DNA from: Actinostola sp. cb2023 | Lineage: Eukaryota; Cnidaria; Anthozoa; Actiniaria; Actinostolidae | Reading direction: 5' to 3' | DNA: 64,000 nt | Assembly (NCBI GenBank): GCA_033675265.1 | Contig: JAUJYZ010000910.1 | Span: 62,001 to 126,000 of the forward strand | Shown here: positions 1 to 64,000 of the stretch, one piece after another | How the letters are laid out: each line of letters opens with the position of its first letter | Position numbering within the stretch: the stretch's first letter is position 1 | Translations under genes and position numbers: made by a program | The notes under the pieces: generated by a model | The model's database searches: none | The model's input: only the letters and a program-made list of their open reading frames with translations | Told to the model about the DNA's origin: nothing

Positions 1-230
1 GTTGTAAATATTTTAGTATTGAGTGGTTCAATGTTATTCCTTTGCTTTCACATTAAAAAAGAGCATTTTCTTCCATTAGTTTGAGTTTCAGCTATAAATA
101 TCGATTCTGCTCTTTAATTATATTTTAGTGCACGTTCTAGTGAAATCTCACAGCTCTGCCTCATTCCACGTCCTAATGCCGCTAGGCAAAAGCTGTTTAA
201 AATGCATGTTGCAGAGTCCACCTCTCAGCA

Positions 231-1648
231 TTGCATGTACAGGTGGAATCTACGTTATCTCTGAACATGACAACAAATACTTTAACTTTTGAAGAGATCG
301 ATCGCCGTGTGGCAGCCGCGCAAGCCATCATAGTAGAGTTCGACAACAGGTGTACATCGCCTATCATAAAAGATCTGGTTAAGGCTCACGCAGAAGTGAT
401 TAGTAGTCCACTGGAGTTTGTGTTTTCCCGCTGTTCAGCATAACCTCACATTTCATGGGGCCAGAGCCTCCCATCATCATCCGACAAAGGCCAGAAGAAA
501 TCACCTGCTATCAACAGGCTTTTGAAACCTATTCAAGAGTTAGAAGCAGAGGAAACTAGAGAACAAGCCGACGGCGGAGAAGAACATGAAGAAAGCCGGC
601 AAATCTACATCGAGCATTTCTCAATGGAGGAACTCCATTATACTCTGAAAAGAAACAACGGTAGAGTGATTGGCCTTTATGATGAAATCTCGCTGCTATA
701 TGAGCAACTGGACAAATACAAGAACGGCATTTCTGACAGGAAAACGCTTCTGTCATTGATAAATGCAAGTCCTAGCAAGCAAAATGTCCACAACTCCACC
801 AGCGTCGTTCCTAAGACATGGTTTAACGTTGCAGGATTTGTTCAACCGGATGTGATAGTCCATTTGCTAAATGGAAATGATTACGATGGATTTGCCGATA
901 GACAATTCTTTATGTGCCCACCGGAAGTCGATGCCGACTATGATGAAATGAAGCCAATGCCAGAAGGTATTCCCAACCTCAAAGCCATTTTTGCCCTCAT
1001 TGATGGAGAACATTCCCAACAGAACGATGTCGTGTATACTCTAGAAGAGAATGCACATGTCGAATTCGTTGCCTACCATGATGAGTTAAATGAGCGCAAA
1101 CGCAGACAGTATAGAAGAGACAGAGATCGCAAGAGCGTCCTCACAAAAGCTAAAGGCCAAGTTGTCCGACTTGCAAGTGTAAATCATGTGCTACACCAGG
1201 CAATAGCTAAATCTAAGGATGCTGACTTTGAATGGAGTTATAAAAATCCCATAAGAGCAGATGGTAATGGCAATATCTGTTATGAATTATCTGATAAAGC
1301 AGAAGTTTACCCTTGGCAAGCCTCAGACGCCAAAAACAACCTCCGCCAGGCTCAATGTCCTAACCGAAGATGATGGCATCGTTGTTGACGAGCACAAACT
1401 GAAGCGACTTCTAGAACTACCTTCACCAATAACGGCCACCAAAATATCTCAAAACCATGTCCAGAAAGAGAGTTGACAAGAAATACCGTAGGGAGGAAGC
1501 TGATGCATTGATGATGGATGTTGTCAGGTTGCGCTTAGGATCAATCGTCACTGAAGAGTACCACGTGGGAAAGATGACAAAAACCAGGAGAGAGTTGAAT
1601 AAACGAAAGGTAGAAGACTCAATTAACAGAAAACAAATAATTTCTTAA
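231..1648 (+). pseudogene. DUF3987-like NTPase pseudogene
   Basis: Coding fragments in shifting frames read like a DUF3987 (primase/helicase-associated P-loop) protein. The first piece (about 250-443) ends with a segment resembling the region before the P-loop. A frame open from about 486 carries KGQKKSPA, a Walker A-like loop, and then GLYDEISLLYEQLDKYK, matching the family's Walker B-like 'DE.s.ll..l.rYK.G..D' block. The longest run, 522-1373 (about 283 aa), ends by frameshift near 1345, and coding-like sequence continues in two other frames to 1648. A deletion seems to have removed sequence between about 460 and 486. The function of eukaryotic DUF3987 proteins is unknown to me; many copies sit in repetitive DNA. 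It has no identifiable neighbour gene. Family assignment rests on motif recall, not a search. Confidence 0.6.
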
Positions 1649-2329
1649 GAAATTAAAGATTGACATGGAAAGATTTTCATCTTAAACTGTCATTGACCGT
1701 TGTTAAGGCACAATGCTTGCTAGCTTTAAAGAAGTTTCAAAAAACGGTCAAAGATGTACATTTTATTGTCACTGATCATGACTTGTAAAACTGACTCAGT
1801 AAAATATTATTGATATAGTTGTAAGTCAAGATAACAGAAGTTAGTTTGTCTGATTGTCAGTTAAAGGAATTTCTTGTAACGTTTTCTTTTAGGAAGGTCA
1901 AATAATAGATCTATTACACATTCAATATACTGCTTGCAAGTGTAAATGTTGGTAATAAAGCTTGCTCTGATAACAATATACAAATGACTGCTTGCTTGAA
2001 TATTTTGCACGACTGTCTAAGGTAATAAAAAGCAATTGAGTCCTCAACTTGTCAGTAAAGAGATATCATCACTGAAAATAAGATTTTCTTCGGAGTAGAA
2101 AGAATATCACGCGTTGCCATGATGATTGCGATACCTTCAGATAGATGGCACTAACTGGGATATTCTTAAGATCTTCGTTTTTTGACCCATAGACACAACA
2201 ACAATCATTCTTTATTACTTAAGTTATAAATATTATAACATTTACAATAAATATAAATATTTACAATATGAGTGAGATACCAAATGTAAGTAAATGCTAC
2301 TCAAAATAAAGCTAATCTAGTTGGGCAAC
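1649..2329. other. Intergenic DNA, nothing recognised
   Basis: AT-rich sequence with no convincing open frame, terminal repeats or RNA gene. Confidence 0.5.
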
Positions 2330-3060
2330 AATATAGACACAGATAGACACTAGACTGCAGTCAATAAGCTTCAATATATGCCTAATGTCGGTATGCATGG
2401 CCACAATAGACACTTCAATCTTCGTCCTTTGATCCATATATAGACACAAATAGACACTAGACAGTCAATAGATGTCTATTGTGTATACATAGACATAAAT
2501 AGACATATATAGACACAATAGACACTTTGTATCTTCGTTCTTTTATCCAGACACAATAGACACAAATAGACACTAGACAGTCAAATAGATAGACAGTCTA
2601 TTGTGAATACATAGACCTAAATAGACAGAATAGACAGAATAGACACTTTGTATCTTCGTTCTTTGATCCATACGGACACAATAGACACAAACAGACACTC
2701 AATAGATGTCTATTGTGTATACATAGACACAATAGACAGAATAGACACTTTGTATCTTCGTTCTTTGATCCATAGACACAACAGATACAAATAGACACTA
2801 GACAGTCAATAGTCAATAGATGTATATTGTGTATACATAGACACAATAGACACTTTGTATCTTCGTTCTTTGATTCATAGATACAATAGACACAAATAGA
2901 CACTAAACAGTCAATAGATGTCTATTCCAGTATTGCAGAATATAACAATATACAATACGTATCAAAAGTGTATATTTATACACATTTTACTGTATATTGT
3001 GTATACAAATACACTATTTACCTCTTATGTATATTGTGTCTATTCTGCAAAATCGCACCT
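2330..3060. repeat. Minisatellite built on 'atagacaca' words
   Basis: A higher-order tandem repeat of roughly 103-121 bp, made of short ATAGACACA/ACTAGACAG words. The landmark TATCTTCGTTCTTTGAT recurs near 2530, 2651, 2754 and 2857, with older variants near 2170 and 2415. Open frames here are repeat translations, not genes. Confidence 0.85.
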
Positions 3061-3419
3061 CACTCCATGTTTTGGTTTGTCCCACTCACAAAAGTGTTGA
3101 AAAAATCAGGAAAAAAGAAAATGTTCACCTAATAAATCTAGCCTCCTCCGCAAGCAACTCCAAAATACTAAAACTCTATCAGATGGGTTTCCTGTGGCGC
3201 TGCATCGAAGAGGGCAGAGGGAGACTGGAGACGAGCGGAGGGGAAAAAGCAAAGGACGAGTTGCCTGCCAAAACCGGAGCACCGTGGACTTGCAATGTCA
3301 CCCTTGTGGACTTGTAACGGGACCCCGGGTCCCCTGGGGAATATTTTGCTCTCCACTAAAACCATCTCCCAGACCCTGGGGAAATCTAGTGATGGCGTTG
3401 GGTGCACAGCGCACACGGT

Positions 3420-3561
3420 ATTTGTGAAAACAAAATATCCAGTTTATTGTATAAAAGATGTGCTTAAAAATGTTAAAAATACGAAAATTGAAATCGAGGA
3501 GAGGAAGGCGGTAATCAAGAAGCTTGTAGGCGATTTCAAACACGAAGGCGGCGAGGACGAG
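3420..3561 (+). other. Possible isolated coding exon
   Basis: An open stretch rich in Lys and Glu (KNTKIEIEERKAVIKKLVGD) ends at a good 5' splice site (GAC GA|GTGAGT, near 3561). I recognise no family and see no partner exon with a matching phase. It may be a host exon or a repeat fragment. Confidence 0.25.
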
Positions 3562-4017
3562 TGAGTATTTTCAGGTACTTGATCCTTCTGCTGGAGAAGT
3601 AAGAGCTGCAATACGGACATCAGGAGGACCAAAAAGGAAAGGTTACTGTGGTATTTTATAAACCGACCTGAAACTTTTGACGTGCGATGAATCATTAAAC
3701 CTTTCTATGCTTTGTTTACAGTCAAACCGTCACATCAAAGGTCAAGTCACGGTGAGAGTTAATGTTGGCCATGTTCTAAAAGCCAAAGATCTTTTGGAGA
3801 AGCTAACTTCTAAATTATCTGCCTAAAAAGTGGTTGAAATGAAGACGAACAGTTTTAAAAACTACTTCGCAATAAACATTGGGACGCCGAGGGAAAAACC
3901 TTTCGTCTTTAAACATTTCTCTTTTACTACTCTTTATTTAATATATCAACTTTGAATTCTAATCAAGCATCATCGAGGAGTCCCGATGCCAACAGGGCAA
4001 CAGGCCAAAGTACTTTG

Positions 4018-4240
4018 TGCTCTTGAAGATATTTCTTCCCTCTCACGGCTCAGCTGTATGTCGAACGACACTCCAACTATCAAAAATACGATAACCGTTT
4101 TCATGAGGCTTCGACATCGAGAGAGGAATTTGCTCGGAAGATCACCGCCAATTACTTTGAAGTTGATAGAGATGGGGATCTTGATTCATTTGTGAAATTG
4201 CTGCTAGCATATGAGCCGCCAACTCTAACTTTTCGATAAT
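4018..4240 (+). other. Possible terminal exon, unidentified
   Basis: About 70 codons are open in one frame, ending in TAA at 4240, behind a pyrimidine-rich acceptor-like sequence (ctctcacggctcag). The peptide contains EVDRDGDLDSF, which superficially resembles an EF-hand loop but lacks the Glu at loop position 12. The rest of 3.06-5.70 kb shows nothing I can name. Confidence 0.2.
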
Positions 4241-5699
4241 ACTAGAAGCCATTTTCATCACATTGCATCTTTATATTTACATGACAATAGAATCCTGTGT
4301 CTCTCCCCGAAAAAAACAAATGTTTGTTTGCTGTATGTGCGAAAAAACCCAACCACCCCAGGAGCGTAAATATTGGTATGCGCGAGAAACATGCGGGGAC
4401 CCCGAAAAAGGTGTTCAGTTTTCGCAGCCAAACCCTTCTCTTCTTGCTGGGGGCCAAGTCCCTCTCGGCCTTCGGCCTCGCACAGGGAGCCCGGAATAGG
4501 GGTTGCATGCGGAGGAGGCTATAATAAATCATCACAACAATTCTAGGACTATTGTCAGTCATGATGAATCGTGTATGAAAAGGGTCAGTAATATTTTCAA
4601 CTATTTTTATCGTATTAAATTCGATTGTTGCTAGTTCAACTCTTTAGTGTATATGTTAAGAACAAAGAAAATATATTATAAACGATTTCCACTTTATAAT
4701 TACCCATCTAAATAGTAAGAACAGAACTGGGAAAGCATTTACATTCGCCGATCCCCCTCGATCCCGCAATAGTTTCGGAGATAAAGAGATTTTACAATTG
4801 GGGATTTTTACGGCTCAGTAACAAAATGGCGCCACGTTCGGATCGTCTCGACAAACTTCAGTAATATATTGCTTTTCAGTATCCTAGAAAAATCGATGTA
4901 GTACACTATGTGTCTGGCAGGTATGAAGGAGTAATTATGATGCACATTGATGTGTCCAACTATCAACTTTGATATTTAAAAATCCTCGAAGTGATACCCA
5001 TGTGTAGTCTCCTTCGCAGCCGTTCATAGAGGTCACGCAGTCACACAACGCTCCGCCCGTGGATCCAAAGCCTGAAAATCAAAAGCCTGAAAAGCGGTAT
5101 TCAACATCTACACTTATTGTTCTTCGAGAGCGTTCATAATCACTATAATCGAGCTTGGAGTACCTCCGTGAGCTCCTCTCTTCACGACGGTTTGACATCA
5201 ACTGAATAATTTTAATTGTACCCATGATTCTCCACAGGGTAGTGACCAACCTCCTCTGAACTATTTCCAAAGTTGTCATTAAACAAATGGATAAAGGTTT
5301 TGATTGCTGTTTCAGAGAGTCTGGCACATATCCATATCAGTGAACATTTACACCTCGACCTGAAACCCAACAACATTGTGCTTGAGGAGAAAGAGGGAGA
5401 ATATATTATTATCATTAATGTTCTCCTATAATAATTGACTTGGACAAAAGTATCAAATTTTGATGAAGCCACAACACTTCCCGCATATTGCAACGGAATT
5501 AGTCTCAGTGAGGGAAAGCCGTCGAAGAGCAAGTACAAGTGCTTCACAAGATTGGGGCTGATTGATTGATGGCATCCCCATGTGATAGCTCAGCTTTGGT
5601 AAGTAACAAAACATGAGGTTAATCAAATGAATGCTAACCGTTACCTCCCAATTTTTAAGAAATTAGATGAACAACCATTGACATTCCCCACATAATCCC

Positions 5700-6350
5700 C
5701 ACCATACATGTGGTGGTACAACCACCTAAGCCACAGGTGGATGCTGACATCGAAAGGTATTGGCGGGATGTCGTTACTGAAGAAATAAACGATGCCACAC
5801 CATATACTGAAAACAAGGAGACTCAGACAGAGCCTCTCGCATGTTGCATCTGCAACATGGACGATGATTATTGGATGGCTCCATCTTCCATGAGGCTGTT
5901 GTCGTTGGCGAGGGCGGTGAGGGTGGTGATGGTGTTGTGATTCTTGGTGTCAGGCTTAAAGCTGGATTTAATGCAGATGAGATCTCTTCATCCAGTGACT
6001 CAGAGAGCAACAATCATGTCTTGAAAAGTGCCACCAGTGAAGAACTATCAACAGTAGAGTTCATAAGTCCATCCAAATGTCTTGCTGAAAACCAGAAGCA
6101 GGAAGTCATCCAAGCAGTTCTTCGAAAGGGAGAATATAGATTTCATTGAAATCATTCAGACCTTGAATGTACAGAAAGTAAATGGAATAACAGCATGTCT
6201 CAGGAACAAAATAAAAAGCATATCAATAAAGTGCTATCATCTTCAGTCAAGGCGGATGCCACATATTCAGCACAGCAAGATCTTTCCATCAGTTTCACAG
6301 CAGCAAAATTAACGAAATCTTCAACTATGCTGGCAAATATCTGGGCAAAA
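5700..6350 (+). other. Unidentified coding-like patches
   Basis: Three overlapping-frame open stretches (5710-5940, 5871-6149, 6195-6360) have plausible protein composition, including a Cys pair (ACCICNMDDD) and an acidic serine run (EISSSSDSES). No single frame spans them and I recognise no domain. The segment ends where the R2-like 5' region begins. It may be a decayed gene or transposon ORF. Confidence 0.3.
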
Positions 6351-6902
6351 GCTGATGATGAGTACTTGCTTGCACCGTCGCTGTCTCATTCTGGGACCCC
6401 TGATCAAACTGGGGGAGCGGCCGGCGTCGTAACCCGCACACACTTTGTGATTGATGGGGTCGGCGATAGTCAACTGCAAAGGTATCTTACAAGGGCACGG
6501 CCTGTTTCCACGGAAATGGGTTGTTGGATGACCACCTAGATACCTATCTGCGGCTGCTAATCACCACGAATCACTAGCTGGGGCAGGCAGACCATATAAT
6601 TATACCCGGTGTTTATCTGTATGTAACCTGGCTTATTCGGATGAGTGACCTAGGTACCTCATCCGGATCTGGTCTTCTATAATGTCAATACCACTAATCA
6701 TTGTTGTGCGGGAGACCTTAGGGGGGAGACCACTGACACCCCTCCTTTAAGGTCCTGAGGTAATCATACTTAGCAGTCGCGGATCCATAGGGCAGGCTGC
6801 AACCGGAAGGGCTGGGGGGTCAACCGCCCAGTCACTAATACTTGAGACAGCTCCAGACAAACGCTGATGTGATGGCAGCAACCATCATACCATCCTGGGA
6901 GG

Positions 6903-7184
6903 ATGGGGCTTCACTGGCCGTACCTTCTTCAAGTTACTTTGCGACAAACTCATATAATGGAAAGGACAATCGCGGGCCTTCCCACCGAAGGCCCGGGCAT
7001 TGTAAGCAGTAACACCAACGTGAGGGTTGATTACCCTGTAATGAACAACCAGATATGTTGCCGATGTGACTATCTGGTAACCGACCATAAGCACCTTCGG
7101 CGTCATCTGCAGATCAACCACCAGATTGGCCCGGAGGATGTTGTCTATGTCTGCCGGAAGTGTAGCATCCTCTACCTGGTGTAG
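6903..7184 (+). pseudogene. Zinc-finger N-terminus of R2-like copy A
   Basis: This holds one complete C2H2 finger (CCRCDY...HLQINH) and the first half of the second (VYVCRKCS). A deletion then creates a stop at about 7184. Intact relatives carry three fingers here, which in R2-type proteins bind the DNA target. Confidence 0.7.
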
Positions 7185-7209
7185 AGGTCACTGGAGATCT
7201 TCCTGAGAG

Positions 7210-9303
7210 ACCACCCTCTTTTGCCGATACCTCATTCAGCGGGGACCTGTCTGACGAGGAGGTATTGTCCAATCGGGTCCTCTAATCGATGTACTCAAGC
7301 GGAAACTCTATAGTGAGCCAAGGCCAAAAGCCACTGTAGCGGGTTCTCTAGAATATGCCATTGAGGCTCTAGAGAGTAATGACTGTGACAAAGGGTTTGA
7401 TACCCTATCGAATCTCCTATATCCATTATACGGTACCGAACGACCAGTACGAAAGCGAAGGGTAAGAAAGGTGCCTACCGGACGAAACAAACGCCGACGT
7501 GCATTATATCGCCGTAATCAGCTACTTTTTCGACGCTATCGGAAACAGTTAGCTGCTGTAGTATTGGACGATGCGGCCACTGACATGCCATCACCGAACA
7601 TTGAAGATGTTGAGGCAAGTTTTAAGGACAAGTTTGAACGTCCTGATCTTGTTGATGAAACCCCGTACGACCCACAAGCGTGCCCCCTTGGGGACACTTT
7701 AGCTGAACCATTCAGCCTTGGTGAGATCGAGAAGTCCGTACGACAATGCTCCAGGGCCGGATAGTTTGGGCAACCAACTCGGCCCTGCGCAAAATCCCAT
7801 GCCAAGCGCTGGGTAACATTTTCAACATGAGGGGTGCGTTAGCTAGAGTTCCCACTTTTATGAAGACTAATCGAACAACTCTTATTCCGAAGACCAGTTC
7901 TTGTGAGGAATTAAGAGCTGTCAACAATTGGAGGCCAATCACACTAGGCTCGGCTCTCTTGCGTCTCTATACCAAACTCTGGGCCAGCCGGCTCAGTGTT
8001 AGCATCCCAATCAACCCTCGACAGAGGGCGTTCGTCCTTAGGGACGGATATACAGAGTGTTTTATTGCTCGCTGCTTTGATTGACGATGCTTGGAGGCGT
8101 AAGAAAAACATCAACCTGGCCTGGTTAGATTTAGCCAAAGCGTTTGATACAGGAGAAAAGGTGTGCCCGAGTTCTTTGTACAAGTAGTCAGGGATCTCTA
8201 CCATGGGTCTATGACCCAAGTTCCGTGGGGGGACAGACCACGAATACCATCTACATGCTTTCTGGTGTAAAGAAGGCTGCCCCCTCTCACCGCTTTTATT
8301 CAATCTTGTAATGGATGAATTTCTGGACCAACTTGTTAAGGGATATGAATTTGGAGGAGTAAAGTCTACTGGACTTGCCTTTGCGGACGACTTGGTACTG
8401 TCCCATTCTACCCCGGAAGGGTTACAACGAATGCACAGGCAAGCCGAAGACTTCTTCCAATACAAAGGGATGTCATTCAATCCAAAAAAGTGTCGGACGT
8501 TGTCGATGCTTAAGGCCAAACGTAGGAAGACTCTGAAGGTCATTACGAATAGACCGTTCCATCTACACGGAGTAGGTATTAAGCAGTTGTCCATTATAGA
8601 CGCTGTAAAATATCTAGGGCTGAATTACGACGCACGAGGACGAATAAGATTTGACTTCAGCGATGTAGAGACATGGTGTCTAAGGGTTAAGAAGGCAGAG
8701 CTGAAGCAGCAGCAGAAACTAGTTATGGTGAGACAGTTCATCGTCCCTAGACTGTTGTACCGATTCCGAGTGGGTAGAGTAACTATGACCCACCTTCGTG
8801 AGGTCGATCTAATAATTCGACGGGGTGTTCGTACCATGCTACATTTGCGCCATGACCTGCCTGCGGACTTATTCTATATCTCAGTTAAACATGGGGGTCT
8901 CGGTCTTAGCTCCTTTGAGGAGTTAATTAATTCCGTGCATGAAAGTCAAGTTACACCTAAGTATGCACAAGTCTGTTGATCCAAATATTGTTGAAGCGAT
9001 TAAAAGTCTGTTGCTTGTTGGTGAATTCGCTTGGGCTCGACGCTTTAGTGGCCTTGAGGGTGTCCAGAACAATCAGGACATTGCCAAAGCCGCTGGGTTG
9101 TCAGAATTAGAACGCCACACCAGTTTCCGTTCCAAATTCTTCGGAAGGCGGCAGGAGCCAACTGCTATTAACGCACCTAGCTGCAATAGCTGGCTAGCTG
9201 GTTTTGAGCCAATGGGTGGGAGTGATTTCATCTTAGGCGTGACATTGATCAGTGACAGTCTTCCGACCAGAGTTAATCGCTCATTGGGTGAGAGAAACTT
9301 GCA
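7210..9303 (+). pseudogene. R2-like RT pseudogene, copy A
   Basis: A broken reverse transcriptase. The palm motif (AFADDLVL) and downstream thumb region up to the RVNRSLGE block are recognisable, but spread over four frames. The segment joining palm motif A to the next block is deleted (after 'KAFDT', near 8150). The restriction-like endonuclease is absent. Confidence 0.75.
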
Positions 9304-10076
9304 TGGCCTTTCTTCAAAATGTGAATGTCATTCCTTGTACAGAATAGGTTCTGCCTGCGCGATACTTTGGTTCAAATCTGGTCTTCATCTGCTGCATGTG
9401 CTTCTCTTTCCAAACGAGGAAACGCAATATGCACAGCTGCAATTATACAAATGCATTGGAATTTGATCACGATGCATACCGTGCACTTTGCACATTACGT
9501 TTCCTCGACGAACACGTTCACGTTCAGTTCAGATCGCATTAACGCACTGTTCACTTATTTACGAAACAATCTCACCCGCATTCCTCTCTACATCACTTCA
9601 GACTCCGTCGCTGGAGACCGCAGTTGACTGTGCACTTGAGGTGTTTCAGTACCATGTGGAAGTTCAGTGCTTTATACAGTATCGAGTTATTGCTGTGTAT
9701 TTAAACAATACATTGTTTATCAATAAAGAACACTGTACACACAGTTCCAAAACAATCGTTCACGGTGTTCTCCCAAGAGAACATTCGTTCTACTCCAACA
9801 ACGAGGAAACGCAATATGCAGAGCAGCATTTCTACCCATACTCACGAAAGATGTCAGCGAGTATTGTCGATCCAATAGCAGAGAGTTGTTCAAGGCTAAA
9901 CAACAAGAACGATTCCAAAGCCAGTACCGATGGTACCATGGTACCATAGACTTTGCCACGAAAGATAACCCAGAGTTCGATGGTACTCTAGACGACACCA
10001 ACAACTGAGTTGCTGCCATACCGTTGTCGTAACAGGAGGAGACTAGTTGATTCGCTCATTCCCAGTGTATTGCATG
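9304..10076 (+). other. Unidentified repeat, LTR-like features
   Basis: The word AACGAGGAAACGCAATATGCA occurs near 9413 and 9800 and, inverted and imperfect, near 9485-9508. Between them lies a compact T-rich segment with an AATAAA signal near 9722 followed by a GT-rich stretch, as in some LTRs. No primer-binding site or matching partner LTR was found, so this is only a suggestion. Confidence 0.25.
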
Positions 10077-10078
10077 TA

Positions 10079-12013
10079 CAGTATGTGGTTCTAATTGTGA
10101 ACAGTTCTAATTGTGAACACTTTTCAGTAATAGTGCCGTTTTTATAACGTAAAGTTAAGATCGACAAAACAAATTTCACCCGAGCAAATATTGATTTATT
10201 TTCAATCATTCAATGCTATTTTGGGCTTCCTGATATTTATTCCGCAAAAAAAATCAACTTTAATACAATGTAAGTTGACGACTGTTGTTTACAAATTCGA
10301 ATTTTAAGCGCGCCTTTAATATTCTCAGTGGGGAAAGTTCTCATTTTCTTTCTAAAAACACAAAGTTTAGAGTTTGTTTTTATATGAGGCTAAAAGGTAA
10401 ATAATAACACTTTTCTTTACAAAACAATCAATCGAAAAGTGTTGAAAATGAACGAGCAGCATCGGAATAAAAAATTGTGCGTGTTTTTGCGATGTGCTCT
10501 AATTGTAAACACGCATATGCTCACGCATAACTTGGCATTTCATAACATATGTAGTTCTTGAGATATAGAGTAAAATTGCCTCTAATGTACCTGCACTGGT
10601 ACAATAGTAAATATTGAGAAGGAAATATGTATAAGAAGTCCGCGTTTGTGATACAAATTTGCGCTATTGCGTTTTTCTATCATTCGTATCGAAATAACAC
10701 GAACATAAATATTGTTTTAAGACAACTTGGAACTTGTACATCGAATTGCAAGGCTTGAAATCGATAATTGCGACCAGTGAGCGAGCCCCAGCGAGCGAAC
10801 TGGGAGCAACACCAATCTTTGGTTGGGCTTTCTGTGTTTCAGATGCCAGCTCGATTCTCGATTTGTGTTTTTCAGTGGATTTGGATGGGTTTTTTTCACG
10901 TGACTTTTGCCCTGACGTCATATATCGTACGTTCCCGTCGTTCATTTGGGCATTTGTGACTCGTGATCTCGTGTTTAGAGTGGTGGCGAAGCCTTTTTGC
11001 TGGTACTTTATATCCGATTCTTCGATGGAATTATGTAAAGATCTTCGTTTATTGTTGACGATTGCTTCAGTTAGCAACACATCGAGGGGAAGGCAATGTT
11101 ATTTTATTAGTCTTTCAGCTCTGTTGTGTCCTAAGTCGCTGCACTGATTGCCACTGTGGAAAACATAAGTAGTCGATCGAATCCTAGTACCGTATAAATG
11201 CTCTTGGAAACCAAGTCATCCCAGATGCAGAGACATTGTCACTGAATTATCTGCCTAACAGTAACAGCTCGTTCGTTTATCGTGCCGCCAACCATACCAA
11301 ACTTTATTCTAAATTCAAGATATAGGTGTTCATAAGAGACCGTTCATAAGTGTAGCAAAATGAATACTGAAAAATCGATAAAGTACGTACATTGATAAAG
11401 AAAAAAAGTGTATGTTGATTTTTATTGATTGATACTAATGTCTTTCTTTAGTGATAATAATTGCCATCGGAGCGAAGCGTAGATGGCTTATAAATTATAT
11501 ATCAATAGATTTCTAAAACTGTTCAGGTGGCTATGTACTACTACACGGGCTTGCAATAACTAGCCTCCTATGTAACATGACAGCGGAAATCACACCTCTG
11601 TAAAAATCAACCAATCATAATGGACCGTTCCCACGGCTGAAATGGACAAGAAACGATCGCGAAATCAAAACATTTTTACGTGCATGGAGGATTGTCAATT
11701 TGTCTTGGTTTTCGAATTCGGAGGTCGCAATTTTTGACCTATGGTTAGCCTAGTAATACACAATATTAAGCCATTAAAAAGCAAGCCAAAAGTGTTCACA
11801 ATTACAAACAACTGTTCACCATTAGAACCATCAACTGACATGATATAATAAAATATATTTAGAAAAGTTCAATAATAAATACAACGAAACTTAATCACAT
11901 GTTAGCTGAAGTGTAGAGCTAATTTATAGCAAAGGTTCAGGATAATCGTACCATATGTTGACGAGAAATATCATCAAGTGCAAAAAGGTGCTCACAATTA
12001 GAACCACATACTG
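10079..12013. mobile_element. 1.9-kb element with Tc1/mariner-type ends
   Basis: The two ends are inverted copies of CAGTATGTGGTTCTAATTGT, each flanked by TA (10077-10078 and 12014-12015), the Tc1/mariner target duplication. The word GTTCTAATTGTGAAC recurs inside both ends in opposite orientation (about 10088-10117 and 11790-11830), as expected of subterminal transposase sites. I find no DDE transposase; the only sizeable open frame is 10664-11080 on the minus strand, which I cannot identify. It is probably non-autonomous, possibly with captured sequence. Confidence 0.7.
10664..11080 (-). other. Unidentified ORF inside the TA-flanked element
   Basis: About 138 codons, Lys/Ser-rich, with no D,D34D/E or helix-turn-helix pattern that I recognise. 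The opposite strand is also open here, which weakens either as a real gene. It may be captured host exon sequence. Confidence 0.25.
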
Positions 12014-12225
12014 TACTGAGTTGTAATATTAAGGTAAATCTAAAGACAACCGAACATGAGGTACTTTTCATGCAGGAGTAGTAAAAACAAAGTGAATATG
12101 ACATTGTCACCATGACAGGTTTCCACTGATGTTGATATTACTCGTGCATAGAAAAATATAGACGACAATAGACCACAATCAATATATGATGTACAGCTAC
12201 CATGTAGAAATACTGTGAATAAACC

Positions 12226-12250
12226 AATATTATTATTATTATTATTATTC
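12226..12250. repeat. (ATT)n microsatellite
   Basis: About eight ATT units. Confidence 0.85.
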
Positions 12251-12440
12251 ACAGGTGAATGATAAAGGACTCGCTTGTTCGTTTTATGATGCTTATCACT
12301 CGTGAATAAAAACCGTACGCTCGCATTTTCCATGAAGTATCTCTATATCCAAACACATCCGAAAAGAATTCATTTTTATTTCATTGTTTTCAATATTTAC
12401 ATGTTTTCTTTCTTCAAATTGGTCGATGTGTTGAATTTAC

Positions 12441-12458
12441 TGGGGGGGGGGGGGGGGA
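12441..12458. repeat. Poly-G tract
   Basis: An uninterrupted run of about 17 G. Its length is prone to sequencing error. Confidence 0.85.
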
Positions 12459-12507
12459 GTGCAGGCTAAAGGTGGGGATTTGAAAGTGTTAGGGTGCGTT
12501 CACACTG

Positions 12508-12607
12508 GGCCCAGTTGTTCGAAAGGCGACTATTAGCGCTAACTCAGGATTAAATCTTAAGAAAACTATCCAGGATTAGCACTAATCTCCTTTCGAACAA
12601 CTGGCCC
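12508..12607. mobile_element. 100-bp palindromic MITE, Harbinger-like ends
   Basis: Ends GGCCCAGTTGTTCGAAAGG and the inverted CCTTTCGAACAACTGGCCC enclose about 60 bp. CTG flanks both sides (12505-12507, 12608-12610). The GGGSC start and CWG flanks resemble the Harbinger at 20641 and 37143, so I infer a non-autonomous PIF/Harbinger relative. Confidence 0.6.
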
Positions 12608-12610
12608 CTG

Positions 12611-13254
12611 GAGTTCTAGATCGATCTCACATCGATCCAAGCTGGTAAACGCAAGCGAGCTAGAAGTGGGCTTGATCATTCTCTGCGCGCGGACGTTGCA
12701 CTTCATCAACGCATAGGGGAACGCATAGGGTCTCCACATTATCGTCATAATATTCACGTCATGTTTCTCTTTTTGCAAAAGAAAGAGGAAACAGAACAAA
12801 AAGAAAGGAAAAGGGCAGGCAACCATGGTCAAAAGAAGAAAACCAGGTGGTAATTATATACTTTGACCACCTCATTAGAGACGAGGGAAAGGCGCCAATC
12901 AAACTGGCCTGCGAGAACTGCTGAGGCAGTCTGGTGATACCTTGAAAAATAGAGATTGGAAGGCAATAAAATATCAGGTTAAGCACCTGATTCACAAAAG
13001 GAGGATGATGAAAGGACATTAAGGCCCGGGATTTAACACGAAGTCCTTATTGTACTTTCTTCGTCATCTTTCTTAATACCAACTTCTGGTATAAAAGGGG
13101 GTAAGACAATATTTTTTTTACCACATTTGCCGGTAATCTCGCAATCTGATTGGTTGATGCGCCGTGGTAAATGAGAGTTCAGACAACGGTGCTGACGCCA
13201 TGTCACGCAATGCCAAAAGAAAATGTCATGTTTGCTTGCTTTTACGTGTAAACA
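12611..13254. other. Intergenic DNA, nothing recognised
   Basis: Open frames occur on the minus strand but have no recognisable domain. A segment near 13160-13185 resembles part of the hairpin at 14973. Confidence 0.4.
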
Positions 13255-14740
13255 TGGATACTTTCCCAAACTTTGAACTCGGTGATTTAATAAATATTGA
13301 CAGCGTTTTACCAGATTGGATGGACGATGAATAACAGATAACAGACGACGAATTGATTGCACACGCGGAGACGGCAGAGAAAACCCAAGAGCATGTTGAA
13401 AACAACAACAAAGCAGTGAAGGAGAGTGGAAAACCTCGCTTTGCAATACTAACAGACGAGGATCTCACAACTATAATTAGCAGCGCCGAAGCGAAAGGAA
13501 CAAAGAAAAACACGAAGTGGATTGTTAACACAATCGAGGGTAAATATTTTCAAAATAAATATGCCATGATTAATATATTTTGACATGTTTTGAAAGCTGT
13601 ACTTACGAAGTTTTGCTATTGTTTACATTGAAGAATGGCGTCGTGACCGCAGGCTACCCAACAACTTGTTGACCATGAGGTATGAGGACATGGACAATGT
13701 ATTAAGGAGGTTTTACGCCGAGGCTAGTACCAAGAAGGGCAAAGAGTATGGTAGATCGTCGCTGCTCGGTTTCAGAAATGCAGTAGAGAGACATCTCGCC
13801 ACCAACGACTGGGAAGTGAAGATAACTAAGAATCCCTTGTTCGCACGATCCAACAAAATGCAAACTGAAGCTCAACCGCAGAGAAGGCCTAAAGAAAACG
13901 TAAAACATAAGCAAGTCATACAACCAGAGGATATCGAGAAGCTGAAAAATAGCTCATTCCTAAGCTACAGAGATGCTGCAGGTCTTCTACGCCGTGTGTG
14001 GTTCCTTGTAACGCTGTTTTGGTGTCGTCGCGGATGCGAAGGTCAAAGGCAACTTCGCCGAGATAGTTTCAGGTTTCTAACCGACGCAGATGGCCAGAAT
14101 TACGCCGAAATGACCAACGATGTCCAGACCAAGAACCACCAGGGAGGAATATCCGAGAAAACCAGCCACGAAAAGCAGATCAGACTCTACTCGACGGGGA
14201 ATATCGGTGACTCCTACTGGTGTCTCCAGAAGTATGTACAAAAGCTAAATACAAACCAGCAAGCCTTTTTCCAGCGACCAGCTTCAAAAGCCAAGGAATC
14301 AGATCCAGTGTGGTATGAAAACAGCCCTCTGGGAGTCAACACGCTGGCGAAAATGATGTAAGGAAATTTCGCTCGGCGCTGGTCATTCACAAATCTACAC
14401 AAATCACTGTGTTAGAGCGACCGCAATCACGATTTGGTCTAACGCCGAAGTGCCTTCATGCCACATAATGTCGATCTCTGGCCACATCAACGAACAGAGT
14501 ATTGCAAGCTACAACTCAAGACCATCAGCTCAACAACTGAAGAACTGCTCAAACATCCTCTCTGATGCACTAGTTGGCCGAGCACCGACTTTCGACTGCA
14601 GTTGTTCCAGCGACACTTCGTCTGTAACCAACACAGTTCAAATTTGTGCTTCAAACGCCAACGCTATGTCCTTCCCGAATGGACTATTCCATGGCTGCAC
14701 CATTGCAAACGCTAATGTGTATGTTTTGCCACAACATTAA
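13255..14740 (+). pseudogene. Crypton tyrosine recombinase, two-exon pseudogene
   Basis: Cryptons move by a tyrosine recombinase related to the DUF3504 region of KCTD1/QRICH1/ZMYM proteins. Exon 1 (ATG 13255 to 13539) ends at GAGG|GTAAAT. Exon 2 starts about 13634 and joins in phase to give ...NTIEEWRRDRRLPNN. It then shows the SAM-like core (YGRSSLLGFRNAVERHL), LFWCRRGCEGQRQL, NHCVRATAITIW (catalytic Arg), ISGH and SIASY (likely nucleophile Tyr, near 14507). Two defects: an in-frame TAA near 13331 in exon 1, and a single extra T near 14359 separating the 13666-14361 frame from the catalytic C-terminus. Otherwise it is well preserved. I did not define the element ends. Confidence 0.8.
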
Positions 14741-14972
14741 ACCTTCTCTTTATGAATGAACTGTAAACCATGTCACCTGTGTGTGCACATTTCAAGAACT
14801 AAGTTAATTTATTTATGTTGTTGTAATGACCAATCAGAAACGCTCATTTGGGGCACTTGAAAAAATAAACCAATCAGATTGCGAGAAAGTTATAGACAAC
14901 GCTTGTTCTTTCTTTGCTGTCACGATTTGCTAAATATTGTGGTAAAAAAACAAATTTCCGATGGTTTGCGTG

Positions 14973-15058
14973 GTGTGGACTCTTATTTACCACGATTTAC
15001 GTCATCACATGGTCAAAATTTTCTGATGACGTAAATCGTGGTAAATAAGAGTCCACAC
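14973..15058. repeat. Perfect 35-bp hairpin
   Basis: Arms 14973-15007 and 15024-15058 are exact reverse complements with a 16-nt loop. Each arm contains TTACCACGATTTACGTCATC. It is probably the core or end pair of a short foldback element; no flanking duplication was identified. Confidence 0.85.
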
Positions 15059-15454
15059 AACGGCAAATTTAACAAATTTCCTACTCCTGGACAGGCTTTT
15101 TTTACAATAATTTTATATTGAAGATGTGTATGACAGTGGTTATTACAAATTATGCTAGCATAAAAAATAGGGGACAAGTCGCTGCAATTTTACGAATGTA
15201 TCTTAATTTCGAGCTAATTTGCATATTGACATACCGAACGTTTTATTTTGAAAACCAAAATCTTTTTTTTTCGATTTGTAGCCTTCCAATACCCATCATA
15301 TTATAGGACATAAATAACAAAGAAAACTTATTTTCTAAAATGTTAAGTTTTTGAAAATTCAACGATATCGGGCGGAGTTATGGCAAGTCACACTGATCCA
15401 GTTTTCTATTAATTTTGCCGAGTTTGCCCCAATTCAAAATGGCGGCGAAAAACC

Positions 15455-17850
15455 GTGAAAGGGCGGATTAGAGCATCCAACACTAACGCTAGTAAAGGAC
15501 GTACCTTTTCCACGCAAGTGGGTGTCAAAGAATTAGCTACTAACTCAATAGCTGCAGAGTCGAAATGGAAGTGCTTCTATTGCCAAGGTAACCATAGATT
15601 AAATGATTGTAAAGATTTTGGTGGCATTTCAAGTCAATACAAACTTCAGTTTATACGTCTAAAGAGATTGTGTGAAAATTGCCTCTCGTCTACACACTTT
15701 GCTGGTGGTTGCAAGTTACCCAATGGCTGCAAAGTCCAAGATTGTACATTTTCTCGTTAACATTTGGGTGTTGTACATCAAGCTTTGCTCGCTCTTCGTG
15801 AAGAAGACCAAGTAACAAGCAATTCAACCAACTCGTTGAATTCTACGACCAATCAGACGAGTAGCAACCAATCTGGATTCGTGGGCTCCATTGGTGAATC
15901 AACAAAGGAATTGAAGATTAAAGCTTTGCCAATTGTCCCTGTAAAAGTAAAAGGCAAAGGTCTTAGAAATATCTTACAAGTCTACACCCTACTTGATACT
16001 GGCTCAACCTCAACATGGCGCTGCTCTAGTTTAATGCAACGAATGGAAGTACAAGGTTCTGATGAGGAAATTTCTCTTAAAACCATTGAAAGAAAAGAAG
16101 TACCTGTTGCTACCCAAGAGTTAGTCTTGAAGCTATAGATATGAATGAAAGCGTTATGTTGGAATTACCAGAACTGTACACAACAAAATATCTTCATGTG
16201 TCATCAAGTAGCATCGCATTTCAAGAAGACGTCAATCGTTGGCCACATTTACATGGAGTACACTTACCACACATCAATGCGAAGGTAGAGTTGCTTATTG
16301 GTCAAGATGTGCCAACAGCCTTAGAACCTCTGGAAGTAAGAAGAAGCAACGAAAACGTGTTTAGGATGGACGCTCAATGGTCCTCTTGGCAGAAATGGTT
16401 CATCCAAGAAAAGGCAAGTCTTCTTTAGCCAACATGATGAATTATTACATGAACAGTTTACTCGCTATGTGAATTTATTGATTCTATTGCATGTGACAAG
16501 CCAACCATGTCACAAGATGACAGACGTGCTATGCAGATTTATGATAACTCAGTGAGCTTGGTGGATGGTCACTACCAAATAGCCATACCATGGAAATGTG
16601 AGTCACCAGGTCTACCTAACAACAAGCCACTTGCTGAACATCGTTTACGCCTGCTAAGTAAAAGACTACTTAAAGACGAAGTGTTGCTTGATAAGTATTC
16701 TACTTTTATGGATGGCCTTTTGGAAAAGAAAGGTTCCAGATGATCGTCTAACTCGTGATGATGGCAAAGTATGGTACCTTCCACACCATTCAGTAACGCA
16801 TTCTCAAAAGCCTGATAGTTTTAGATTGTGCTGCAAAGTACCATAGTGTATCCTTGAACAACGTAGTCCTGCAAGGTCCTGGTCTTACAAGTAAACTTTT
16901 TGGTGTCCTGACAAAGTTCAGAGAAGAACCATGCTGTTTAATGTCTGATGTCGAGTCCATGTATTACCAGGTTAGAGTTAATCCTGATGATGTGGATGCA
17001 TAACGTTTTCTATGGTTTCCTAACAACGATACAATTCAAGAGCCTATTGATTATCAAATGCTAGTCCATCCATTTGAAGGAGTTTGGAGTGCTAGTTGTG
17101 CCAATTATGCTTTGCTTCGTACAGCCACAGACAATGCAAAGAACTTTGATGTTTAGGTCGTTAACATTGTTGAATAAAATTTATATGTGGACTATTGTTT
17201 AAAGAGTGTAGAGTCTGAAGATAAAGCAATTGATCTAGCTCAAGGCTTATCCAGTTTGCTCGCTTGTGGTGGCTTTCACTTGACCAAGTGGCTCAGTAAC
17301 AGTAGGAAGGTAATCAACTCTATTCCTCTACATGAAAGAGCTAAAGAGATAGATTTGGATCTTCCTAAAGAAAGCTTGCCCATTGAAAGAGCTTTGGGAG
17401 TTAAGTAGAACATGGAAGCTGATGAGTTCATTTTCCAGATCAAGCCCAAAGAAAGGCCTGCAACAAGAAGAGGTATTTTGAGTACCGTATCATCTGTTTA
17501 CGATCCTTTGGGATTTGTATGCCCCTACGTTTTGTCTTCCAAGTCCATCCTCAGAGTTCTTTGTTCTATGGGTTGGGATGACGTCATTCCTGAAATTCAA
17601 CTCAATAGATGGAATGAATGGCTTAGTGATTTGCCCAAGTTGGAACAGTTTTCACTTGATCGCTGTTTCAAGCCTCCAAACTTTGGAACTGCTGTGTCAT
17701 ACATAAGACATACGAATGATAAAGGAGACATCAACTGTGCCTTTGTTTTTGGCAAGTCCCGCATTGCACCATTGAAGCAGGTATCTATTCCACGTTTAGA
17801 GCTATCAGCTGCTTCCATTGCTGTACGTTTGGATCAGATGGTAAGAGAGA
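15455..17850 (+). pseudogene. BEL/Pao retrotransposon gag-pol pseudogene
   Basis: The order is gag zinc knuckles (CFYCQGNHRLNDCKDF, then LCENCLSSTHFAGGC, 15580-15750), an aspartic-protease region with LLDTGST near 15990, RT with PLAEHRLRLLSKRLL (about 16630), a strongly frameshifted catalytic region (16740-17160), and RNase H/connection segments in 17187-17408 and 17412-17850 with SSVYDPLGFVCPYVL and ISIPRLEL-like sequence. This is the typical Pao layout. Numerous stops and frameshifts, missing integrase and no visible LTRs mark a decayed, 3'-truncated copy. Confidence 0.85.
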
Positions 17851-18146
17851 ATGGTAGTGAAGCTTGGTGGCAACTAGGCAGAAGGAAGAGGGAGGGTCTC
17901 GATGTAAACATGGATGTCGCCATGGCTGCAGCCGCGGCTGTTGGGAGACTGCCAATTGGTGACTTTCCTAATCCTGCTGCTAATGCTGAGGGATATGCTG
18001 CTCGAAATGCAGAGCTCCTTGAACGCTTGGTAAGATTTTGTTCGATACGTGAACCACGTTCAAATAAAGCTATCGTCAGTGTCAAGAGTCACCGTCTGTA
18101 TTTCGTTATTACATTCGTTCAAATACATTTGGCTACAACGGACTGA
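17851..18146 (+). other. Non-Pao ORF extension after a breakpoint
   Basis: The Pao reading frame continues without a stop across a junction near 17850 into a different-looking peptide, rich in Ala (VAMAAAAAVGRLPIGDFPNP) and ending ARNAELLERL at a good splice donor (TTG|GTAAGATT, near 18030). I recognise no family. It may be an exon of another gene or transposon joined by a rearrangement. Confidence 0.35.
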
Positions 18147-19873
18147 CGAGAAGAACGCAAAATAGTATAAAATAAGTTTGGCCTTACATCGCTAAGGCGA
18201 GGAGAACACTGAATTACATATTCAGAAAACACTACACCTAAAACTAGTAAACTAAAATAAATTACGAAGTGAAGCTAAGGAATGTACAGGTAAATTAAAG
18301 ACGAACAAAAGAAAGAAAAACAATACAAAACCTAAATGTCTTGAACCGCTAGCTAGTTACGTGTAATCAGACTGAGATGTGCGGTTACAAGACTCTAGTT
18401 TAATCATCGTTATGAGATGTGCGTACATGGTTTCGCGTACATAACTACTTAGCGTGGAGAGAGTCAATCTCGCGCAGATGACGTAGATAATTATAATTGT
18501 TAATTACACAGTTAACACAGCGATAGTCACGACAGAGGGGTGGGTGTGGAAAGGATATGTAGATACGAGTGCTTTTTCGGATGTCGTTTTGAATAATATT
18601 ATGGATTATAAAACAAAGCATTTACGATTTTATTTTTAAATTGAGTAAGTAATATAGTATTGCACTTTCTAAGTTATGCTCATTGGTGATATTCTGATAG
18701 CAAAGGAGTCGAAAATTATCAAGCACAATGTATGGGTCCGGATGTCATATAATAGACACTCACATACTCCTATTATTTTTCTGAATGATGTTCATTGAAG
18801 TAGTGTCCAATCCTTTGTCGACAAAATGAATCCGTTTTGTTACTATTATAACTGACGGTGACTACATATTTTTGCTTAGTTACCGTACGCGTGCGTCACT
18901 TCCGTTACCCAATCCGCGTGCATTGACTCATACTCATACTAACCTATATCTAGATCTTCAAACGAAAAGCTTAAAGCAAATTCAAAAATTAATTGCAATG
19001 ACAGAACAAAGTGGAGATTTTTGACGGAGGAAAGTACCCCTGAGTGTTAATCGTCGAGTTGTTCCACAAGTATTATTGCTATTTCCAACTATCCGTGCTC
19101 TATATGAAATGTGAGACGCTCAACCATGCTCAACCGAATGTATTAAAAAGGGAAGTATTATATTTCTATATACATTGATGGTTGAGCGTGGTAGAGCGTG
19201 GTTGTGGGTTTCATATTACCATCAAGCGTTTTACAACACGATCCTCTGCTCTAACAGCATACAAAAAGAATATATGTTATTGTACGCTGTTGCTGTTATA
19301 AACAAACACTTAGGAAAATAAAAAAAATCGCCTAATTTTAAGAACGTTTCACGAGTCAGTTAACGAGTAAAACCATGCAAGGGAGCACGGCATACTTCTG
19401 TTTGTTGTAGATTTTGATATTGTTTACTCGGTTTGCTGTGATATTGAACATTTTCTCGGAGCAAACCCGAAGGGGCGAGTAGAGCATGATTCTCTTCCGA
19501 TGTTTGTAAAACGCCACAAGCCCCAAAGGGGTGAGAGGGGAGTAAAACAGTTGCACATTGACCTGATTTTATAATTTGATGCTTGTAGCAAGTTGCTATG
19601 GACATGGCAATTGCTATGCATGTTTTCCAATTTACCAAATTCAGACAATCGTTTGCAAATTGTTTTGACAAAATGAGAAAATTGAAAGTGTCGTATTTTT
19701 CCACTTTATTATTATCTGCTGGTCATGGCAGCTAATAAAAGTTACAAAGTCGCTGTTAGGAACGGGAGTATTGGATATCTTACTGGATAATCTTTTGTAT
19801 CCAAGAGTAACTTTGTAATTGCTAGAATAATTTCATATATCATATATGGAGAAGAGAAAGGCTACAGTATGTT
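18147..19873. other. Intergenic DNA with a weak inverted repeat
   Basis: No gene seen. CGCTCAACCATGCTCAACC near 19111 is partly mirrored by GGTTGAGCGTGGTAGAGCG near 19182, suggesting a degraded foldback repeat. Confidence 0.35.
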
Positions 19874-20640
19874 GCCACTCACTGTTGTGGCGCCGCGTCG
19901 CTCTCTCGGGGACCGCGGTGGGGTGAGCTGGCTCATGTGCGGGAGCTAGTTTCTTCGTCTGGTAGCACGGACTCAAGAGCCTCCGATCCTATCACCAGTG
20001 GGTAGGACAGGCTGCAACCGGAAGGGCTGGGGGGGTAAACCGCTCAGTCACGAATACTTGAGACAGCTCCAGACGACAGGCTATTGGGGCGGCGGCTACC
20101 ATCATACCGTCCTGGGGGGGCGGGGCTTCGCTGGCCGCGTCCACCCCTAGTTACTTTGCGACCACAAACACAAATGGAAAGACAATCACGGGCCTTCCTA
20201 CCGAGGGCCCAAGCATTGTAAGAAGTAACACCAAAGCGAGGGTCGATTACCCTGTGATGAACAACCAGATATGTTGCTGTTGCGACTATCTCGTAACCGA
20301 CCATAAGCACCTTCGGCGCCATTTGCAGACCAACCACCAGATTGGCCCGGAGGATGCTGTCTATGTCTGTCGGAAGTGTAGCATAACCTTCCCAAAACTG
20401 ACGTCGATCAGCAGACACAACCACCAGTGCAAAGGTGCACAAGTACCGGAACCGGACAAAGAACACCGTTGTTCGGAGTGCGAACGGAGCTTTAGTAGCT
20501 TCGCGGGAGTTCAACTCCATCGCAAGAGAAAGCATCCTCTCCAATATAATGATCAGCTCCCAAATCCATCCAACAGGGGCGCATGGAATACAGACGATTT
20601 GCGAGCACTAGCCGCCAGAGCCTTAGAGTTAAAGGGCCAG
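19874..20640 (+). mobile_element. R2-like copy B, 5' part
   Basis: Homology to copy C begins abruptly at 19874 (CCACTCACTGTTGTGG) after unrelated sequence, so copy B lacks the first ~600 bp of the 5' region seen at 35736-36350. It runs through the 5' leader and all three zinc fingers, and is interrupted at 20640 by Harbinger. Confidence 0.85.
20257..20640 (+). CDS. Three-zinc-finger N-terminus of R2-like protein (copy B)
   Basis: The protein starts around MNNQICCCCDY, although the frame is open further upstream. Finger 1 is CCHH (C-x2-C...HLRRHLQTNH). Finger 2 is CCHC (CRKCSITF...SRHNHQC). Finger 3 is CCHH (CSECERSF...LHRKRKH). This CCHH-CCHC-CCHH order is what I recall for the three-finger (A) branch of R2 proteins, where the fingers and a Myb-like motif contact the target DNA. 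The frame is cut after RALELKGQG by the Harbinger terminus, so it encodes only a truncated protein. At protein level it is identical to copy C. Confidence 0.75.
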
Positions 20641-21556
20641 GGGCCGGTTGCATAAAACTTACGAGTCTACTTAAGTGTACTCGTAATTTAAGGTGGGACC
20701 GGAGGCCAAATCGGCTCAAATTGCATCAATTCGTATCAGTATTTGAAAACACTGAAACTTGCTGGTAATAAACGCAAACGTCATGAAACTCTCCACTAGT
20801 AACCTACATAAAGCAAAGATCGCGATAAAATGAGAATTTCTTTCGATAGATGTTAAGTTATGTCAGGAATTTGAAGGTTCTTGAAGGGTGAGTGACAACA
20901 ATAGAAATGTCAAAATCCTGTGATATCTTCATTTTGCTTTATTTTATCAAAATAAAAATTATACCAACGATAGATGACCATTCAATCCACATTTTAGCCA
21001 GAGTGCGCCACAAAAAAAAATAATCCAGAGTCATAAAGTCCAATGTAAGAGGTCAAAATTGTGTTCGGCCGAATATTGTTCGTAACATAAACACCACGTG
21101 TCGTACGATGGCGCACTCTGGCCAATCGAGCCTTCATTATGTATATTCCAAGTCGAGCAATTTATATTTCGCCCACATAAATCCTTCAGTAGTAGCATAT
21201 GAGTTCCCAGACGCTTGTATCATCAACTTGTGCAAAAAAACGCGAAATAAAGCGAATAATTCCACGATTTCAAGCAAAATCAAACTCACACAACCTCCAT
21301 GTTCATGTGAAGCCTGCTGTATAAATATACAGCGGTTATCTTGAATAATCTACTCTTTATATGGTCACAACGACCATATACGCACTACAAGATTTCCCGC
21401 GAAACCAATCAGATGGCCCGTTCATGCCATATCCTAGCAACGACACCTCCGCGACACCTTCGAGACCACATGCAGGTCAACAAACATCATATTTCAACTA
21501 AAGTTTACACAGCGAACGCGTATTATTATCGAAGAAGTTAAAACTCTAAAAAACAC

Positions 21557-24500
21557 ATGGATTTAAACAAATCCCGTGGTCGTGGAGTGGGATCTCGGAT
21601 CCCTTTTGATTTTGAAAGACTTGAAAGTCTAAAATGGACTGTAAATCGACGAGAAAGTGGTGAAAAAAACACACTTCACCTTTACATCTCCCGAAGGCAA
21701 ACGGGTGAAGACGGCAACCGAAGTTCGAACAATGTTAGAAGACAGAGGACAGTGGGATGCCGTTGCCTATACCAAGGACGACAGCAGTGAGGGCAGCGAT
21801 GCAGACTACGAACCACCTACTAAAAGGGCGAATGACCAGACGCTAAGCGAGTAAGTTTACATGAAATCGTTCACATAAACACACGTGAAATTATTATTTT
21901 TCTGGATTCTCTTGCTAGCTGTTATCCATCGAGAAGATTTCAACAATGTTCGATTAGACCAAGGGAACTCATTCCCTTAGTATACTGTAACTTACTCACA
22001 GTTAGTGTGTAATAATCGAGGTTGAAGATTAGTGATCGTAAGCATATAATTTATAAGCTTACATGTATAAGATACATTGTCAATGAGAGCCGGTATAGCC
22101 TGTCATCCTAACGGTTTCATCCTAACTTATAAGATGCTATAGCTAAAATATGTCATGTATGATTCTAATTGATGTCAGCATCGTTTTATACCGCTTGTTC
22201 TTGAAGATTTGCTGTTATTTCTATTGTTTCAGAGTAACAGTTCCAGAAGGGTTGTTTGTGGGAACAACCTCAAGTATTTTGAATCTTGTTGGCGATTTTA
22301 ATAAATATTTCAAGTGCCCATCAAAGGAAGGACAGTGTAAAGGTATATATATTATGCACACTAATTTGCATGTAAAGCTATAACTCATTGTACCATTGCT
22401 GTTTACTACTAGGGAAGCTTGTTCTGACTGCATCAGAAAAGAAGGGGTTAGGCGGTGGTCTGTGCTTGACATTCAAGTGTTCAGGATGTTGGTTGGAGGA
22501 AGTCGCCTATAAGAGCAGCCAGTTAGCCTTGGATTCTAGGAGACAGTTGGTGTCGTTAGCCCTTTCCTTAGCGTTTTTTGTTAGTGGTCATGGGTATGCT
22601 AGTTATCGTAAAACGTTGGGTAAGGGGTTGGGACTGTCTGTTGTGTCTGATAAGCCGTACTTAGATGTTATACATGTTGCATTCCCTTACATCAAAGAGA
22701 TCTTAGATGAGATGTGTGATGATGTAAAAAATCAAATGAAGGCTATCTCACCCAATGTTATTGGGAGTTGGTCTCGTGCCGTAACCACATGTGATGGATG
22801 TTGGCAGATAAGGGGATATTTCAGTCAAAATTGCACTTTTATCATAAAAAACTATCTCACAGGTGGTCTAATATACTATGGCCATCTGTCTATGAGAGGT
22901 GCAGACAATGTTTGCGATGAGGAGTTGTGGAAGGGCACTGCAAAAGCATCTGAAGGACACTTGGCTCAGGTAATAAAATATTGGCATTTTGCGATTCAAT
23001 ATTGCAAACAATTAGCATTTATTGGGCGAGGTTGAGTCAGTGGCGAGCAGAATAATTATATGCCGAAGGCAGAGGCAACTAATTATCTGCGAGCCACTGA
23101 CAAAAACCAAGTTCAAAAATTGTTTTATCATTCACATTATTTTCTCTCACCTAAAGTATTAACTCTGGAGAGCTGCCATTGTCAAGGAGAACAAAAACAC
23201 TTATTCGTAGGAAGTTATCTGCAGTGACGTAGTCGTCTCTCGACCAATGAAAATCATGTAGAAAATAATGTGAATGATAATATTCAATAACAATCAATAA
23301 TATTGCAAAAATAATCAGAATATTTTGGTATTCTGATAACAATATTTATTGACTATTTCTCTATTCGCCATTACATTTGTTAGTGTGGAAGTGAATGAAT
23401 CAAAATAAATAGTATTTAACCCATTTTATCCCTTCCAAAGAACAACATTGTTAAATTATTGCAATACAATTTAGCAATATTTTCTAAAAATATTGACATA
23501 TACATTTGTATTTGGCCATTAATGATTACACATTCCGGATATTACTTTGATTTTTTTCTTATATCAATGTTATATTGCTATCATAGGTTCTATGGGCTAA
23601 AGCGAAGGAGGAAGGGATGAACGTGGTAGTAAACTGGCAGGATGCAGACTCCTCATCTGCAAAGGGATTTCGTTACTCATATCATGATGAAACGGAATCC
23701 AAAATTATGTTGTGTGCGGGTCATGTGGGGAGGGCTCATGGAAATAAATTGCAGGATCTTCAAAGTAAGTCCTCTTTTACTAGCCAACTTATCGCCATAC
23801 ACAAAGAAGCATTTCCTGAAATTCAATCGGTGAAATGTTGTTGTGCGGGCAAAAAGCATGTTTATGTTTCGACTAGAAACAGACCTGCGTGTGGATGCAT
23901 GGGACCTGGATTTTATCCTGGCTGCCAAGTGCAATCATTTTTGTGCTGTGGTCCAAGCTGGTAATGACCCTGACAAGTACAGGCGAACCATGCTGACCCT
24001 TGGCAAGTATCACAGCAGGGACATACATGAGTGGGAGGGGGGTTGTTGTGAATTTCATCCGTTAGTAAAGTGTTCTTGTAAAGGGTGTGATGTAGATGAA
24101 CATGGGTTTTGCCCAGACATGAAGTGCTCTGGAGAGCAATACCACTCTTCTCATGTCCTGAAGTGTGACTTCCATGGACTCGCATATGAGATTGAGTGTG
24201 CTCAGAGAGCTAAAAAGGCTGAGGAGGTTATTGACTCTTCCTTAGGGAAGGGACACTCTAATCTTCCTGAGTCTACGTTCAGTGTACTTACTAAGTTTAG
24301 GGCTAAAGACATCAACCTACATCAAACCCACTACCAAGCATCAACCAACCTTGGCTTGCTGCAGTCCAGCATGACGTGGTGCTACAAGAACAGGGGCCCT
24401 GAGTACCATTGGATTATTGAACTATATTCAAGGATGGGCCTTCCTGTTTTTGATGGCATTCAACAAATGGTATGTATTGTAATTTTAAATGCATTTTTGT

Positions 24501-25343
24501 AAATTAGGCCCATTATGAATGTCAAACTTTACTTGTATCCAACCTAATAATAATATTATTATTGTGTGCAATATATTCACGTGGAGTTGACATTTGAACT
24601 GGGCCTAATAGGTAAATAAATTTCACATATCCCAAATGTCTGTTAGTCCTGGGGGAGGGGGTACTCCCTTTGTCCAGGTATTAGGGGTGATCGGCGATTG
24701 TTTTGGGGTTCACATATTTCCTGTGTGAACCTTTTAGGGGATCCGACTCTAAAGTCATTTATCTAATCCCGGTTATAAGTCCTGGGCTTATATAACTTCG
24801 TAAGGGTTTTGTGGTCAAAGGCTGTTAGTTAGTTTATTTTTTTATTTGCAGTGCCAAGACGACAACAAACAAAGAATGGTAAAACTCGGAAAGAAGCAAA
24901 CTTTGGAAGGTAAACGAGGAAGGATTCAACTGAAGGTTAATCGGGTAGAGGAGCAGAAGATAAGGTGAGTTTTTATGTAATATATAACTTTTTGGTTTGC
25001 ACACATTTACGTTATCTAGCTAGCGAGGTGTCTATCTTAGAGAGAGAGACCTGTCCCATATATAAAGTGGTGGAGATGCATGTCATACCTTTTTGGGTTT
25101 GAAATCTGCAATTTGGTACCACTTAGAGAGGGGTGGGTCAGATTTAGAAGGAACGCCGAGTCAGTACCTTTTAGGGTGTCCGTCAGCTTATTGTTTTGAG
25201 AAACCGTTTGGAGACATCGCAAATCAACCACAAAATGCAAAGGAATAATGTACTTATTGTTTTAGATTTGGTATTTAATGCCATGGCCACTTGGAAGAGA
25301 CTCCTTTCATTTCCAATGAGCATCCCCACCACTTTCTATGTGG

Positions 25344-25380
<37 letters not shown>

Positions 25381-25838
25381 TAGGGTCCACACAAAGTCAT
25401 CTAACTTTGACATGTGTTATGGTAGATGGTATCAATGTAGAGAGTTGACTGAATATACATAGATGACCCTTTTACAAATGCAATGTTATAACATACAGTA
25501 ATATTCATTGCCTTACTAGGAAGCGATACACTAAAAGTTGCCAGATTCGGCATACATATGGAGAGGATGACGACGAACAAGTATTGGAGGAAGATGTGCT
25601 GCTACGGCTCACAGAAAGAGCCATTGAAGATGGAACTGCCCCCACTTTACGACTTGTGGACAGTGCAGTCCTTGCTCCAGAAGGAGCAACTGTGTCCATT
25701 GGGGGCAAGCGCTGCAAGTCATGTGGTAGTACATCCCACATGAGGAGCAGTCACAAGGATTGCCCCAATAACAAAAAAAAAAAACGCATGAAAAATATAA
25801 ATATATACATTTTATCTAGAGGCTTGGTACTGTTATAA
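21557..25838 (+). CDS. Kolobok transposase, six coding exons
   Basis: Exons are 21557-21850, 22233-22342, 22413-22969, 23587-24469, 24852-24964 and 25520-25838; all introns are GT-AG with consistent phases. Exon 1 carries an MBD-like block (KWTVNRRESGEK... then FTSPEGKRVKTATEV). Exons 3-4 hold the catalytic core: TTCDGCWQIRGYFSQN (first Asp), WQDADSSSAKGF (second Asp), GCMGPGF, and a C-terminal WIIELYSRMG region. Cys/His-rich segments (CSCKGCD) suggest zinc binding. Exon 6 ends with a knuckle-like CKSCGSTSHMRSSHKDC and a Lys run. Two single-base homopolymer insertions break the frame: A7 near 21663 in exon 1 and T4 near 23913 in exon 4. They are either real inactivation or sequencing error. 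The catalytic assignment is by analogy. Confidence 0.8.
25351..25380. repeat. Poly-C tract in a Kolobok intron
   Basis: A run of about 31 C in intron 5. The proline-rich open frame across it is an artefact. Confidence 0.85.
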
Positions 25839-26809
25839 AGAATTGTATCAAGATTCTTTTTTGTAATTCTGGCATTTGCGTGCACTGCTAGTTTCAATAT
25901 ATATGTGCTCACACAAAATGTTTTCTTTTCCATACTGATGAAGGTCTGATGAATTTTTGATCAAAGACCGAAATGTCTATATTTTTAATCTTTTATAAGT
26001 CAGAGACAAATCCAAAGTAATAAATATAATAATATTTATTTCATATACATAAACACAAACAAAATTACATGGATTTCATCAATTTATTATTATATCTAAG
26101 TGGTGGAATCAAATTATTATCATGTGGCAATTTTTGTTATATACAAAATTGGCAAGCGAGACAATCTGTCTTTTGTTTTGATTTTTCTAACAATTTATTC
26201 CTTGTAAGCGAACAGTAACTGTAAATAATAATTTGTAAATAAACTGTATATAATATTTTTCATTATACAGTGGTAAAAATATAATCTAAAGAGAGCAAGG
26301 AAAAAAAACATAATAATTGTGTTTTATAATAAATTGTTAATATGTACATGGCTGTTTATGTGTTTCCTTGCATAAATTGAAATAAAATTATTTATTTCCT
26401 GGCAGGCCATCTTGTCTGTGCCAGGTCTTGGACAGTGACTATGTAGACCTGTAATGCACAAATAGTTACTATCAGTGAAATATTGTGATTATTATAACAT
26501 GAATAGATGTCACTCTATATCATGGTATTCTCTCAGGGGGAGGGATCATTTCAAACAGCTGTGTCAGGTATACAAAATAGTAATCGAATATTATAGTTTC
26601 AACACTAGGGTTCTCACAAATTTATTATTGTCACTAAAATATCGAAACTGGAGCATTCGTAGGTAAGCTGGTAAGTATGTATATTATAGAATACCCTGCC
26701 ACAGTATATATGCATAACAATATAACCTATTGTATTTTGTGCCGTTTTCAAAGAGTGCCGATATAAGAGCTTGAATTCTATAATTGCATAGGGCAAAGAA
26801 AATAAGAAC

Positions 26810-27651
26810 ATACCCCTGGTCCTTCTGGATCGTGGAAGTTTTGAATATTTCCACTTACGCATATCCTTATTGCCTCCTTCAAGAAGGCAGGATATACGTA
26901 AGTGGGCACTTCTCCCGGTTTCTGTGGGTGAAATGACCCTGGCCAACGTGGTTGCCATGCTGTTGAATAAAAACGAAAGGAATTTCACCACTAATGCACT
27001 TTCTCAGTTATATAATTAGTTTTTGAATTCTGACAATATTGCCAGTGACCTTCTTGTCAAGAAGCGTAATTGTGCGCCATATAAATATAAATAAAGTCGC
27101 GGTCACATAATAACACGTGCGTACACGGCGCATCATACAATTGTTTTTTCTGGCAAAAAGAACACTGATATTTATCAAAGCGAAACCACCTTTGTTGTTG
27201 CCTTTTCATAAATCAGAGTGTTTCTTATCGCTATTGCAAACAAGGCTATGCAAAGTGCCGAGGCATGAGGCGGCAAAGGAGCAAACATGTAAGGACATTA
27301 TTTTGATTTGTCTTGCACAAGACAGTCACAACATTTATAATACGAACATAACTCACCCAAAGAATCCCAAAGATCCGCCTATATATCCGACGGCGCCCTT
27401 GCTCGTTCGTTTCTCCTTTCTTGAGTGAGAACTTCTCAATGATTGCCCGAAGGCCACGTGGAGCTGGATTGTATCTATAACATTGAATACGCCACTAATG
27501 TTAGTATTTATATCATCATAAGCTTATGTAATTTTGATATGATTTTCAATGTACATGTAACTGGACTAGCTAATAGTGTATCTTACCCGTTGCTCGAGAA
27601 AGCAAGTTCAAAATCTGCGAGAGCTTGTCTCTTCGCTCTTGTGTGCGCCAT
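26810..27651 (-). CDS. Possible spliced minus-strand ORF in Kolobok
   Basis: Exon 1 (27651 down to 27587) begins MAHTRAKRQALADFELAFSS and ends at a consensus donor (GG|GTAAGA). Exon 2 (27474-27357) follows an acceptor TTATAG and joins in phase to give NGYNPAPRGLRAIIEKFSLK, ending at TGG|GTGAGT. A third segment (about 26964-26812) follows a pyrimidine-rich acceptor (TTTTTATTCAACAG) and ends at GGG|GTATGT. It is open in one frame (MATTLARVISPTETGRSAHL), but that frame is not the one continued from exons 1-2. I recognise no family. It could be a second Kolobok protein or a captured host gene. Confidence 0.4.
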
Positions 27652-28452
27652 TATTCACGTAGAGTATTCAGTGAAGTAAGTTGAGAACAACTCAGCCAAG
27701 CGTTTTATATGCCAAGGTGTGAATGTGCGAAATCTGTCAAAAATCTGCACAAGCCGTTGTCATCGACGAACATCGATTTCTTTGTCTTGCAGTGTTGATC
27801 TTCTGTTTTGCCGCGAAAATGTTCTCTTAGATACCAAACTTTGAATGCTTATATCTCGCAAAGTAATAAATATATCCATATCTAAAACTCGGAACTTATA
27901 CTCAGAAATGTAATTTATTTCGATCAGTGAAGAAAAAACAACCAAAAATGAACATCAAACTAGCCTCCGGTCCCACCTTAAGACTGTTGCAAAGAATGAG
28001 TTAATTGCTCACTTAAGTGTTTCACTTAAGTATTGGATCTTACGATTATCGTAAGTGACCACTTAAGTGCTGTTTATGCAACGACATATACGGGTGTTGC
28101 ATAAACGTATTGCGCCCATATCTTAAGTGCACAAGTCGTCCGTAAATTTACGGGAGCCCTAGAGGTCCCGTAAAACTAAGTGCGTTATGGAAAATTTTAC
28201 TTTCAGTTTAAAATTTCCTTCAATATTTTTAATTTATAAACATATCATAGCCTTGTATTGTAAGTGTGTTTATTTGGACTAATTTGGAGATATATTTTCT
28301 AAAATAAAGTATTGTGCTATTTAGCGCTATTTTGCAGCATACATGTATGCACATTTTATGTAAAGAAGATTCGACAAGCAAAGTTTGTCATTTTTAGGTT
28401 TTATTTTTCCTGCCGCTAGATTATAATTAACAATATGCAGAACACACTTTGA

Positions 28453-29537
28453 TTAAGAAAAGAAAGATCTAATGAACTCTGCTCTTTGTTGTTTTCCTTC
28501 CTCAGTTTCCTCAGTTTCTTGGCCATTATTAGAACAGTCATCAAGACCAATGTCGTCTAACTGTCCCTCTTCATCATTAATTGGAAGATCACGGCAATAA
28601 TTGTGTAAAATACAACAGGCGACAGTTATTTCACAACACTTGGCAGGCTTCATTCTGAGCTCCTTTAAGCACGCCCAACGTCTCTTTAGGATACCTATAA
28701 TTCTCTCTATCATAGAGCGTGTAGATCTGTGGGTCTTGTTATATAGCTTCTCGGATGCCGTCATAGCTGGATATTCCACAATGGGGACTAAAAGCCATGT
28801 TAACAATGGATAGCCACTGTCACCCAGAATCACACCATTAGGCAAACGTGGTAATTGCTGTTGCTTGAACTTGTCATAAAGACTTGAGGTTTTTAAAATT
28901 CGCGAGTCGTGGACTGATCCTGGCCATTTTGCCACAACATCTGTAATCATTAATCTTCCATTCCCGCATATTTGAACATTGATAGAGTGGAAGTCTTTTC
29001 TGTTTACAAACACCACTTCATGATGTTTTGGTTTCACGATTTTTATATGAGTTCCATCTATAAATCCCTCGACGCACGGAAAATGGTGCAGTTCATGCAA
29101 TTCTAAAGCAATTGCTGCGCATTCTGGCTCACTGGGCCAATATATATACTCCTTCCTAAGCTTGAGAATTGCTGTTATAACTCTTTGGATAGTACGGCTA
29201 ACAGTACTTTTATGTACATTTATCGTATCACCAATAACCTGTTGAAAAGATCCGCACGCAAAAAAAAAAAACGTAGGCCTATCATGAGTTGCTGAGAGGG
29301 AAGAAGTGCATGGTTTCGTTGAGTGTTGTGTTCGAGATCATCGTGAACATACTGGAGAAGTTCATAGAACTTTGCTCTGGGCATTCGAAATCTTTTGAAA
29401 AAGGCATCATCAGATAAGACATCTAATGGGTTTTCTCTGTCTCTGAATACTCTAGGCCTACGTAAATGTCTCTGTTCAATCCTTTCATGAAGTTCTGCTA
29501 TATGCTGCAAATTTTGGAAACGGTGGAGATCGTACAT
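28453..29537 (-). pseudogene. Harbinger transposase copy 1 (HARBI1-type), frameshifted
   Basis: The DDE transposase of PIF/Harbinger elements, related to animal HARBI1, starts at ATG 29537. N-terminal part: LSDDAFFKRFRMPRAKFYEL, the usual helix-turn-helix-bearing region. Catalytic core: GFIDGTHI (first Asp), LGDSGYPL (second Asp) and SMIERIIGILKRRW (Glu). It ends near EGKQQRAEFIRSFFS. The only defect is an A12 tract near 29262-29273, where copy 2 has A7; the five extra bases shift the frame after 91 codons. The length implied by both copies is about 359 aa. It is divergent from the Myb/SANT gene across a tandem-repeat region; the two proteins normally act together. Confidence 0.88.
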
Positions 29538-29617
29538 GCTGGAAGAGTGAAACGTTTACTACCTTCTCAACTACATCAAAAGCATTGCACTTGTATAAAA
29601 ATGTCAAATTATAAAGA

Positions 29618-30022
29618 ATAGTTTCGTTGCATAATGCGATGACATAACCTCAAAATAACCCCCTAATTGTACAATAGAACAATTTATGTCCAAAGCTTCG
29701 TTGCATAATGCGATGACATAACCTCAAAATAACCCCCTAATTGTACAATAGAACAATTTATGTCCAAAGCTTCGTTGCATAATGCGATGACATAACCTCA
29801 AAATAACCCCCTAATTATACAATAGAACAATTTATGTCCAAAGCTTCGTTGCATAATGCGATGACATAACCTCAAAATAACCCCCTAATTATACAATAGA
29901 ACAATTTATGTCCAAAGCTTCGTTCCATAATGCGATGACATAACCTCAAAATAACCCCCCTAATTGTACAATAGAACAATTTATGTCCAAAGCTTCGTTG
30001 CATAATGCGATGACATAACCTT
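29618..30022. promoter_or_regulatory. Six 74-bp tandem repeats between divergent Harbinger genes
   Basis: The unit start TTCGTTGCATAATGCGATGA recurs near 29621, 29697, 29771, 29845, 29919 (one base changed) and 29994. The array fills the space between the two divergent starts and is kept in copy 2. A likely TATA box (TATATAAA, 30162-30169) lies about 57 bp before the Myb/SANT ATG. I infer a bidirectional promoter or transposase-binding array. Confidence 0.75.
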
Positions 30023-30225
30023 TCAAAACTGACAATAAAGTTCAAAAATCTCAAAGCGTTTAACCGGGCGCTTTTTCGGTTCAAGGTTATATAACAATCG
30101 CATAATTATAAAAACAGTGACTCTCATCAGAATAACAATACTTGGGCATTTGAATGAAGCATATATAAAGGTACGAATCAAGTATCTACTCAAGGTTTTT
30201 TTCTACCAAGAATTTGTAAGTGAAG

Positions 30226-30942
30226 ATGTCGAAAAGAAAGCTTGAAAGTGATGATGGACCAACACGAAAGCGAGCACCGAACTTCAAACAAGATGAAGTG
30301 AGATTTCTACTCAACAAGATTAGAAAATCTAAAGGGACGTTGTTCGGCGCACTAAGCCCAAAATTAACTTTTCACATGAAGACAGATGCATGGCTAAAAA
30401 TTAGGGAGGAACTTGCAGCAGCTGGATACCCCAAAAGAGCGAAAGAACAAATTAAAAAGAAGTGGGAAGACGTTTCTTCAGCAACGAAAGCAAAGTATCA
30501 CAAGAAAATGAAGACTGGTGGCGGTGCAATCGAGTGGAGCGGAAACGATGATATGGTTACCGAAATTCTTGGTAAAGAAAACCCTTCACTGACGTCAATA
30601 GACGGGGGAATAGACTCTGGTGAATCGTCAACAACGCAACTAAGCACGAATAGCTTAGATGGAGAACAGTCAGATGGTCATGAAGCCTTGGAAACGACGA
30701 GTGAGCAGTTCAACTCAGAGCAAGATATTAGTTGGGAGGAGAATGTGCCACAACAACCAAAGAAAGAAGAAAAGAAAAGTCCACAAGTGAGAGCAGGCGA
30801 CACCACAATCATAAGTAATCTGTACGAACAACAGTTAAAAGAGGAACATGAGATTAAAATGCGAGTATTAAGAAAGAAAGAACAATTACTAGACCTACAA
30901 ATTACAATTGCAAAAGACGAACTCGCACAAATAACTGAATAG
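30226..30942 (+). CDS. Harbinger Myb/SANT-like DNA-binding protein, intact
   Basis: The 238-aa accessory protein of a PIF/Harbinger transposon starts at ATG 30226 (MSKRKLESDDGP). Residues about 20-95 form a Myb/SANT-like trihelix (FKQDEVRFLLNKIRKSK ... AWLKIREEL ... QIKKKWEDVSSATKAKY), similar to NAIF1-type domains. The middle is acidic and Ser/Thr-rich. Residues about 198-236 form a charged coiled coil (QLKEEHEIKMRVLRKKEQLL). In known Harbinger systems this protein takes the transposase to the nucleus and to transposon ends. A TATA box lies 57 bp upstream. The frame has no defect, unlike the partner transposase. Confidence 0.85.
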   Translation: MSKRKLESDDGPTRKRAPNFKQDEVRFLLNKIRKSKGTLFGALSPKLTFHMKTDAWLKIREELAAAGYPKRAKEQIKKKWEDVSSATKAKYHKKMKTGGGAIEWSGNDDMVTEILGKENPSLTSIDGGIDSGESSTTQLSTNSLDGEQSDGHEALETTSEQFNSEQDISWEENVPQQPKKEEKKSPQVRAGDTTIISNLYEQQLKEEHEIKMRVLRKKEQLLDLQITIAKDELAQITE

Positions 30943-31277
30943 ATAAATGTGCTCATTTTACTTTCCTTCATTTCATCAAGTAATCCGTTTACATTTTTGT
31001 ACAATCGATGTTATTCATTTTTGAAAGCTTTTTGATTTATTAGCTTCTATAGGTTTTGTTAATTATACATTTCTGTAATCAAATTCTATGAGTTCTACGA
31101 ATTAAAAATATTTATGCTTAACCAAGAACTTAAGTGTCCCCGTAAATTCACTCTTAAGTAATTCACTTACGAATGTGTTAAGTAAGCTTCATGCAACACG
31201 CTTTAGGAAACCCGTAACACAATCTTAAGTGCCTCACTTAAGATAACACTTAAGTACAGGTTTTATGCAACCGGCCC

Positions 31278-33961
31278 CTGGGCAAGATTAATATCAAACT
31301 TAATCTGCTCTTTCCTCGACGAACCATTCAGGCCATCAGTTCGGTTCGAAAGACAGTCGCTTACAAACGAATTCTCGAAGACCTGGAGTCTTCAGAATTA
31401 CAACTTGAGGAAGTTGATGAGGAAATCCAACCCCTAGCTGGGATAGGGGAATCCATCGAGGTATCTCAGGACGAGATTCATCCCCTACCTGGTGTAGGGG
31501 TCACTGAAGATCTTCCTGAGGGACCACCCTCTTTTGCCGAAACCTTATTCAGCGGAGACCTGTCTGACGAGGAGGTCCTGTCCAATCGGGTCCTCTTAAT
31601 TGATGTACTCAAGCGGAAACTCTATGGTGAGCCAAGGCCAAAAGCCACTGTAGCGGGGTCTCTAGAATATGCCATCATGGCTCTAGAGAGTAATGACTGT
31701 GACAAAGGGTTTGATACCCTATCGAATCTGATGTATCCCATTATACGGCACCGAACGACCAATCGCCGTAATCAGCAACTTTTTCGACGCAATCGGAAAA
31801 ACAGTTAGCTGGTGTAGTATTGGACGAGGCGGCCACTGACACACCGTCACCCGAATATTGAAGATGTTGAGGCAAGTTTCAAGGACAAATTCGAACGTCC
31901 TGATCTTTGTTGATTTGTTGATGAAAGCCCGTACGTCCCACAAGAGTGCCCCTCGGGGGACACTTTAGCTGAACCTTTTCAGCCTTGATGAGATCGAAAA
32001 GGCCGTACGACAGTTAAAGATCCGTAGTGCTGCTCCAGGGCCAGATTAAGTAGTTTGGGCACAAACCAACGCGGGTCCTTGCGAAAAAAAAATCCCACGC
32101 CAAGCGCTGGGTAACATTTTCAACACGTGGGCGTGGGTGCGTTAGCTAGAGTTCCCACTTTTAAAGGGAAGAGAAACGAAATCCCGAACGACTCTTATTC
32201 CGAAGACCACACGTTCTTGCGAGGAAATAATTTAAGAGACGTCAGTCAAAAATTGAGAGGTTCGGGTTCTCTTTTGTATTCTTGCGTCTTTCTACACCAA
32301 AACTTTCTGGCAGCCAGCCGGCTCAGTGTGTGAGCGTCCCCACTCTTCAACCCTCGACACCCCCAATTCTTTTGGTCCTAGGGGGGACTTTGTTTTTTCT
32401 GACCAGTTTTTTTTTTTTTTTTCTTTTGCTCATTCTTTCCTTTTATTTTTTTTTTTCTGTTCTTTGTTTTGGAGGCGTTAGGAAACGCAACGGTCAATCT
32501 ATCTTGCTTTGTTTAGATTCGTTTTTCTAGCAGAGTTTTTAGACCGCTCATTTATTTTCTGTTTTTTCCTTCTTTTTTTTTTCTTAAATTTTTTGATTGT
32601 TTTTTTTTGATATTTTATACGGTAGTTTTGCTTTACTTCTTTTGACGCATTTTTTGTCTTCTCGGATCAGCAATGCGGACTTGTCGTATTTTAAAATTAA
32701 GGGAAAAAAAAATAAGAGAATGAACCTAGAAAAAAAAAAAGTAAAAATTTAAAAGAGGTTCGGGGGATTTTACCTCAAGGAGTAAAGAAATTCAAAAACC
32801 CAAAAAAAACCGAAAATTAAATACCCCTAAAATAATGATAAGTAAAAAACTTAGGGGCCAAAAAAACAAAAACCAAAATTGGTAACCAGTAAAAAAAAAA
32901 ATGTAAAAAAAAGAAACAGAGGGCAAAAAAGAAAAACCAAAAGAAAAAAAAAACAAAAAAAATAAAACTGCAGGGGAAAAAAAAAAAAGAAAAAAACTGT
33001 ACAAAAACTTAAAGGAAGGAAAAAATAAGAAAAAAAAAAACAAAAACAAGTAAGAAAAAAAATAAAAAAAAAAAACAAAAAGCAAAATTTAAAAAATTTC
33101 AAAAAGATTAATGTAAACAATGGAAAAAAAAAGGATAATAAAAAAAGGCAACCTTGTAAAAAAAATGAGCAATAATAGAAAAAAAAGACAAAAGAAAAAA
33201 AAGAAATATGAGTTAATTTACTTTCGAGTAAAAAGTTAGAAAAAAGAAAAAAGATGATAAAAAAAAAAAAACAAAAATGGAAAAAGTCCATAGAAAAAAA
33301 AAACAAAAAAAAATTAGAAGGAAAAAAAAAACCAAGCACCAGATAAAAAGACAAAATCTTTATACAATGTGGAAAAAGGGAATTTCTAGTGTTAATACGG
33401 ATAAAGGTGTTTAAGCAAGGGAATGCTTAGGGATTTATTATTCAATCTTTAGCCCGCAGGGCGTTTGATTCCGGGCCACACAACTATCCTTAGCATTTTT
33501 CTTTTTTTTTTAAGGGATGCTTGCACCGATTTCTTTCAAAGTCAAGTAGTGAGGGATCGCTACCATGGGTTCCATGACTAAAGCAGGGATATCCCCTCTC
33601 ACCGCTTTTTATTCAATCAAGATGTGATGGATGAATTCCTGGACCAACTTGTTGAGAGGGATATGCATTTGGAGGAGTTAAGTCCACCGGACTTGCCTTT
33701 GCGGACGACTTGGTACTGTCCCATTCTACCCGGAAGGGTTAGAACGAATGCTTAGACAAGCCGAGGATTTCTTTCAATCCAAAGGGATGTCGTTTAATCC
33801 TAAAAAGTGTCGTACGATCTCGATGCTTAAGGCCAAACGCAGGAAGACTCTGAAGGTCATTACGAATCGACCGTTCCAACTACATGGAGCAGATATTAAG
33901 CAGTTATCCATTGTGGATGCTGTAAAATATCTTGGGTTGTATTATGACGCACGAGGACGAA
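31278..33961 (+). pseudogene. R2-like copy B, linker and RT, corrupted
   Basis: It continues copy B after Harbinger. The linker (31278-31740) matches copy C closely, then errors rise: extra homopolymer bases, duplicated short words and dropped bases. From about 32380 to 33530 the homology is barely followable. Good sequence returns at about 33540 and runs through GYPLSP-equivalent, the AFADDLVL region and KYLGLYYDARGRI to 33961, where homology stops. It shares with copy C the loss of a 14-bp block before the LWASRL segment and the GGATATCCCC variant, so B and C come from one defective parent. Confidence 0.75.
31740..33540. other. Low-quality or corrupted consensus, A/T homopolymer-rich
   Basis: Recognisable R2-like words are interleaved with inflated homopolymers; 32690-33360 is almost only A runs with scattered other bases. 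Compared with copy C, errors increase gradually rather than starting at a breakpoint. That looks like sequencing or assembly degradation rather than biology. Phe-rich minus-strand frames here are meaningless. Confidence 0.7.
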
Positions 33962-34188
33962 TTTATTTTAGTGTTTCGAAGAAAAGGAAATAATTGTTGT
34001 TATTATACTACTATTACGTAATTTTACCTTATACGGTCAAGCGAACTCGAAAAATATGGAGCCGTATTACCATAGTTCTAAAAGCCGTATTACCATAGTT
34101 CTAAAACTGGTTTCACTGCAAAGTTTTGAACATTTTGTAGCGTCAGATCCACTGTCAATCAGAGTACAGACAATGGGAAACCGCTTGC
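33962..34188. repeat. 227-bp direct repeat, left copy
   Basis: Begins TATTTTAGTGTTTCGAAG and is nearly identical to 34484-34708. It contains its own short repeat (AGCCGTATTACCATAGTTCT) twice. It sits exactly where copy B loses its RT and C-terminal region. Confidence 0.85.
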
Positions 34189-34385
34189 CCGAGCTTTGGT
34201 GTATAAACCAAACCCTTGAGCCTACTTTGTAGACTCTTGCACCCAGGTGTAAGTCGCTTCAGTGAACTCACTCACTTTTTATCTATCTATCATTTTTATC
34301 ACTTTCTATCAGACGAGTTATCATTTTTATAGAGTGAGTAGCTGTTGCGCATCTTGGGAAACGGTACAAAATCTCAAAATCTATG
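34187..34385 (+). mobile_element. R2-like 3' untranslated fragment (copy B)
   Basis: Matches 43437-43632 downstream of copy C, from CCCGAGCTTTGGTGTATAAA to GGGAAACGGTACAAA. It lies between the two 227-bp repeats. The endonuclease-coding part that should precede it is missing. Confidence 0.8.
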
Positions 34386-34483
34386 CAAGATGCAAGTTTC
34401 AATAGAGAATGACTAATCTCGGGTTTAATATTGTTCCCACCATCGTAACTGAATACTTGGGTAGTACATGTTGGCTTGATTTT

Positions 34484-34708
34484 ATTTTAGTGTTTCGAAG
34501 AAAAGGAAATAATTGTTGTTATTATACTACTATTACGTAATTTTACCTTATAAGGTCAAGAGAACTCGAAAAATATGGAGCCGTATTACCATAGTTCTAA
34601 AAGCCGTATTACCATAGTTCTAAAACCGGTTTCACTGCAAAGTTTTGAACATTTTGTAGCGTCAGATCCACTGTCAATCAGAGTACAGACAATGGGAAAC
34701 CGCTTGCC
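34484..34708. repeat. 227-bp direct repeat, right copy
   Basis: The partner of 33962-34188. Sequence after it (ATTTCTTTTTAACAAT) is unique, so this is probably the native copy. Confidence 0.85.
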
Positions 34709-34950
34709 ATTTCTTTTTAACAATAACAAAGTCAAAAAATCATCCAAAAGCAAGGATAAAGTTTGAAAGAACAACCGTTTCAAGCGCGCGCTGGATCCGT
34801 GCGCGAGCGATTCGTCATTCTATGTGTCTGTTATTGTAAAAGAGCGCGCGGACCTTGAAAGGTTTTGAAATAATTTTTAGATAAATTTTCTCCAAAACGG
34901 ACAATTTTTTTTTCGTTCAAAGTAGTATAATAAATAACTTATTTGGAATA

Positions 34951-34971
34951 CCAGCCCGTAATACGGGCTGG
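34951..34971. repeat. Palindrome CCAGCCCGT-AAT-ACGGGCTGG
   Basis: A 9-bp perfect hairpin with a partial echo (CAGCCCGTATTATGG) near 35043-35060. The two may be ends of a small foldback repeat. No gene is seen in 34709-35154. Confidence 0.6.
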
Positions 34972-35155
34972 TATTTTACTCGTTACTCGCATTTTTCATT
35001 GTCCCTTCGGGACTCGGAAAAATACATTTGCAACTCGTAAAATATCAGCCCGTATTATGGGGGAAAAAAAAAAAATAAGATAGAGTATTGCATTGTTTTA
35101 TAGCGAGATTACGTTTCTATAAAATAATACATGTAACTATATATCACCCTAGAAA

Positions 35156-35362
35156 CCCTGTATTCACTGTATATAATCACTGTAATCAAGTGTATTCACT
35201 GTAATCTCTGTATTCACTGTATTCAAGTTTATTCACTGTCTGTAATCAAGTGTATTCACTGTATTCAATGTAATCACTGTATATAATCACTGTAATCACG
35301 TGTATTCACTGTATATAATCACTGCAAATCACTGTATTCAAGTGTATTCACTGTAATCACAA
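35156..35362. repeat. Irregular 'TGTATTCACTGTAATCA' minisatellite
   Basis: Repeats of CACTGTATTCA and CACTGTATATAATCA units in variable order over about 200 bp. Confidence 0.85.
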
Positions 35363-35469
35363 GATACTTATTATAGTCAAAGTTTTGTTGAACAGACGTT
35401 TCGGGATGTCTACTTCATCACTTAATATCAATATATATCTATATATAAGCCGTTTCATAAAGTTATATC

Positions 35470-35625
35470 ACATTTTTTCTCTTCAGCGCTTCTGTGATGA
35501 TATGCCCTATGACTCTGCGATGTGCACACACCTTCTGTGATTCTTGCACATAAAGACTTTGCCAATCGGTAACGGAACCACATTGCCCCACGTGCAGAGG
35601 CGATTGACATCCAAGCCATAATTCG
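35470..35625 (+). pseudogene. RING-finger exon remnant
   Basis: After an acceptor-like TTTCTCTTCAG (about 35485) one frame reads VMICPMTLRCAHTFCDSCT, resembling the CPxC...CxHxFCxxC half of a RING with its middle deleted. A later frame contains HCPTCRGD, the last Cys pair. Stops and a frameshift separate them. It is likely a decayed E3-ligase exon. Confidence 0.5.
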
Positions 35626-35653
35626 CAACCTGATCCACCAGGATACAGTTGCC

Positions 35654-35702
35654 AACCTTCAGGCCAGGTGCAACGTGGCGGGTTGCACCTGGCCTGAAGG
35701 TT
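35654..35702. repeat. Perfect 21-bp hairpin, 7-nt loop
   Basis: Arms AACCTTCAGGCCAGGTGCAAC and its reverse complement flank GTGGCGG. It lies 34 bp before the start of R2-like copy C homology. Confidence 0.9.
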
Positions 35703-35735
35703 AGGTTGCAAAGCTGAAACTAACCCCGTCCGTGG

Positions 35736-37142
35736 GCCTGCTTGCACCGTCGCTGTTACCCTTTGGGACCCCTGATCAAACTGGGGGAGCGGCTGGCGTC
35801 GCAACCCGCATACACTTTGTGATCGATGGGGGTCAACGATAGTCACCTGAATAAGGTGTCTGTCTTACAAGGGTACAGCCTGTTTCTACGGAAACGGGGT
35901 GACTTGGCGTCAGGATGTGCCCAACCAGGTTGTTGGATGAATTGATACCTATCTGCGGCTGCTAGAACCACCATGAATCACTGGCTGGGGCAGGCAGACT
36001 GGGTATATTACCCAAGTGTTTACAACACACTACTTATATGTCTATCATTGTCTGTCGCCCCGGCAATATTATAACTGTATGCAACCTGACCTATCTGGGT
36101 GTGGGGCTTCGGTTCCTCACTCTTGTACGGTCTCAAAACGCCAAAATTCCATCAAAACCATCGTGCTGCAGGAGACCTTAGGGGGGAGTCCACTGGAACC
36201 CCTCCTTTAAGGTCCTGGTACCCATACTTAGCAGTCGCAGATCCAACCAACCATTGATTTACTATTCTGTCAGGCGTTTTAGAAAGCACCCTCGGGCCGC
36301 AGACACCAATAGGGATGATTTCATTAGCAACATCAAAATCATCTCGCCGCACACCACTCACTGTTGTGGCGCCGTGTTGCTCTCTCGGCGCGGGACCGGG
36401 TCCTTGGGGGGGGCCCCGGTGGGGTGGGCTGGCTCATGTGCGGGGGCTAGTTTCTTCGTCTGGTAGCACGGACTCAAGACCCTCCGATCCTATCACCAGT
36501 GGGTAGGACAGGCTGCAACCGGAAGGGCTGGGGGGGGTAAACCGCTCAGTCACGAATACTTGAGACAGCTCCAGACGACAGGCTATTGGGGCGGCGGCTA
36601 CCATCATACCGTCCTGGGGGGGCGGGGCTTCGCTGGCCGCGTCCACCCCTAGTTACTTTGCGACCACAAACACAAATGGAAAGACAATCACGGGCCTTCC
36701 TACCGAGGGCCCAAGCATTGTAAGAAGTAACACCAAAGCGAGGGTCGATTACCCTGTGATGAACAACCAGATATGTTGCTGTTGCGACTATCTCGTAACC
36801 GACCATAAGCACCTTCGGCGCCATTTGCAGACCAACCACCAGATTGGCCCGGAGGATGCTGTCTATGTCTGTCGGAAGTGTAGCATAACCTTCCCAAAAC
36901 TGACGTCGATCAGCAGACACAACCACCAGTGCAAAGGTGCACAAGTACCGGAACCGGACAAAGAACACCGTTGTTCGGAGTGCGAACGGAGCTTTAGTAG
37001 CTTCGCGGGAGTTCAACTCCATCGCAAGAGAAAGCATCCTCTCCAATATAATGATCAGCTCCCAAATCCATCCAACAGGGGCGCATGGAATACAGACGAT
37101 TTGCGAGCACTAGCCGCCAGAGCCTTAGAGTTAAAGGGCCAG
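35736..37142 (+). mobile_element. R2-like copy C, 5' part
   Basis: Homology with copy A starts at GCTTGCACCGTCGCTGT in both, which probably marks the element's 5' end or close to it. The long leader (35736-36758) has no conserved ORF. The zinc-finger ORF follows and is interrupted at 37142 by Harbinger copy 2. Confidence 0.85.
36759..37142 (+). CDS. Three-zinc-finger N-terminus of R2-like protein (copy C)
   Basis: Protein sequence is identical to copy B: CCHH, CCHC and CCHH fingers, then a linker ending RALELKGQG where Harbinger begins. The continuation of the same protein resumes at 40495. The start is uncertain: the frame is open upstream of the first ATG. Confidence 0.75.
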
Positions 37143-37663
37143 GGGCCGGTTGCATAAAACTTACGAGTCTACTTAAGTGTACTCGTAATTTAAGACTGTT
37201 GCAAAGAATGAGTTAATTGCTCACTTAAGTGTTTCACTTAAGTATTGGATCTTACGATTATCGTAAGTGACCACTTAAGTGCTGTTTATGCAACGACATA
37301 TACGGGTGTTGCATAAACGTATTGCGCCCATATCTTAAGTGCACAAGTCGTCCGTAAATTTACGGGAGCCCTAGAGGTCCCGTAAAACTAAGTGCGTTAT
37401 GGAAAATTTTACTTTCAGTTTAAAATTTCCTTCAATATTTTTAATTTATAAACATATCATAGCCTTGTATTGTAAGTGTGTTTATTTGGACTAATTTGGA
37501 GATATATTTTCAGGAAAAAGTATTGTGCTATTTAGCGCTATTTTGCAGCATACATGTATGCACATTTTATGTAAAGAAGATTCGACAAGCAAAGTTTGTC
37601 ATTTTTAGGTTTTATTTTTCCTGCCGCTAGATTCTAATTAACAATATGCAGAACACACTTTGA

Positions 37664-38744
37664 TTAAGAAAAGAAAGATCTAATGAACTCTGCTCTTTGT
37701 TGTTTTCCTTCCTCAGTTTCCTCAGTTTCTTGGCCATTATTAGAACAGTCATCAAGACCAATGTCGTCTAACTGTCCCTCTTCATCATTAATTGGAAGAT
37801 CACGGCAATAATTGTGTAAAATACAACAGGCGACAGTTATTTCACAACACTTGGCAGGCTTCATTCTGAGCTCCTTTAAGCACGCCCAACGTCTCTTTAG
37901 GATACCTATAATTCTCTCTATCATAGAGCGTGTAGATCTGTGGGTCTTGTTATATAGCTTCTCGGATGCCGTCATAGCTGGATATTCCACAATGGGGACT
38001 AAAAGCCATGTTAACAATGGATAGCCACTGTCACCCAGAATCACACCATTAGGCAAACGTGGTAATTGCTGTTGCTTGAACTTGTCATAAAGACTTGAGG
38101 TTTTTAAAATTCGCGAGTCGTGGACTGATCCTGGCCATTTTGCCACAACATCTGTAATCATTAATCTTCCATTCCCGCATATTTGAACATTGATAGAGTG
38201 GAAGTCTTTTCTGTTTACAAACACCACTTCATGATGTTTTGGTTTCACGATTTTTTATATGAGTTCCATCTATAAATCCCTCGACGCACGGAAAATGGTG
38301 CAGTTCATGCAATTCTAAAGCAATTGCTGCGCATTCTGGCTCACTGGGCCAATATATATACTCCTTCCTAAGCTTGAGAATTGCTGTTATAACTCTTTGG
38401 ATAGTACGGCTAACAGTACTTTTATGTACATTTATCGTATCACCAATAACCTGTTGAAAAGATCCGCACGCAAAAAAACGTAGGCCTATCATGAGTTGCT
38501 GAGAGGGAAGAAGTGCATGGTTTCGTTGAGTGTTGTGTTCGAGATCATCGTGAACATACTGGAGAAGTTCATAGAACTTTGCTCTGGGCATTCGAAATCT
38601 TTTGAAAAAGGCATCATCAGATAAGACATCTAATGGGTTTTCTCTGTCTCTGAATACTCTAGGCCTACGTAAATGTCTCTGTTCAATCCTTTCATGAAGT
38701 TCTGCTATATGCTGCAAATTTTGGAAACGGTGGAGATCGTACAT
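37664..38744 (-). pseudogene. Harbinger transposase copy 2, one-base frameshift
   Basis: Same protein as copy 1, starting at ATG 38744. Here the A7 tract (near 38473) keeps the N-terminal frame open through GDTINVHKSTVSRTIQRVI, the helix-turn-helix absent from the readable part of copy 1. A T6 tract near 38250 (T5 in copy 1) shifts the frame just after FIDGTHIK. The core with LGDSGYPL and SMIERIIGILKRRW is otherwise intact to the stop at 37664. The two copies thus carry different lesions in an otherwise near-identical gene. Confidence 0.88.
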
Positions 38745-38826
38745 GCTGGAAGAGTGAAACGTTTACTACCTTCTCAACTACATCAAAAGCATTGCACTTG
38801 TATAAAAATGTCAAATTATAAAGAAT

Positions 38827-39228
38827 AGTTTCGTTGCATAATGCGATGACATAACCTCAAAATAACCCCCTAATTGTACAATAGAACAATTTATGTCCAA
38901 AGCTTCGTTGCATAATGCGATGACATAACCTCAAAATAACCCCCTAATTGTACAATAGAACAATTTATGTCCAAAGCTTCGTTGCATAATGCGATGACAT
39001 AACCTCAAAATAACCCCCTAATTATACAATAGAACAATTTATGTCCAAAGCTTCGTTGCATAATGCGATGACATAACCTCAAAATAACCCCCTAATTATA
39101 CAATAGAACAATTTATGTCCAAAGCTTCGTTCCATAATGCGATGACATAACCTCAAAATAACCCCCCTAATTGTACAATAGAACAATTTATGTCCAAAGC
39201 TTCGTTGCATAATGCGATGACATAACCT
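38827..39228. promoter_or_regulatory. 74-bp tandem repeats of Harbinger copy 2
   Basis: Six units in the same order as copy 1, including the one-base variant (TTCGTTCCATAATG) in unit five. TATATAAA at 39370-39377 precedes the Myb/SANT ATG. Confidence 0.75.
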
Positions 39229-39434
39229 TTCAAAACTGACAATAAAGTTCAAAAATCTCAAAGCGTTTAACCGGGCGCTTTTTTCGGTTCAAGGTTATAT
39301 AACAATCGCATAATTATAAAAACAGTGACTCTCATCAGAATAACAATACTTGGGCATTTGAATGAAGCATATATAAAGGTACGAATCAAGTATCTACTCA
39401 AGGTTTTTTTTCTACCAAGAATTTGTAAGTGAAG

Positions 39435-40156
39435 ATGTCGAAAAGAAAGCTTGAAAGTGATGATGGACCAACACGAAAGCGAGCACCGAACTTCAAACAA
39501 GATGAAGTGAGATTTCTACTCAACAAGATTAGAAAATCTAAAGGGACGTTGTTCGGCGCACTAAGCCCAAAAATTAACTTTTCACATGAAGACAGATGCA
39601 TGGCTAAAAATTAGGGAGGAACTTGCAGCAGCTGGATACCCCAAAAGAGCGAAAGAACAAATTAAAAAGAAGTGGGAAGACGTTTCTTCAGCAACGAAAG
39701 CAAAGTATCACAAGAAAATGAAGACTGGTGGCGGTGCAATCGAGTGGAGCGGAAACGATGATATGGTTACCGAAATTCTTGGTAAAGAAAAACCCTTCAC
39801 TGACGTCAATAGACGGGGGAATAGACTCTGGTGAATCGTCAACAACGCAACTAAGCACGAATAGCTTAGATGGAGAACAGTCAGATGGTCATGAAGCCTT
39901 GGAAACGACGAGTGAGCAGTTCAACTCAGAGCAAGATATTAGTTGGGAGGAGAATGTGCCACAACAACCAAAGAAAGAAGAAAAGAAAAGTCCACAAGTG
40001 AGAGCAGCAGGCGACACCACAATCATAAGTAATCTGTACGAACAACAGTTAAAAGAGGAACATGAGATTAAAATGCGAGTATTAAGAAAGAAAGAACAAT
40101 TACTAGACCTACAAATTACAATTGCAAAAGACGAACTCGCACAAATAACTGAATAG
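39435..40156 (+). pseudogene. Harbinger Myb/SANT-like gene copy 2, frameshifted
   Basis: Nearly identical to the intact gene at 30226-30942. An extra A near 39570 (after GALSPK) shifts the frame inside the Myb/SANT domain, and a second extra A near 39793 (KEKPF) changes it again. There is also an added Ala codon (VRAAGDT). Both lesions are in A-runs, so sequencing error is possible. Confidence 0.85.
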
Positions 40157-40491
40157 ATAAATGTGCTCATTTTACTTTCCTTCATTTCATCAAGTAATCC
40201 GTTTACATTTTTGTACAATCGATGTTATTCATTTTTGAAAGCTTTTTGATTTATTAGCTTCTATAGGTTTTGTTAATTATACATTTCTGTAATCAAATTC
40301 TATGAGTTCTACGAATTAAAAATATTTATGCTTAACCAAGAACTTAAGTGTCCCCGTAAATTCACTCTTAAGTAATTCACTTACGAATGTGTTAAGTAAG
40401 CTTCATGCAACACGCTTTAGGAAACCCGTAACACAATCTTAAGTGCCTCACTTAAGATAACACTTAAGTACAGGTTTTATGCAACCGGCCC

Positions 40492-43388
40492 CTGGGCAAG
40501 ATTAATATATCAAACTTAATCTGCTCTTTCCTCGACGAACCATTCAGGCCATCAGTTCGGTTCGAAAGACAGTCGCTTACAAACGAATTCTCGAAGACCT
40601 GGAGTCTTCAGAATTACAACTTGAGGAAGTTGATGAGGAAATCCAACCCCTAGCTGGGATAGGGGAATCCATCGAGGTATCTCAGGACGAGATTCATCCC
40701 CTACCTGGTGTAGGGGTCACTGAAGATCTTCCCGAGGGACCACCCTCTTTTGCCGAAACCTCATTCAGCGGAGACCTGTCTGACGAGGAGGTCCTGTCCA
40801 ATCGGGTCCTCTTAATTGATGTACTCAAGCGGAAACTCTATGGTGAGCCAAGGCCAAAAGCCACTGTAGCGGGGTCTCTAGAATATGCCATCATGGCTCT
40901 AGAGAGTAATGACTGTGACAAAGGGTTTGATACCCTATCGAATCTGATGTATCCATTATACGGCACCGAACGACCAGTGCGGCAGCGAAGGGTAAGAAAG
41001 GTGCCAACCGGACGAACCCGACGCCGACGTGCATTATATCGCCGTAATCAGCAACTTTTTCGACGCAATCGGAAACAGTTAGCTGGTGTAGTATTGGACG
41101 AGGCGGCCACTGACACACCGTCACCGAATATTGAAGATGTTGAGGCAAGTTTCAAGGACAAATTCGAACGTCCTGATCTTGTTGATGAAAGCCCGTACGT
41201 CCCACAAGAGTGCCCCCTCGGGGACACTTTAGCTGAACCTTTCAGCCTTGATGAGATCGAAAAGGCCGTACGACAGTTAAAGATCCGTAGTGCTCCAGGG
41301 CCAGATAGTTGGGCAACCAACGCGGTCCTGCGAAAAATCCCACGCCAAGCGCTGGGTAACATTTTCAACACGTGGGGTGCGTTAGCTAGAGTTCCCACTT
41401 TTATGAAGACTAATCGAATGACTCTTATTCCGAAGACCAGTTCTTGCGAGGAATTAAGAGACGTCAACAATTGGAGGTTCGGTTCTCTTGCGTCTCTACA
41501 CCAAAAACTCTGGGCCAGCCGGCTCAGTGTGAGCGTCCCAATCAACCCTCGACAGAGGGCGTTTGTCCCTAGGGACGGATCTGCAGAGAGTGTTCTATTG
41601 CTCTCTGCTTTGATTGACGATGCTTGGAGGCGTAAGAAAAACATCAATCTAGCCTGGTTAGATTTAGCCAAAGCGTTTGATACGGTGCCACACTCCACTA
41701 TCCTTAGAGCATTAAGGAGAAAAGGCGTGCCCGAGTTCTTTGTTCAAGTAGTGAGGGATCTCTACCATGGGTCCATGACCCGAGTGACCGTGGGGGGACA
41801 AACCACCAATACCATCTATATGCTTTCAGGTGTAAAGCAGGGATATCCCCTCTCACCGCTTTTATTCAATCTTGTGATGGATGAATTCCTGGACCAACTT
41901 GTTGAGGGATATGAATTTGGAGGAGTTAAGTCCACCGGACTTGCCTTTGCGGACGACTTGGTACTGTCCCATTCTACCCCGGAAGGGTTAGAACGAATGC
42001 TTAGACAAGCCGAGGATTTCTTTCAATCCAAAGGGATGTCGTTTAATCCTAAAAAGTGTCGTACGATCTCGATGCTTAGGGCAAACGCAGGAAGACTCTG
42101 AAGGTCATTACGAATCGACCGTTCCAACTACATGGAGCAGATATTAAGCAGTTATCCATTGTGGATGCTGTAAAATATCTTGGGTTGTATTATGACGCAC
42201 GAGGACGAATTAGATCTGACTTCAGCGATGTAGAGACATGGTGTCTCAGGGTGAAGAAGGCGCAGCTGAAGCCGCAGCAGAAACTAGTGATGGTGAGACA
42301 GTTCATCATACCAAGAATGCTGTACCGATTCCGAGTGGGTAGAGTAACTATGACCCAGCTCTGTGAAGTCGATCGAATAATTCGAAGAGTATTCGTACCA
42401 TGCTGCATTTGCGTCACGACCTGCCTGCGGAACTATTCTATATATCTGTTAAGCACGGGGGTCTCGGTCTTAGCTCCTTCGAGGAGATAATTCCGCGCAT
42501 GAAAGTCAAGTTGCACCTAAGAATGCATAAATCTGTTGTTCAAAATATTGTTGAAGCGATTAAAAGTCCGCTGCTTGTTGGTGAATTCGCTTGGGCTCGA
42601 CGCTTCAGTGGCCTTGAAGGTGTCCAGGACAATCTGGGCATTGCCAAAGCCGCGGAAGTGTCAGAATTAGAACGCCACGCCAGTTTCCGTTCCAAATTCT
42701 TCGGAAGGCGGCACGAGCCAATTGCTATTAATGCACCTAGCTGCAATAGCTGGCTAGCTGGTTTTGAGCCCATGGGTGGCAGTGATTTCATCTTAGGCGT
42801 GAAATTGATCAGTGACAGCCTCCCGACCAGAGTTAACCGCTCGTTGGGGGAGAGAGACGCCTTTAGAACTTGCAGACGGTGTCACGCTCTTCCGGAAACC
42901 ACGATTCATGTTCTTCAGTGCTGCCCAGCAATGAAGAATTCCATCTGTAAGCGGCACAACACCGTCGCTAGAATCGTTGGCAACCATCTTAAGACACTCG
43001 GAGCCGAAGTCTTATTCGAACCGTGGATTCGTGTCGACGGCAAGAATTACCATCCAGACATTGTAGCTCACCACGGAGACACAGTTAATGTGATCGACGT
43101 AGCGTGTCCGTACGAAACATCTGTACAGTACATGCAAAGTGTGAAATTAGACAAGGAAGAGAAATATGACTGCCTCAAGAAAGAGTATATCGAAATGGGG
43201 TTCTGCTCAACACTAAACGTCATCGGCTTAGTCGTCGGGAGTAGGGGAGTGTGGCCCAAATGGAACGACAGGATCCTCAAAGATCTTGGACTTCCGGCTG
43301 GGCTAAGGAAAGACCTGTGCAAAGCTGCATTGCTCGGCAGCATAGACTTGTGGAAGGCGTTCATCTCAGGAGGCGGGGCGAGAGTATG
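40492..43388 (+). pseudogene. R2-like linker, RT and endonuclease (copy C)
   Basis: The protein continues after Harbinger. The linker is 40495-40890 (AT insertion near 40508 shifts the frame). RT in 40893-42101 has LAWLDLAKAFD (motif A), GVKQGYPLSPLLFN (motif B) and AFADDLVL (catalytic Asp pair). A 14-bp deletion with a +2 change replaces the conserved RPITLGSVLLRLFTK block by RFGSLASLHQK. A one-base loss near 42080 breaks the frame before VDAVKYLGLYYDA. The C-terminal frame 42400-43388 has a CCHC motif (CRRCHALPETTIHVLQC, residues about 158-174) and a restriction-like nuclease core (HPDIVA ... NVIDVACPYE). It is the only copy in this window with the endonuclease. Confidence 0.85.
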
Positions 43389-43638
43389 ACCTCTGGTGAA
43401 CCCAGGCGAAGTTTTCGTCCCGCTTAATAGCAATCGCCCGAGCTTTGGTGTATAAACCTAACCCTTGAGCCTACTTTGTAGACTCTTGCACCCAAGTGTA
43501 AGTCGCTTCAGTAATCTCACTCACTTTTTATCTATCCAGCATTTTTATCTATCACTTTCTATCAGACGAGTTATCTTTTTTATGGAGTGAGTAGCTGTTG
43601 CGCTTCTTGGGAAACGGTACAAATCTCAAAAAAATCTT
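43389..43638 (+). mobile_element. R2-like 3' untranslated region (copy C)
   Basis: It runs from the TGA stop to GGGAAACGGTACAAATCTCAAAA. The match to copy B ends here, giving an approximate 3' boundary. The flank after it differs between B and C and is not 28S rDNA. Confidence 0.7.
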
Positions 43639-43756
43639 ATCCTATCTAAGTTTCAGCAAAATCGGCGGAACCAAAATCAACTGGTAATGTATTTTAGTCA
43701 TGAATTTGATTTTGTTGATTTTGGTTTCGCCGATTTTGCTGAAACTTAGATAGGAT
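43639..43756. repeat. Inverted repeat, 43-bp arms
   Basis: Arms 43639-43681 and 43714-43756 are near-perfect reverse complements (ATCCTATCTAAGTTTCAGCA). It sits immediately downstream of the R2-like 3' end. Confidence 0.85.
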
Positions 43757-44760
43757 ATTCACCAAGTCAATTGAGCACGATTTACAAACTTTTACGCAAA
43801 ACTATCGGACAGTTTTTTTTTTGAGCGCGTTTAAGTAGAGAGAACAAGGTCCATTGTAGCTCCAATATCACTAAGAATATTTGTGGAAAGGGAAATCGAA
43901 TTATGTTGTAATATTGTCAAATAATAGCTTTAACTTTCTTCAAGTCTGCTAGTCCATCACGCGAATATTAAAAAAGTTATGGCCGAAGTTTTGTTTCAGA
44001 CGAATGCGTCTAGAATTTCGACGCAGTCACCTTAAGTCAAGTAGTGCTCATATCCCTCCATAGGTAACTGAAAAAGCCCTATATTCGATAACATATAAAA
44101 ACTGTGATTCACATTGACCTTTTCAAATTATATTTACAACAATCATTATTAATTCTCAATTCCTATTTATTAATCAAGTATTTCGTGAACATCAAGATTG
44201 ATATATCCATCGAAAGCAAATAACTATTTTTTATTGATTATTGACTATCGATATCCTACATAAATTGAATTATGTAATGAATATCTTGAATCTACATATA
44301 GACATATATATTTTTATACAATCAACTATTTTAAATAATGTACATATATCAATAATTTTCTGTAAATTTAACTATAACTAAGAATGTCACATTAATTTTT
44401 CAATCTATGACAATCAACCACTGTCGGCAGTAAAACAAAGTAAAACAGAGTGACAGAATGTCTAAGATTTTATAGAATTTAATAACAGTGTCGCATTATT
44501 ATGGACATGAATGATAGAAATAGGTTTTTACATTTTTTTTATTAACGATATTTACATACATGTATGAAATTAACACTTTATGCAACAGAATACCTTAGTT
44601 GTGGATCATCTTCTATACACCACGTCAGATCATACCCATTCATTGCCAAATTATTGGACAACGGGATGGTGAGATTTAACCCTTTCAGGTTTAACAATGG
44701 ATAACCCGGTATTAAACTGACATTATCGTACTTGACGGCTCTATTCATGATTCTGGTCTA
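43757..44760. other. AT-rich intergenic DNA
   Basis: No gene, terminal repeats or RNA recognised. Confidence 0.5.
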
Positions 44761-44783
44761 AAGTATTAGAACAAGAAGGGTGG

Positions 44784-44888
44784 TCTTTTTGTTTGCAGCG
44801 TTTGTCTTTTTATTTGCTGGTGTTTTTCATTTTTGTTTGCAGCATTTCTTTTTTGTTTGCAGCATTTCTTTTTTGTTTGCAGCATGTC
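44784..44888. repeat. TTTTTGTTTGCAGCATTTCT tandem repeat
   Basis: About five imperfect 20-bp units. Each carries TTTGCAG, a 3' splice-site-like word. Confidence 0.8.
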
Positions 44889-45139
44889 CCTTGTGGGCCA
44901 TCGTAGTTAATGACCCTAAGTCAACCTGGCAAGCAATCAATGAACATGTGACGAAATTTTAATAATAATAAATACATTACAAATTAAAAATAGTTGCGGA
45001 ATAGACGGAATAAATATAAAAGTAATAAAGTATGTTGCTCCGTTAATAGTAATCCCTTTATCTCATATGTTTAACCTCTCATTTAAATAACTCAAAATAG
45101 CTTTAGTATCACCTATATTTGTTCTGTGCTGGAAAATAT

Positions 45140-45677
45140 ATAAATCTCTTGGAAACAAAAATTAATGAGGAATTAAAAGATATTCATATTTGGTTAGAAA
45201 GTAATCAAACAATTTTGAAACTAATATATAATTTATCCTTATCTTTGTTATGGAAACATTGTCTGGGCTAATAACTACCCTTCTAGAAAAGATTCTTAAA
45301 CTGCAAAAGAAAATTTTAAGAATCATAACTTTTTCACAATATTCTTCACCATCTTCTTCATCTCTTTACTAGAATGAAAAGATTAAAAATCTATCAAATT
45401 AATGACCTTCTAATAGGAATCTTTAATTTCAACCTTATCGATAATACTCTTCCTCCATATTTAAAAATAATTAGTGTAGAAAATAATAAAGTTCATGATC
45501 ATTTTTACAAGAAATCGCAAAAATCTACACAAAAAATTCAATAGAACTGATTATGGCAAATTTTCAATTAGGAGCAAAATCATTGACTTACGGAATTGTC
45601 TTCCTTCTCAAATGAAATATTCTAAATCTTTAATGATATTTAAAAATAAAATGAAATATTTTTACTTTCTTGATTAA
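45140..45677 (+). pseudogene. LINE reverse-transcriptase C-terminal remnant
   Basis: Frames read LETKINEELKDIHIWLESNQ, then YGNIVWANNYPS, then LQKKILRIITFSQYSSPSSS, LKIYQINDLLIGIFNF and finally KYSKSLMIFKNKMKYFYF before a stop. This is the characteristic order after the catalytic Asp pair in CR1/L2/Jockey-type LINE RTs. Several frameshifts and no upstream RT: a 5'-truncated dead copy. Confidence 0.7.
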
Positions 45678-45761
45678 TTCAGATGATTCTTCATATTAAT
45701 GATTTATAGTTTTATTATATATAAGTTTAGAATAATTTTAGACTTGAATATAGAATTTTGT

Positions 45762-46259
45762 GCGCTCTGATTGGTCGACCGTCCAGTGATTATGTACGAG
45801 AAAAATTCCAAGAACGGACGCAATAAGCCATATATAGATTTATAGGTTTATTGCCGACGTTCGAGGTATTTATCTAACTTAGTTTACATTTGACAAGGTT
45901 TTCGCACAAAGCAATCTGAGGCATGTTCTGGTGAAGAAATAGAAAACGAGGCAGCGTGCTCTATCGAGTTATAGAAGCACGCGGGAATTGGAAGAAGACG
46001 AGAGAAGTGCTAGGAGAAGCACGAGGCGTAGCCGAGTGCTTCTCGCACTTCTCGAGTCTTCTTTCAATTCCCAAGTGCTTCTATAACTCGATGGAGCACA
46101 GCTGCCGAGTTTTCTATTTCTTTTATAAAATACAAGTATGATTTTAAAGCAAGTTTGCAATTTTGTTCGTTGCAAAAATGTTTGAATATCTGCGCGCGCG
46201 TGCATTGTGCTCTCATAGAGCACGCGGAATATGCATCCTTTGGCCAATCAGAGCGCGCG
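45762..46259. mobile_element. MITE/foldback element, about 0.5 kb
   Basis: The ends are inverted (GCGCTCTGATTGGTCGA and TGGCCAATCAGAGCGCG). A large inner palindrome spans about 45956-46105 (TATCGAGTTATAGAAGCAC arms). No coding capacity. Target duplication not resolved. Confidence 0.6.
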
Positions 46260-46375
46260 TTATATCATAGTTATTTTATAATATATTTTGGAGTGTTCAT
46301 TTAGCATGAATGCTATGAATACGAAGAGATGAAAAGAAAACAGTCCGACCAAATACAATTGATAACAATTCTCAC

Positions 46376-46408
46376 GAGATATCGTAATGCTGAGCATTAC
46401 GATATCTC
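46376..46408. repeat. 16-bp near-perfect palindrome
   Basis: GAGATATCGTAATGCT, one base (G), then its exact reverse complement. Confidence 0.9.
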
Positions 46409-46503
46409 ATGACATTTTTCAACTTTATCAACACGTATTTGAAACTTTACTTGATAATCACTTAATCAGTCAGTTTTGCTGATTTGGAGAAGGTCGTCGA
46501 AAA

Positions 46504-46815
46504 TGGTGGCGTGCAGTAGCGATGAAGGATATTTATTTACAACTCCAAACGTTTTCAGTCAGTCACAGTCACTTCCCGGCATTGGTTGATATACTCGATG
46601 ATATACTTGGAGAATTCGAACTACCGCCAATTTCTGCTGAAAGAAATGAACCGAGCAGCTCTGCAGCATCAGTATCTCAAGAAAATGTTCTGACTCCTCA
46701 AAACAGCGAAGTATCGTCATTGTTTCTGACGAACAGCTCGACAAGATGAACGAAAAACGAATTCCAGAAGGCACAAAAGGAAACACTGCTTGGTGTGTAC
46801 GAGTTTGTCAGTCAA
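46504..46815 (+). pseudogene. Crypton-like N-terminal exon fragment
   Basis: It starts MVACSSDEGYLFTTPNVFSQ and, after frameshifts, reads IVIVSDEQLDKMNEKRIPEG and TKGNTAWCVRV. This parallels ILTDEDLTTIISSAEAKG and TKKNTKWIVN in exon 1 of the Crypton at 13.3 kb, in the region preceding the recombinase. No catalytic part follows. Confidence 0.5.
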
Positions 46816-46957
46816 ATGTTGCGTTACTATTATTATTATTTAATTCTGTATTTTGTAATTAGTCAGGGATGGCTGAAAGGCTAGAAATATGGACTTCGTT
46901 TAATTATTTGCCATGAATTGTCATGTAGCTAGAGCTATCTGAGTGAGGAATGTGTTT

Positions 46958-47125
46958 GATATTCAGCAGGGAAAGGCTTACCCTGTGCCTCTGGAACCCA
47001 GGATAGGAAAATGGAATTGAATAGCATTTGCTCATTATGAATTCACCTGTATATGGATACATCCCGGTGAATTCATGAGCAATTCAATTCAATTCATCAA
47101 CCCCAGCCTTTCCCTGCTGAATATC
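46958..47125. mobile_element. 168-bp MITE
   Basis: Terminal inverted repeats GATATTCAGCAGGGAAAGGC with an inner AATTCAATTC-rich palindrome. No coding capacity. Confidence 0.65.
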
Positions 47126-48769
47126 AAAACCCTCCCCGAGCTTTTAGTTAGTCTATTGTTCAACCGGTCAATAACAGAGATAAAGCCCTATGAATAACAA
47201 AGAAAACCGTGCCAAACTAAGAGACAATAATCACTGGTCCAGAGGTGATTATGAGGTTTGCTTTCTAAAATGGATGTCATTTTGGCTGCTGTCGCGTAAA
47301 TAAGCTATTGAAATGAAACAAAATTATATTTTGGAATAAAAACAAAGAATTCTACAAAGACAGTTTCTTCAGGTTTCATTGTTTAACTAAAATTCAAAAG
47401 AAGTTGAAGTTTGTACGACGATAAATTGATGAATGGCAACTGGAGCACAAAGTCAGGAATAGCAAAGTCGAGCAAAATTTAATGCAGTTCTTGTCGTATT
47501 TTTGTACGGTTTCCTCGTTTTTTTCGCCTAGAATATCAAAGATGACTTTCCAGAGATACCAGAAAATAGTGTTTTCTCTTTAACACTTTTCTTGCTGGAG
47601 AAAGAGGTAAAACTTTTCTAGGCAGTTGAACATTATGGCCGTGAATATTGTAAATTTGTAGTTTGTACATAGCTACAAGAAACGCTTCGTTAGTGTGCTG
47701 CACAGTTCCTAAGTTGATCTCATTATTAGTCCTACATTTCAACAAATAATTTTACCCTTAATAATTTTATCTCAGAACGATTGAGTATGTGTTTTAGAAA
47801 AACAGTTCAATAACATATTTTTTCTTTGTTTTCTTCTTACGTTAATTGTACACAAACTTGCCGCCATTCACTTCTTGACGATATTGAGTTTTAAAACTGA
47901 CAGCAAAAACGCAAGTTGGTAACACAATAAGGTCTGTGTTAAAATTGAGTTTAGCAAATGAAATGATTTTTTACCAACAAACAGACTGCTATTTAACTCA
48001 AAGTTTGATGTTGTTCAAATCCACTTGATCGCTCTTTGACACTGTTTACTTTAATCGCTGAGCTGTAAAATGACATTTATTGACAAATAGACTAGTTTTC
48101 CGTAGAATTTGAGAGCATGCAAATTCAGGAGATTCATTTTTCGTCTTCTAATGAAGCCACATGTTGATTCTCATAAGCAATTTTACTAGTTTGACTAATT
48201 TAGATTCACCTATCGCCCTGTGTCGGTATGTATCAGTCATTACGTGCGGGTTTTTTTTTAATATCGACAAAGGAATTAAAAATATCTGATATTCAAGTCT
48301 AAAATTATACTAAAACAATTATTCACCTCAGGCTCAGTAATTATGGTGAATATTCACCGATATTCGTCTCGCTGAATATTCACAGATAATCACCAGATAA
48401 TCACAGATAAACACCAGTGCTTCATAGCCTACGAATAGCCGTTACTGCCTTCGGACACGGTTGAGGATGAGCTTAGTCGCCGCTTTCAAACGCCGCGTAG
48501 TCGGCAAAGCGGCACTAGTTGACTACACTACCGAACCAACTTCCATATATAAGCCATCGATAATCATGCCACGTTCTTGTAGCGCTCTTTTTCTAGTGTA
48601 ACTCGGTACTACATCATATTCCGGGTTGGTAATAGGATCAATTCTTTTATTGCGCTGGAAGAACTTCCAGTCCACGTTATCCGAGCCTACAGTATAACGA
48701 ATCGGCGCCAACAGTACAGTATGTACAGCAAAGTACAGCGGCTTGAGCTTGGCTTTGGGCTACCTAGTG
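47126..48769. other. Intergenic DNA, nothing firm
   Basis: Only short open frames, including a 62-codon minus-strand one at 48523-48711 that I cannot support as a gene. Confidence 0.45.
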
Positions 48770-49335
48770 ATATTTGAATCTTGATGTATATTTGAATCTT
48801 GATGTATATTTGAATCTTGATGTATATTTGAATCTTGATGTATATTTGAATCTTGATGTATATTAGTTGAATCTTGATGTACAGTCATTTGCAAAAATTC
48901 TGGCCGCCACAATATATCAATATATCGGGTGCATTATGGGTAATTAAATAATACTATTTTGAGTTTCCTAACTTATTAAATGAAGCAAAATACAAACGTA
49001 TAAGACTAAAATAAACATTATACTAATTATTTCTACCAACTTTGATGGCGTTAACCCGCTTTAAGGGAAATTTTCGATTATTTAATTACCCATAATGCAC
49101 CCGATATATTGATATTTCTTAGCGACCAGAATTTGTGCAAATGACTGTACATTTGAATCTTGAAGTATATATTTACAGTTTGCTATATACATATCGACAA
49201 CTTGATGTATATATTTACAACTTGATGTATATTTGAATCTTGATGTATATATTTACAGCTTGATGTATAAATATCGATAACTTGATGTATATATTTACAA
49301 CTTAATGTATATATCGACAACTTGATATTTTCTCC
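48770..49335. repeat. 'TATTTGAATCTTGATGTA' minisatellite, split by a MITE
   Basis: 20-bp units at 48770-48880 resume at 49150-49335 with a drift to TATATTTACAACTTGATGTA. A MITE interrupts the array. Confidence 0.85.
48882..49147. mobile_element. 266-bp Tc1/mariner-type MITE
   Basis: Inverted ends of about 75 bp start CAGTCATTTGCAAAAATTCT and are flanked by TA (48880-48881, 49148-49149). It landed inside the minisatellite, so its boundaries are unusually clear. Confidence 0.85.
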
Positions 49336-49427
49336 CTTTTGGTAAAGCATAATCTGCGGCTGAAAACATTGAGTTCGTCAAAGATAAATATGGAAGTTTG
49401 ACATAGCGCTTTTATGACTTTATTTAA

Positions 49428-49884
49428 AGGGCAAGTCAAGTCTAAAATTGAACAATTTTCAAATCAAAGTATATCAAATATTACTCGGAAATGCAAAATT
49501 TAGAACGAATTACGAATCTGTTCGCGAATTTCCCTTTGAAACTTACTACCGGGGTGGCCATGCTGTAACGTCATATCGTCAACCTTCCATGTAACTCAAT
49601 GATACTCTTAGCAAATTACACCTAACGTCTCTGTGATTTCTTTGTAAAATGATACATTGCTGTGTGCCAGAATACACTAACTATTCAGCCAAAACCGAGT
49701 GAACCAAGAGGGTGAGATGTGGAAGGTTGACAATATGACGTCACAACATGGCCACCAGGTAGTAAGTTTCAACAGGAAATTCGCGAACAGAGATTCGTAA
49801 TTCGTTCTAAAATTTGCATTTTCGAGTATAATATTTGATATACTTTGATCTGAAAATCATTCAATTTTAGACTTCACTTGCCCT
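49428..49884. mobile_element. 457-bp MITE flanked by TTAA
   Basis: Inverted repeats of nearly 200 bp start AGGGCAAGTCAAGTCTAAAA. TTAA lies on both sides (49424-49427, 49885-49888). The TTAAAGGG ends recall TTAA-targeting (Kolobok or piggyBac) MITEs. Confidence 0.75.
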
Positions 49885-49888
49885 TTAA

Positions 49889-50392
49889 CCCAAAAGACTA
49901 TAACTATTAATATATATTACAGCAATTATGCAGACTTTCATTTAACTTACAAGACTATAACTATTATATATTTCTTCTTCTTTCATTCTAATATATGGTT
50001 TATATTTATGAAAATGACTCCTTCGTGCTTAAAATTTGACATTTTTGAAAGTGACAATTTTTCTTTGAAATCTGCTGGTTTTCTCGTTCTGTGGGGTGAA
50101 ACGGCGCGTAAATGTTTTGGTGAAAGGGTTAAGCTCTCCACACATCTATATTCCTATACATATGTTTTCTTATTGTAATATTTTTAAATAATATGTATAT
50201 ATGTGAAAATAAAGTGATTGATTGAAAATGTAACGGCACCCACTTAGATATTTTAGCAATTTTACCACCCTTACTGACACACTAGCTTTATTACCCCCAG
50301 CACCCCATTTTTGTAAACTCATAAGCTCACAGAAATACGATGGGAACCTTTGCTGTTAAATTTAGAAGCTATTTAGATCCATTGTCAAATAC
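49889..50392. other. AT-rich intergenic DNA
   Basis: Nothing recognised. Confidence 0.5.
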
Positions 50393-50787
50393 ATGTCCTG
50401 CACCAGGTTCGCTGTTAAACAGTTTAGCACAATAAACAAGCCTTGTGAATTTTGTGAGTTGTTTCTTCAAACACCAACCAATAGTTTCACGGATCTCTCC
50501 ACCACCAGAGCTGATGCCGCTACAGTCCAATTTCTACTTTCAATTCCAGTTCAGGACTTCAACAACGTACCCAGAACTGGAAGGCAACCAAACCCAGCCA
50601 AGCAAGCAAGTCCCTAACAGTTGATCACTCAACCAAAACAAAATAAAATCAAGTAAGTCCGTTCCAATACTTATTAAGAGAGGAAACAACGAAGAACACG
50701 CATTCAAGACAATACAACATTGTTGGTAGAATATCAAGAGGTAAATCACTCATGGAGTGATTTCAGCAATGTATTATGAATTAATGA

Positions 50788-51216
50788 ATGTCATTATTAA
50801 ATCGTAAGGAACAGTTGACCATACATTGCCAATACGTATGTACATGTAATAAAGAGAACCAACATTTTATGTCACTGATCACTGTGTGGATCTTCGCCAA
50901 AAACAACGTCATGAGCCAATCGGACAGAGAATTTGAAAAGGCAAAAACAGCTGATTTGGAAGATGAGACCACAGACATTGGCTTTAGTGAAACTCTACTT
51001 TCTAAAAACATTAACGCTACAAATGTTACAAATTTGAACAAAGCGTCGAGAGCGTGTTCCAGAACCATGACAAAAAAGGGACTAGAGTTACGTTCTGTGG
51101 TAAAGGAAAAATTACGCTTGGCAGCAAACAAAGCCTTCACTGAGCACGTAATCGCGTTCCAAGAATTCCTCGCTACCTCGCGTAACCCAAATCAAATAAA
51201 CAATGAACTTTTTTAG
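50788..51216 (+). other. Unidentified ORF, possibly gag-like
   Basis: About 140 codons are open. The part from MSQSDREFEKAKT onward (50911) contains KKGLELRSVVKEKLRLAANK, which loosely resembles the N-terminal helical region of Pao-type gag proteins. A preceding frame (50393-50617) is also protein-like. No knuckles or protease follow, so the assignment is weak. 51217-52011 shows nothing further. Confidence 0.3.
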
Positions 51217-52007
51217 AGCAAATGTCCGAAAAAATCGAGAACTGACGGTCAACTCAAAAAAATCAAATTGCTTTCATCATATCATTCATTTCAGTGATCT
51301 ATTTTAGGGAAAACTACTAAAAAGCATGTTTTGGGTGAAGCAGTGCAACCTGTTTTAGAGGAAAAGAACAATCTGTTTTCTAACAGTGAATCGCAAATGA
51401 AAAGTTTGGGATTGGCTCTCTAACTCCATGTGAAGATTCCATTTATAATTCTTCTTGGAACAATGAACTTTGGCATACCAACACAATATCATTACCCATT
51501 AACAAAAGTAGTGAAATTGAGGATTCTGTTGTGTTTTTGAATAACATTTTAGTTGAAGTTTGCAAAACCATCATCATGCTGGCTTTGTCTTCCTCAGAAT
51601 GTTGGTCTTTTTCAATGATGTACTCCATCATTGTCGACTTTTTATATTATAAAACAAATAGATGATAGATAACTAAAATAACGCACTTCTGAGAACTATA
51701 AAAGTTGTTGAATGCACTTGAGTGCCGCTGGTGCATCCAGCTTCACAATGCCATAGCCATGCATTATTTTTGTCTAGAACATTTCTCTAGAAATCAGTCA
51801 TATATTTAAAAATACTTTCCTATAGTATTATTATTAATACGTTTTGCATAATTTTCGCTGCATATTTATGTGAGTATTGTATAACCCTTCTTTGTTGAAT
51901 GCGTATGTTGTTAAGTATAGTTTACTTTGCGGCGTTTTAGAGTAACAAAGCCTTTATTCCCCCTTAGTTAGCGCATCACACGTCAGCCTAATTTTGTTTT
52001 CTTTCAG

Positions 52008-52371
52008 CGTTTATTCAGCCACAAGACAAAATTGCAGAACTTGAAAGGAAGTTCAAAGAGTTTGAAGCTCGACAGAATATGGAGACCACAGCTCCAGTTT
52101 TGGAATTGCTACACCGATACATTAACAGACCCCACTTACTGTTTGACCCCTTCAAAGCCATTGAGCTCCTGGAGGCCTTAGTTCGAGTGGCTAGAAGGTT
52201 TGCTGATGAAAAAGCCGATGAGTATGCGGCTGTGTTGGACGAGGTTAAAGCCCGCAATTCTGTTCTTCCTCATGCTTCCCTTCTTCGACTCATGTTGGGC
52301 CTATTAGGCAATCCGGTTAGAGCTCAGGTGGCAAAAGACTCAGCAATTTTCGAATTTCTTGAGCAAAAATA
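52008..52371 (+). other. Unidentified terminal exon, helical protein
   Basis: After a strong acceptor (TTTTGTTTTCTTTCAG, ending about 52006) about 120 codons run to TAA at 52371: KIAELERKFKEFEARQ (coiled coil), FDPFKAIELLEALVRVARRF and LPHASLLRLMLGLLGNPV. It is well formed, with no internal stop, and followed by an A/T-rich tail (52550-52612). I recognise no family. It may be the last exon of a host or transposon gene whose other exons are not evident. Confidence 0.4.
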
Positions 52372-52549
52372 ACATTCTACTTTAGTATTTTAAAAATTAG
52401 CTGTCTGCCACCTACATCAGTATTCATTTATTCAAATATATTAGATTTCTTTTAATCAACATTGTAAAAGCATTATTATACTCTTGTAGCTCGTTTTTCT
52501 TTTCCTTCGTGTATTCTTGTAACTGTCTTTTGTCAAATGATTGTATTAA

Positions 52550-52612
52550 TTAAAATAATAATAATAATAAATATATATATATTTAAAAAATAAAAAAATA
52601 AAAATAAAAACA
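52550..52612. repeat. AT/A-rich low-complexity tract
   Basis: AATAAT, ATATAT and A-run units. Confidence 0.8.
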
Positions 52613-52869
52613 ATCCTCAAGGTTCTTGACAAGACGCCAGTTCCGTCAGCCCAAGCTGGTCCCTCACGTCCTCAGTATTGTCGCCGTGATGGCCCATACG
52701 GCGAAGCGTCAGCATAGAATCTGTATTCTCAGATTCAAAGATGATGATATGTATAGGAGGCATTCATTGTTGACAACAGAAAAAATGTATACACTCCCAT
52801 GTGTGAAACGTGACAATACAATATTGTAAATAAAGTCATCATCATGACAAACCCTTGCAATGCTGTTCC

Positions 52870-53620
52870 CTCCTATTTATGGATTCAGTTAGTATTGAAA
52901 GATTATGGTAGGAATGTCATGTTGGGGATAAATGTCTGAGTCAATCTCTAAAGAATATGGAATATTCCACCAGGATCAAACGGAAATGTGTGATGCACAA
53001 TTTTTATGGACTCAGAGAAACTGAGAAACTATGACACCTCTTTGAAGTTAAAATGTGGTACATCGATGGCACGTTTAAGCTCTGCAGATATCCCATCACA
53101 CAATAACATTTTTGTTAGGCAGGGCAAATGTGTCAAGCAAGTACCTTTGCTGTTTGTTCTGATGTCTGGTAGAAAGGCCAAGGACTATAGAAAGGTATTG
53201 ATTTATCTCTATTCTCTATAATTATTTAACTCATGTAATCCTGATATATTATACAATGTACTGTAAATTGTGTCTTAACAGCAAGACCTTTTATTATTTT
53301 GACTTGTCTTGGCCGAATTACTAGACGTCCTGCCCACAACACCCTACGTGTCAAACCCGTTGAGAAAAAAAACAATCCTCAAGGTTCTGTCAAAGGGTTC
53401 TGTCAAACCCGTTGAATGGGAAAACAGTGTTTTCTTAATAAAAAGCGGCACTAACCCAAAAAACCTGACGCATGTTGTGAGCATGACATCCCCAGGCTGT
53501 AGCTGCGAGGCATGGCAAAATACCCTCTTCCTTCGCAAGCACCACTGGGTTTTTTTCTTTCTACTTACAAGGTACAATATGTCCATCTCATCCTGTTTCA
53601 TGATTATAAAACCATGGTAA
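52870..53620 (+). pseudogene. Mutator-like (MULE) transposase remnant
   Basis: Pieces in different frames: LKMWYIDGTFKLCRYP (first catalytic-Asp block of MULE transposases, about 53050), then KQVPLLFVLMSGRKAKDYRK (about 53140-53200). After about 180 bp comes VEWENSVFLIKSG ... HVVSMTSPGCSCEAWQ, resembling the C-terminal SWIM zinc motif with its CxC kept but the CxH partly lost (LRKH). The central domain is missing and stops are frequent. It may be related to the MULE-type element 0.85 kb downstream. Confidence 0.6.
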
Positions 53621-53689
53621 TTCTTTCGCCAAAGGTGTCTAATAAAGTTTCTTATTATTTTGTCACAATGAAATTTAATTATGTAAGCA

Positions 53690-54005
53690 GATTAGGGCAT
53701 GGTTTTACAGGTGATTAACATGGTAACCTTTCTTATAGAAAAGCGTAGGTACCTCAGCGACAACTTGGAAAGTGGTGTGGTTTCATTAGTTTTTGTTATT
53801 TTGTTCCAAACTTACTGAGAGGGCTCGCCGCTGGTAGACTGCTGGCTTATTCGTATTCCATAGAAGGATATCTGAAGTTTGCAGAAGAACATGTCAATAG
53901 CGTAGAACGTGTTTGAAGAACGTATCAATGGGTTTGTATTTTCCTTGTGTACAACATCAATGGATATCAACCAATCAAGCTGAACCGCTTAACCGGAGAG
54001 TACCA
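53690..54005 (+). repeat. Diverged first part of the 1.85-kb repeat unit
   Basis: Matches 60275-60556 and 62126-62407 (GGTAACCTTTCTTATAGAAAAG to GGATATCAACCAATC) with small indels. The unit's RING part resumes only at about 56690, so about 2.7 kb of other DNA separates the halves. Confidence 0.8.
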
Positions 54006-54466
54006 GGTAATACTATGTTTGAAGTATTATTCAGTATATTTCAGAAAGGCAATCACCACGCCATATCCAATGCGATTTTTCAGTTATCGCTTTTGAGATT
54101 CAACGGCTCTCGTGAGTTTGGTCTATTGTTTCACCATCGTTCTTAAGCAGAGTATTACTTAATTAGTTCCTTTTTGTTTTGACCCTCTACTCGATATAAG
54201 CTTTTACCATCTTTTATTAATCCTTATAAGTACTCTTTTTTTTGCCGGGTGTATACCTTTTATGGAACATAAAACGAGGCTGTAAATGCCCCATCATTGT
54301 CATTGTTTGAGTCAACTGTAAATAATATAAAATCTACTGCCTAAGTAACAATATCTGTATGCCTTTAGATTAGCTTGCTATTTGGCAATTATAATGATTA
54401 AAAGATTAAAGATTCCTTGACCATTAGTCAGTTTAGGGATAATATATTTCCATTCCTCATGATACC

Positions 54467-55235
54467 CATCCTCGGAAACCCAGGGGCTGTAGGGGGGGAG
54501 GGGGAGGGGAAAAGGAAAGGGGTCGGAAAACAGCCCCTGGGGACAAACTCTTACAGAACGAGTTCCAGAGAAGTTAATGAGATGTGCTCTGATTGGCCAC
54601 AAAAATATTTTGTGGCCAATCAGCAAAGAGCGGTACGTTGCACGATGACAGATAGTGTGAAGACATCCGGTAGCCCGTTTTAACTTCAAAGTGCACGATT
54701 CCCATATGGCAATATGTAGTCTAAATGCAGTCGTTTCCCTTCTTTCTGCATGTGATCCATAGTTTTTCCCTGGCGCCGTTTTTGGGGAGTTTCTCTCTCG
54801 TTTCAAAACGAAGAGCACAAAAGGTTTCCATACAGGAACATTGGGGTCAACTTTCTCGTTAATAATCACGAAATCTTCAACATTTCTTTTTCTTCTTTTA
54901 TCGAGATATTCTTTGCCACAAACATGGAAGCAGTCATTAACAGCCTTTTTAGAGGTTTTCTGAACTTCTTCCATACAACCGGACGACAACAAGCGTAGAA
55001 TAGAATATAATTTAGCGAGATCCATCAGTTTGTATCCATGTTAACAATGGCTCAGTGATAACTTCAAAGTGATAATTGATTTGGATTGGCAGTTTTTGTT
55101 AACAGATCGTTAAATCATTTAATCCCATTAACCTTCTCTGGAACTCGTTCTGTAAGAGTATGTCCCCAGGGGCTGTTTCTCCCTCTTTCCCTTTCCTTTC
55201 CCCCTCCCCCTAAAGCCCCTGGGTTTCCGAGGATG
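54467..55235. mobile_element. 769-bp MULE-type element with 9-bp duplications
   Basis: Inverted ends of about 115 bp start CATCCTCGGAAACCCAGGGG. The 9-bp word CATGATACC flanks both sides (54458-54466, 55236-55244). Long inverted repeats plus a 9-bp target duplication are the Mutator-like signature. It has no transposase; the interior carries an unrelated ORF on the minus strand. Confidence 0.8.
54600..55025 (-). other. ORF carried inside the MULE-type element
   Basis: Starts MDLAKLYSILRLLSSGCMEE at 55025 and stays open for about 215 codons, the last ones running through the left terminal repeat and out of the element to 54378. Residues 1-85 look protein-like (basic KRRKRNVEDFVI; PNVPVWKPFVLFVLKRE). 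I recognise no family. It could be captured host sequence, as in Pack-MULEs. Confidence 0.35.
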
Positions 55236-55480
55236 CATGATACCCTAAAAGGGTGACTAATGCCCTAGCTGGATTGCTGGCGCTCAGGCTGACATCCTTT
55301 GGGTGAGTCCTTTAATGGGTTATGGCTCTTCATCATCAACGGATTGGGAATGCAATAAATTAATCTCTTTCGTAGTTATATTGTTTTTGTAGTTGGAGAA
55401 CATAATGCCAAACTTGTATTTGTTTTTATACTTTTCTTACTAACAATTGTTATTGCACAATTCCCAGTCATTCTATTTAA

Positions 55481-56141
55481 GGTGGTTCCCGCATAATGAA
55501 TGACCGGTTTGCCGTATTTTTTAACTCGCTCGCTCCGCGTCAATATTGCTTGGATTTTAGTGTGCTTAACACAAATACTAATTCAACTATTCTGCTTTTG
55601 GACAGTGTATTCAAAATTATCATTGTAAGCCGCGTTTGTGAATGCCAGCTGATATTCAAACGACACTATTTTCACTAAAACCGCTGCCAAGCGTTATTCC
55701 TTTAAACTTCGTGAACAGCCTTTTGAGGTTCCTAGTAATGTTCGGACGAAGTAAGAAGGAAATTGATCGAGCCGAAATCACCAATTCATATTTTTGTTGT
55801 CAAAATTTGGACCTGTCGGTTGTTACGTGATTTCGGCTCGAACAATTTTTTTCTTACCTAGTCAGAACATTACTAGGGACCTTAAAAGGCAGTTCACGAA
55901 GTTTAAAAAAAATCGTACGAGGGAATAACGCTTGGCAGCAGTTTTAGTGAAAATAGTGTCGTTTGAATATCAGCTGACATTCACAAACGCGGCTTACAAT
56001 GATAATTTTGAGTACACCGTCGAAAGGCAGAATAGTTGAATTAGTATTTGTGTTAAGCACAATAAAATCCAAGCAATATTGACGCGAAGCGAGCAAGTTA
56101 AAAAATACGACAAACCGATCAATCATTATGCGGGAACCACC
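55481..56141. mobile_element. 661-bp palindromic Kolobok-type MITE
   Basis: It is almost wholly palindromic: arms of about 300 bp start GGTGGTTCCCGCATAATGA and are flanked by TTAA (55477-55480, 56142-56145). The GGTGG start plus TTAA matches the autonomous Kolobok ends (GGTGGGACC) at 20692. Short open frames on the two strands are mirror images of the arms. Confidence 0.8.
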
Positions 56142-56384
56142 TTAAGCAAATTCTTCAGTCGAGTTCACAATGTACTGAAATACGCACATATAAAACATAA
56201 AAACTGAAGCTTAAAAACATTGATTGAATATATTTGAGCGTCATGTAGGACATATTTATTTTTTACCATAAATTGGTAATTGCTCACAAAATCAAGTATT
56301 TCTTCTTCCTATACGTCTTCTTCCACATGCCATATCTTCTTCAGTAGTGTTAGGCTCAATTCATGTTATATCTCCTAAGCCTGA

Positions 56385-56700
56385 AGGTCGCGATCTGAGT
56401 GTTACAATGGACAAGAATTTATCATTGAAAGTAGTATATATCGTTCAGCATATTTTGCTGTAAGAAACATCCGAAAGATTCCAAATTTCCTGACCAAAAA
56501 ACAGCTGAATGTTTGGTTCATCCTTTTGTTAATTCTCGCTCTGACCATTGTCATTCTCTTTTGTTTGGTCTGTGCTCATATGAAATAAAAAAGATCCAAA
56601 GATTACCGCTGCTCGCACAGTCACAATAACTCCTCATGATCTCTACATAGCTCCTATTCTTCAATCTCTCCACTGGCTCGCTATCTATCAGCAATAGGTG
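56385..56700 (+). pseudogene. CR1/L2-type LINE C-terminal remnant
   Basis: Frames read GRDLSVTMDKNLSL, then VRNIRKIPNFLTKKQL-like sequence, then SYEIKK..., and lastly ITPHDLYIAPILQSLHWLAI. This is the classic order near the C-terminus of CR1/L2 RTs. Frameshifts throughout. Confidence 0.75.
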
Positions 56701-57082
56701 CTATCACGTCTGCACACGTACTGTAGACATTGTCTACAACATTTGATAAAGGACGTACAACATTTACCATCAAATGACCTGAATGTTGTGGACATGTCGA
56801 GGTATGGTGACTCATATTTACACCATATCAGCAGCACCAGGACCCACGAATCCTTCCATGTCTTCACACGTACTGTAGAAATTGTCTAGAAGATGTTTGA
56901 TAACGGACGTACAACGTTTACCATCAAATGTCCTGAATGTTGTGAACATGTAGAGGTATGGTGACTCATATTTACACCATATCAGCAGTACAAGGATCTT
57001 CGCTTCCTTCCCTGTCTGCATACTTATTATACAGATTGTTTAGAGTTTATTATTTTCTTGTCACAATGAAATATAACTAGAC
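56690..57082 (+). pseudogene. Repeated RING-exon fragments, leftmost array unit
   Basis: Three successive ~165-bp copies of a RING piece (about 56695, 56825, 56975). Each reads like RILPCLHTYCRNC, then (F)DKGRTTFTIKCPECCEHV. Stops interrupt all of them. This is the same exon as in the 60.5 and 62.4 kb units. Confidence 0.65.
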
Positions 57083-57176
57083 GCCCTTGTAGGCATCCAC
57101 TTGGGCTACTAATGCACAAAGTCTATCATTGTAAAAAGCATTGAGACTTTGGTTAATGCGTTTTTTAAGAAATTAT
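57083..57176. repeat. 94-bp direct repeat, left of copy D
   Basis: Matches 59921-60014 with two mismatches. It is single and continuous with its right flank in the other array units (61007, 62858), so it was duplicated when copy D arrived. Confidence 0.9.
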
Positions 57177-58088
57177 CGGCGCCATCTGCAGACCAACCAA
57201 CAGATCGGACCGGAGGATGGTGTCTATGTCTGTCGGAAGTGTAGCGTAACCTTCCCGAAACTGACGTCGATCAGCAGACATCACCATCAGTGCAAAGGTG
57301 CACAGGAACCGGAACCGGACAAAGGACACCTTTTTCCGGAGTGCGAACGGAGCTTTCGTAGCTTCGCAGGAGTTCAACTCCAACGCAAGAGAAAGCATCC
57401 TGTCCAATACAATGACGAGCTCCCTGACCCATCTAATAGGGGCAAATGGAATATTGACGATTTGCGAGAGCTAGCCGCCAGAGCCTTAGAGTTAAAGGGC
57501 CAGGGCAAGATTAATATCAAACTCAATCTGCTCTTTCCTCGACGAACCGTTCAGGCCATCAGTTCGGTTCGAAAGACAGTCGCTTACAAACGAATTCTCG
57601 AAGACCTGGAGTCTTCAGAATTACAACTTGAGGAAGTTGATGAGGAAATCCAACCCCTAGCTGGGATAGGGGAATCCATCGAGGTATCTCAGGACGAGAT
57701 TCATCCTCTACCTGGTGTAGAGGTTACTGAAGATCTTCCTGATGGACCACCCTCTTTTGCCGAAACCTCATTTAGCGGAGACCTGTCTGATGAGGAGGTC
57801 CTGTCCAATCGGGTCCTCTTAATTGATGTACTCAAGCGGAAACTCTATGGTGAGCTAAGGCCAAAAGCCACTATAGCGGGATCTCTGGTATATGCCATTA
57901 CAGCTCTAGAGAGTAATGATTGTGACAAAGGGTTTGATACCCTATCGAATCTGATGTATCCATTATACGGTACAGAACGACCAGTGCGGCAGCGAAGGGT
58001 AAGGAAGGTGCCACCGGACGAACCCGACGCCGACGTGCATTATATCACCGTAATCAGCAACTTTTCCGACGTAGTCGGAAACAGTTAG
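57177..58088 (+). pseudogene. R2-like zinc fingers 2-3 and linker (copy D)
   Basis: The frame holds finger 2 (CRKCSVTF...HHQC), finger 3 with its first Cys lost (LFPECERSF), and an acidic linker (LEEVDEEIQPLAGIGES; DLSDEEVLSNRVLLIDVL). A one-base loss near 58012 (GTGCCACCGG) shifts the frame at the basic KVP/RTRRRR region, giving a stop at 58088. Confidence 0.8.
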
Positions 58089-58093
58089 CTGCT

Positions 58094-59689
58094 GTAGTAT
58101 TGGACGAGGCGGCCACTGACACACCGTCACCGAATATTGAAGATGTTGAGGCAACTTTCAAGGACAGATACGAACGTCCTGATCTTGTTGATGAAAGCCC
58201 GTACGTCCCGCAAGAGTGCCCCCTCGGGGACACTTTAGCTGAACCTTTCAGCCTTGATGAGATTGAAAAGGCCGTACGACAGTTAAAGATCCGTAGTGCT
58301 CCAGGGCCAGACAGTTGGGCAACCAACTCGGTCCTGCGAAAAATCCCACGCCAAGCGCTGGGTAACATTTTCAACATGTGGGGTGCGTTAGCTAGAGTTC
58401 CCACTTTTATGAAGACTAATCGAACGACTCTGATTCCGAAGACCAGTTCTTGCGAGGAATTAAGAGATGTCAACAACTGGAGGCCAATCACACTAGGTTC
58501 GGTTCTCTTGCGTCTCTTTACCAAACTCTGGGCCAGCCGGCTCAGTGTAAGTATCCCAATCAATCCTCGACAGAGGGCGTTCGTCCCTAGGGACGGATGT
58601 GCAGAGAGTGTTCTATTGCTCGCTGCTTTGATTGACGATGCTTGGAGGCGTAAGAAAAACATCAACCTAGCCTGGTTAGATTTAGCCAAAGCGTTTGATA
58701 CAGTGCCACACTCCACTATCCTTAGAGCGCTAAGGAGAAAAGGTGTGCCTGAGTTCTTTGTTCAAGTAGTGAGGGATCTCTACCATGGGTCCATGACCCA
58801 AGTGACCGTGGGGGGACAGACCACAAATACCATCTATATGCTTTCAGGTGTAAAGCAGGGCTGCCCCCTCTCACCGCTTTTATTCAATCTTGTTATGGAT
58901 GAATTTCTGGACCAACTTGTGGAGGGATACGAATTTGGAAGAGATAAGTCCACCGGACTTGCCTTTGCGGACGATCTGGTACTGTCCCATTCTACCCCGG
59001 AAGGGTTAGAACGAATGCTTAGACAAGCCAAGGATTTCTTCCAATCCAAAGGGATGTCGTTTAATCCTAAAAAGTGTCGAACGATTTCGATGCTTAAGGC
59101 CAAACGCAGGAAGACTCTGAAGGTCATTACGAATCGACCGTTCCAACTACATGGAGCAGATATTAAGCAGTTATCTATTGTGGATGCTGTAAAATATCTT
59201 GGGTTGTATTATGACGCACGAGGACGAATAAGATCTGACTTCAGCGATGTAGAGACGTGGTGTCTTAGAGTGAAGAAGGCGCAGCTGAAGCCGCAGCAGA
59301 AACTAGTGATGGTGAGACAGTTCATCATACCAAGAATGCTGTACCGATTCCGAGTGGGTAGAGTAACTATGACTCAGCTTCGTGAGGTCGACCGAATAAT
59401 TCGACGGAGTGTTCGTACCATGCTGCATTTGCGTCACGACCTGCCTGCGGAATTATTCTATATCTCTGTCAAGCATGGGGGTCTCGGTCTTAGCTCCTTT
59501 GAGGAGATAATTCCGCGCATGAAAGTCAAGTTGCACCTAAGTATGCACAAGTCTGTTGATCAAAATATTGTTGAAGCGATTAAAAGTCCGCTGCTTGTTG
59601 GTGAATTCGCTTGGGCTCGACGGTTCAGTGGCCTTGAAGGTGTCCAAGACAATCTGGGCATTGCCAAATCAGGGAACTGTCAGAATTAG
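58094..59689 (+). CDS. R2-like reverse transcriptase, best-preserved (copy D)
   Basis: About 529 codons are open, with the full RT domain: RSAPGPDSWATNSVL, NNWRPITLGSVLLRLFTKLW, LAWLDLAKAFD (motif A Asp, codon at 58679), GVKQGCPLSPLLFNLVMDE (motif B), AFADDLVL (motif C, near 58962), SFNPKKCRT and KYLGLYYDARGRIRSDF. The thumb follows. The frame ends near 59689 by a frameshift in the IAKAAE region. It is enzymatically plausible as RT but detached from its zinc fingers and endonuclease, with no start of its own; I treat it as a fossil ORF. Confidence 0.75.
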   Translation, partial: VVLDEAATDTPSPNIEDVEATFKDRYERPDLVDESPYVPQECPLGDTLAEPFSLDEIEKAVRQLKIRSAPGPDSWATNSVLRKIPRQALGNIFNMWGALARVPTFMKTNRTTLIPKTSSCEELRDVNNWRPITLGSVLLRLFTKLWASRLSVSIPINPRQRAFVPRDGCAESVLLLAALIDDAWRRKKNINLAWLDLAKAFDTVPHSTILRALRRKGVPEFFVQVVRDLYHGSMTQVTVGGQTTNTIYMLSGVKQGCPLSPLLFNLVMDEFLDQLVEGYEFGRDKSTGLAFADDLVLSHSTPEGLERMLRQAKDFFQSKGMSFNPKKCRTISMLKAKRRKTLKVITNRPFQLHGADIKQLSIVDAVKYLGLYYDARGRIRSDFSDVETWCLRVKKAQLKPQQKLVMVRQFIIPRMLYRFRVGRVTMTQLREVDRIIRRSVRTMLHLRHDLPAELFYISVKHGGLGLSSFEEIIPRMKVKLHLSMHKSVDQNIVEAIKSPLLVGEFAWARRFSGLEGVQDNLGIAKSGNCQN

Positions 59690-59920
59690 AACGCCACGCC
59701 AGTTTCCGTTCCAAATTCTTCGGAATGCGGCACGAGCCAATTGCTATTAATGCACCTAGCTGCAATAGCTGGTAGCTGGTTTTGAGCCTATGGGTGGCAG
59801 TGATTTCATCTTAGGCGTGAAATTGATCAGTGACAGCCTCCCGACCAGAGTTAATCGCTCATTGGGGGAGAGAGACGCCTTTAAAACTTGCAGACGGTGT
59901 CACGCTTTTCCGGAAAACAC

Positions 59921-60014
59921 GCCCTTGTAGGCATTCACTTGGGCTACTAATGCACAAAGTCTATCATTGTAAAAAGCATTGAGACTTTGCTTAATGCGTT
60001 TTTTAAGAAATTAT
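59921..60014. repeat. 94-bp direct repeat, right of copy D
   Basis: The second copy of 57083-57176. It continues directly into the array unit (CATTATTATTATTATTATTG). Confidence 0.9.
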
Positions 60015-60570
60015 CATTATTATTATTATTATTGTCAAAATGCAATTGAAAATGACCGTTTCCTTTCAGATAGTTATGGCAAATACTGATTTTACATTTT
60101 ATTGCATGCTATTTCACTGGAAGTGCTACTGAAATGAAGTGCTACTGTCCTCGCACATGAGCATGTTGCCATGGTTTCACATGGCACGACCGTGAGGGCC
60201 TAGATTTGTGACACGACCACAGCGTTTGCATTTTAAGACTTGTGCTACCACAGGTAGCCCAAGTAATTATTTAAGCAGATAAGGGCATGGTTTTACAGAT
60301 GATTAACATGGTAACCTTTCTTATAGAAAAGCGTAGGTACCTCAGCGACAACTTCGGAAAGTGGCGTGGTTTCGTTAGTTTTTGCTATTTTGTCCCAAAC
60401 TTAGTGAGAGGGCTCGCCACTGGAAGCCTGCTGGCTTATTCGTATTCCATAGAAGGATATCTGAAGTTTGCGGAAGGGAAGAATGACATGTTCTTGAAGA
60501 ACGTGTCAATGGGTTTGTGTCTTCCTTGTACAACATCAATGGATATCAACCAATCTATCGATCAGCAATA

Positions 60571-60960
60571 GGTCAAGCCACGTGTCCTATTTGTCTAGAA
60601 CAGTACAAGGACCCACGAATCCTTCCATGTCTTCACACATACTGTAGAAATTGCATACAAGATGTTTCCTAAAGGACGTACAATGTTTACCATCAAATGT
60701 CCTGCATGTTGTGAGCATGTAAGAGTTATGGGGACTCACATTTACTCGGTATCAGAAGTACCAGGGCCCTCGCATCCTTCCATGTCTGCATACTTACTGT
60801 AGACATTGTCTAGAAGATGTTTGATAAAGGACGTACAACGTTTACCATCAAATGTCCTGAATGTTGTGAACATGTAGAGGTATGGTGACTCATATTTACA
60901 CCATATCAGCAGTACCAGGATCTTCGCATCATTCCCTGTCTGCATACTTATTATAGAGAT
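60571..60960 (+). pseudogene. TRIM-type RING exon, broken, with internal duplications
   Basis: Reads TCPICLEQYKDPRILPCLHT then YCRNCIQDVS and a stop. This is C1-C6 of a C3HC4 RING as in TRIM E3 ubiquitin ligases. The remaining zinc pair appears in another frame (TIKCPACCEHV), followed by two more partial copies of the exon (DPRILP-like at about 60770 and 60915). No B-box or NHL/SPRY region is present. Confidence 0.65.
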
Positions 60961-61006
60961 TGTTTAGAGTTGATTATTTTCTTGTCACAATGAAATATAA
61001 CTAGAC

Positions 61007-62857
61007 GCCCTTGTAGGCATTCACTTGGGCTACTAATGCACAAAGTCTATCATTGTATAAAGCATTGAGACTTTGGTTAATGCGTTTTTTAAGAAATTAT
61101 CATTATTATTATTATTATTGTCAAAATGCAATTGAAAATGACCGTTTTCTTTCAGATAGTTATGGCAAATACTGATTTTACATTTTATTGCATGCTATTT
61201 CATTGGAAGTGCTACTGAAATGATGATTGATCAACGAGTACCAAAAAATTGTAAATCCTTAGATTAAGTCAAAGAACTAGGTACATTCTATAGACATCGC
61301 AGCGTGACTACCTCGTTGCGTGACTAAAAACATGCATACATATGTAGATTTATGTATCAAGGGATTTTTTATTCTATTTGTATCTATTTGGGCAGCAAAT
61401 GCTACTAAATTTAGCCAAGAAATAAAGTTCAATAGTTAATGAACATATGTGATGCATTTCTTTCTCACTGCAAACATAATTTCGTCTATATTCTTGGCAC
61501 ATAAAGTCAGTTGGGCAACTTCCAACAGACAAAATCAATTTCACAAACTCAGCAATGAAATCAGTCTAAGCTCAAGTTTTATAAAATCAATATCCTGTGG
61601 GACACCAATCAAGCTCAAATTGTGCTAACTATATAAAATAACTTAAATTATTAGTAAAGAACATAAGTAAGCTTATGTGGTTCATTTGCCTGTTCACTCG
61701 CCTCGGGTCTCGATTCACAAGTTCTTGTTTAGCTCATCATTATTCTGCAATTCAGCTGCTAGATAGTACTTTGTGATCTTTCATCTCAGTGTTTTCATTT
61801 GACGAACGGCATGCTCGAGAAGGCCACAGCAAAATTAATATTCTTGGACATTTTGTAATGCATATATTGTACCAATAACGAGTAAAACCCAAAAAATAAA
61901 CTATAATTATCATCTATCATCTTCACCTGAATGTTTACAAGTTTAAATAGGTTTATTTGCGTATTGTGAGTCTTTTGGCAACTGACTGCTGTCCTCGAAC
62001 ATGAGCATGTGGTGGTTGCCATGGTTTCACATTGCACGACCGTGAGGGCCTAGATTTTTTGACACGACGACACCATTTGCATTTTAAGACTTGTGCTACC
62101 ACAGTTAACCCAAGTAATTATTTAAGAAGATAAGGGCATGGTTTTACAGATGATTAACATGGTAACCTTTCTAATAGAAAAGCGTAGGTACCTCAGCGAC
62201 AACTTCGGAACGTGGTATGGTTTCATTAGTTTTTGCTATTTTGTCACAAACTTAGTGAGAGGGCTCGCCGCTGGAAGCCAGCTGGCTTATTCGTATTCCA
62301 TAGAAGGATATCTGAAGTTTGCAGAAGGGAAGAATAACATGTTCTTGAAGAACGTGTCAATGGGTTTGTGTTTTCCTTGTACAACATCAATGGATATCAA
62401 CCAATCTATCGATCAGCAATAGGTCAAGCCACGTGTCCTATTTGTTTAGAACAGTACAAGGACCCACGAATCCTTCCATGTCTTCACACCTACTGTAGAA
62501 ATTGCATAGAAGATGTTTCCTAAAGGACGTACAACGTTTACCATCAAATGTCCTGCATGTTGTGAGCATGTAAGAGTTATGGGGACTCATATTTACTCGG
62601 TATCACAAGTACCAGGGCCCTCGCATCCTTCCATGTCTGCATACTTACTGTAGACATTGTCTAGAAGATATTTGATAAAGGACGTACAACGTTTACCATC
62701 AAATGTCCTGAATGTTGTGAACATGTAGAGGTATGGTGACTCATATTTACACCATATCAGCAGTACCAGGATCTTCGCATCCTTCCCTTTCTGCATACTT
62801 ATTATAGAGATTGTTTCGAGTTGATTATTTTCTTGTCACAATGAAATATAACTAGAC
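61007..62857 (+). repeat. 1.85-kb tandem unit 2, full length (1851 bp)
   Basis: Contents in order: the 94-bp word and (ATT)n, non-coding DNA (61200-62040), the 95-codon frame at 62138-62422 (MINMVTFLIEKRRYLSDNF...), and three RING fragments (62421-62815). Open frames at 61795-62037 (minus) and 63613-63897 (minus) are simply the same repeat segment. Confidence 0.88.
62421..62815 (+). pseudogene. TRIM-type RING exon in unit 2
   Basis: Same as 60571-60960 with small differences: TCPICLEQYKDPRILPCLHT, YCRNCIEDVS, stop; then TIKCPACCEHV and two partial copies ending in FLHTYYRDCF, where a zinc-binding Cys is lost. Confidence 0.65.
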
Positions 62858-64000
62858 GCCCTTGTAGGCATTCACTTGGGCTACTAATGCACAAAGTCTA
62901 TCATTGTAAAAAGCATTGAGACTTTGGTTAATGCGTTTTTTAAGAAATTATCATTATTATTATTATTATTGTCAAAATGCAATTGAAAATCACCGTTTTC
63001 TTTCAGATAGTTATGGCAAATACTGATTTTACATTTTATTGCATGCTATTTCATTGGGAGTGCTACTGAAATGATGATGGATCAACGAGTACCAAAAAAT
63101 TGTAAATCCTTAGATTAAGTCAAAGAACTAGGTACATTCTATAGACATTGCAGCGTGACTACCTCGTTGCGTGACTAAAAACATGCATGCGTATTTAGAT
63201 TTATGTATCAAGGGATTTCGTATTCTATTTGTATCTATTTGGGCAGCAAATGCTACTAAATTTAGCCAAGAAATAAAGTTCAATAGTTAATGAACACTAT
63301 TGAACATATGTGATGCATTTCTTTCTCACTGCAAACATAATTTCGTCTATATTCTTGGCACAGAAAGTCAGTTGGGCAACTTCCAACAGACAAAATCAAT
63401 TTCACAAACTCAGCAATGAAATCAGTCTAAGCTCAAGTTTTATAAAATCAATATCCTGTGGGACACCAATCAAGCTCAAATTGTGCTAACTATATAAAAT
63501 AACTTAAATTATTAGTAAAGAACATAAGTAAGCTTATGTGGTTCATTTGCCTGTTCACTCGCCTCGGGTCTCGATTCACAAGTTCTTGTTTAGCTCATCA
63601 TTATTCTGCAATTCAGCTGCTAGATAGTACTTTGTGATCTTTCATCTCAGTGTTTTCATTTGACGAACGGCATGCTCGAGAAGGCCACAGCAAAATTAAT
63701 ATTCTTGGACATTTTGTAATGCATATATTGTACCAATAACGAGTAAAACCAAAAAATAAACTATAATTATCATCTATCATCTTCACCTGAATGTTTACAA
63801 GTTTAAATAGGTTTATTTGCGTATTGTGAGTCTTTTGGCAACTGACTGCTGTCCTCGAACATGAGCATGTGGTGGTTGCCATGGTTTCACATTGCACGAC
63901 CGTGAGGGCCTAGATTTTTTGACACGACGACACCATTTGCATTTTAAGACTTGTGCTACCACAGTTAACCCAAGTAATTAATTTAAGAAGATAAGGGCAT
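62858..64000 (+). repeat. 1.85-kb tandem unit 3, cut by window end
   Basis: Near-identical to unit 2 from its first base to the window edge. A repeated ATTGAACATATG and a few base changes are the main differences. The array probably continues beyond 64000. Confidence 0.88.

Follow-up and report, generated by a model that had tools for sequence, protein, structure and literature searches.

A sea anemone, Actinostola sp. cb2023, is the source of the DNA analysed here, a window of 64,000 nucleotides in which a Kolobok transposon lies within a PIF/Harbinger element that itself interrupts an R2-like retrotransposon (copy A). This three-level nest, proposed in an initial annotation, is borne out, and the family names and relative order of arrival (R2 first, Harbinger second, Kolobok third) are supported by ends, target sites and empty sites. 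A second R2-like copy, C, has a Harbinger and lacks a Kolobok. Judged from the sequence, A and C carry one and the same Harbinger insertion, and Kolobok came to A later; the whole history probably comprised a single entry of Harbinger into R2, conversion-type copying between A and C, and then the arrival of Kolobok in A. We found no literature on transposable elements in the Actinostola genome assembly. The R2-like sequences of the window are as follows.

19875..20640, + strand: left half of copy A R2, 5'-truncated, with three zinc fingers; 19875-19985 is a diverged edge
31281..33963, + strand: reverse transcriptase half of copy A R2, matching copies C and D
31762..33579, no strand: homopolymer-inflated low-quality stretch in the R2 of A (run content; partial match to C)
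33959..34189, no strand: 231-bp segment detaching the R2 3' end of A, 98% identical to 34478-34708
34187..34379, + strand: R2-like 3' end, of copy A or beside it, 93% identical to C 43436-43631 (9 mismatches)
35701..43631, + strand: copy C, R2-like with Harbinger and without Kolobok (alignment to A and relatives)
57178..59918, + strand: copy D, an R2-like fragment that lacks Harbinger and shows its empty site (57494-57512)
6367..9298, + strand: copy B, R2-like fragment from which the Harbinger-site stretch is missing

The two halves of the R2-like protein lie outside Harbinger, as annotated, with the zinc fingers in 19875-20640 and the reverse transcriptase in 31281-33963. The claims that C provides the empty Kolobok site and D the empty Harbinger site also hold: C carries just one TTAA at the site (37190-37193), and D reads AAAGGGCCAGGGCAAG at 57494-57509. 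Three further places in the genome (C1350, C574 and C400) run contiguous across the Harbinger site, as D does. Both ends of copy D are truncated, and a 97-bp duplication (57081-57177 and 59919-60015) flanks it. The start of copy C had been placed at 35736, and its real 5' end is probably nearer 35701. Clean ends had been ascribed to every layer; the R2 layer of copy A is messier than that, with its 31762-33579 stretch and its 231-bp split.

The innermost element has the 15-bp inverted ends and the TTAA on both sides that had been noted, and with TTAA counted in, its ends form 19-nt perfect inverted repeats.

20692..27977, + strand: Kolobok transposon, 7286 bp, 15-bp inverted ends GGTGGGACCGGAGGC
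20688..20691, no strand: left target duplication TTAA (sequence)
27978..27981, no strand: right target duplication TTAA (sequence)
22376..23035, + strand: Kolobok transposase piece, Pfam Mutator (PF20700), E 1.8e-8, above the curated cut-off
23834..24502, + strand: downstream open frame without a Pfam match at E 0.001

The downstream frame is possibly a later exon of the transposase; a frame overlapping it (23587-23964) matches Mutator weakly, at E 0.0067, which does not reach the curated cut-off. Elsewhere in the genome, TTAA stands next to the Kolobok right end in all 11 places read, two of which have one flank in common, from 19 other matches listed. The left end adjoins TTAA in 2 of the 4 places read, from 5 other matches listed; the remaining two have CTAA instead, both on one common flank. 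Within what its account covers, PMC9587614 characterizes the Kolobok superfamily by a 4-bp TTAA target duplication and 5'-RR...YY-3' ends. The element resembles the superfamily so described in its TTAA duplication, in its GG...CC termini, which fit the 5'-RR...YY-3' rule, and in its Mutator-type transposase match. Long terminal direct repeats were looked for and none were seen, which places this Kolobok outside the KolobokP lineage.

For Harbinger, the inverted ends and the CAG/CTG flanks given in the initial annotation are confirmed.

20641..31277, + strand: PIF/Harbinger (NuwaI-like) with Kolobok inside (perfect inverted ends, transposase and Myb genes, empty sites)
20638..20640, + strand: left flank CAG (sequence; D empty site CCAGGGCAAG)
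31278..31280, + strand: right flank CTG, one base off CAG
28453..29337, - strand: Harbinger transposase (DDE_Tnp_4), E 1.8e-37
30220..30942, + strand: Harbinger Myb/SANT DNA-binding protein (Myb_DNA-bind_5, E 2.9e-14)
29623..30021, no strand: 74-bp tandem repeat, 5.4 units, also in copy C (38830-39228)
37143..40491, + strand: copy C Harbinger of 3349 bp, with the empty Kolobok TTAA at 37190-37193

The inverted ends are 18 bp long and begin GGG (GGGCCGGTTGCATAAAAC), and the perfect inverted repeat extends to 22 nt once the flanking CCAG/CTGG is counted. The flanks fall short of an exact 3-bp direct duplication, since the right one is one base off the CAG of the empty site. Among other Harbinger pairs in the genome (19 rows minus one left-left pairing, six unpaired ends excluded), 16 of 18 have identical 3-bp CWG flanks, and the other two read CTG/CTC and TAG/CTG. 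A bias toward CAG in the left flank (24 of 26 copies, two of them in the window) was discarded: the search query itself held CCAG and favored such copies, so that only the agreement of left and right flanks within each copy was used. Four paired copies elsewhere measure 3336-3360 bp, and the transposase at 28453-29337 is 94% identical to P0085. The NuwaI group (PHIS), to the extent that PMC4482050 describes it, has a CWG target, ends starting with GGG, inverted ends of 12-61 bp and separate genes for the DDE transposase and a Myb/SANT protein, with one anthozoan among the reported hosts. The present element is like NuwaI in its apparent CWG target, GGG ends, 18-bp inverted ends and separate DDE and Myb/SANT genes. 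It differs in its unequal flanks, CAG to the left and CTG to the right, and in its length, 3.35 kb compared to a mean of about 4.46 kb reported for NuwaI in the same source.

The Harbingers in A and C share a common descent. The CAG/CTG mismatch and the 74-bp array are present in both, and their main parts differ at 4 of 3293 aligned sites; two independent insertions at one R2 base are rejected on these features. In a search with the left Harbinger end plus its R2 flank (best 40 of 98 candidates scored), the joint R2-Harbinger sequence was found in A and C only, among 41 matches listed. Segmental duplication together with flanks is likewise not supported, as A and C have no homology past the R2 copies in the stretches compared.

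Divergence between A and C is uneven. The clean middle, counted without the noisy stretch 31762-33619, has 8 substitutions in 4822 sites (0.17%), and 19986-20640 has none in 655. The two outer pieces are 5-6% diverged: the 5' edge (19875-19985) has 7 substitutions in 110 sites plus 23 gap columns (Fisher p 1.3e-8), and the 3' piece has 9 in 192 (p 2.7e-9), a BLAST count adopted over the 14/189 of MAFFT, which is inflated by a shift at the last bases. At the seven differing sites of the 5' edge, the distant copy C400 sides with A at five and with C at two, which argues that the edge of A is more than a degraded C edge. The 3' piece (34187-34379) may be a separate insertion, in which case the 110-bp 5' edge is the sole direct evidence of a mosaic; three R2 3' ends of this type were found in the genome, this one included. 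The outgroup C1350 agrees there with A at five sites, with C at six and with neither at two, the last aligned bases being unreliable. In BLAST comparisons with C, the first part of the noisy stretch (31762-32359) has 11 base differences and 81 gap columns, and 33579-33963 has 3 base differences. The order of invasion had been described as directly readable. This stands for the relative order, but the step of copying between A and C was overlooked: the uneven divergence suggests a mosaic, and the junctions alone therefore do not give the full history.

Since Harbinger is common to A and C and their divergence is uneven, we favor one entry followed by copying between R2 copies. The second Harbinger copy seems to have arisen by copying of the host element and not by its own transposition; gene conversion is most likely the mode, with copying at the RNA level as its chief rival. 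An R2-like retrotransposon outside rDNA would have left several neighboring copies in the sea anemone genome, and a NuwaI-type PIF/Harbinger with a CWG target would have entered one of them once, at CCAGG, between the zinc-finger and reverse transcriptase parts. Interlocus gene conversion between A and C, which are adjacent and in the same orientation, would then most likely have copied the Harbinger-bearing tract, in one direction or the other; in copy C coordinates the tract spans at most about 5.7 kb, 3.35 kb of it Harbinger. Kolobok would have come last, into the Harbinger of copy A at a TTAA 51 bp inside its left end. We infer that copying took place at the DNA level, that the tract passed through the noisy stretch and that Kolobok was never present in copy C.

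Alternatively, A could be a retrotransposed copy of C or of the source of C, with Harbinger carried inside the R2 RNA, Kolobok inserted later and the diverged 5' edge produced by a template switch onto another R2 RNA. Target-primed reverse transcription predicts both the 5' truncation of A relative to C and a left flank unrelated to that of C. Nevertheless, the body of A stops at the equivalent of C 42211 without an adjoining 3' end, the nearby 3' end differs at 9/192 sites, no duplication was found around A (very short ones could escape the search), and Harbinger breaks the R2 frame, so that R2 protein would be needed from another copy; we regard this route as unlikely. It is very improbable that Kolobok was inserted prior to copying and then precisely lost from C: seamless excision would likewise leave a single TTAA there, but the loss requires an additional event, and the single-end excision of KolobokP, in the account given by PMC9587614, leaves nucleotide footprints, of which C has none.

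An assembly artefact of error-prone reads would have to account for A and C being nearly identical, or even for the Harbinger in A, and is improbable on either count. Copy A does contain noisy R2 sequence at 31762-33579, with homopolymer runs far beyond those in the rest of the window (runs of at least 6 cover 140 and 137 bases per 500 at 32501 and 33001, against a window median of 0); parts of it match copy C once homopolymer-compressed, and poor assembly quality is its apparent cause. The junctions of Harbinger and Kolobok, however, lie in clean sequence, Kolobok is bordered by Harbinger with an exact TTAA duplication, and the flanks of A and C are unrelated. Read misassignment during consensus building could contribute part of the A/C similarity. 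Neither 34380-35738 nor 44900-46900, used as queries with the best 40 of 2108 and of 3466 candidates scored, brought up an alternative-haplotype contig for A or C or a second full-length place. The end of C459 matches positions 1-10672 of the window (99.2% in the longest piece) and stops short of A and C.

The reverse transcriptase in the copy D frame matched 10 PDB sequences (best E 4.4e-85); three of the best five are named R2, and two are named reverse transcriptase-like protein, which we take to be R2 of Bombyx. A restriction-like endonuclease region (42367-43389) finds its matches in the C-terminal part of R2 (best E 5.1e-23) and has no Pfam match at E 1. In the copy C frame, a three-finger match was obtained to 9nl2 (E 2.5e-7) and R2Tg (E 4.7e-6); by eye, the pattern is CCHH-CCHC-CCHH, and Pfam finger models match below their cut-offs only. 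A match to 8gh6 extends from finger 1 into the region of the D frame at 57135-58088, where a Myb domain was sought and no Pfam match was found at E 1. An AlphaFold prediction for the zinc-finger region reached a mean pLDDT of 38.3 and was set aside as evidence. Rfam gave no rRNA match in the window, nor in five regions that surround further copies, and no sign of the 28S-site insertion that defines R2 sensu stricto was seen in them.

Every layer belongs to an already known kind, and the case is neat but mostly ordinary; the least expected part is that the host element, in a cnidarian, is R2-like and bears three zinc fingers of the R2A pattern, with no rRNA match beside the copies examined. We suggest only tentatively, and with some doubt, that Actinostola holds an R2A-type three-finger family outside rDNA together with a Harbinger multiplied by host gene conversion and not by its transposase. 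If this is true, clade A too lost rDNA targeting, a further such loss. The nest also shows, with good resolution, how shared and empty sites give the sequence of successive transposon insertions, and one of its DNA transposons, Harbinger, probably acquired an extra copy via the host element.

The elements R8Hm-A/B are hosted by Hydra, and the Actinostola family is like them in having a cnidarian host. PMC5035012, in its treatment of these elements, places R8Hm-A/B inside R2A. R8 targets 18S rRNA genes as described in PMC7650587, whereas no rRNA match lies near the Actinostola copies examined. Within the scope of PMC5035012, R2NS-1_SMed and R2NS-1_CSi are likewise R2 superclade proteins outside 28S rDNA; these are R2D and R2C, while the Actinostola family shows the CCHH-CCHC-CCHH of R2A. 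The host element is relevant to the timing of the three-finger R2 architecture: one of two scenarios in PMC13188248, offered there as speculation, has the lineage A configuration gained after Cnidaria split off, whereas PMC5035012, as far as its placement goes, already has cnidarian R8 in R2A. R2-type elements of sponges have the same domain order and also lie outside the 28S site; they differ from the Actinostola family in their hosts and in being assigned to neither lineage A nor D.

The initial annotation had read this region as a three-level nest, with a Kolobok transposon in a Harbinger in an R2-like retrotransposon, and the nest is observed: the ends, target sites and empty sites were all confirmed, and each layer belongs to a known kind. 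The layers in copy A, the R2-like element holding both transposons, and the insertions within it are as follows.

Layers of the nest in copy A (window positions)
19875-33963, R2-like element (copy A), with an R2-like 3' end at 34187-34379 that is part of it or adjacent
20641-31277, Harbinger with 18-bp perfect inverted ends
Inside Harbinger, minus strand, Harbinger transposase
Inside Harbinger, plus strand, Myb/SANT protein
20692-27977, Kolobok, with TTAA at 20688-20691 and 27978-27981

With TTAA counted, the Kolobok ends form a 19-nt perfect inverted repeat, and its transposase frame has a Pfam Mutator match. Copy C (35701-43631), an R2-like element with Harbinger and without Kolobok, provides the empty site: sequence comparison reveals one TTAA (37190-37193), both flanks of which match those of copy A. 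Matches listed in the genome for the Kolobok ends numbered 6 (left) and 20 (right), including the window's own. Among these, TTAA was found at 2 of the 4 other left ends read and followed all 11 of the other right ends read; two of those 11 have a common flank and look like two haplotypes of a single locus.

Harbinger interrupts the R2-like element downstream of its zinc fingers and upstream of its reverse transcriptase, and resembles the NuwaI group as reported in PMC4482050, with two genes, ends beginning GGG and targets of the CWG type. It is 3,349 bp in copy C and 3,336 to 3,360 bp in four pairs elsewhere in the genome, and 16 of 18 Harbinger pairs in 20 fetched genome stretches have identical 3-bp flanks. 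In A as in C, Harbinger is preceded by CAG and followed by CTG; one base of the right-hand duplication has probably changed, as the empty site has CAG. In copy D (57178-59918), the R2-like frame continues uninterrupted across the site, which is also contiguous on contigs C1350, C574 and C400 (n = 4). Elsewhere, Harbinger copies lie head to tail with one CAG (or CTG) common to neighbors (L012 on C1260, L013 on C802 and L030 on C900); insertion of GGG...CCC ends at CCAGG, recreating CCAGG at the borders, could explain these arrays.

Within the R2-like element, R2 proteins with solved structures are matched by the reverse transcriptase in the copy D frame, and by the endonuclease region and the three fingers in frames of copy C. 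Reverse transcriptase and endonuclease-region scores, respectively, were 289.5 and 76 bits for 9nl3, 288.9 and 75.4 for R2Tg (9dou), 278.9 and 84.9 for 9nl2, 255.6 and 48 for 8gh6, and 251.4 and 44.4 for 8ibw, the last two of which we take to be R2 of Bombyx. PMC13188248 assigns R2Tg to lineage A and Bombyx R2 to lineage D; with higher scores to R2Tg than to Bombyx R2, the element is nearer lineage A by these pairwise scores. Neither the window nor the five stretches searched near other R2-like copies gave any Rfam match, rRNA included. The family looks rare in the searched assembly (424 Mb, 1,594 contigs, with the window at C860:62001-126000), given ten places with the finger-to-RT region (A and C each counted twice, and fragment B, at 6367-9298, once more as a haplotype) and three with the 3' end. 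The protein closest to the reverse transcriptase is from Actinostola sp. cb2023 itself, the sea anemone (Actiniaria) from which the window comes (79% identity over 43% of the query), and its residues 1-310 and 428-583 are encoded on C1350 at 100% identity. The R2 copy at C1350:193431-207219 has its 3' end ∼12 kb from its body and is thus probably interrupted by other insertions.

The layers and their order stand as first read, but that reading left out a copying step between A and C. Joint R2-Harbinger sequence occurs only in these two copies among the 41 matches listed. They differ by 0/655 substitutions in the finger part, 0/52 and 4/3,293 in Harbinger, and 2/484 and 2/338 in the clean right-hand R2 parts, i.e., 8/4,822 with a noisy stretch left out. 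At the edges, A's R2 has 7 substitutions and 23 gap columns in its first 110 aligned bases (Fisher P = 1.3e-8), and its separate 3' piece has 9/192 (Fisher P = 2.7e-9). In the simplest account, a pair of R2 copies that had already diverged by ∼5% was made alike in the middle, with Harbinger carried over. If it continues through the noisy stretch, the copied tract would extend from near C 36486 to 42211 or beyond, a length of 5.7 kb with Harbinger counted. Gene conversion or a related homology-driven process fits; the main rival is that the likeness arose by reverse transcription with template switching. At the seven differing 5' sites, the more distant C400 copy agrees with A at five and with C at two. 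In the 3' piece, outgroup C1350 favors neither copy, agreeing with A at 5 sites, C at 6 and neither at 2, the last bases of this alignment being unreliable.

A clean R2 layer in copy A had been overstated. Positions 31762-33579, the noisy stretch, contain extreme homopolymer runs, with R2 recognizable in pieces only, and look like unpolished read sequence; 31762-32359 alone differs from C by 11 bases and 81 gap columns. The R2 3' end, in the right order and orientation, is parted from the body by a 231-bp segment (33959-34189) that recurs at 34478-34708, has a few bases in common at its junctions and includes the start of a high-copy repeat. This segment can be a templated filler where sequence was deleted, or it can be the duplicated target of a short R2 insertion in its own right. 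Long duplications do arise beside this family, as copy D, truncated at both ends, sits between 97-bp direct duplicates (57081-57177 and 59919-60015), long for a target duplication. If A's 3' piece is a separate insertion, the evidence for a mosaic reduces to the 5' edge.

The high-copy repeat (∼560 bp, 34519-35081) lies between A and C; for query 34380-35738, the best 40 of 2,108 genome candidates were scored. A Pao retrotransposon peptidase frame is present at 17409-18146. Positions 1-10672 match the end of contig C459, likely an alternative haplotype, at 97.7% and 99.2% in two long pieces. At 60142-64000 there is a tandem duplication of ∼1.85 kb (60142-62139 versus 61986-64000, 97%) with 155-bp inner repeats.
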